NCBI GenBank assembly: GCA_030407315.1
Contig: JALQPE010002032.1
Location: 1 to 37,073 of the forward strand
Direction of reading: 5' to 3'
Length of the DNA: 37,073 bases
From: Asparagopsis taxiformis
Lineage: Eukaryota; Rhodophyta; Florideophyceae; Bonnemaisoniales; Bonnemaisoniaceae
This document shows, one piece after another, positions 1 through 37,073 of the stretch. The notes beneath the pieces were generated by a model that had not been told where the DNA came from, ran no database searches, and worked only from the letters and a program-made list of their open reading frames with translations. Position 1 is the stretch's first letter. The number at the start of each line of letters is the position of its first letter. The position numbers and the translations under genes are program-made.

Positions 1-40
1 CTCGATACCCTGGAAGCACGGGGTACCATCACATACATAC
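1..40 (+). pseudogene. copia-1 pol fragment, 5' side of the gypsy insertion
   Basis: In frame 1 these 40 bases read LDTLEARGTITYI, which matches the segment of copia-2 pol just before its reverse transcriptase (LDNLEARGTITYI). The reading frame resumes at 12494 once the intervening gypsy element and one CATAC copy are removed, so this is the upstream edge of the same copia pol gene. The rest of copia-1 (gag, protease, integrase, 5' LTR) lies outside the window. Confidence 0.85.
36..40. repeat. Target-site duplication CATAC (left copy, gypsy)
   Basis: CATAC directly precedes the TGTAGCAGG end of the left gypsy LTR and is repeated at 12489-12493 directly after the right LTR. A 5-bp duplication is typical of Ty3/gypsy integrase. 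Confidence 0.9.
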
Positions 41-723
41 TGTAGCAGGTAGAAAATCCGCTAGAGCGGCAAACCACCCGACAGGTGTCCCGAGCCTCGG
101 TAGAGGAAGTGGTAGAGCAGATGAACCTTATAGGTACCCAGCGGTAGTCTCGTGAGAGAGAAGGTGTCGCTACCCGGAGGGGGTTGTGTGACAAAGGGGT
201 GCTCACGCGAGAGGCGTATTAATGGAGCAAGATGACGTAATCCGTCGAGCTGTTGGCTAACCCTAAGGTTTTCCCGGAGAGGGTTGAACAATAGGTATGC
301 GAACACTGTTCCTGTGGGTCGTAATTCCACTTGAGTTTACGTTACTCTAGAAACCGTGCCTACTGGCTATTCCAGTGGCAGTTTTATACTAAGTCTACTG
401 TAAGCTAGGGTTAGTGGTTAGGAATAAATATCCAGTTAGTGACCAATCAGAACCCAATTACTGGCGCTCGCCTACCCGCGAGGTCATTGCCAATAGGCTT
501 ACATTGTAATGTATGGCTGATCAGCCTAAGTTAAAATTTGCCCCTTGTGGGGTCTTGGCCGGGGCCGATAGGCCCGGGTGGGGTTATTTGTCAGCCTTAG
601 CTGGTCCTAAGTATAGGAAACACGCCAGTTGGCTGGTGCCTTCTGATTGGCACATCCCGTAAGTGGGTACCCAATAGGGAAGCGACACGGCTCGATCAGC
701 GAGGACCGCCAGGCGGTACGACA
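41..723 (-). repeat. Gypsy 3' LTR (left)
   Basis: This is a 683-bp direct repeat of 11805-12488. On the minus strand it starts TGTCGTACCG and ends CTACA, giving the canonical TG...CA ends. A polypurine tract abuts it at 724-738. Confidence 0.92.
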
Positions 724-738
724 CGGGCCCCCTCCTGA
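724..738 (-). other. Polypurine tract of the gypsy element, LTR-adjacent copy
   Basis: On the minus strand TCAGGAGGGGGCCCG lies immediately upstream of the 3' LTR start TGTCG, the expected place for plus-strand priming. Fourteen bases of it recur at 5671-5684, just downstream of the integrase gene. Confidence 0.75.
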
Positions 739-1219
739 GAGATTTGTCGTCCCGACAAAATTTGATCAAATAAAATTACAATTTTTGGCTGTGGCCGTTG
801 CATTGTGCAATTCAAAATTTTCCCGCGCGCGGCGCGTGCACACTAAATGTGTTGTCCATCCGACTCTTCCCGAGTTCCGCCCGACCGTTTCCTATTGGAA
901 TCATACCTGTTTCAGGTTCATCATCGTCCTAACGCAACACAGCGTATTCACCCCTTCGGTGTCCAACTGCGTCCACGCATTCGCGTCCTTTCCATTATCC
1001 CTCAAAGGGTTTTTGCGTCCTCTGCTAAATTTAGCCGCGCGATCGCACGAGCGGTGCCAATTCGAGGCTTGCATTCGCCGTTTCGGCCCATTGCCTCGCG
1101 ATCCCCCTTCCTGGGTTGAATAGCGCAGCTCCCTCCCGGAGACTTAAGCCAATAGGCCACTTGTCGTCCCGCTTCAGGGTTTTTATCAACGTCCGTCTCC
1201 GCCTCTACTGGCTTTTAGG
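739..1219. other. Gypsy internal non-coding stretch upstream of the antisense frame
   Basis: No convincing gene is seen. The stretch lies between the LTR-adjacent polypurine tract and the ATG at 1220 of the antisense reading frame, so it could be the 5' leader and promoter of that frame on the plus strand. Open frames here have no recognisable domain. Confidence 0.4.
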
Positions 1220-4200
1220 ATGACCCCTCGTGCTCCGATTCAATTCGAATCCTCTGAAGAGGAAGGAGACAATATGGGTTCGCCCAACCGTCCTACCACA
1301 CGCTCCAGCGTTCGCCGTCCCACGACTCGCCACCAGGCTTCCTCCTCCCCCGCACCGGGGTTCCGCCTACACCGGCTAAGTCTTCGTCGACTTCAGCGCC
1401 ACGCGCGCCGTCAGCCACCGCGGCTCAATCGCAAACGCGAACGCGTTCGACTGCCGCCAAAGGCACCGCTGATCCAGCGTCGCCTGCTGGCAAGGTTGCG
1501 AGTGCGCAAGCACGTTCCGAAGAGACGGTCCCCCCTACCAGGGCAAGCGCACAAGAGCGCGACTCTGTTCCGGCTGAATCGCCTGCTTCCCCGAAGCCTT
1601 CCACCCCAGTGGCAAGTGTCAAACCGTCATCGGTTAATCCGCCGTCACGCGAAGGTGAGTCATCGAAGGCCGCCGGCCCGTCCCCAAGGGGAGCCATGCC
1701 GGCCGACACCGAGGAGGTGATAGAAGTCGTCGCCGAGGGAGGCGCTACGCCCAGGCCAACAAGGCAGCCGAATGTCAGGCCTTCGCCAAGTTCGCGTCCG
1801 ATTACTTCTCGTCCTTCCGCCCCGGCGGCTCGTACCTCTTCTGGTCATGACGCGTCAGCGAATCCCTATGAGGACTATGGTCCCGAACCAGCAAATTTGG
1901 CGGACGCTCGAAAGCGTAGAGAGAAGAAGAGTTGCGCCGCGAGGCTGCTCGGGCAGAAGCCGAGAAGGCTGCAGCCGAGAAGGCTAATGCTCAACCTGTA
2001 GAGAAGGTCCTAGACCCATATGCCTCTACTGGCAGAGTTACCCGAAGTGGGTCTGGTGCGGCTGCCGCCGATGCCTCTGTAGGCGTACGACCGTCGGGCA
2101 CCGCCCTAGTTGACCCTTACGCGGTTGCGTCTGCTCAGCACCAGCTGCTCCGTCTCACGACACTCCCCCTCGGGCACCTAAGCCGACTGCCAATTGGCGC
2201 TCCATGGGAGAATTCTACCCAGCAAATGCTGATGAGCTGGTGGTATTCGACTCGCAAGCCTTGCCTTTCAGGCGTGAGCTCGCCGCTCCTTGGGAACACT
2301 ACCCGTTTGCGCGACTCCCTCGTAGGGACTTTACGGATCGCCCGAGAAGCGAGTTACGTCGCGATATGCTTCTCATGAGCTCCCTCCGGGGTCAAAACCA
2401 TCAGGTTCAAAACGAATGTTGGTCGGCTTACGCCCGTCTCCCTTCGAGTCGCCCTATGCGTCACTTCCGTGTCCCCCATACGCTATGCAGCGACAGGACT
2501 TTCCTGCTCCATCCCGGAGATGCGCTCTACGTCGAACGTATGAATCGTCGCTTGTTCCAAGAAGGATCGTACCAAGGCTCCGTAGCGGACATGCCGATGA
2601 TTCGGTCTCGCTGGTTTGCGTATCCTCCACGTCCCGATACGGGTAGCTATGAGCATCATATGCGTTTGCACGCTAGGGTCACTTCCCGAAGGATGGGGCG
2701 TCAGGTGACGGCGAACGATTATCGCGTGTTCGCGCACCGTCATGGTAGCTCTGCTGAGCCGGCCACTAGGCCCATGAAGGTAGCTAGGGAAGCTTTGGAC
2801 CCGCTATGGGATGATCCCACTTGGGAAGGCAAGTCATCTCCACCGATGTGTTTGCCCGTTGCCGACCCTCCGTCGCTGGTGTATTTCCATAATTCCGCTC
2901 TTCGCGACGCGCCCGAATGGCGAATGGACAGGTTCCGATCGTACCTCGAGTTGGAGAGGGATATCCTTATAGGGATCGAGTTGGCTCGTACCGCCGAGAC
3001 GCGGGGCTTTGTGCCGGTGATGGCGGAGGAACTCCTCAATAGGGTGAGCAGTACTTGGTACGATATCCCGAAGGTTCCGGTGTCGGACGTGGTCCCCTAT
3101 AGTCGGGAGTTACCTGGTTCGGTAGTGCGTCGGTTGCTGAAGGTGGCCCTTGGGGGTGATGATTATCCGCAGGAATTGGTTAGTACCAACATCACGGGAG
3201 TGGCACCGGAGAAGGTGGTTATCTACAGGACTGTTGACTTGCCGGTGAGGGCGTTACGTATTAACGTGTTAAACCATCGAGATGGTACAGTCGCAGAGCT
3301 GCCGCCTTATCGCAGAGATGGTGAGTTCACCGAAGATGGGTACTACGGCGTGGAGCCTGACAGGTACTCCGACGGTCATCCCGACTCTTACAAATATCAG
3401 CCTGTTGGCGAGGCATTTGTGCCGCGTCCGTGGTGGACGGCCGCCGAGGCGGGAGGCCCAGCTGGGCGTTCGCCTTACGCAGGACGGAGCTTCGCTCCTG
3501 TTGCTTCCTTACCACCCAGTGGTGCTGATGACTTGTACGAAAGTCAGGTCCCGATGACCGTCGCGCCTACCGCGCCAACCCCTCAGCCTACAGCTGCCCC
3601 TTCATCCCAAGTGGGTCCCGCCATGGAGGCGCTTCTGACATCCGACCAAGGCTCTGAGCCATCCGTGAACGGTGATGATGTAGTCACGCGTCAGCCTCCT
3701 GCTGTTGATATCCTACGTGGGGAATTGTCGAGTCGCGAATTGCTATCGATTCCGCATGTGCGGCGGTTGGCCGATGATCTCGGGGATGGTACGGTGGCTT
3801 CCATTTTTGCCTCTGCCAATGGCGCTTACATCGTAAGATCCGCGTTGGATGGACTCGCATTGTCGTGCATCACGTTAGCTGCTCGCTATAAGCAAGGACG
3901 CGAACAGCGTAACATCGCGCCCGAGAGCGTCGCCGCACAGCGGATAGGGAGGTTGAGGCCGCACGCCTGGAGGCAGCAGAATTGCGAACCCGGGTTGGGG
4001 ATTTAGAAGGTGAGTTGGAGGACGCCAGGCGTCTACTGCAGCAAGCAGTTATTCCGAAGAGGGTGGCGAGGAGGCAGTTCAGCCTGGTTACTCGCGTCGT
4101 CGCGCTCGATCTCCCGATGAGGGTCTTCCCGAACGCAACGTGCGTACTCGTCTTCATTCCCCCGTGGGTGCTGCGGATGCTAGTAATCCTTTGCTTGCGC

Positions 4201-4487
4201 GTCTTGATGCCCGGTTGGGGTCGCTGAGTCGCCAGATGTTTCTCCGCCCTCCCGCGTCCATCCCAGCAGTTGGGTTATCCGCCTCTGCGGTTGCGTCTTC
4301 GCATGGCCCTGTGCCTGCCCGTCGTCGGGGTTCTAGTGCAGTTCCGCAACGCGGTTTGCGTCGTAATCCTACCTTCGCAAGGGTTGCACCCCGCCATCCT
4401 CGTCCTTCGACGAATGTACGCGCTCCTGCCCCTACGGCACCGTCTGCCTCTCATCGGCCTCGGCCTTCTAGCCATTATCGTCGCTAA
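1220..4487 (+). pseudogene. Long antisense ORF inside the gypsy element, interrupted by frameshifts
   Basis: A single protein of roughly 1,090 residues can be followed through overlapping plus-strand frames. It runs from ATG 1220 (acidic start with SSEEEGD) through an Ala/Pro/Ser/Thr-rich segment (about 1355-1925) and an alanine-rich helix with EAARAEAEKAAAEKA-like repeats (about 1925-2000). The largest uninterrupted piece is 2204-4006, followed by a coiled-coil stretch (about 3960-4050, LEAAELRTRVGDLEGELEDA) and a basic Ser/Arg-rich tail ending at 4487. About five single-base shifts separate the pieces. I do not recognise the central domain. It is opposite in sense to gag-pol, so it would need its own promoter. 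Antisense additional ORFs at this position are known in some plant gypsy lineages, and a capsid-like or accessory role is only a guess. Confidence 0.5.
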
Positions 4488-5670
4488 GGACTGGCAATTG
4501 CCTTTGGGAGAATAACCTCTAACGGTAGTTTGAACACGCTTTTGCGTTGCGCCATTGTTCATCAGGTAGTCCTGAGGCACCTCTGAGGTACATTAAAGAT
4601 GCATCATCACGCTGACGTGTGGACTTGTTTGTTGAAACCCCTTTTGGCCAATTTTTTCATTTCCTGAAATCTAAATTTCCACAGTGGCTCCGGTTGGCGG
4701 TGATAAAGTGCGCCCTTTTTGGCTTGACCCTCCGAGGTTTGGTAGCTCCACCAGTGGGTACCTTGTTAGGTTCTTATCCCTGTGGGGTTACTCTACTTCT
4801 TCCCTCTCTTGGGTTTGCGCGTGCGCGCTCGGCGTGGTTGCCGGTCACCTTCGCGGTGTTGTCTTCGACGGAAGTACCTTGATGCCCATTCAGGGGGACG
4901 TTCGCGCGTTGCGTCCATGTCGGCTTTCGGTAGCCATACCACTTTACCAGGAACCATTGTTCCCCGTCGTCGTCAGTGACGTAATCTAGGAGATCATCGA
5001 TGGGATATTCCTCCTCTGAGGTTGCGCGTTCGGCGTCGCTACTTCCCTCTGGGGTTTCCTTCGTCCTTCAGGGAGAGCTACTCGTTCCGAGTTCGGCTGC
5101 GTGCCCTGTGGCGCTTTCTCTTGTTCCCCATTGGGGGTGGCTTCCAAAGACCTTACGGGGTTTGCCGTGGCTATCTTCTTCGCACTTGAGCGAGTTTGTC
5201 GACCCGGTTTGGGTTTTGCCAAATGGGCGGGTGCTTGACTTGCTTGGTTCGCTATGCGAAGTTCGGCTCCCGATGGAGGGTTCGCGTCCCGTTGAGGGGA
5301 ACTCGGCGTCTGTACGCATGCCTGGATTGTTGTCCTCTCGTCGTCGCAATTTGTGCGGTTTGAACGTCCTTCGGGCGGCTTCAGCAGCGTCGACATTTGT
5401 CGTGTCTTGTTGCAACGTTCGCTTGTGCGATGTAGAGCCCGGTCTGGGTTGACGTCTTGGTCTTGGTCTGCATTGGCAGAGTTGTCATGGCGCCTTTGTT
5501 GACTCTTCGCAATTGTGTGCGATTGCGGTTGGTAGTTACCGGCTGGGTGGGTGAACGACTTGGGTCGTGTGCGTCGTTCCCAATTGTGGGTGAGTTACCG
5601 AAGGGTGAAAGACTACAATGTTCATCCCGAGAGGGAGTTGCAAAATTTTTGCTTACGCGCACAGCGTCGG
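4488..5670. other. Gypsy 3' non-coding segment between the antisense frame and the upstream polypurine tract
   Basis: Open frames exist on both strands (for example 5000-5452 plus, 5381-5701 minus), but they shadow each other and have no recognisable motifs. The stretch is rich in short interrupted palindromes of the form TCCC-spacer-GGGA. I see no supported gene. Confidence 0.4.
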
Positions 5671-5684
5671 GGGCCCCCTCCTGA
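5671..5684 (-). other. Second copy of the gypsy polypurine tract
   Basis: GGGCCCCCTCCTGA (plus strand) is identical to 725-738. It sits about 40 bp downstream of the integrase stop codon, where a normal-sized gypsy element would have its 3' LTR. The 5-kb segment between the two copies is therefore extra to the usual element plan. Confidence 0.65.
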
Positions 5685-5723
5685 AGGGTGGTTTGTCCCA
5701 AACCACTACTTCCCGGTGTTATC

Positions 5724-6839
5724 CTAATTGTAGGTTGTCGTGGGACGATGGTTGATCCCTGAAGGGGTATTCCTGATTAGGAGTTGGCGGAGGTGATTCG
5801 CTTTGTGCGTTCTGTTGGCCGTCGCCCGTCGGTTGGCGTGATTGTGTATTTGGCGCGAGGGCATCTGCACCTGATGGTGACGCTTGTGCGTTAGCGGCAT
5901 GTAGCCTAGGGCTAAGGTTGGTTCCTCGGTTGGTCGCGGAGCGAGTGCAACTCTATCGAGACTAACCTTTTCGGTGATACCATCGCGGTCGATGTAAACC
6001 GTTCGCCGTCCGGCACGGATAACCCTATAGGGACCTTGAGCTATTGGAGTTAGCTTGTTCCGTTCACGGACTTCTGGATTATCCAGATAAACGTAATCAT
6101 CGGTAGTGATGAGTCGTTTAGACTTCCGGATTGACCGGTCGAAGTTACGCTTGTAGCGTGCTTGCGCGCTGTGAAGGCGTTTACCTGCCATGTCAATGGT
6201 ATCCGTAATACGGCGCAAGAAGTCTTGCTTCGTGAACGCGTCTGGCGTTGCCCTCCTTTTCACCGAATGGTGTGTCGCATATGGCGGTGGAGGTCGGCTT
6301 AGTATGAGGTCGAAGGGTGTAGTTCCCGTTGTGCGATGCACGTGCGTGTTGTACGCATAGGTTAATGCTGATGCGTAGACATCCCAGTCGTCCTGGTTAT
6401 CATTGACGTAATTTCGTAGCATGCTCAATAGAGTACGGTTATACCGTTCGACTTGCCCATTTGTCTGGGGATGGTATGCCGTCGTGAAGACGTTCTTCGT
6501 TCCTAACTGGAGGCAGACAGCCTGGAAGAACTTCGACGCAAATTGCGGACCGTTATCGGATAGTAATGTCCGTGGAGGACCATACTTAAACACCCAATGT
6601 GTACAAAAGGCTACTGCCACATGGTAAGCCGTAATGCTTCGCAGGGGCACCACTTGGGTGAGCTTGGAGAAGCGACATGAAATCACCAGTAGGTGCACGT
6701 TACCTTTCTTGGTACGAGGTAGAGGACCGAGGAGGTCAATTGCAACGTCATCCAATGGTGTGGTAGCTGGGAACAGCTGGAGGGTACTCGCATGTTTGCG
6801 CAACCGTAATCGGTTTCTCGCACGCTGAACAGCGTTCAA
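5724..6839 (-). CDS. Gypsy integrase, catalytic core and C-terminal part
   Basis: This is the retroviral-type integrase core that would insert the element cDNA. Numbered from the first Met in this frame, the catalytic triad is D35 (VAIDLLGP), D95 (LLSDNGPQF) and E131 (TNGQVERYN), a DD35E spacing. A GPY/F-like segment (QGPYRVI) follows near residue 270, with a basic, unstructured tail. No chromodomain is seen. The zinc-binding HHCC segment of the same integrase is encoded just upstream in another frame (end of the 6748-9069 frame, CSAC at its end), so a single-base indel near 6800-6835 separates the two halves. In an intact element this would be the C-terminal part of the pol polyprotein. Confidence 0.9.
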   Translation of the reverse strand: MNAVQRARNRLRLRKHASTLQLFPATTPLDDVAIDLLGPLPRTKKGNVHLLVISCRFSKLTQVVPLRSITAYHVAVAFCTHWVFKYGPPRTLLSDNGPQFASKFFQAVCLQLGTKNVFTTAYHPQTNGQVERYNRTLLSMLRNYVNDNQDDWDVYASALTYAYNTHVHRTTGTTPFDLILSRPPPPYATHHSVKRRATPDAFTKQDFLRRITDTIDMAGKRLHSAQARYKRNFDRSIRKSKRLITTDDYVYLDNPEVRERNKLTPIAQGPYRVIRAGRRTVYIDRDGITEKVSLDRVALAPRPTEEPTLALGYMPLTHKRHHQVQMPSRQIHNHANRRATANRTHKANHLRQLLIRNTPSGINHRPTTTYN

Positions 6840-9069
6840 CCGTTCCGGTTATGTCCGCAGCCATTGCAGGCCAATAGTACGATAGGCGCATTGTATCGTA
6901 CATACGATTCTGACCAGGATGTCCTGCCAATATGCCGTGGTGGCACATCGTCAATAGACGTTGCCGTAAGGCTTTAGGTACCACAATTTGGGATGACCCG
7001 TCCAGTTTGGACTTCCTACAAAGGACACCGTCTTCGTCTTCGAAGAAGAGAGAGTCAGATTTCTGCGAGGCCAGGGCCTGTTGGCAGAAGTCGTCTGTTC
7101 GTTGCTCTTCGAGCCACTCTTGGAGAGTTATCGGGCTGAAGCTTTCCGTTCGCGGATGAGTTGTCAAGACGGGTGTACCGTTGCGATTAGGCGCCTCCTT
7201 GGCGTGATCTCTTGCTAGAGAAAGGTCGTAGAACCAAACATCAGTATCATCATCCAAGGATGTTTCACCTTGCGGTGCGTGCGTGGCCAACAGAGTTGGT
7301 ATTTCATCGTCAATAGTGACGGGCGTCTCGCCGTTAGTTTCAACACGCGAAAGGGCGTCTGGTAGTTGGTGAACCCGACCGGGTCGGTAGACTATTTGAT
7401 AGTCAAATTCCGCAAGGCGGAGGCGCCAACGGCATAGTCTCCCTGAAGGGTCGTTGATATTCATGAGCCAACGCAGTGCGTTATGGTCCGTCCGGACTAC
7501 AAAATTTGTTTGCTCCAAGTATGGACGTAGGATAGTGACAGCCCATACGACGGCTAGACACTCACGCTCCGTAGGGGAGTAACCTCTTTCAGGTTTAGTC
7601 AAGGTCCGCGACCAATAGCCAATTGGCTTGAGATCGTTCTCTTCCCCTTGCTGCTGAAGCAGAGCGCATCCTATTTGGTATGCGGAAGCGTCCGTGTCTA
7701 CGGTGTAGGGTTGACCCAACTTGGGTAGAGCCAGTATCGGCGGTTTGATCATGACCTCTTTGAGAGCGTTGAACGCGCGCTGTTGGTCCTCGGTAGGAGG
7801 TTCTTTCCCGAATTTAGGGAGGCTGTCTTTGGTCAGCATTTCGTTCAAGGGGTGCGCAATTGCGGCATACCCTTTGATGAATCGTCGAAAGACGCCACAG
7901 CTTCCGAGGAAGGATCGCATTTGCGTAGGCGTTTGCGGAAAGATCGCGTCAGCGATAGCCGAAGTGGCGTTCTGTGCAACAGCTAGCTTTCCTGGCATCA
8001 CGACATGCCCCAGGTAATCAACCTTCTTTTCGAAGAAATGACACTTTGTCAACTTCAGGGTGACACCTGCTTCCCGTAGGAGGGAGAGTACTTGGTCCAC
8101 ATGGTGGAGATGTTCGGCCTCGCCCCGAGAGAATACGATTACATCGTCTAAGTAAATCAGACAGGTCTGCCAGCGAACGCTGCTAAGAATAATGTCGATG
8201 GCACGTTGAAACGTTGCCGGAGCATTCTTTAAGCCAAAAGGCAAACGCTTGAAGCGATATGTCCCCAAATGGGAGGTGAATGCCGTTTTGTCACGGTCGT
8301 CCTGTGCAACAGGGATCTGCCAATAGCCAGAATTACAATCCAATGTGGTGAATACTTGAGCATCTCCGAGGGAGTCAATACAATCATCCATTCGTGGAAG
8401 GGGGTACACATCATTGACAGTTATGTCGTTAAGACCCCTGTAGTCGACGCAAAAGCGTAATTTACCATCCTTCTTCGGGACAAGAACCACTGGGCTAGCC
8501 CATTCGGAGGTCGACGGTTCGATCACTCCTTTTTCCAGCATGCTGGTTATTTCCTTACGGGCAATCTCTCGGCGAGCGGGTCCCATCCGGTAGGGTTGTT
8601 GCCGTCTAGGCTTGCTCCCTTCGACTATGTCGATTCGGTGTTCCGTAGCGCGGATGTCCCCTAGGGATCCATCCCACATAGACTCGTGTCGAGATAGCAT
8701 GCTAAGGATGCGTTCCCTCAACGGGATTTGACCAAGGTGGTCCAGAGAGACTTCTTGCTTCCAGCTTGATGGTTGGGTGGCCTCGGCCTCTTGCTCCTGA
8801 GGGAGAGTAGTCACCATAGTGGAGGCCTCTTGGGAGGAAGGGGTAGAACGGCTGAGAGCCATGGGGCGCATTGGCCGTTCGGGTGCCCGATGGGCATAGC
8901 CTATAATTGTCCCTTTAGGGAGGTACTTGTCGGAGGTACCGAAGTTAGTTATATAGTCAGGAATTCCTGTCGCGGGATGACTTCCGCAACCCCATTCGGG
9001 ATAGAGACACGATGTCGGTGAAGGATCCGATCTCTCGGTGAGAGTATACTCAAGCCGCCACCGGCGCAT
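6748..9069 (-). CDS. Gypsy pol: reverse transcriptase, RNase H and integrase zinc domain
   Basis: This copies the element RNA into DNA. The RT domain has VPKKDGKLRFCVDYRGLN, TTLDCNSGYWQIP, LPFGLKNAPATFQR and the catalytic LIYLDD near residue 305. The RNase H domain follows with TDASAYQIGCALL, PTERECLAVVWA and RTDHNALRWL. The frame then enters the integrase N-terminal zinc region (GHPGQNRMYDTMRLSYYWP ... CSAC) before a frameshift truncates it. The first ~40 residues overlap the protease frame, and true homology begins around YLPKGTIIGYA. The domain order places it in Ty3/gypsy. Pol is broken both at its start (near 8965) and its end (near 6810), so this copy would need frameshifting or is dead. 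Confidence 0.93.
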   Translation of the reverse strand: MRRWRLEYTLTERSDPSPTSCLYPEWGCGSHPATGIPDYITNFGTSDKYLPKGTIIGYAHRAPERPMRPMALSRSTPSSQEASTMVTTLPQEQEAEATQPSSWKQEVSLDHLGQIPLRERILSMLSRHESMWDGSLGDIRATEHRIDIVEGSKPRRQQPYRMGPARREIARKEITSMLEKGVIEPSTSEWASPVVLVPKKDGKLRFCVDYRGLNDITVNDVYPLPRMDDCIDSLGDAQVFTTLDCNSGYWQIPVAQDDRDKTAFTSHLGTYRFKRLPFGLKNAPATFQRAIDIILSSVRWQTCLIYLDDVIVFSRGEAEHLHHVDQVLSLLREAGVTLKLTKCHFFEKKVDYLGHVVMPGKLAVAQNATSAIADAIFPQTPTQMRSFLGSCGVFRRFIKGYAAIAHPLNEMLTKDSLPKFGKEPPTEDQQRAFNALKEVMIKPPILALPKLGQPYTVDTDASAYQIGCALLQQQGEENDLKPIGYWSRTLTKPERGYSPTERECLAVVWAVTILRPYLEQTNFVVRTDHNALRWLMNINDPSGRLCRWRLRLAEFDYQIVYRPGRVHQLPDALSRVETNGETPVTIDDEIPTLLATHAPQGETSLDDDTDVWFYDLSLARDHAKEAPNRNGTPVLTTHPRTESFSPITLQEWLEEQRTDDFCQQALASQKSDSLFFEDEDGVLCRKSKLDGSSQIVVPKALRQRLLTMCHHGILAGHPGQNRMYDTMRLSYYWPAMAADITGTVERCSACEKPITVAQTCEYPPAVPSYHTIG

Positions 9070-9587
9070 AAAACAGTAGTTGTTACTTGACTCCGCGGAG
9101 GAACATTCACACTTTGTGACAACCGAATGCCATGAGGCTGGCGGTCTAAGTTAATCCCATTAGAGGGTCGCGAGGCATCCACGTAGCACGAAAGGGTGGG
9201 GGATGTTTTACGCGTAGGCGACATCACTAGGATAGCTATCGACCCGCCGTCGTGAATATCAATTCGTTGGGCCCGGCACCTAATTGCGTCTACGTGGGTA
9301 TTCATTGCCCCAGTTCCCAAGATGAGGGGTACGGCCAACTTAGGCGCGACGAAGAATTCTTCCTCAAAGGACTTGTGGCCTAACTGTAAGGACAGTATTA
9401 TCTTGCCTTTTATCCGAAGAGGATTGCCGTTAGCATCGGCCAGTTGCGGAACTTTCCCCGTAGGGACTTGGAATTGTTCCCAATTTTGGGGTAAGCTCCT
9501 TTCATGGATGACCGATGGTCCGGACCCGGTGTCCATCACCATACGCATGGGCGTGAGAATTGACGGATCGAGTCCGATGGAACCCAT
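8949..9587 (-). CDS. Gypsy aspartic protease
   Basis: This is a retropepsin-type protease that would process the gag-pol polyprotein. The active site is MDTGSGPSVI (D19), followed by a flap-side hydrophobic stretch (KSFEEEFFVAPKLAVPLILGTGAM), the usual ILGxx motif of gypsy proteases. The ATG at 9587 lies 2 nt after the TAG that ends the small upstream frame (9590-9802). The frame stops at 8949 (GVAEVIPRQEFLTI). In related elements this segment runs without a break into the (I/V)TNFGTSDKYLPKGT segment of pol, so a one-base indel has separated protease from RT here. Confidence 0.85.
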   Translation of the reverse strand: MGSIGLDPSILTPMRMVMDTGSGPSVIHERSLPQNWEQFQVPTGKVPQLADANGNPLRIKGKIILSLQLGHKSFEEEFFVAPKLAVPLILGTGAMNTHVDAIRCRAQRIDIHDGGSIAILVMSPTRKTSPTLSCYVDASRPSNGINLDRQPHGIRLSQSVNVPPRSQVTTTVLCAGGGLSILSPRDRILHRHRVSIPNGVAEVIPRQEFLTI

Positions 9588-9589
9588 TA

Positions 9590-9802
9590 CTACGTAATGG
9601 GCGGCCTTAAGCAGGCATGAGGCTTTCGGCCTTGAGGTTCGAGTCCCTGTGGGGGAACCCGAAGGGGTTGGTGTCTGGAAAGACTTTGGTCCCTAGAGGG
9701 AGTTGCAGCCTTTTCCTGCGGAGGTGGTTGTGGTGAGATGTCCACCGAGTAGCGTAATCGCTCCACCTCCTGACGGGAGTGCGACACCTCACTCCCCGTC
9801 AT
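9590..9802 (-). CDS. Small ORF between gag and protease of the gypsy element
   Basis: A 70-residue, Pro/Arg/Gln-rich frame whose ATG overlaps the gag stop codon as TAATG. It ends 2 nt before the protease ATG. I see no domain. It may be a linker or spacer translated by termination-reinitiation after gag, or only the remnant of a gag-pro linker whose frame has drifted. Confidence 0.4.
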   Translation of the reverse strand: MTGSEVSHSRQEVERLRYSVDISPQPPPQEKAATPSRDQSLSRHQPLRVPPQGLEPQGRKPHACLRPPIT

Positions 9803-11727
9803 TAGTTTTCCGACGACGTGTCGGAGTCGTCGGAGGTTTCCAAGGCGTCGGCAACGTCTTGAGCCGTTACGGAAGATCCGTTACGTTCTAAAACGTCTCG
9901 CCTCAGAGGGCCCAATTTGGGATGATTTTCGTCATCGGCGAACGCAACCATGCGTGTTGGAGGGTTTGACCGTTGGAGCACGGCTTTAGGGTAATCCCTT
10001 TTTCGGTTGAACCGATTGGACTGGCGCTGTTGGCGGCGCATAACCTGCTCCGGTTCTTGCTGGTAAGCGTAGTTCGCAAAGGCGAAGTAAGTTCCCACTG
10101 AGGGTGGTAGGTAAGGGCAAGTGTACAACACATGCCCCGGTTGGCGACAGCCAGAGCATCTCCAAGTAACAGCCCCTTCGGGGATCATACTCTCAGCGAG
10201 TTTAAGATGTTCTCCCGTTAGGGTAGGGGCCTGCATTGGCGCGCCCATTGGGTTCCCGGTAGGGGAAGGTAAGGTCGGCGGCGGGGTCCGCGGTATCACA
10301 GCCGGTTCTCCGGGTACGGTGGCGAGCAACGCTTTGCGTTTACGTTCCGCGATTTCCCGAGTAGGGTAAGCCTTCGGTCTTGCGGGTAGCGAAGCTCGTA
10401 GAGAGTCCCCGAGTCCTTTAGCAAGGTTACGGACAGCAAGAAAATCTTCTCCGCCACTGCGGCCTATAGTCACCTTGACGGTGTGTTTAACCTCTGGGCG
10501 TAGGCCCTTGAGGTAATAGTTGACCAAGTCTCTTTCCGAGAAGACGTTCGCACACAGGAGTGCAGCGTCCTGCAGTCTGTCTGCGTAGGCAGCTTCGTCC
10601 TCATCCGGCCCTTGCCGTATACGCGTTACTGCGTCATATGCGTCCGCTAGGACATTGTCCGTTGCGTAGCGAGCCAGAAGGGCGTTAACGGCTTGAGGCC
10701 AAGTGATCTGCTGGTGCAGGTGGTTGAGAAGCTTGCGCTTTCGCGCCTCAGCGGCGATAAACCGTTGAGGTTCTCCTTCCAGGAAATACTTGAGTAACTT
10801 GGTAGCTTCTCCCTCCGAGACTCCGCATGAATCACATGCATCTTGAAATTCCGCGAGGAACCGGAGGATATCGATGGGTTCCGTACCATCGAACGGCGTA
10901 AATGACGCGTTGAAATTACGGATCTTCTCCGTTAGCTTATACAAGCTTCTTGATTTACCCGTTGGGGTATCGGTCGTTAGGGACTTGTTCTTGAGTCGGT
11001 AGTACCGATAGGAGACCACTAGGTCGAATGCGGGTTCGCGGGCCTTCAAAGGCACTAAGCCTTCCTCAAGAGGTCCTTCTTCATCATCCCACGAGGGGTT
11101 TTCCGGTACAGATCCGGTGGCACGAGTGTGCTGTCTCGTGCGAGAGATATTCCCTGTTTGGGATAGTGATTCGGCGAGGGCGTCGACACGGTCCGACAGG
11201 TGTCGGGTTGCTTCCGCGACTTGATCCAATCGGGGATCTTCTTCTTCCTCCCTACCGGATGTAGGGTCAGGGAAGTCAGCCGATCGGATGCGGCGAGCAG
11301 GAAACTCCTGTTGTCCTAATGGACTGGCACTAAAGCCGTGAATCGAAAGCTCCTCCAGACGAGTTTCCAAAAGGGATACGCGTTTAGCGAATTCGGCTTT
11401 GACCTGATTCCAGGTTTCCGCTAGGAACTCGGCGTCCCGATCTTGGGTGGCTTCTCGGCTGGCGGCCATCAGCTTTGGCTCGACCAGTTCCATGACGGTT
11501 TCGACCGTAGCGTCTACGATTTCCGCCCTGCGGTCTTGAACAGTCTTCTCGACGACGGTGCTGAATTCAGCCTTGAACTCTTCCAACCGTTCGTTGAAGA
11601 TTCGGTCGGCTCGGTCTTGCAGGGTGTTAATCACCACGCCTTCTTCGGCGATCAGATCCGAATCGGATAAGTCGCTGGCAGGCGCTATGTCCTCACTAGA
11701 GGGTCCCGCTGTAGGGTTACGAGGCAT
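9802..11727 (-). CDS. Gypsy Gag (capsid-nucleocapsid)
   Basis: The 641-residue protein would package element RNA in virus-like particles. Its N-terminal ~200 residues are acidic and helical, with heptad-like repeats. The middle carries the gypsy capsid-type segment (about residues 290-460: FTPFDGTEPIDILRFLAEFQ, then RIRQGPDEDEAAYADRLQDA and YYLKGLRPEVK). A single CCHC zinc knuckle C-x2-C-x4-H-x4-C (CSGCRQPGHVLYTC) lies at about residues 522-537, followed by a Gln/Arg-rich tail and an acidic end. The start ATG at 11727 is 57 nt inside the primer-binding site. The frame is uninterrupted, unlike pol. Confidence 0.9.
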   Translation of the reverse strand: MPRNPTAGPSSEDIAPASDLSDSDLIAEEGVVINTLQDRADRIFNERLEEFKAEFSTVVEKTVQDRRAEIVDATVETVMELVEPKLMAASREATQDRDAEFLAETWNQVKAEFAKRVSLLETRLEELSIHGFSASPLGQQEFPARRIRSADFPDPTSGREEEEDPRLDQVAEATRHLSDRVDALAESLSQTGNISRTRQHTRATGSVPENPSWDDEEGPLEEGLVPLKAREPAFDLVVSYRYYRLKNKSLTTDTPTGKSRSLYKLTEKIRNFNASFTPFDGTEPIDILRFLAEFQDACDSCGVSEGEATKLLKYFLEGEPQRFIAAEARKRKLLNHLHQQITWPQAVNALLARYATDNVLADAYDAVTRIRQGPDEDEAAYADRLQDAALLCANVFSERDLVNYYLKGLRPEVKHTVKVTIGRSGGEDFLAVRNLAKGLGDSLRASLPARPKAYPTREIAERKRKALLATVPGEPAVIPRTPPPTLPSPTGNPMGAPMQAPTLTGEHLKLAESMIPEGAVTWRCSGCRQPGHVLYTCPYLPPSVGTYFAFANYAYQQEPEQVMRRQQRQSNRFNRKRDYPKAVLQRSNPPTRMVAFADDENHPKLGPLRRDVLERNGSSVTAQDVADALETSDDSDTSSEN

Positions 11728-11783
11728 CGTGAAGATGATTGTGAAGGAAAATTTCTCTCAAAGAGAGTTACCCGAGGGTACAA

Positions 11784-11803
11784 GGTTCTAGATCGAGAGA
11801 CCA
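11784..11803 (-). other. Gypsy tRNA primer-binding site
   Basis: One base inside the 5' LTR, the minus strand reads TGGTCTCTCGATCTAGAACC. The plus strand (GGTTCTAGATCGAGAGACCA) looks like the 3' end of a tRNA: a TTCTAGA T-loop, acceptor strand, discriminator A and CCA. I could not name the tRNA. Confidence 0.75.
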
Positions 11804-11804
11804 A

Positions 11805-12488
11805 TGTAGCAGGTAGAAAATCCGCTAGAGCGGCAAACCACCCGACAGGTGTCCCGAGCCTCGGTAGAGGAAGTGGTAGAGCAGATGAACCTTATAGGTA
11901 CCCAGCGGGTAGTCTCGTGAGAGAGAAGGTGTCGTTACCCGGAGGGGGTTGTGTGACAAAGGGGTGCTCACGCGAGAGGCGTATTAATGGAGCAAGATGA
12001 CGTAATCCGTCGAGCTGTTGGCTAACCCTAAGGTTTTCCCGGAGAGGGGTTGAACAATAGGTATGCGAACACTGTTCCTGTGGGTCGTAATTCCACTTGA
12101 GTTTACGTTACTCTAGAAACCGTGCCTACTGGCTATTCCAGTGGCCGTTTTATACTAAGTCTACTGTAAGCTAGGGTTAGTGGTTAGGAATAAATATCCA
12201 GTTAGTGACCAATCAGAACCCGATTACTGGCGCTCGCCTACCCGCGAGGTCATTGCCAATAGGCTTACATTGTAATGTATGGCTGATCAGCCTAAGTTAA
12301 AATTTGCCCCTTGTGGGGTCTTGGCCGGGGCCGATAGGCCGGGTGGGGTTATTTGTCAGCCTTAGCTGGTCCTAAGTATAGGAAACACGCCAGTTGGCTG
12401 GTGCCTTCTGATTGGCACATCCCGTAAGTGGGTACCCAATAGGGAAGCGACACGGCTCGATCAGCGAAGACCGCCAGGCGGTACGACA
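11805..12488 (-). repeat. Gypsy 5' LTR (right)
   Basis: This is a 684-bp direct repeat of 41-723 with about seven differences. As the 5' LTR of a minus-strand element it should carry the promoter. CAAT-like motifs (CCAATAGG) are present, but I did not find a convincing TATA box. Confidence 0.92.
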
Positions 12489-12493
12489 CATAC
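12489..12493. repeat. Target-site duplication CATAC (right copy, gypsy)
   Basis: This is the second copy of the 5-bp duplication at 36-40. Joining base 40 to base 12494 restores the copia-1 reading frame. Confidence 0.9.
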
Positions 12494-14043
12494 CTAAACA
12501 ACAAGTACCTCCCGGCACCAAACTCATACCGGTCAAAATCATTCTCAAGACGAAAACAGATTCTAATGGAATACCAATATCACGCAAAACAAGATGCAAC
12601 CTCCGCGGCGATTTACAGCGCCCACACGAACATTTTGACCCAGACTCCATATCGTCGCCAGTTGCAGACCGTGACGCAATAAGACTATCACTGGCATTGG
12701 CCGCAGCACATGGGTATGAGGCCTCCCATTGGGACCTCGAAACAGCATTCCTCCATGAATCCTTCGATGACGAAACTGACCCCAACAAATTCCTGTACAT
12801 CCATCAACCGATACGATTTGACGGTACCCTCAAGTATCCTGGTATGATAGGCAAGCTAACGGGCAATATGTATGGCTCCCGGCAAGCATTCAAAATATTC
12901 ACAACCGGACTAAGCGAACATCTTAAACTACAACAATTCACAAGACTCACAAGTGAGAGCTGCACCTATCATCTCACTGACCCCAAAGATACAACCCAGT
13001 TTGTCTACTTTGTAGTCACTGTGGATGATTTTCTGGTTATTACAAACAACCCGCAACTACGAGACAAAGCCAAGAACCACATTCAAACCAAATACAATTT
13101 AAAAGACTTGGGGCCGGTGACACACATCTTAGGATGGAAGGTGGACAGAGATGCCACAGGGATACGAATATCACAACCTGCCTACATTACAAGCCTGCTC
13201 AAGAAATACAAGTTAACAGATGCCAAAACGGTGACCTCTCCAATTGCATCGGAACTGCTCACACCGGACTCAGAACATTCAAAACCCCTCGACACATCGA
13301 AGCACAACTACCACGCACTCATTGGCAGTATAAGATATCTGGCAGACTCCACCAGGCCAGATATATCTTTCATCACAGGATATCTAGGCCGATTCTCCCA
13401 AGAACCCACGACACACCACTGGAAGTCTGCCCTCCGTGTACTGCGCTACCTTAAAGCAACTATAAAAACGGGCATACATTACAAAGTTGGACTCACAGAA
13501 ACCCTCCAATCGCATTCAGATAGCGACTATGCGGCATGCACAGAAACAAGAAGATCAACATCCGGAACCTACATCACATACAATACAGCACCGATTGCAT
13601 GGCAATCTAAGAGGCAGAGATTCATAGCCACCAGTACTTGGGCGGCAGAGTATGTCGCAGCATTCCACACTGCGCAACACACCTTTTGTCTCCGCAACCT
13701 CCTAAATGACCTCCGACACCCAGAATCCAAGCCAACAAAACTATACATGGACAACACCGGAGCTATAACCACAGCTAACACATCGCATCCCACACCCAAA
13801 TCTAAACATATTGATATCAAATATCACTATCTGAAGGAACTCATCGACCGCCAAATGATACAAATTGAGTACATTCCGACGAACAAAAACAACGCAGATA
13901 TAATGACAAAAGCCTTCAAACCAACACAGTTCCAACAAAAACTCCAATTACTACAGCTCTCGCAGTCTGCGGCGTGCGGCGACTGTCGGATGATCAAAAC
14001 ATCTCCACCCCGCAGCCAGCTCAAGCCTACATCTGTCGGATGA
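12494..14043 (+). pseudogene. copia-1 reverse transcriptase and RNase H, 3' part of pol, split by gypsy
   Basis: This is the Ty1/copia RT. Motifs in order are VPPGTKLIPVK, RKTRCNLRGD, SPVADRDAIRLSLALAAAHG, WDLETAFLHE (first catalytic Asp), GNMYGSRQA, the second catalytic box VTVDDFLVI, LKDLGPVTHILG and DSTRPDISFITGYLGR. RNase H follows with SDSDYAAC, STSGTYITY, AWQSKRQRFIATST, YMDNTGAI and KSKHIDIKYHYLKE. The catalytic box has Thr where copia elements usually have Tyr (YVDD), and copia-2 shares this. The frame is open from the gypsy insertion to the TGA at 14043, just inside the 3' LTR, ending near the Cys pair CGDC also found in copia-2. The 5' part of pol is displaced to position 40 and beyond the left window edge. 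Confidence 0.92.
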
Positions 14044-14161
14044 TCATACAACTATTACACCTTTACGCATTACAGTACATACTTAGAACAGTATTTAAGC
14101 TCGGCGACGACGCCAATCGCATGAACTAAAGATGTATCGATCTCATTCATCCTCATGATCA
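14034..14161 (+). repeat. copia-1 3' LTR (right boundary approximate)
   Basis: It starts TGTCGGATGATCA, matching the first bases of the copia-2 LTR (TGTCGGATGACCA), and contains a TATTTAAG box and a GAACTAAAGATG segment similar to the copia-2 LTR interior. The end is placed at CATGATCA, about 128 bp in. The 5' LTR is outside the window, so the boundary and target duplication cannot be confirmed. Confidence 0.6.
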
Positions 14162-14983
14162 ACAAAATTTGCTGCGAGACGGTCAAACACCCTCTCGTTC
14201 CCACACCAACTTAACGCGCGTCGTATGGCTTCGTTAGACGTAGCGTCGAATGCTCCGACTCGACTGTTTCACTAATTTATAGTCTTGCCAGGGGAATTCG
14301 ATCTTATGCTGCCATGGGAATAGTATCTGCTCCTCTGTTTGCTTTGGTGTTGTTGTTCAATTGTTACAGAGACATGGATATCAACCACTTTGGACAGTGG
14401 AGCACAGTCCGTGTGGTGCCGTAGCGAAATGTATCGTCAATGCGATGACATGTTAATGCCTTGCATGATAACCAATAGATGACATATGTGCATTGCGTTC
14501 CACCGGTGCATGTTCATACGAAGCGGATGTGGAAGGAAACAACAAGGTCTTCGTCATTAAAACGCTGTGGGAAATGCCGAGCAATTCAAAGGAGCCCCTT
14601 CACACTCCTTGCTGCGTTTCACTCCATAGATCCAACAGCCTCATATCAAGATCATATATGTAACTTCCTGCGAGCTCATGTTGACACAGTTCAGCGAACG
14701 TCGGAATTGATCTATCATCTGGAATGATGACTTCATTATTATTCTGAACGCTTCTCTAGCGCGCAATGTTGTAATCCTGGTGACCATTGTACGAGGTGGT
14801 CTCATTATTCCTTACGAACTACCCGCTTCGTGAAACTTGAGCGCAACGAACATTGTTACCTTCGGTACCTCAATAGCAAGTCTCGCTGGAAAATCAGACG
14901 ATCAGCATAGGTGGCCGCAACCAAACGGCTGTATTTATAAACGTGTACAATACTTCGCGTGTGACCTGTGCGTTGAAAAATTT
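14162..14983. other. Flanking DNA between copia-1 and the copia-2 insertion site
   Basis: I see no supported gene. Short open frames (such as 14479-14727 plus) have no recognisable composition or motif. The right end adjoins the AATAAA of the minus-strand reading frame interrupted by copia-2. Confidence 0.5.
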
Positions 14984-14989
14984 TTTATT
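14984..14989 (-). terminator. AATAAA polyadenylation signal of the interrupted minus-strand ORF
   Basis: TTTATT on the plus strand reads AATAAA on the minus strand, 2 nt past the TAA at 14992-14994 that ends the interrupted reading frame. It is close to the stop codon for a polyadenylation signal, but compact genomes do this. Confidence 0.45.
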
Positions 14990-14991
14990 CA

Positions 14992-15037
14992 TTAAATTGG
15001 GGCGGGCTGTCCATTTCCAATCCTGGCATACAGCATT
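14992..15037 (-). pseudogene. 3' end of a small minus-strand gene split by copia-2
   Basis: With copia-2 and one copy of its duplication removed, the minus-strand frame from 36881 continues here for 13-14 codons (LYARIGNGQPAPI) to a TAA. An AATAAA follows at once. The product is not recognised. The support is the open frame across the restored site plus the polyadenylation signal, which is suggestive only. Confidence 0.4.
15033..15037. repeat. Target-site duplication GCATT (left copy, copia-2)
   Basis: GCATT abuts the left LTR and recurs at 36749-36753 directly after the right LTR. It shows that the two LTRs 21 kb apart belong to one insertion. Confidence 0.9.
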
Positions 15038-15150
15038 TGATGAAGATCGTAACGTCCTAGCTAGTTTATTGTGGTGCGAGAGTCGGCGCCGGTGTGTATA
15101 TATATAGTGGTGACAGGTGTAAGTGCTGTACTACGTGTGGTCATCCGACA
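15038..15150 (-). repeat. copia-2 3' LTR (left)
   Basis: 113 bp, identical to 36636-36748 by eye. On the minus strand it begins TGTCGGATGACCACACG and ends TCTTCATCA. It contains a TATATATATA box. It is very short for an LTR. Confidence 0.93.
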
Positions 15151-15186
15151 CGGAGACTGGAACTGGTCGCGACGTGGATTCAGGAT

Positions 15187-15188
15187 TG
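15187..15188. repeat. CACTA target duplication TG (left copy)
   Basis: TG precedes the left terminus, and TG at 31536-31537 follows the right one. Two bases alone are weak evidence. The assignment rests on the continuity of copia-2 sequence across the site. Confidence 0.6.
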
Positions 15189-15202
15189 CACTACGGTGTT
15201 GA
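15189..15202 (+). repeat. Left terminal inverted repeat of the CACTA transposon
   Basis: CACTACGGTGTTGA is the exact reverse complement of 31522-31535. CACTA is the name-giving terminus of this superfamily. Confidence 0.92.
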
Positions 15203-15212
15203 GAATGAAAAC

Positions 15213-15562
15213 AGACAGTAAATTTACTGTCTGAGACAGTAAAAATTACTGTCTGGCCAAGACAGTGCGCGGAGACAGTAAAATTTACTGTCTGGAAATT
15301 TCAGAATACTGCTGCAGCAGTAAACTGGCACGAAATCTGGACAGTACCAAAAACAGTAAAATTTACTGTCCAGAACAGTAAATTTTACTGTCCGGAAGTG
15401 TTGCCGCCAGACAGTATGTGCAGACAGTACATTTTACTGTCTGAGACAATACATTGTACTGTATTACTGCACTGTCTGGGGAAATCTGTAGACAGTAGTG
15501 TAGATAGCAAATTGTATTGTCTGCGGGTAGTACCGTGCATTGTTTGACAACACTGTCTGGTG
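15213..15562. repeat. Left subterminal repeat cluster of the CACTA transposon
   Basis: This cluster is many copies of AGACAGT and its complement ACTGTCT, commonly paired as palindromes such as GACAGTAAATTTACTGTC and GACAGTAAAAATTACTGTC. Subterminal repeats in CACTA elements bind the element-encoded accessory protein (TnpA in En/Spm). ORF A or ORF B could be the binding protein here, which is inference. Confidence 0.85.
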
Positions 15563-16090
15563 GAGTGGACTTAGAGGAAATATGGAGCATAGTGTTGGTG
15601 TGAAGGTAAATATTGGAATGGTGTGTGGTATACGACTATATTAATTGTGATGGTGCTTTACAGATAGTTGGGTGCGGGGAAGCTAGATGCTGAATAGGAC
15701 GTTGGAGAAAGGAAGATTGGGAGAACAGAACATATCTGGTTTGTCTCACCGTAAGGAGAGAATGTACATAGTAGCTATAATATGTTGAGTTTAGCATTTC
15801 AAATTATACCTATCTATCTTTGCATTGAAAGTGTCTAGTAGGAGACGTCAGTCTGGTAGCGAGGTGTGGTATGCACAGGACGTGGGTGGTGGCAAAGGAA
15901 AGAATACGCACCATCCACCACTAAATTATGAAAAATAACCGTTACGGAGCACTGGGAAGCATTATTATTATGTAGAGTAGACCAGGATGGATGCATCCAC
16001 TGAAATGATATTTGCTACAACACTGCTGTACTAAGCGTGACATCCTTCAAAGCAATTCTCCTTTTAGCAAACTCCAATTGCAAGGTCAAG
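15563..16090. promoter_or_regulatory. Upstream region of ORF A
   Basis: This region has no repeats of the subterminal kind and no gene. It contains the shared decamer TAACCGTTAC at 15936-15945 and presumably the ORF A promoter and leader. Confidence 0.45.
15936..15945 (+). promoter_or_regulatory. Shared upstream decamer TAACCGTTAC (ORF A)
   Basis: The decamer lies about 145 nt upstream of the ORF A ATG. The same ten bases on the same strand occur upstream of ORF B (19298) and the transposase (28961). The sequence resembles Myb-family binding sites (AACNG cores). Confidence 0.5.
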
Positions 16091-17617
16091 ATGAATCCCG
16101 AAACCTCCGTAAGCATCGCCGCATTTTCCGAAATAACGCGTGAGGGCTTTTCGAACATCACTGCAGAGTTGAAAGCCCTGAGTGATAAAATGGATGCCGT
16201 CGAGAAGAGCACCATTCAATTACGCGAGACTCTCGGAAATGTCGCCAAGACTGTCTCCATGCTAAACACCGATATGCAGGAGGTCAAGAGCATCGTCGAT
16301 GGGCTTCTGAGCCAGGGACAAGGACATCCGAAGAAGATCGCCTCCGAGAAGGACAGGGAACGTCTCCGCATTGCGCAGGATGCGGAGAAATCGTTCACGT
16401 TCGAAATGGTGTGTGCTGTGCTGTGTGCTGTTGTTCCAACGTACACGAAGGCAATGGTGGATAAGAGGGATAGGCATTTCAACGGATGCCAGCTAATCAA
16501 TACGCTGATGTTCGCCAGGCAGAGCAATGAGCGAAAGGATGTGTTCAATAGGACGCTTGCCGGCCGGAACCACATTGAATTGCGCTGCCAAGTTGTGACC
16601 TCTTTAATCAAGAATACGTGTCAAAACAATTCTTTCAGAGAGGGAGGAGACCGTTCCAGCTCCAATGGAACGTCGGAAGGTATCGAACGGTGGAGGGCGC
16701 GGGGGTATGTGACTACCGGGACCATTGAGGAGACAATTCGCGGAACGGACTCTGCTCGCATGGATGGAATGCATGGGACGTCCGAGGGAAGTGATGGGGC
16801 CGCTCGAAAGCAGAAGCGAAGAAAGGTTGGAGACAATGGGCCGTTGCACAGAAAGGAGGTAGGCATCACTGTGACGAAATCGGCACTCACAGCAGTGACC
16901 GGGTTTATGAACAAGTCCAGAGATCATGTGCGAAACCGGTTCATCCGAGATCTTGGATTCGTTCTATACAGTGGGTTTCAAGGTTCAGTCCGAATGGAGC
17001 ATCATTTGCACGACGGTGGGCTGGACATTGAGTCAGTTCCAAGTCTGTACTCGGCGCAGAGGAAAATGAATGCAGCGGAGCGTGCAGCAATGGATGACAA
17101 GAATATGAAGATTCTTCGCGACTTCATTGCAGTGCGAAAAGAAATGCTATTCAAAGTCGAGTACGAAGTTCAAATAATTGGAGAACCGGACAAGAGGTTT
17201 TTGACTAGGAGGATCAATTTAGTAGAGGTTGCACTGAACTTTGCAGTCGCCTACACGCAATGTTCTGATAAGAACATGTTCCTGCGACGTTCAGAATACT
17301 CCTTGCAATTCATCTACATACTTGCATACGGGTTCCGAACGATTTTGAAATTTCAAAGTGGAACAGAGGTGGAAGGAGCGCAAATCCGGGAAATCAATGA
17401 AGCAGTGAAACTGCTTCTTCCCGGGGAGCGGGTGAGTAGTCGGTTCATGAATGAGGAGGTTTTGACTATATCGCGTGATAGATATGAAGAACTGAACGTA
17501 GACGATGGGGGGGAATCAGTGCTGGAGGAGAGCTTCAGGTCTATGGAAGAGGACGGAGGAGATGCAGAATATGTGAAGGTATTCGTCGATGATGAAATCG
17601 AGAATGAAGGGGAGTAG
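16091..17617 (+). CDS. CACTA ORF A: coiled-coil protein of unknown function
   Basis: The 508-residue protein starts at ATG 16091; the same frame opens earlier with GTG only. Residues about 10-75 have heptad spacing of a coiled coil (EITREGFSNITAELKALSDK...). A basic patch RKQKRRKV near residues 239-246 looks like a nuclear localisation signal. The segment after residue 255 is mixed helical (TAVTGFMNKSRDHVRNRFIRD), and the last ~45 residues are strongly acidic. I do not recognise a family. In CACTA elements the second gene usually encodes a DNA-binding accessory protein that binds subterminal repeats. An oligomerising nuclear protein next to the left repeats fits, but there is no direct evidence. 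It converges with ORF B. Confidence 0.8.
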   Translation: MNPETSVSIAAFSEITREGFSNITAELKALSDKMDAVEKSTIQLRETLGNVAKTVSMLNTDMQEVKSIVDGLLSQGQGHPKKIASEKDRERLRIAQDAEKSFTFEMVCAVLCAVVPTYTKAMVDKRDRHFNGCQLINTLMFARQSNERKDVFNRTLAGRNHIELRCQVVTSLIKNTCQNNSFREGGDRSSSNGTSEGIERWRARGYVTTGTIEETIRGTDSARMDGMHGTSEGSDGAARKQKRRKVGDNGPLHRKEVGITVTKSALTAVTGFMNKSRDHVRNRFIRDLGFVLYSGFQGSVRMEHHLHDGGLDIESVPSLYSAQRKMNAAERAAMDDKNMKILRDFIAVRKEMLFKVEYEVQIIGEPDKRFLTRRINLVEVALNFAVAYTQCSDKNMFLRRSEYSLQFIYILAYGFRTILKFQSGTEVEGAQIREINEAVKLLLPGERVSSRFMNEEVLTISRDRYEELNVDDGGESVLEESFRSMEEDGGDAEYVKVFVDDEIENEGE

Positions 17618-17661
17618 TATCGGATGAAACCAGTTTCGGTGTAGTAGACGAAGAATGAAGA

Positions 17662-17667
17662 AATAAA
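17662..17667 (+). terminator. AATAAA polyadenylation signal after ORF A
   Basis: AATAAA lies 45 nt after the ORF A stop codon in an A/T-rich stretch, a typical 3'-end position. Confidence 0.55.
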
Positions 17668-17892
17668 ATTTCTGTTGAGGTGAATTTTGTAATAGATGGA
17701 AGTAGATAGGTGCGAGACATCAGGAAACCAGTCAGACGATAGTGTCAAGTCGAAGGAACAGCGCAGAGACAGGTAGTGGAATAGTCGAAGTAGGAAGGGG
17801 CGAGGGTATCCGTCTTTACTAGAAATTGATGGCCACAGGAGCTCTAGAATGGAATACCCAGGAACAGGATAACTACGGATAGGTGTGCTTTA

Positions 17893-19254
17893 TCATTTTT
17901 GCTCCGGACTGCAGGTGGCAGGTGGAGGAGAGGGTGGGTGGGTAGTGTCTGAATCCGCATTGAAGCCAAGACGAGAGATAGCCTCATAGCCAATGTCTTC
18001 AAGCTCCTGGCATATAGTAGTACCACTGAAAATACAGCAAGGTAAGCGTAGATGTAGTGTACCAAACGTCTCTGCGGTTGATAGAGGCTGGAAAGTGCTG
18101 TAACAAGCTCGGCGCTGAATACGTCTCCACAGTAACGAAAACGTTGCTCCATAAGTAACAGTAGCCTTATCACGTAGGTGGAAAGAGTCCACGATGCTAG
18201 ACTGTGATAGTTGGCTAAGACATAGGGGATGTAAAAATGTATTGTTGACATGGTCAAACTCGTAGGAGTCTCTGCAAAGAACTGTCATACGTTGGTCTGG
18301 GCTGGACAGGACGTAAGCAGATGAGCCGACGAGAAATGCGGAAGAAGGAGCATCATGAGAGCAGTCAACGTCGACTAGATTTCCTAAAATTCGGACAATC
18401 GATGAGCTGCCTCCATCGCGTTCCGCCCTGCTCTTCACCAATATTTTCTGGAACCCGTGTTGCGAGGTACCTATGGAGTCACATAGTGCCTGAAAGGTGG
18501 GGAAAATGATGGAAAGATCCGACTCATTTCCAGAGGGAAAGGTGATGTCCTCAAAGGACGGCAGGAAGAGAACATCACGATTCTCTTTCGCCTTGCATTG
18601 AATGGCAATAGTGCGGAATTGAGCAAGGGAGCAGTCAGCCTGTACTCTGATTTCTTCTTGCGATGTTTGTCGCATTCCCCTGGAGTGCTCGGATTTTGTC
18701 ATCCGGAGGGAGAGGGGCTTGTCCGTGTACACACCAAGCTTCTGAAACAGAATGCTACATACAGTCAGAGCAGAGGAGGTCATGGAGCTGTTGGAATCGA
18801 ATGGAGGGGGAAGAGGATGTTTGGCAGCTGACTCCAGCTTTTCCAATCTTGCCAGCATTTCTGCTATGGTCTTCTTCATTTGATCCGCAGTGCAATCTTG
18901 AAGGATGCCGCGGTGGCGGTGGCGAGTGTGGTCAATGCCGTAGTCCGGGTCTCTCTCTGCTGGGGATGCAGGTGAGTCCATACTGCGAAGCTCACCACTT
19001 CGCCACGGGAGAACCCTTCCGGAATCCTTGTCGACGAGCTCGTTACGATCTGAAATCTTGACTTGAGAAAGGGTAGAGTCGAAACCATATTCAGCTTTGT
19101 ATTCGAGCAATGCATGGAGGAATGGGTCTGTTTCGGTCTTGACCTGAGTAATTTCCTTGACGATTGCAGACCACCACACAATTTTTCGTTTCCTCCCAAA
19201 CGGCCGAAGTTCCCATTGAACTTCTATAACGTCGTTTGGAGCGAGAGGAAGCAT
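17893..19254 (-). CDS. CACTA ORF B: unknown protein with possible Tudor/SH3-like N-terminus
   Basis: A 453-residue uninterrupted frame from ATG 19254. Residues ~8-85 follow a pattern seen in Tudor, Agenet and PWWP-like barrels: a start VIEVQWE, an aromatic pair VWWSAIV, LEYKAEYGF, and a closing VLPWR. Such folds read methylated lysine or arginine, but the similarity is by eye and weak. A helical segment (CTADQMKKTIAEMLARLEKLES, shortened here) lies near residues 120-142. The C-terminal half has no recognised motif. It converges with ORF A and diverges from the methyltransferase gene C across a 513-bp spacer. A chromatin-reader partner of the SET protein is an attractive but untested idea. Confidence 0.75.
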   Translation of the reverse strand: MLPLAPNDVIEVQWELRPFGRKRKIVWWSAIVKEITQVKTETDPFLHALLEYKAEYGFDSTLSQVKISDRNELVDKDSGRVLPWRSGELRSMDSPASPAERDPDYGIDHTRHRHRGILQDCTADQMKKTIAEMLARLEKLESAAKHPLPPPFDSNSSMTSSALTVCSILFQKLGVYTDKPLSLRMTKSEHSRGMRQTSQEEIRVQADCSLAQFRTIAIQCKAKENRDVLFLPSFEDITFPSGNESDLSIIFPTFQALCDSIGTSQHGFQKILVKSRAERDGGSSSIVRILGNLVDVDCSHDAPSSAFLVGSSAYVLSSPDQRMTVLCRDSYEFDHVNNTFLHPLCLSQLSQSSIVDSFHLRDKATVTYGATFSLLWRRIQRRACYSTFQPLSTAETFGTLHLRLPCCIFSGTTICQELEDIGYEAISRLGFNADSDTTHPPSPPPATCSPEQK

Positions 19255-19767
19255 GTTGGGATAGCTATGGGATAGAATTGTTGTATTAGTGAAAGCCTAA
19301 CCGTTACCTTCTGCTAAAGAGTAGTATATACTAGGAGGATTGGAAAGGTCCAGAAGAGATGTTTAGGTGGTGTAGAAATAGAATGGACAATTGACAAAAT
19401 TGACACGTCAGTGTGGATGATGTCTGCCATGAACTGATTGCAGCATAAAATTTGATGTGAATAATCGTTCTAGAAGTGAATGTCGGATGCATACGATTGG
19501 ACTACAAAGATACGCTTAGAGATGTTACGGGGCCCAATAAATTGCATGGAAAAATATTTTGAGTATTACTTTAGTATTACATTGATTATTGAGCTAACAG
19601 TCGATGTAGTTATCTTGTAAAGGTTCGGACAGGGGTGGAAAGGAAACAGCCACCGAAGTGCTACCACTCGCTGACACTTTGTTTTAAACAACCAACTTCT
19701 GCTTTGCGCCACCCTGGTCAAGCAGCAACCAACTATCCCTTTCTTAAAAACTCTACCTTTGTTCGCC
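19255..19767. promoter_or_regulatory. Divergent promoter region between ORF B and ORF C
   Basis: A 513-bp non-coding spacer between two outward-reading genes, so it should contain both promoters. TAACCGTTAC lies 44 bp from the ORF B start. No copy is seen near ORF C. A pyrimidine-rich leader precedes the ATG of ORF C. Confidence 0.55.
19298..19307 (+). promoter_or_regulatory. Shared upstream decamer TAACCGTTAC (ORF B)
   Basis: Identical to 15936-15945 and 28961-28970. It lies 44 nt upstream of the ORF B ATG, in the spacer shared with ORF C. Confidence 0.5.
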
Positions 19768-22700
19768 ATGGAAGGAACGTTCCACAATCACGGTGAAAAG
19801 CACGACGGATGGGTGTTCATCGACCCCAATCAAGTCAGCAAATTCGTATCGATTCGCGATGTTGATGCAAGTCATGTGGAAGCGCTCATGGAGAGCATTC
19901 GCAACAGCGGTTATGACACAGCTCATCCCGTGACTGGCAGGTTTCGAGAAGGCGTTCTGGAGATATTGGATGGAGCGCACCGCTGCATGGCAATTGTACG
20001 TGGAATGGAGAAGGGCGTCTTTCCTCCTGGCGTTACGATTCCTATGCGAGAAGAGTCTATCGTGGCGGACACCAACAGCAGTACTGCTGTTGTGCTGGAC
20101 CGTGTGAGAGCGACGACATCCAACGACATTGCAGGCCTGCAAAGGCGCATGATGTTTGTTGAGTATCTGATGATCGCCGTTGATCTCAGAGACGAGTACT
20201 GGGTCCAAAAAGGAAAGGACAAGTACGCTCATATTTCGTCTGTGAGGATGGCCGATGTGTTGGGCTGGATCAAGTCCTGCGATCCAAGCGGCCAAATTGC
20301 TTCAAGCCTGAGTGGTAAACCGCAGTACAGCTCATGCATGTCTATCCTGGCTGTGCTTCGGCCGTATCACCGAGCAGAAGATTCGAGTGCGATTGATTTG
20401 CGTCTGTGGCAAATGTTTTGTCATGCATGGGGACTCAATGCAGAGATGGGTGATTCTCCGAGGATGGTTGAGTTTCCGAAACAGGTGGGGGTGACTAGTT
20501 CTCGTGCCGTCGAAATGTTTGGCAAGACACCCCGCGGAGAATTGTCCTCTCCACTGAACCGCGAACTGCTTTCGAGCAGGTACTTTCTAGACGGCGCTAC
20601 ATCCGACATGCAAGATTCTTTGCAGGCTAGCCAGAAGCGGTTCAGGAGGCTGATGGTTATGATGTGCCAGTGTATCTTGGCTATTCGCAGTAAGAAGATG
20701 GGCAGTGCGCCATCTAGGCGGGCCAGAGCCACATCCGGGGCCATTGGTGGTGGTGGAATGGTTGGAATTGCAACATCCAGTGCGCAAGCCAACCAGCTTG
20801 GATTTGTTGTCGACCGTGTGTTAGCTGCGTGGGATACCGGGGCAAGAGTGTTGGGGTATGAGGATGTTGAATCGATGTGCTGGCCGTTCATGGTATTCGA
20901 TCCTGCGAGCCTTTGCTTCAGGTCACTCCCGAATCGGTCTGATGGCTGCGCGGTCGAGGAGCATCGGAAAAACCTGACCATTGTCCCGAAAACTGTAGAC
21001 AGTGAAAACGGGTTCTGTGCCGACCTTCCAGTGGCTGTGGATGCAAGGCTGCGATCATTGACAAGCGCCTTCCTGCTGTCGATACGCCAATGTGTCACTG
21101 AGGTGAATGTGTTCGCCGAGCGTGGTCAGCTGATGCAGAGACTTCGAGCCTTGCTTTTCGACACTCCTGACAAGTTCGGATTGAACTCGTTCATGCGAGC
21201 CAAGTTGAACACGTCTCATGCCCTGGATGGTCAGAGGAGGCTGAAGGCTTGGTTATTGCGAACCCGAGAGCAACGAAAGCTTCCTCTGACCATGGATGAG
21301 TTGCACAGTCTTGAGGATACGCCCGAGCCTGGCATCCTTGAAGGTGCACCTGCGCAGATGGAAATATCCGCAGCAGTGCCAAACAATGGCAGCGAGGATA
21401 TAGAAGAGGATAGTCTGGAGCCACAGAGGAAGAAGGCTAGGCTGGAGCGCGGTGGTGGAGAGGACGATAATGCGGCGGTTGCTAGCGAAACAGCAACAAG
21501 AGAAGGTGCGGCCGAGGATGACGCTATGGAGGTTGACACTGTATCGCCTACAGAAGCACCGCTCGTTGACGTCGGAAAGGAATCCAAGCCGGAATATGTC
21601 ACCAAGCTGGAAGCTGTGATGGGGCGTTACATTCACACTGTGAATTGTGACGCCACTGATGTAGCCAAAGAGGTGGAGGACAAAATTAGTTTCCTGGAAG
21701 ATGGCGTGTTGGAGGACAGTGTTCAGCTTGTGCTCACTGATCCTCCATTCAACACGAGGCGGGAAGGCGGCAGAGAAAACTCGGAGTACGATATTCTGGA
21801 GCCGGAAGAGTTGGCGAGTGTTGCGTGTGAAATAGTTCGAGTTCTTCGGCCTGGCGGTCATGCTCTAATCTATTCCAGCGTGCGCCAACTCGTGGCATGG
21901 ATGGATGCAATCAGAAATGCCGAGCCTGGCAAGATGATTGTGGACAGTGTTCCAGTCGTGCTATCTCGCCGACCACACAGCTTTACGTCCAATCCATCGA
22001 CGAAAACGTGCACACTGCATAATATGCACGATTTCGTTATCCATGCGTATAAGCGGGGGAAGGGTATGGCTGCATACGATATGGTGGATTACAGGTTGCA
22101 CAATCCGGACATATCGAGGCACCCTGGGTTCACCAACGCGATTGACAACGTTCCGAGGTTGTCGGCTGGTGAAGCTCAATACGATGGGCAGAACAACCGA
22201 CTGCGCCATGAGCAGAAGGCGTTGACCACTCTTCGTGAGCTTCTGGAACGATTTTCGAAGCAGAACGATATCGTGATGGATTTCTTCTCGGGAACATACA
22301 GCACAGCCATAGCGTGTATGACGTTGAGGGATGGTACGTATCGTCGGTTCATTGGGTGTGAGAAGGAAAAAAGGTGCCACGATGCATCGCAGGAGTGGAT
22401 ACTGCATGCTTTCGTCAGTGAGGTGAAAGCCGGGCGATATGGGGGGATCTTGCAGCGTGAGGTGGAGAGTATTCTTGGGGACGAGTCGGTACCGGTCACA
22501 GGAAAAGCTCCAAGGCTTCGTCAGAAGCACATCTCAGATGCACCAGAAGGTTTACCTGCTGTGACAGCATTGCCGAACCATCTGCTTGTGTTCGTTGCGT
22601 CAATGAAGAAGGACGGTTCTATGCTTCACAGATTGAGCGGGGTGCCTATGGACCAGTGGCCGGCCGAGGACATGCACTCGTTTTGGAGCATAGACCCGGA

Positions 22701-23234
22701 CGCGATTCTGGCTGCTGATGCCGCATTCTACGGTGTCTATGTTTCGCAATCGGAGGTAAGAGGTGGTGGGTTTGGCGTATTCGCGGCGAAGAAACTGAAG
22801 AAGGGGACGGTCATTGGCTGGTACAACGGGACGATTTTCTATGCGAAGATTCGAGACTCGGAACCGCAGAGATCAGTGATGTACGGCCCGGAAGGATTTG
22901 GTGCACAGGACAGAGGTTCCAGGACTACAACATGGAATTGGAAACCACGTACATAGGGAGGGGTGCACCTGTTCGGAAGGTCTGGCTCGTTCCAGCGGTC
23001 TATAATTGTACCAGCTACCTCAATGATTGTCGGGTCATTGACGGAACGGAGAAAGCGACCGAGGTGAGTCGAACACAGTCAGCCGAGTTTCGACAAGGCG
23101 ATGCCATAGACAAACCGGACTTTGCTTCGAATATCAAGAATCCCCATGCTGTCAAGGTCGTTCTGACCAGAGACGTTGAAGCTGATGAGGAGATATTTGC
23201 TGACTATGGTAGAAAATATTGGCCAGCTAACTGA
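19768..23234 (+). CDS. CACTA ORF C: ParB-like domain, DNA amino-methyltransferase and SET domain fusion
   Basis: It starts at ATG 19768 (an earlier in-frame TTG is ignored). Residues ~13-95 form a ParB/sulfiredoxin-like domain (VFIDPNQVSKF ... ILDGAHRCMAI, the G-x-H-R box at 69-72). After ~400 unrecognised residues comes an acidic linker with a basic patch (RKKAR, about 555). The methyltransferase core is DPPF (658-661), RVLRPGGHALIYSS, a motif-X-like segment (RHEQKALTTLRELLERF) and then FSGT (841-843) with IGCEKE. DPPF before FSGT is the beta-class order, and the Asp favours adenine-N6 over cytosine-N4. The SET domain begins near 985 (GFGVFAAKKLKKGTVIGWYNG) and continues in the frame 22923-23234 (NCTSYLNDCR, EIFADYGRKYW). 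The first frame stops at 22956, so a 47-nt GT-AG intron at 22876-22922 or a one-base indel is needed to join it. ParB-methylase fusions are known in phages and bacteria, so lateral capture is likely. Confidence 0.88.
22876..22922 (+). other. Candidate 47-nt intron within the SET domain of ORF C
   Basis: GTGATGTACG at the donor and GAGGTTCCAG at the acceptor bound 47 nt. Removing it joins codon TCA to GAC in phase 0 and links the two SET halves in one frame. It is very short, and a one-base frameshift in this stretch would have the same effect. Confidence 0.4.
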
Positions 23235-23521
23235 GCTACTTTGATAGATTTGAGTAAACACGCATTGACAGAGACAATAGACTGTGCATCATCTTCCAAG
23301 AGCGCTAGATATTATAGACTACACTACAACAATCGTGACATGACTGCAGGAAGGCATCTGCGGCCTGGAGTGCAAACTATCCACTTTTCAACTGCTATAC
23401 CTATGGATACGAAAGGGAGAGAAACTAGAAAGATGTGAGTGCGAAATTGTGTAGCAACGCAGCATGTAGAACACCAGTAACAGAGCGATGTAGGAGAAGC
23501 AGTCACCCCATTACAGTGCGG
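23235..23521. other. 3' flank of ORF C
   Basis: I see no gene. No AATAAA is visible within the first 100 nt after the stop. The region leads into the palindrome cluster. Confidence 0.4.
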
Positions 23522-23958
23522 GCCGTTTACCGGGGATGCTGACAGCAAAGTCATCGTTACGATGACTTTGCTGTAAGAAAACAAATCATTACAGCAGCCA
23601 TGATTTCTTTACCGGGTAAAAAAATTGTGGCCGCTGTAATGAAACGTTTTCTTACAGCAAAGTCATCGTAACGATGACTTTGCTGTAAGAAAGCAAAACA
23701 TTACAGCGGCCACAATTTTTTACCCGGTAAAATTTCTTGCTGATTTTTTACCCGGTAAAAAATTCTTTGGCCACTGCAAGGAAACGGTTCCTTACAGCAA
23801 AGTCATCGTTACGATGACTTTGCTGTAAGAAAACGTTTCATTACAGCGGCCACAATTTTTTTACCCGGTAAAGAAATCGTGGCTGCTGTAATGATTTGTT
23901 TTCTTACAGCAAAGTCATCGTAACGATGACTTTGCTGTAAGGAACCCTGGTAAACGGC
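23522..23958. repeat. Palindrome block 1 (foldback-like, 437 bp)
   Basis: The outer ends GCCGTTTACC (23522-23531) and GGTAAACGGC (23949-23958) are inverted repeats. Inside are four copies of a 37-nt palindrome (18-nt arms TTACAGCAAAGTCATCGT around one A or T), alternating with TTTACCCGGTAAA palindromes and CATTACAGCGGCCAC-like links. The block as a whole folds back on itself around a centre near 23740. It could be an internal foldback or MITE-like unit, or a functional array within the CACTA element. Confidence 0.9.
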
Positions 23959-23970
23959 TTCAGCTGTAAG

Positions 23971-24048
23971 CAGCAGGGAGTTTCGTCCTTCTCCCTTCTT
24001 GGTAAAGGTACCTTTACCAAGATGGGAGAAGGACGAAACTCCCTGCTG
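23971..24048. repeat. 78-bp near-perfect palindrome
   Basis: The arms begin CAGCAGGGAGTTTCGTCCTT and meet at GGTAAAGGTACCTTTACC, with one mismatched pair. A transcript of either strand would form a stable hairpin. Confidence 0.9.
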
Positions 24049-24132
24049 TCTCACATGAGAAGCGAAGTGTGAAGTAGGGAACATCACGGGAGGATGGTTT
24101 GGACGGCTGTTGGTCGCAAAATCTACTCCTTG

Positions 24133-24176
24133 TGCCGTGAGCCACAGCGACCATATGGTACCTGTGCCTCACGGCA
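24133..24176. repeat. 44-bp imperfect inverted repeat
   Basis: Arms TGCCGTGAGCCACAG and CTGTGCCTCACGGCA (one mismatch) flank a 14-nt loop. Confidence 0.8.
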
Positions 24177-24192
24177 TAAAATATATATTCAA

Positions 24193-24222
24193 CCCGCCCG
24201 GGCGGGAACCGGCGCCGGTTCC
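24193..24222. repeat. Overlapping G+C palindromes
   Basis: CCCGCCCGGGCGGG (24193-24206) overlaps GGAACCGGCGCCGGTTCC (24205-24222). Both are perfect palindromes. Confidence 0.85.
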
Positions 24223-24530
24223 GGTGCACTATAGTCGTCAATAAGTAGGACTCTAGCTACTCACTATACAACTATAATCGTAAGGTAGGATAGCCTAAGA
24301 TCGTAGTACGGAAGAGACGGATGGGAGGGTGTGTGTAGAGGAAAATTAAGGCGGCAGTACGAGTAGCCTATCGTGGTAATAGACGAGTATTTCATTGCGA
24401 GAGGGGGCGTGAGGGGGGAAACGAAAGGCGTCAGTCGTCACCAGAGAGGCTGGGATGCTGAAGGCAGAGTAGAGAAATGGGGGAGAGGGTGAAGCCAGAC
24501 TGCTTACAGCTTTGGCAGTTCCGGCGGGGT
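24223..24530. other. Spacer between palindrome blocks
   Basis: 308 bp with no gene and no large palindrome that I can see. Confidence 0.5.
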
Positions 24531-24933
24531 GCTGACAGCAAAGTCATCGTTACGATGACTTTGCTGTAAGAAAACAAATCATTACAGCAGCCATGATTTC
24601 TTTACCGGGTAAAAAAATTGTGGCCGCTGTAATGAAACGTTTTCTTACAGCAAAGTCATCGTAACGATGACTTTGCTGTAAGAAAGAAAACATTACAGCG
24701 GCCACAATTTTTTACCCGGTAAAATTTCTTGCTGATTTTTTACCCGGTAAAAAATTCTTCGGCCACTGCAAGGAAACGGTTCCTTACAGCAAAGTCATCG
24801 TTACGATGACTTTGCTGTAAGAAAGCAAATCATTACAGCTGCCACGATTTTTTTACCCGGTAAAACATTCTTGGCCACTGTAATGGAAACGTTTTCTTAC
24901 AGCAAAGTCATCGTAACGATGACTTTGCTGTAA
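24531..24933. repeat. Palindrome block 2, direct repeat of block 1 (403 bp)
   Basis: This is a direct, slightly diverged copy of about 23538-23941. It has four more copies of the 37-nt palindrome and the same TTTACCCGGTAAA spacers. It lacks the outer GCCGTTTACC arms of block 1. Confidence 0.9.
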
Positions 24934-25036
24934 GCATACCTCCCTCCATCCTCTCAGATCCTCTCCCCACTACTTTGCACCAATCCACCACCGCCCTAGA
25001 GTGTACAATTCATATGTGATGCATCTGGTTATTCAT

Positions 25037-25042
25037 TTTATT
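25037..25042 (-). terminator. AATAAA polyadenylation signal of the transposase gene
   Basis: TTTATT on the plus strand reads AATAAA on the minus strand, 12 nt beyond the transposase stop codon. Confidence 0.5.
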
Positions 25043-25054
25043 CTTCCCTAAAAA

Positions 25055-27451
25055 TCATGCAGCCCTCGGTGGAAATCCGTCTCGCCTACATAGTGCATAT
25101 ATCTCTCCACCCTCCAGCAGTCCGGGTCCGTGCCTTACCTCCCTCATGTTCTCATCATATTCGCATACACTCCCATTGCAATAGTGCATACCAAACACCT
25201 CAGTGACTCCCTCACTCATCTCCACAATTACTGTTCGTCGCCTCTCTTCGACCTTGAACACTCCTTCATCAGTTTTTTGCAAACCCAGGCAAACTCCATA
25301 AGCTGTACCTTGCTCATCTCTCGCACTCTCGTTCCTCAGGATAAAGAACGCTAGAACAATAAAAAACCGCGGTTCATAATTAATTCTTCCCCGCATTATC
25401 TCTGATGTGAGACGAGACGCCGGGTACAGAATCGCTTGTGAAGTTGCACCATCCTCACATTTCATCTGTTCAGGGCAAACAGCATGGATGATAGCTCCTG
25501 ATTCTAGAGAGCCAGACCTCTGCACTGTTTTCCTTCCCCACTCTGTCGTAGTGCTTCTAGAAACTCTTCTCACCCATTCGGCATACTTTCCACACCCGCT
25601 TGTTCCGCTTCCGTACCTTTCGGTAAAGAACCGTTTGAAAACACCTACAGCACCCTCTGCCATATCACATTTTCCATTCATGTACTCCTTGACCTCGTCA
25701 ATAGATATACCTCCATGCCCTCTCCACGTCACAATTTCACCATCCGCCGACAATATCTTTCCTCGACGCTGGGAGAGAAGCTGGAGAACCGGTTCCTGGA
25801 AGCAGTTTTTCACTACCTCGTCTTCCACATCTATTTCTCTCCCTAGCTCCTGTGAAAGAACGTTGACCATTTGAGAGCATTCGGACGAGGACCAATGTTG
25901 TGGCTCCATGCCGATTTCGCGCAAAACAATGGCCACTCTCGTCTGCCAGTCATCCGCAAGAACTAATTCCAGCGCTGAAAGCTGTTCGCTTTGGTGATTG
26001 GACATTCTCACACCTTTCTTCAGCGGCTGATGCATCCGTTCGAATATAAGCTCCTGCACGTGCTTCACAGAGCCGTAGGCAGGAAGCGTATGAACACAAA
26101 ACTCGACAAGACGATGAACATTAGGCTTGTCCAAATGTGCTCCTGCTCCCTTCACTTTCCGACAATACTCATTCAACGTCTCCACGTAGTCTACAGTTCT
26201 TCCCAGAATGTATTCATTCCTGCCACCTTCTCCGTCAGCCGTCTCTACTTCATGGGGACCGTCTTTCCACCATACGGGCATGAAACTAATACACGAAACC
26301 AGCTTCTGAAACATCACTACTAGTTTGACGGCCCCATCAAATTTTTCACGATGACCTTCCCCTTTCCCATCCATCATTCGAGCTGCGTTTTCGAATGCCA
26401 TAGGTGCTATCAGAAGCACACTGAATATGTCACTCATGTTCATGGAAAGCAGATTGTTGGTTCCAAATAAACGGTTCTGCCTTCCCATCCTGAACTTCTT
26501 CAGAGCGCCCAGAATTTGCAATTCAGCTACCTCTCGAATTCGTGGGCTGGCAGCTGAAATACAAGCGTTCAGTACATCTTGTGCCAGTCCAGACAATAGA
26601 TGGTCAGGTGCTATCACTGCGGAACGGTACGGGTCAAAAATTGCTGGGACAACTGAAACTCCGTTTTCCGTCTTCGGTACTTCTTCCTGCACTGCTTCCA
26701 AGGAAGTGCTCAGGACATGAAATGGTAAATCTTCCCCTTCTTCTGCAGCCAGTCCGAGAGTGCGAAGCTGGGTTTCTGTGGCATCCTTACGTGTCGATGC
26801 ATTCCGATACTTGCTCCTGGCATGCGTCGATGTTTGCCCGTTCACTACCGAAGTGTATGCATTCTTCGTGCCACCAGTACTGCTCAGGTCATATTTGCGG
26901 AAACTGCAGATGTGGCACGGAGAGTTTGATGTGTGTCCAAGAACATCCAGGGTATGTGAAACTGCAGGATAGTCTCCAATGCTCCCCACTGGGTCTAGAA
27001 ATACCACAATATCTTCTCCCTCTGCATTTTTCGTTGGGAAACCCTCTGTGCTTCCTCGCACTATATCTTGAACGATATATCGCAATACACAATTTGTGGA
27101 CACTCCCGGAGGTGGCAAACCAATCACTCGAACCGCTTGGTAGCTTCCCCTTTTCCGAGGTGGTAGATTGAGAGGTAACATATAGCATCCACCAAAACTT
27201 CCCTTCCTGCTTGTGAATGGTTCGAAGTCATCCGTGTAAAGGAGAAATCGGTAAACAAAGTAGTTTCGACCATCCTCCAGCTTTCCCCAACATGGTGCAT
27301 CTTCTCGCGGAGACGCTGGGTGCCATTGCGACCTGTGGTCTCCGAAACCATCCGAGAACACCCCTGAAACACGAATTTCTTCATAGTTGGGGCTTCCTAG
27401 TCTATCGGGCGGTTTTCTGGCTTCAGCAAAGCTCGCGCCCGTGAAAAGCAA
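25055..27451 (-). CDS. CACTA transposase, Tnp2-like catalytic region (second exon)
   Basis: This would cut and paste the element at its CACTA ends. The frame is open from about 27526, but usable coding probably begins at a splice acceptor near 27416. Numbered from 27451, the RNase-H-fold core has YTDDFEPF (D74/D75, first catalytic Asp region), a NLPPRKRG segment, FLDPVGSIGDYPA (D160, second Asp), and a following PCHICSF Cys pair (179/182). The DDF...PF, LPP...R, DYPA and PCxxC series matches Transposase_21/Tnp2 of CACTA elements. A later segment with PDHLLSGLAQDVL and helical stretches may hold the third acidic residue, which I did not assign. No chromodomain is seen. It converges with ORF C across the palindrome cluster. 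Confidence 0.85.
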   Translation of the reverse strand: MLFTGASFAEARKPPDRLGSPNYEEIRVSGVFSDGFGDHRSQWHPASPREDAPCWGKLEDGRNYFVYRFLLYTDDFEPFTSRKGSFGGCYMLPLNLPPRKRGSYQAVRVIGLPPPGVSTNCVLRYIVQDIVRGSTEGFPTKNAEGEDIVVFLDPVGSIGDYPAVSHTLDVLGHTSNSPCHICSFRKYDLSSTGGTKNAYTSVVNGQTSTHARSKYRNASTRKDATETQLRTLGLAAEEGEDLPFHVLSTSLEAVQEEVPKTENGVSVVPAIFDPYRSAVIAPDHLLSGLAQDVLNACISAASPRIREVAELQILGALKKFRMGRQNRLFGTNNLLSMNMSDIFSVLLIAPMAFENAARMMDGKGEGHREKFDGAVKLVVMFQKLVSCISFMPVWWKDGPHEVETADGEGGRNEYILGRTVDYVETLNEYCRKVKGAGAHLDKPNVHRLVEFCVHTLPAYGSVKHVQELIFERMHQPLKKGVRMSNHQSEQLSALELVLADDWQTRVAIVLREIGMEPQHWSSSECSQMVNVLSQELGREIDVEDEVVKNCFQEPVLQLLSQRRGKILSADGEIVTWRGHGGISIDEVKEYMNGKCDMAEGAVGVFKRFFTERYGSGTSGCGKYAEWVRRVSRSTTTEWGRKTVQRSGSLESGAIIHAVCPEQMKCEDGATSQAILYPASRLTSEIMRGRINYEPRFFIVLAFFILRNESARDEQGTAYGVCLGLQKTDEGVFKVEERRRTVIVEMSEGVTEVFGMHYCNGSVCEYDENMREVRHGPGLLEGGEIYALCRRDGFPPRAA

Positions 27452-28857
27452 AGTAACATGGTGGATGCTTCTCCGACCTGCTCTTTCAAATACCTGTTCA
27501 CCAATACGACGTGTGGAACAATATCACCCTCTTCCATTCCAATTGGTAATAGAACGGTTATCACGTCCCCAGCTCGTGTTCCTTTTCCCTTGGCTCCTGC
27601 TCCGATTACACATTGCGATATCGCTCGCAGAGCATGCTGCCTCTCCCATTCCAATAGATGTGACATTCGCGGCTGCAGATATTTTTCGACATGCACATCA
27701 TGCTCACCGTCGTGTCGAGCCTCATAGGTAACTATGGTCCTAGCATGAAGTTCCCACAACGACGTAACCGCCACTCTTCTCCTCTTCGGTTTCCCACCAT
27801 CTCTGTCATTCTTCCTGAACCCTTTTGCTCTTTCGATGACGGCAACCTGACGAGCTCCTGGATGACATCGGATTCGAATTGCTGTTCCATCAGGTACATA
27901 AATGTGCTTCAAACCCTTTTTCCCATCGCTGTCAATGGGAACAACTGCTGTGCGAACGAATGGGTCGCTCAAAACACCCCTCCTGCACTTTGCAATGAAC
28001 GAATCTTCAATGCTGCACTCTGCGGTTGATTTTTCTCCTTCTGAGCTTCGATTGTTCGCATCACTGCGGAATGATTCAAAGATTGGTCGAGTCTGGACAT
28101 CTTTCAGAGCCCATGTGCTTGGGAGTACAATACGAACTTTCGCCATTCCTCCACAATTGTCTCTGTCATCTGTTGTTCCACGGGTTCCTACTGCACCTCG
28201 ATGCTGTGCAGCTCTTGCTCCGCTCTTTCGAAGGTCTATCGGAAACTCGATGTCACAGCTCTTTGCATAGCAGTGTTTCCTCAAGAATGGTAGTATCTTC
28301 TGTCGCATCACAGAGTCCGACGGGACGTGCTCACTTGGATCTCTGCGGAAATTCATTCCGAACAGGGTACCTTCATAGTGGGCTCTTGTCATTCTTTGAG
28401 TTCCACTCAGCTGAAGAGCCCCATACATCGCAGGCCATTGTAGTAATGCCTTGAAATCACCACATGCTTCATCCCCAGCATTTCGGTCTATCGGGCCTCC
28501 AGTTGAAATGGAATCAGAACCTCGTCCGGTTGCTTCTTCCGATTCCATTAGCGTGCTCGATGCTACGTAGATGTCACTTCCAGCTTCATCGTTGTTGCTG
28601 TACACATCAATACAACCTTCTATTGTGTCACCCATAGGGATTGGGGACTCCAATAGGTCATCTGTGGTACACTCACGTCGTAGCTCATTACCTCTCGGGA
28701 TTTCTTTGTTCATGCAGGCTGCATCACTGCTGCGGATTTCTCCCTGCAGTTTCCCAGGAAGCTGTTTACTGGGACTGGCCACATTGAGTGAATCGAATCT
28801 CGCCTTTGTCCTACGACTTGTGGTTTTCTTTCGAATAGGAGTCCGTCTCGGAGCCAT
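27397..28857 (-). CDS. CACTA transposase N-terminal region (first exon)
   Basis: A 486-residue frame from ATG 28857 with a very basic start (PRRTPIRKKTTSRRTKAR), likely a nuclear localisation or DNA-binding tail. Recognisable Tnp2 motifs are absent from this part. It contains several basic patches (GKPKRRRV) and ends VNRYLKEQ before running out of frame. It overlaps the catalytic frame. Removing a 77-nt GT-AG intron (27417-27493) fuses the two to one protein of about 1,240 residues, a normal size for Tnp2-type transposases. It could instead be a separate ORF. TAACCGTTAC lies 104 nt upstream. Confidence 0.7.
   Translation of the reverse strand: MAPRRTPIRKKTTSRRTKARFDSLNVASPSKQLPGKLQGEIRSSDAACMNKEIPRGNELRRECTTDDLLESPIPMGDTIEGCIDVYSNNDEAGSDIYVASSTLMESEEATGRGSDSISTGGPIDRNAGDEACGDFKALLQWPAMYGALQLSGTQRMTRAHYEGTLFGMNFRRDPSEHVPSDSVMRQKILPFLRKHCYAKSCDIEFPIDLRKSGARAAQHRGAVGTRGTTDDRDNCGGMAKVRIVLPSTWALKDVQTRPIFESFRSDANNRSSEGEKSTAECSIEDSFIAKCRRGVLSDPFVRTAVVPIDSDGKKGLKHIYVPDGTAIRIRCHPGARQVAVIERAKGFRKNDRDGGKPKRRRVAVTSLWELHARTIVTYEARHDGEHDVHVEKYLQPRMSHLLEWERQHALRAISQCVIGAGAKGKGTRAGDVITVLLPIGMEEGDIVPHVVLVNRYLKEQVGEASTMLLCFSRARALLKPENRPID
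27417..27493 (-). other. Candidate 77-nt intron joining the two transposase frames
   Basis: On the minus strand the donor is CAG|GTATTT and the acceptor GAAGCCAG|AA, with a pyrimidine-rich CTTTGCTTTTC upstream of the acceptor. Splicing joins AAC-AG to A-AAA-CCG and continues in the catalytic frame. Confidence 0.6.
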
Positions 28858-29816
28858 CTTGATGTTTTTGTTCTTTTCTTCTTCGCTCAGTTTTGTTGCA
28901 TAGAATACAACTCTAAACTTCTATGACATGACTACTATCTCAATACAGTACTACTACTTTTAACCGTTACGAAACCTTTCCAGGCTTTCATTCGATCCAA
29001 TGAACTGGTTCACCACAATGCTTTGCCCTATGCTCATTGCTTTATGCACATTGATTGCTATTTCATCCGGACTCAACATCGTTTTGCTATCTTGTATCGC
29101 ATCCCCTAACCACAAACCCAGCCAAGATGTATCCATTTCCGGAAAACGGCCGTTTATTTCGCAGTGATGCTCTAGGCACTAATACTGAATCTGATTTTCT
29201 CATACACGTACTTCCTACTCGTATACTCTACCATTTTCGGCCCTATTTACAAGTTGAAAGCACAATCTCTCGTTGAATCGTACTCGGTGTGATATCTTAA
29301 ATTAGCATAAATTTATATATTGCAATGCAGATTCACTGCTCGCTTGCAACATGAAAATTATAAAATTTCTCCCACACTGCTGTTTCCTAGCCGCCCACAT
29401 CCACGTGGCCCGCTTTGACTGCCTGCCAAGTGTGCTCAGAGCATGCAATGACGTCATCGATATATACCGTCCAAATCATCACTGGAAGCGCGGACTCCTC
29501 GTCCAGGAAAGTGCGCCATTTTTCCTACTCCTCGCCTCCCCCTTTCCAGTAGGCCCGATATGCTAGTGTTTTTCCTATATTTCTGTAGTGATGACGTCAT
29601 TATAGACTAGAGAAGGCGGTAGAAGATACAATAATTTTGCGCCTGTTCTGCCAGGTCATGTGCTTCAAAGCGTAATTCGCACCCTAGGTATCGTTTTTCT
29701 GGGCCTCCCATCGCACCGCTCCGTTTCAAATTCATCCCTCTATTGTTAGAGTACACGTCATTTCCGCCCGCAGAGTGCTACTTAAACAACAGATTCTGGA
29801 GATCCCTGTTTCCATC
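28858..29816. promoter_or_regulatory. Transposase upstream region
   Basis: Non-coding DNA holding TAACCGTTAC at 28961-28970 and two TGACGTCA palindromes (29449-29456, 29592-29599) of the CRE/bZIP type. Short open frames (29055, 29351) have no support. Confidence 0.45.
28961..28970 (+). promoter_or_regulatory. Shared upstream decamer TAACCGTTAC (transposase)
   Basis: Third identical copy, 104 nt upstream of the ATG at 28857. Relative to this minus-strand gene the motif is in reverse orientation, as it also is for ORF B. Confidence 0.5.
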
Positions 29817-29957
29817 TTCATATCCGTCGGAAGCAAAGCAACAACCCTGGCCGTGGAAGCCGTATAGATCATCTAAACTGCTTCCAAAGCGTAAGTTTTA
29901 GATCATCAATACGGCTCCCAAGGCCAAAGTTGTTGCTTTGTCTCCGACGGATATGAA
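29817..29957. ncRNA. Long imperfect hairpin, possible small-RNA precursor
   Basis: Two arms of about 60 nt (left starts TTCATATCCGTCGGAAGCAA, right ends CTCCGACGGATATGAA) pair with only scattered mismatches around an ~18-nt loop. No coding potential is evident. Length, near-perfect pairing and small loop resemble a plant- or alga-type microRNA or siRNA hairpin. Transcription is not shown. Confidence 0.45.
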
Positions 29958-30659
29958 CCATGATGGTACGTTTCCACAACTCACGCCACTAACCCAGTTT
30001 TCTATTCGTTTTCTCTTTCTCAGGTTTCCAGTCGGTGAGTGTTCCAATTCTACTTTCATTTATCTTTCTCTCTTACCACTTCTCCACTAATTTTCTTTTC
30101 TGCCTGTGAGTACATATCTCAATTTGGGATGCAATGGTATTTGTTAAGGTACGTTAGTCTCCTAATCACCATCAATTTCCCTCTCCAATTCAACGTCACT
30201 AACTTGTTTCCTTTCTCTACATCATTTTTTCTTCTTCTCTTCATTTCCTAGCTTATTCATGCAGCTCAATCAGTTGATAGATTTCTAGACTTTTCTAGTA
30301 GTTTTAGTTTTACTCGTCGGAATAGTGTTAGTTGTAGTAGCATTTTTAACATAGGGATTGTTTATTCTCAATGTAGCCTGCGCAAATAAACAAATCCAGA
30401 GTGAAGCTTCCCATATCGCACCCTCTTAGATTGCTACCTATCCTACCGCGTATACCTCTCGCTAGCTCATAGTCACTACGAATAAAAATTCCTAGCCGTA
30501 CTATTCTGTCCATTCCCATATGAATACCGTCCATGCCCCATCCTCATAGCGCTAGAACTGCCTTCCTCTACCCCAGAAAGATGCCCACGACAGCGTGACG
30601 CTCCATCTCATCCACCACTCCCAGACACCGAATTTTACTATATCAGGACACTACTTTTA
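29958..30659. other. Non-coding spacer before the right subterminal array
   Basis: A/T-rich with a long pyrimidine-rich stretch (about 29995-30110). I see no supported gene. Confidence 0.5.
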
Positions 30660-31184
30660 CTGTCTCCAGGTGCTGCCCAGGGCAGCACGAAATACTGTCT
30701 CCAGGTGCTGCCCAGGGCAGCACGAAATACTGTCTCCAGGTGCTGCCCAGGGCAGCACGAAATACTGTCTACAGGTGCTGCCCAGGGCAGCACAAAGTAC
30801 TGTCTACAGGTGCTGCCCAGGGCAGCACGAAATACTGTCTACAGGTGCTGCCCAGGGCAGCACAAAGTACTGTCTACAGGTGCTGCCCAGGGCAGCACAA
30901 AGTACTGTCTACAGGTGCTGCCCAGGGCAGCACAAAGTACTGTCTACAGGTGCTGCCCAGGGCAGCACAAAGTACTGTCTACAGGTACTGCCCAGGACAG
31001 TGAAAATCACTGTCTCCAGGTACTGCCCAGGACAGTGAAAATCACTGTCTCCAGGTACTGCCCAGGACAGTGAAAATCACTGTCTCCAGGTACTGCCCAG
31101 GACAGTGAAAATCACTGTCTCCAGGTACTGCCCAGGACAGTGAAAATCACTGTCTCCAGGTACTGCCCAGGACAGTGCACCGTG
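30660..31184. repeat. 15-copy 35-bp tandem array in the right subterminal region
   Basis: The first nine units carry the perfect palindrome GTGCTGCCCAGGGCAGCAC, and the last six carry GTACTGCCCAGGACAGTGAA instead. Each unit begins CTGTCTCCAGG or CTGTCTACAGG. The unit is exactly 35 bp throughout. Open frames across it are repeat artefacts. Confidence 0.95.
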
Positions 31185-31521
31185 TTGGTTCCATCTATTG
31201 TCCCAGGCAGCGTATTTCACTATCCGGCCATGTTGCCTTGGCCAATACAAAACACTATCCGCCAACACTGCCCAGTACAGTAAATTACATCATATCCAAC
31301 TATTGAATAAATCATTAATTTTTACTGTCTCCATTCACTGCCTCAGACAGTACTGTGAGACAGTGTTTTTTACTGTCTGCAGACAGTGTTCCGTACTGTC
31401 TGCCAGACAGTGCAAATCACTGTCTCCAAGTGTGGCATTAATTTTCATTTGCCGCATAGTGATTTTTACTGTCTCAGACAGTAAAAATCACTGTCTCGCA
31501 GTACTGTCTGAGGCCCCCTTT
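31185..31521. repeat. Right terminal-proximal ACTGTCT/AGACAGT repeats
   Basis: Irregularly spaced copies of the core also found at the left end, for example TTTTTACTGTCTCAGACAGT near 31470. These are the counterpart of the left subterminal cluster. Confidence 0.8.
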
Positions 31522-31535
31522 TCAACACCGTAGTG
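31522..31535 (-). repeat. Right terminal inverted repeat of the CACTA transposon
   Basis: TCAACACCGTAGTG, reverse complement of the left end. TG follows, and then copia-2 sequence resumes (TGGTCATCCGACAG). Confidence 0.92.
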
Positions 31536-32085
31536 TGGTCATCCGACAGTCGCCGCACGGCGCGGACTGTTTGTAGTCGGAGGAGGGTACTTTTTTTGTG
31601 AATTGAGCCGGCTTGAGCGCCTTTGTTAATATGTCTGCGGCGTTATGGTTTGTGGAGATGTGCTTGAGGTCAATGTGTTTTCGTTGCACTTCTTCCTTTA
31701 AAAAGTGATATTTGATGTCGATATGTTTCGACTTTGGTGGGGTGAGGCGTCTTTGCTGTTGTAATTGCGCCTGCGTTGTCCATATATAGTGGTACTGCGT
31801 GTGAACCGGGTGCCGTAGGTCATTCAGTAGATTGCGGATGCAGTTAACGTGTAGGGTTGAGTGGAACGCCGCGACGAATTCGGCCTGCCAAGTGCTTGTC
31901 GCAATGAAACGCTGTCTTTTTGACTGCCATGCGACCGGTGAGTTGTTGTAGAAGATTACTGTTCCTGAAGTTGATCGTCGGGTTGAAGGGCAAGCAGCGT
32001 AGTCACTGTCGGAGTGGGCTGCTAGGTCTGTTGTGAACTTTGACGAGTAGGTTATGCCCGTTGTTGTGTGGTTTTCAAGTATTTC
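31536..32085 (-). pseudogene. copia-2 RNase H (frameshifted)
   Basis: Minus-strand reading recovers HSDSDYAAC, RRSTSGTVIFYN, VAWQSKRQRFIATSTWQAEF, MDNAGAITTAKT, SKHIDIKYHFLKE and a final CGDCRM, all aligned with copia-1. Frameshifts near 32085 and 31810 break it. The final codons abut the CACTA insertion. Confidence 0.85.
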
Positions 32086-32530
32086 AGTACTCGTAAGCCA
32101 GCATGCCAGTGGAGCGTTAGTGGTTTTTGTGAGTAGCGTGCCAAGTACCCGGTGATAAAGGCAATATCCGGGCGCGTCGAATCCGCCAGATACCGCAGAC
32201 TGCCAATTAAGCTGAGAAAGTCATATTGCTTAGTGTCGAGGGGGGAAGTGAGTTGTTCAGTGGTGTTAAGGATATCGCTGGCGATGGGGGAGGAGGTGGG
32301 TTTGCATGCAGACAGGTCATATTTCTGCAGTAGTTGGGAGATGTAGGAGGGTTGGGATATGGTGATTCCATGTGCATTTCGATCCACCTTCCAACCAAGT
32401 ATATGCTGAACGGGGCCGAGGTCCTTCAACTTGTATTTCTTCTGTAGTTGCCGTTTGGCTTTTTCGCGCAGGGTGGAGCTGTTCGAAATCACGAGGAAAT
32501 CATCGATTGTGATTACAAAGAAGACGAATT
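32052..32530 (-). pseudogene. copia-2 reverse transcriptase, C-terminal part
   Basis: Contains the catalytic ITIDDFLVI, LKDLGPVQHILGWKVDR, GITISQPSYISQLLQKY and DSTRPDIAFITGYLARYS. It is collinear with copia-1 RT. A frameshift near 32530 separates it from the upstream RT half, and another near 32085 ends it as KTTQQRA. Confidence 0.9.
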
Positions 32531-33421
32531 TTGATGGGTTGTGCGGTCTGTGAGCAGGAAGGTGCAGCTGTCACTGGTTAAGCGGTTGAAATGGGACAGG
32601 TGGAGGTATTTGGACAGTCCTGTGGTAAATATGGAGCATGCCTGTTTCGCTCCATACATATTGCCGGTTACTTTTCCGATATAGCCGGGATATTTATACG
32701 AACCGTCGAAGCGCTTGGGTTGATAGATGTAGAGTGTTTTGTCATCCTCGAAGGCCTCGTGTAGGAAGGCGGAATCCAAGTCCCAGTGGTGGGCTTGGTA
32801 GTTGTGTGCTGCGGCGAGTGCGAGCGCCACTCGGATGGCGTCTCTATCAGCTACGGGGGAGGATATTGCATCCGGGTTAAAGTGTTCATGTGGAGTCTGT
32901 AGGTCCCCTCTAATGTTACAGCGGGTTTTTCGCGATATAGGGTTACCGCTAGCGTCGCGTTTCGTTTTGAGGACGGTTTTAAGTGGCAGTAGTTTAGTTC
33001 CTGGTGGCAGTTCGGACTTGGGTATGTATGTTATCGTTCCACGGGCTTCGAGGTTATCAAGTTCGGCGTTCCATGATAGCGCCCATTCAGCACTATCAGG
33101 AGCTTTACGGGCTTGTGCTAGATTGCGCGGTTCTGTAAATGTGGATGGCGTGCTGGCAGGGATCGCGGTTGCGGTGTGTGCTTGCGTGTGTGCGTGGGGA
33201 TCTGAGTTTGGGTCGTATTGTTTGAAATCTGCAGTTCGACATCGAGATACTGTGTCGGTATTCTTGTCGTAGACGTAGTAATGTCGGTCGTCGACTCGTC
33301 CAATGAAATTCATTAGTGTAGCGCGTGGCTGGAGTTTGTTCTTTGGCCGTCTATCGTGAACATATATCCTAGTTGGCCGAATTCCATGCATGTTTTTAGA
33401 TCGGGCTTGCGGCCGGTCCAC
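32513..33421 (-). pseudogene. copia-2 reverse transcriptase, N-terminal part
   Basis: Shows LEARGTITYIPKSELPPGTK, RKTRCNIRGD, SPVADRDAIRVALALAAAH, HWDLDSAFLHEAF (first catalytic Asp) and GNMYGAKQA. The first ~25 residues overlap the end of the integrase frame, and a one-base shift near 33350 connects them. It ends just before the catalytic TIDD box through another shift. Confidence 0.9.
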
Positions 33422-35310
33422 ATCGTGTAGGGGATTTGTTTATGGGCGGCGTGTGGAGAATTATTGTGATTCTCAACTGCAGAGAGGAGTGCGTAGTCCC
33501 AGAGGTGTGTGGGGAGTCCAGATGTGAGTAAGGATGCGCGGATTGTGTCTAGTAATGTTCGGTTCACTCGCTCTGCCAAGGAGTTTTGTTGTGGGGTATA
33601 TGGGATGGTTGGGTGGGTTTGAACGTGGTGTTGTCTGAAAAAATTGGTGAGATCCTTTGAGAAATATTCCCGCGCGTTGTCCATTGTTGCGTCAGTAACG
33701 CGATATGGGGATAGCGTATGGATGCCTGTGATATAATCTTTGATGTGTTGTGCTGCATGGTTTTTGTGCGCTGAGAGGTGTACTTGTAAGTAACGGGTGT
33801 GTTCGTCAATGAAGGTAGCGAAAAATTTGTTTCCGGTAATTGAAGGAGGGTGAAATGGGCCACATACGTCGGTGTGGACGTGTGCTGCTATGGAGGCAGT
33901 TCGCGGGCGTGTTTTATGGAAAGGGGCTGCTGATTGTTTACCAATTGCACAGCCACTGCATGTCATGCGGGGTGGCGGTTGTTTCAGTGAGGGAGGAAGG
34001 CCGTTGGCGAGGTCGTGGAGGGCCAATTGATGTATGCGCTGTGGGTGCAGGTGTCCTAGTTTTAGGTGCCAATTATAGTAATCTTGGACATGTTGGGAGC
34101 GTGTGTGGGTTACTGGCGGGAGTGTGGCTGTTATCGGTTGTCGCTTATAGGGTGCGTTTTGCTTGCGTTCAAGGGTGGATGGGGCATTTTGAGTGGCGGG
34201 TATGGTGGAATTAATCGGGGAGGTGTTTTGGGATGGTAAAGAGGTGTTTTGTTTTGTGGGGTTGGTATGGGGAGGTCTGGTTGGGGGAGGGGGTTTTGAT
34301 ATGGGGGTGGTTTGGCGTTTCTGCGATCGTTTGGCCTTGCTGGTGAGTGGTTGTACCGTATCGTTTGTTTTGGGAGGGTTTGTAGTATTGTTTGTGAGTC
34401 GGCGTCGTAGTGCTTTAGGTGGTTTGAGAGAGGTGAGGTTTGGTTTGGCGATGGCGGGGGGTGGTGTGATGTCGTTTTGAGTTTGTTGGCTGTTGTTTTT
34501 GTTGTGTTTGGGGGATTTGCGCCTACTGGTGAAATTAAAGGGCTTTGGTACTGTGACTTTGGATTGGGTGGTAGAAGGCGGGGGAGGGTTGGTACTTGGT
34601 GCAGCGATTGAGGGAGGACGCGCCGACTTTCTGGGATTTTGTATTGGAGAATGCGTTCGGGCGCCGTGGCATGAGGTCGTGTGTGATTGGTGCTTAGGGG
34701 CATGTATCGGTGACGTGTACGTCCTGTTGGCGGCTTGGTGCGGGAGGTGAGGCTGGATAAAGTATAGTTGGTTGATTTTTGGAGCTCGCGCGATGGTGAT
34801 GCGTCTGGAAGGTCGTCGTTGTTGTCGGGTAATGTAGGCGGCATCAGAACGAAATACAATGTCGTATTGTTGGGCAAGCTGACTAACGGAGATGAGGTTG
34901 TGTTCCGCAGCTGGCATGGTGACGGCGTGTGGAATTTGGATCTGTTGCATCGCACTGAGGGGAATAGTTGCCGGTCCACAGTGTGTTATGTGAGATTGTT
35001 GACCGGATGCCACAGTTGTGGATGAGGAGGTAGGGCGCATAGTAGGTTGGTGGTTTTGTAGGTGTGTAGGTGTGGCACCGGAGTCTAGTATGTAGGAGGA
35101 AGGGGTCGAGGTATTTATTGGGCTGTCATACGGAGATGGTGGTTGTTCGTTGCGGGCGACATGACTTGACGGAGAGGAATCGCTGGGATGGAGCGGATGA
35201 ATGATAGGGAGATAAGGGTTTGGGTTTGGTGGGGGTGGGAGAGACAGTGGAGGGGGGAAAATCCGTTGGTTCTGGTATGTGTATTGTGCTTGGTGGTTTG
35301 GTTTTTGGTT
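33313..35310 (-). pseudogene. copia-2 protease and integrase
   Basis: The frame is open from 35310. The protease active site is YILDSGATPTHL (Asp at about 35083-35085). A protease-type SVSQLAQQYDIVF follows, then a Pro/Thr/Lys-rich linker of about 200 residues that is unusually long. The integrase zinc domain has WHLKLGHLHPQRI and CSGC. The core has HTDVCGPF, MDNAREYF and NSLAERVNRT with a 35-residue D-E spacing. The frame runs off at 33313 after TIDGQRTNSSHALH because of a shift into the RT frame. Confidence 0.9.
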
Positions 35311-35398
35311 TCAATTCGGCCTGGTGGTGTCGCATGAGGTTTTGTCTTGTCCAGCAATTCTGCGTGTCGTGTGTCATTGTACCGTGTAATGTGCACCA
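35126..35398 (-). pseudogene. copia-2 nucleocapsid zinc knuckle
   Basis: The minus-strand frame reads WCTLHGTMTHDTQNCW, a C-x3-H-x8-C pattern compatible with a degenerate or non-standard knuckle of copia Gag. It is in a different frame from the capsid part (35374-36567) and from the protease frame, so one or two shifts separate them. Confidence 0.55.
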
Positions 35399-36567
35399 TG
35401 GACCATTGTGGCCGGGCGGGGAGAGTGATAGTCGTGAATGTTCGTGACTGGGAAACGTGCATTCCGACGGTTACCTCTTCCTCTGTACGTACGCTGTCGT
35501 GCGGGCGGGTACTGCATTTGATAGTAAGGAGGTTGTGGATGGTGGTAGGGTGGTTGTAAAGTGGTGTGTGAGAATGTGTTTGCATGTTGATACGAGGGAG
35601 GAACCATAGTCGCCGGAATCTGAGAGGTATTGGGAAGTGTACTGGTGGTGTTGTGCGTATGCGGGACAGCTTGTTCGTGGGTGATCAGCATGGTAAATAC
35701 CAGATCCAGTGAGGGCCTCTGGCCGTCATGGAAGTTGGGAAAGTTGGCCAGTTCTCGGAGTAGCGGAGCCCAGTCCTGATGAATCTGCAGTCCGTCTATC
35801 ACAAATTTGATTGTGGTAGCTTCATCGTCGATGTTCGGGAAACCGGACTGTAACATTATGTTTCTGAGTTCTTTGTGTTTGGTTATGTAGTCGTGAATAC
35901 CAGAATCGGAGGAGTAGTGTATCTGATTGGCTGCATTGCGCAAGCTTGCTTCGGAATTCTGTGGTGGTACGATTGACAACTTGTCCTTGAGATGTTGATA
36001 AATGTATGACGGGTGGCTAGACAGTAAGGTCGGGCTGATTCCGGTGAGTACCTCCTGCGATATGTTTGGGATGATGAGGATTCGGGCTAATGCAAGATTT
36101 CGTTGATGAGCTTGCCTTTGGGGTGGGTCGGTAGGATCGGGTGGAACGGGTCCAATGATATACTCAAGTATATTATTCACTGCTGCGTGGCTTTCCACGC
36201 TGAGGCACCATTGTACCAGATTGGAAGGGGTGAGTGCAGGGAAGTCAAAATGTGGCGTTTGATGGGGTAAGGGGATGGAGTTGGCGATAGGATTGGGGGA
36301 AAGTTGAGGGGGTGAGGGATTGAGGTCGTTAGTGGTACTAGGGAGGGGAGGTTCGGTATGTGGAGTTCTCGGGGAAGGCATCGTAGGAGGTGTAAAGGGA
36401 GGGGATGGGAGTTGTTCGAGGAGGGTTTGGTGATAGAGAAGTTCGGGGTAGTGTTGAAGTGCGAGATGTCGCTGTCTTGATCGGCGGTAATTCAGGAGCC
36501 CGCTGCTCGAGGCGTTGGTGGGGGCTGAATGGTGCTGAGGATGATTTGTGTGATCGGGTCGCCGCAA
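35374..36567 (-). CDS. copia-2 Gag (capsid part)
   Basis: A 397-residue frame from ATG 36567, about 55 nt inside the primer site. It is Pro/Ser/His-rich at the start. A helical capsid-like segment follows (about residues 190-310: LKDKLSIVPPQNSEASLRNA, IHDYITKHKELRNIMLQSG, FVIDGLQIHQDW), similar in layout to the UBN2/retrotran_gag of copia elements. The tail is Tyr/Gln/Pro-rich and then basic (RGRGNRRNARF). It runs out of frame just before the zinc knuckle. Confidence 0.8.
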   Translation of the reverse strand: MRRPDHTNHPQHHSAPTNASSSGLLNYRRSRQRHLALQHYPELLYHQTLLEQLPSPPFTPPTMPSPRTPHTEPPLPSTTNDLNPSPPQLSPNPIANSIPLPHQTPHFDFPALTPSNLVQWCLSVESHAAVNNILEYIIGPVPPDPTDPPQRQAHQRNLALARILIIPNISQEVLTGISPTLLSSHPSYIYQHLKDKLSIVPPQNSEASLRNAANQIHYSSDSGIHDYITKHKELRNIMLQSGFPNIDDEATTIKFVIDGLQIHQDWAPLLRELANFPNFHDGQRPSLDLVFTMLITHEQAVPHTHNTTSTLPNTSQIPATMVPPSYQHANTFSHTTLQPPYHHPQPPYYQMQYPPARQRTYRGRGNRRNARFPVTNIHDYHSPRPATMVHGAHYTVQ

Positions 36568-36621
36568 TGTTGGGTCAGTGGGAGGGTAGTGAGAGGGAGA
36601 ACGTAATGATCGCGGGTGCGT

Positions 36622-36635
36622 CTGGGCCCATAACC
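36622..36635 (-). other. copia-2 primer-binding site matching the initiator tRNA-Met anticodon arm
   Basis: Directly inside the 5' LTR the plus strand reads CTGGGCCCATAACC, identical to the anticodon stem-loop of eukaryotic initiator tRNA-Met (CAU anticodon inside). The minus strand would pair with an internal, cleaved tRNA end and not with a CCA end. This is as described for Drosophila copia. Confidence 0.75.
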
Positions 36636-36748
36636 TGATGAAGATCGTAACGTCCTAGCTAGTTTATTGTGGTGCGAGAGTCGGCGCCGGTGTGTATATA
36701 TATAGTGGTGACAGGTGTAAGTGCTGTACTACGTGTGGTCATCCGACA
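36636..36748 (-). repeat. copia-2 5' LTR (right)
   Basis: 113 bp, identical to 15038-15150. TATATATATA is the likely promoter box. Confidence 0.93.
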
Positions 36749-36753
36749 GCATT
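36749..36753. repeat. Target-site duplication GCATT (right copy, copia-2)
   Basis: Second copy of 15033-15037. Confidence 0.9.
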
Positions 36754-36881
36754 GCATTCTCTACCGACGGACAATCGTCAATCGTCATAGGCCGGTTGTC
36801 GTTTGAGACGTAATCGTCTAACGACGCCTCCAATTCCTCACTTGCTTCGGCGTGGACATTCTGTAGGTACAAGTTCTCCAT
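36754..36881 (-). pseudogene. 5' part of a small minus-strand gene split by copia-2
   Basis: From ATG 36879-36881 the frame reads MENLYLQNVHAEASEELEAS and continues acidic to the insertion point. It then resumes at 15032 and stops at 14992, for 57 residues in all. Not recognised. A TAG sits directly before the ATG, so it is either a tiny ORF or the last exon of a longer gene. Confidence 0.4.
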
Positions 36882-37012
36882 CTACTGTAATTGGATAGAT
36901 ACGAGGATATGCTGCGATGAGAATGTGTGTTGGTGTACCGCTGGCTTCAAACAGGAAATTTTCTTCATTGCTCCACTCCGCGCCAACACCCCTACCTTCT
37001 AGACTTCATTGT
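36816..37012 (-). other. Minus-strand open frame of unknown product at the right edge
   Basis: Reads SLEGRGVGAEWSNEENFLFE and then GTPTHILIAAYPRIYPITVD before a TGA at 36816. The composition looks protein-like. It may be an exon of the gene at 36754-36881, joined by a frameshift or splice, or it may be chance. Confidence 0.3.
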
Positions 37013-37073
37013 TTATTGCCAAGGAAAGGAGAAAAATGGGAGTGCATGTGTGAAACCCTCCACTATATTTCAA

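Follow-up and report, generated by a model that had tools for sequence, protein, structure and literature searches.

Can a DNA transposon carry, in a single polypeptide, a predicted writer of marks on DNA together with a predicted writer of marks on protein, and what would such cargo do for the element? The question is raised by a 37,073-bp contig of Asparagopsis taxiformis (the whole stretch is called the window here, and is labelled C1906 in the same-genome searches), in which a sequence-only reading had proposed a gene at 19768 to 23234 joining a ParB-like box, a DNA methyltransferase and a SET domain within one transcription unit bounded by CACTA termini. The gene's coordinates and motifs were confirmed, but this copy has a frame break in the SET part as well as one in the transposase gene. 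Similarly, the CACTA termini exist, at 15189 and 31535, but lie far outside the interval proposed, and the genes of the element occupy both strands and therefore do not form one transcription unit. The window contains the following features:

15033 to 15037 and 36749 to 36753: GCATT duplications outside both copia LTRs
15038 to 15150, minus strand: copia LTR of 113 bp, belonging to the element that harbours the transposon; identical partner at 36636 to 36748
15187 to 15188: TG, left copy of the 2-bp target-site duplication; right copy at 31536 to 31537
15189 to 31535: CACTA-ended DNA transposon, 16,347 bp, apparently shortened from a larger form
15189 to 15202, plus strand: left terminal inverted repeat, CACTACGGTGTTGA
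15200 to 15560: left subterminal ACTGTC/GACAGT repeats (16 in 15189 to 15600)
16091 to 17617, plus strand: 508-aa ORF from ATG, family matches all below threshold
17893 to 19254, minus strand: 453-aa ORF, no family match
19768 to 23234, plus strand: ParB-like / DNA methyltransferase / SET gene, whose SET part has a single frame break in this copy
19810 to 20052, plus strand: ParB-like region with GAHR box
21622 to 22425, plus strand: predicted beta-class amino-methyltransferase domain, DPPF ... FSGTYST
22735 to 23231, plus strand: predicted SET domain, in two frames in the window copy
23543 to 24930: array with eight identical 31-bp perfect palindromes, between two convergent genes
25055 to 28857, minus strand: transposase gene, in two overlapping frames here and in one 1267-aa frame in P0013
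30600 to 31510: right subterminal ACTGTC/GACAGT repeats (33 in 30600 to 31535)
31522 to 31535, minus strand: right terminal inverted repeat, exact inverse of the left

The identification of a CACTA-ended transposon was borne out by the perfect 14-bp inverted pair at its termini and by the recurrence of the same ends at many sites, and within the window the CACTACGGTGTTGA pair is the sole exact inverted pair of CACTA-starting 14-mers more than 1 kb apart. The two end zones hold 49 of the 63 ACTGTC/GACAGT hexamers present in the whole window. Criteria for CACTA/EnSpm-type elements (CMCT clade) given in the available part of PMC12730594 include CACTA...TAGTG ends and a target-site duplication of 2–5 bp. 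Flanking 2-bp duplications match in three of the four elements for which both ends were read (TG in the window, TG in C334 and GC in C74) and are mismatched in C44, while the right end of C92 was not found within the stretch taken; the 3-bp duplication given for EnSpm in the same source was not seen at the elements read. At gathering cut-offs, Rfam gave no match between 15000 and 31700.

The transposon is nested in a copia element, recognised by a Pfam match to its reverse transcriptase and by its LTRs, and as these LTRs are identical the CACTA insertion is presumably younger than an already young retrotransposon. Both the ends and the nesting are established directly. Directly after the right end of the CACTA element, the final 13 bases of the LTR occur again.

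Searches of the same genome (141.5 Mb in 3156 contigs) placed the left end at at least 40 sites with 100% identity over 112 bp (40 scored of 872 candidates) and the full-length right end at at least 40 places, also at 100% over 112 bp (40 scored of 1119 candidates). Twenty of the 40 left-end places were fetched as a first set, among which 19 flanks were readable and 17 were different, with two identical pairs, so that some contigs may represent the same site assembled twice. The cargo gene was whole or partial in 18 of these 20 copies, being cut off by the contig end in L041 and absent from L038. The 1155-aa frame was complete and open in eight of the 20, and L037 had an open frame too, though shortened to 1104 aa; of the remaining 11, three (L031, L041 and L046) leave the contig before the gene ends. 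Eight copies showed eight synonymous and eight non-synonymous variable codons, which is too few to prove selection.

When the gene itself was used as the query, the best 40 of 3826 candidates lay on 40 contigs and were all open and ~100% identical, covering residues 1–1155 in 39 cases and 1–1154 in one, though because these are the best scored they say nothing about the number of broken copies. Twenty of these 40 places, picked by the gene alone, formed a second set, in which an exact CACTA end was present within ~25 bp of the predicted spot in 17, with 17 different flanks and none in common with the first set. Among the other three, L101 has a variant CACTA end (CACTACGGTGTTGGG), L099 shows by eye the sequence of the element's 453-aa ORF at the end spot, and no call was made for L086. 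The existence of many copies and the nearly constant distance between gene and CACTA end across different sites are likewise direct observations, and in the copies tested the cargo gene is part of the transposon. The possibility that it is an ordinary host locus, which the sequence-only reading had itself raised, was rejected for these copies on the basis of the 17 exact ends and the one variant end.

In the window, the cargo gene runs from ATG 19768 in a single frame to ~22,880, with the remainder of SET in another frame to 23,231 and the stop at 23232–23234; the GAHR box, DPPF and the FSGT box all share the frame of the ATG. P0001 (ENA source), a protein of 1155 residues that is 98% identical to the window gene, has the frame unbroken. 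The fusion in one polypeptide is upheld by all 40 gene places being open (the best 40 of 3826 candidates), and these, together with the unbroken P0001, rule out a non-fused gene. The domain assignments within it rest on sequence and predicted fold, and the predicted whole-protein model is of modest confidence (pLDDT 60.8, pTM 0.37).

Twelve proteins, P0001 among them, make up the family found with its methylase part as the query; the other 11 are 38–57% identical to P0001 over this part, and one of them, P0011 from Chondrus crispus, bears the plain annotation of an adenine-specific methylase gene. The prediction of a beta-class amino-methyltransferase with DPPF and FSGT agrees with the Pfam model N6_N4_Mtase (PF01555), which scores 61 bits in the window gene and 60.8 in P0001 against a cut-off of 26.7, and both this model and SET matched at E ≤ 0.1 in all 12 family members. 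The VIA listing covers the methylase part only, and the lack of ParB and SET rows in it carries no meaning. In beta-class amino-methyltransferases motif IV precedes motif I, and the same order is seen here, with DPP[FY] kept in 12/12 and motif I following ~180 residues later. The SAM-binding motif of amino-methyltransferases is FxGxG, which in all 12 proteins reads FxGT[YF], the second glycine being replaced by Y or F; an aromatic residue at the same position is also found in FAGMFT in ORFs of the viral loci L010 and L016. The predicted target base is adenine, as suggested by DPP[FY] and by the nearest solved and named relatives, which are adenine enzymes; a contrast between DPPY and SPPY amino-methylases is drawn in the available text of PMC8885841.

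The SET domain was also corroborated, with PF00856 scoring 27.6 bits in P0001, above the cut-off of 22.4, whereas the first frame of the window gene alone scores 12.6 bits, below that cut-off, because SET is split over two frames there. The solved SET sequences nearest to it are of the KMT2C/D type (N-terminal half only). The catalytic signature of SET domains is NH...ELxxDY; in this family the NH pair reads ND in nine of 12 members, DY is present in 10, and P0008 and P0010 are without both N and DY, so that SET may be inactive in at least some members. The catalytic signatures of both the methylase and SET deviate from textbook forms; on the reading favoured below, SET would be an active protein methyltransferase.

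For the N-terminal GAHR box, the ParB-like assignment stood in the phage profiles but not in Pfam: the N-terminal piece matched PHROG 4272 (E 4e-6) and the ParB-like partition protein PHROG 1033 (E 0.004), with matches to these profiles at E ≤ 0.01 in two of the 12 family members, but Pfam gave no ParB match in P0001 at E ≤ 10. True ParB CTPases have a GERRxR-type CTP motif and an HTH; that motif is absent, the box of P0001 reading DGAHRCMA. A DGAHR box occurs in five of 12 members; in the remaining seven, the gene models have no ParB-like region. ParB-named BFVD entries match the whole predicted model with low TM-scores, and the ParB piece folded alone was uninformative (pLDDT 43.5). The ParB-like domain may be the targeting part of the fusion protein.

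The transposase of the window has one frame break. A search for relatives returned 45 proteins including P0013, none with a precomputed Pfam domain, and across 26 aligned relatives D543, D629 and the candidates E936/E940 are invariant, which makes them putative catalytic residues, while CxxC is present in 26/26. Transposases of the CMCT clade are described in the accessible part of PMC12730594 as having acidic catalytic residues, a C(2)C after the second D and an H(3-4)H pair. In a simple pattern scan of the 26 relatives the H(3-4)H pair was not conserved, and the element is therefore labelled here as CACTA-ended, without a lineage; the conserved histidines lie eight positions apart (H915 in 26/26 and H923 in 22/26). 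The Plavaka model PF18759 matched weakly in one of the 26 relatives (E 0.04) and in neither the window transposase nor P0013, and solved-structure searches with the transposase returned nothing useful.

Among the copies, a larger form of ~25 kb is commoner than the 16,347-bp form of the window. Thirteen of the 20 fetched copies extend beyond the palindrome array and all 13 then enter a common tail absent from the window; in L031, L032, L041, L045 and L046 the contig ends before that tail, and L038 and L048 leave the element earlier. For example, C347 has 9,612 bp between the equivalents of window positions 24010 and 24532, versus 522, and so is ~9 kb longer, and end pairs span 25.3 kb, 27.2 kb (C44) and 18.5 kb (C334). 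Because the copies are longer, a search for right ends at a distance of 16.3 kb from the left one succeeded in none of 10 copies (one of the 10 stretches was still inside the element). As the copies share this longer tail, the window copy looks like a deletion form, with the loss between palindrome blocks. The 27.2-kb pair of C44, whose duplication is mismatched, may not be one element.

In C347 the extra sequence encodes a DGSHR-box ORF of 794 aa, with a 292-aa ORF after it, and also a 915-aa ORF with a DGSHR box upstream in another frame. The two added genes are paralogues of each other, with 33% and 36% identity, and their C-terminal domains are 40% identical in alignment and share HTD ... 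H ... R, which we take to be the pattern of 2-oxoglutarate dioxygenases. HMM and PDB searches gave no support for this assignment, and a dioxygenase-like reading of the two genes is a lead only. A GmrSD_N match overlapping the DGSHR box has an E of 0.25, too high to mean anything, and a profile comparison of the added genes with the methylase family found no ParB link.

Several mobile elements resemble parts of this arrangement. En/Spm (CACTA) families of 16–20 kb with 4–5 ORFs are known from Chondrus crispus (Kojima, Bao, Jurka 2013, Repbase Reports, as given in the available part of PMC6431247) and are similar to the window element (16.3 kb, four genes) in CACTA type and size, and a relative of the cargo comes from Chondrus; however, no methylase or SET gene is named in that part of PMC6431247, although the original entries may note such cargo. 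By themselves, the Chondrus relative and the Chondrus elements make a red-algal host likely. Fungal EnSpm, Plavaka and other DNA transposons carry TET/JBP, according to the available part of PMC12730594, and are thus DNA transposons, some of them CACTA-related, with a DNA-modification enzyme, but this is a 5mC oxidase and not a methylase, and a ParB or SET fusion is not mentioned in that text. The same portion of PMC12730594 describes SET histone methyltransferase genes in Phytophthora HarbingerS and MuDR elements (2014 Repbase reports), which likewise place a SET gene on a transposon, but in other superfamilies and with no mention there of a DNA methylase fusion. Dam-like adenine methylases in DIRS retrotransposons, and DNMTs in dinoflagellate and charophyte retrotransposons, provide mobile elements with their own DNA methylase, but these are retrotransposons for which the accessible text of PMC5890265 mentions no SET or ParB fusion. 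The bdelloid N4CMT differs in being a host gene with SPPY and 4mC and with a chromatin reader in place of the SET writer (PMC8885841, available part). No ParB-methylase-SET fusion was found as transposon cargo in the titles and abstract starts listed by literature searches, a scope outside which Repbase Reports and most subscription journals lie. A fusion of this kind carried by a transposon is new as far as the literature searched reaches, and each of its parts has precedent; the earlier statement that no example is described thus holds for the fusion, but not for Chondrus CACTA elements, transposon SET genes and transposon adenine methylases, which are published.

Phage proteins also share part of the arrangement. 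In the 535-aa phage protein of IMG/VR L001 a GNHR box precedes a DPPF methylase within the same chain, but this protein is 28% identical in the methylase, has a profile match to the methylase only, and showed no SET. BFVD A0A6J5MMM5, named ParB/Sulfiredoxin, aligns over 897 columns of the predicted model. These phage ParB-box methylases are about half as long. Viral contigs scanned with the family alignment gave at least 20 loci with methylase matches at 21–33% identity, and no match when scanned with the P0001 translation alone; phage records gave four matches, all to the methylase part only. No relatives turned up when viral contigs and genome contigs were scanned with the alignment of the transposase, and a viral origin of the whole element was rejected.

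On balance, we lean towards the view that the element-borne fusion of 1155 residues is brought to the element's own DNA, where it marks DNA and chromatin and keeps the element expressed and mobile. The ParB-like domain would bring the protein to the element, the methyltransferase domain would methylate adenine in its DNA and the SET domain would mark its chromatin; the element would in this way be its own substrate and the outcome would be anti-silencing, with the element staying expressed and mobile. This outcome is favoured because 6mA is linked to permissive chromatin in eukaryotes at large (title of PMC12695648), the nearest SET relatives are of the KMT2C/D type and many copies have open genes. 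The atypical motifs in both predicted enzymes, the ParB-like region in only five of 12 family members and the frame-broken window copy speak against self-marking.

In some bacterial transposons, Dam limits transposition to the post-replication (hemimethylated) window, and the marks could similarly act here as self-restraint: by recruiting or mimicking host silencing, the element would keep its copy number down or transpose only after replication, on hemimethylated DNA. The bdelloid N4CMT, a captured bacterial amino-methylase whose marks go with transposon silencing (PMC8885841, available part), offers a parallel, but it is a host gene and not transposon cargo, and at least 40 end places at 100% and at least 40 open near-identical gene places do not suggest strong self-limitation, so that we regard this as unlikely. 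It is possible, if doubtful, that the DNA methylase alone matters, with a degenerate or protein-binding SET and a DNA mark that protects from nuclease or aids transposase binding: DPP[FY] and FxGT[YF] are kept throughout the family whereas the catalytic positions of SET vary and are lost in two members, but SET has Pfam support at E ≤ 0.1 in 12/12, exceeds the curated cut-off in P0001 and keeps DY in 10/12.

CACTA elements often carry captured genes, and the cargo may be a passenger, a host or viral methylase-SET gene taken up a single time and of no use to the element, as the annotation of Chondrus P0011 simply as an adenine-specific methylase gene could suggest. Such a passenger would be expected to decay, yet 40/40 gene places are open (best 40 of 3826) and diverged relatives keep both domains, which makes this reading decidedly unlikely, even though broken copies are under-reported among the best 40 and the full open frame was found in only eight of 20 in the CACTA-end sample. 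Improbable too is a complete epigenetic system, in which a ParB-guided adenine methylase joined to a histone-methylating SET writer, together with two ParB-boxed dioxygenase-like modifiers or erasers, would act on a parS-like palindrome array and set chromatin state and transposition timing.

The element combines in one chain a predicted DNA-base writer and a predicted protein or histone writer, and a single genome holds many near-identical copies of it that are open. This puts the question of whether transposons set epigenetic marks of their own within direct reach of a test, with diverged relatives, one of them from Chondrus, available for comparison. If the favoured reading is true, a phage-like ParB-methylase arrangement serves inside a eukaryotic transposon.

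The methylase and transposase genes of the CACTA-ended element converge on an array of short inverted sequences that separates them:

23543-24930: eight identical 31-bp perfect palindromes

The cores of these eight palindromes are 100% identical, versus averages of 45% and 84% identity for their 20-nt flanks, and the computed RNA fold of 23520-24080 reaches -415.6 kcal/mol, compared with -143.8 kcal/mol for shuffled sequences.

The larger form of the element, represented in the same genome (G000) by the stretches L033 and L081 of contig C347 (25093-45092), carries two paralogous genes, both of which contain a DGSHR ParB-like box and, in the C-terminal domain, an HTD...H...R dioxygenase-like motif. 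HMM and PDB searches with these two paralogues returned no supporting match.

Two further retrotransposon sequences occupy the window outside the element:

5724-11727, minus strand: Ty3/gypsy-type retrotransposon, with Pfam matches for RT, RNase H and integrase
9802-11727: ORF of this retrotransposon, called gag-like by position only
12412-14043: second copia reverse transcriptase

At the junction of the element with its copia host, the 13 bases directly beyond the right end (31536-31548; TGGTCATCCGACA) are a copy of the copia LTR terminus, despite the presence of a complete copia LTR at 15038-15150.

In L038, a copy elsewhere in the genome, element sequence is limited to the first 1021 bp and is followed by 8.9 kb without a match to the window; this copy either derives from the element by deletion or belongs to another element that shares its end. 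Three other copies (L036, L043 and L048) have in common a deletion of ~1.3 kb at element positions ~3007-4305, through which part of the 453-aa ORF is lost, and this common deletion indicates that they constitute a sublineage of the element.
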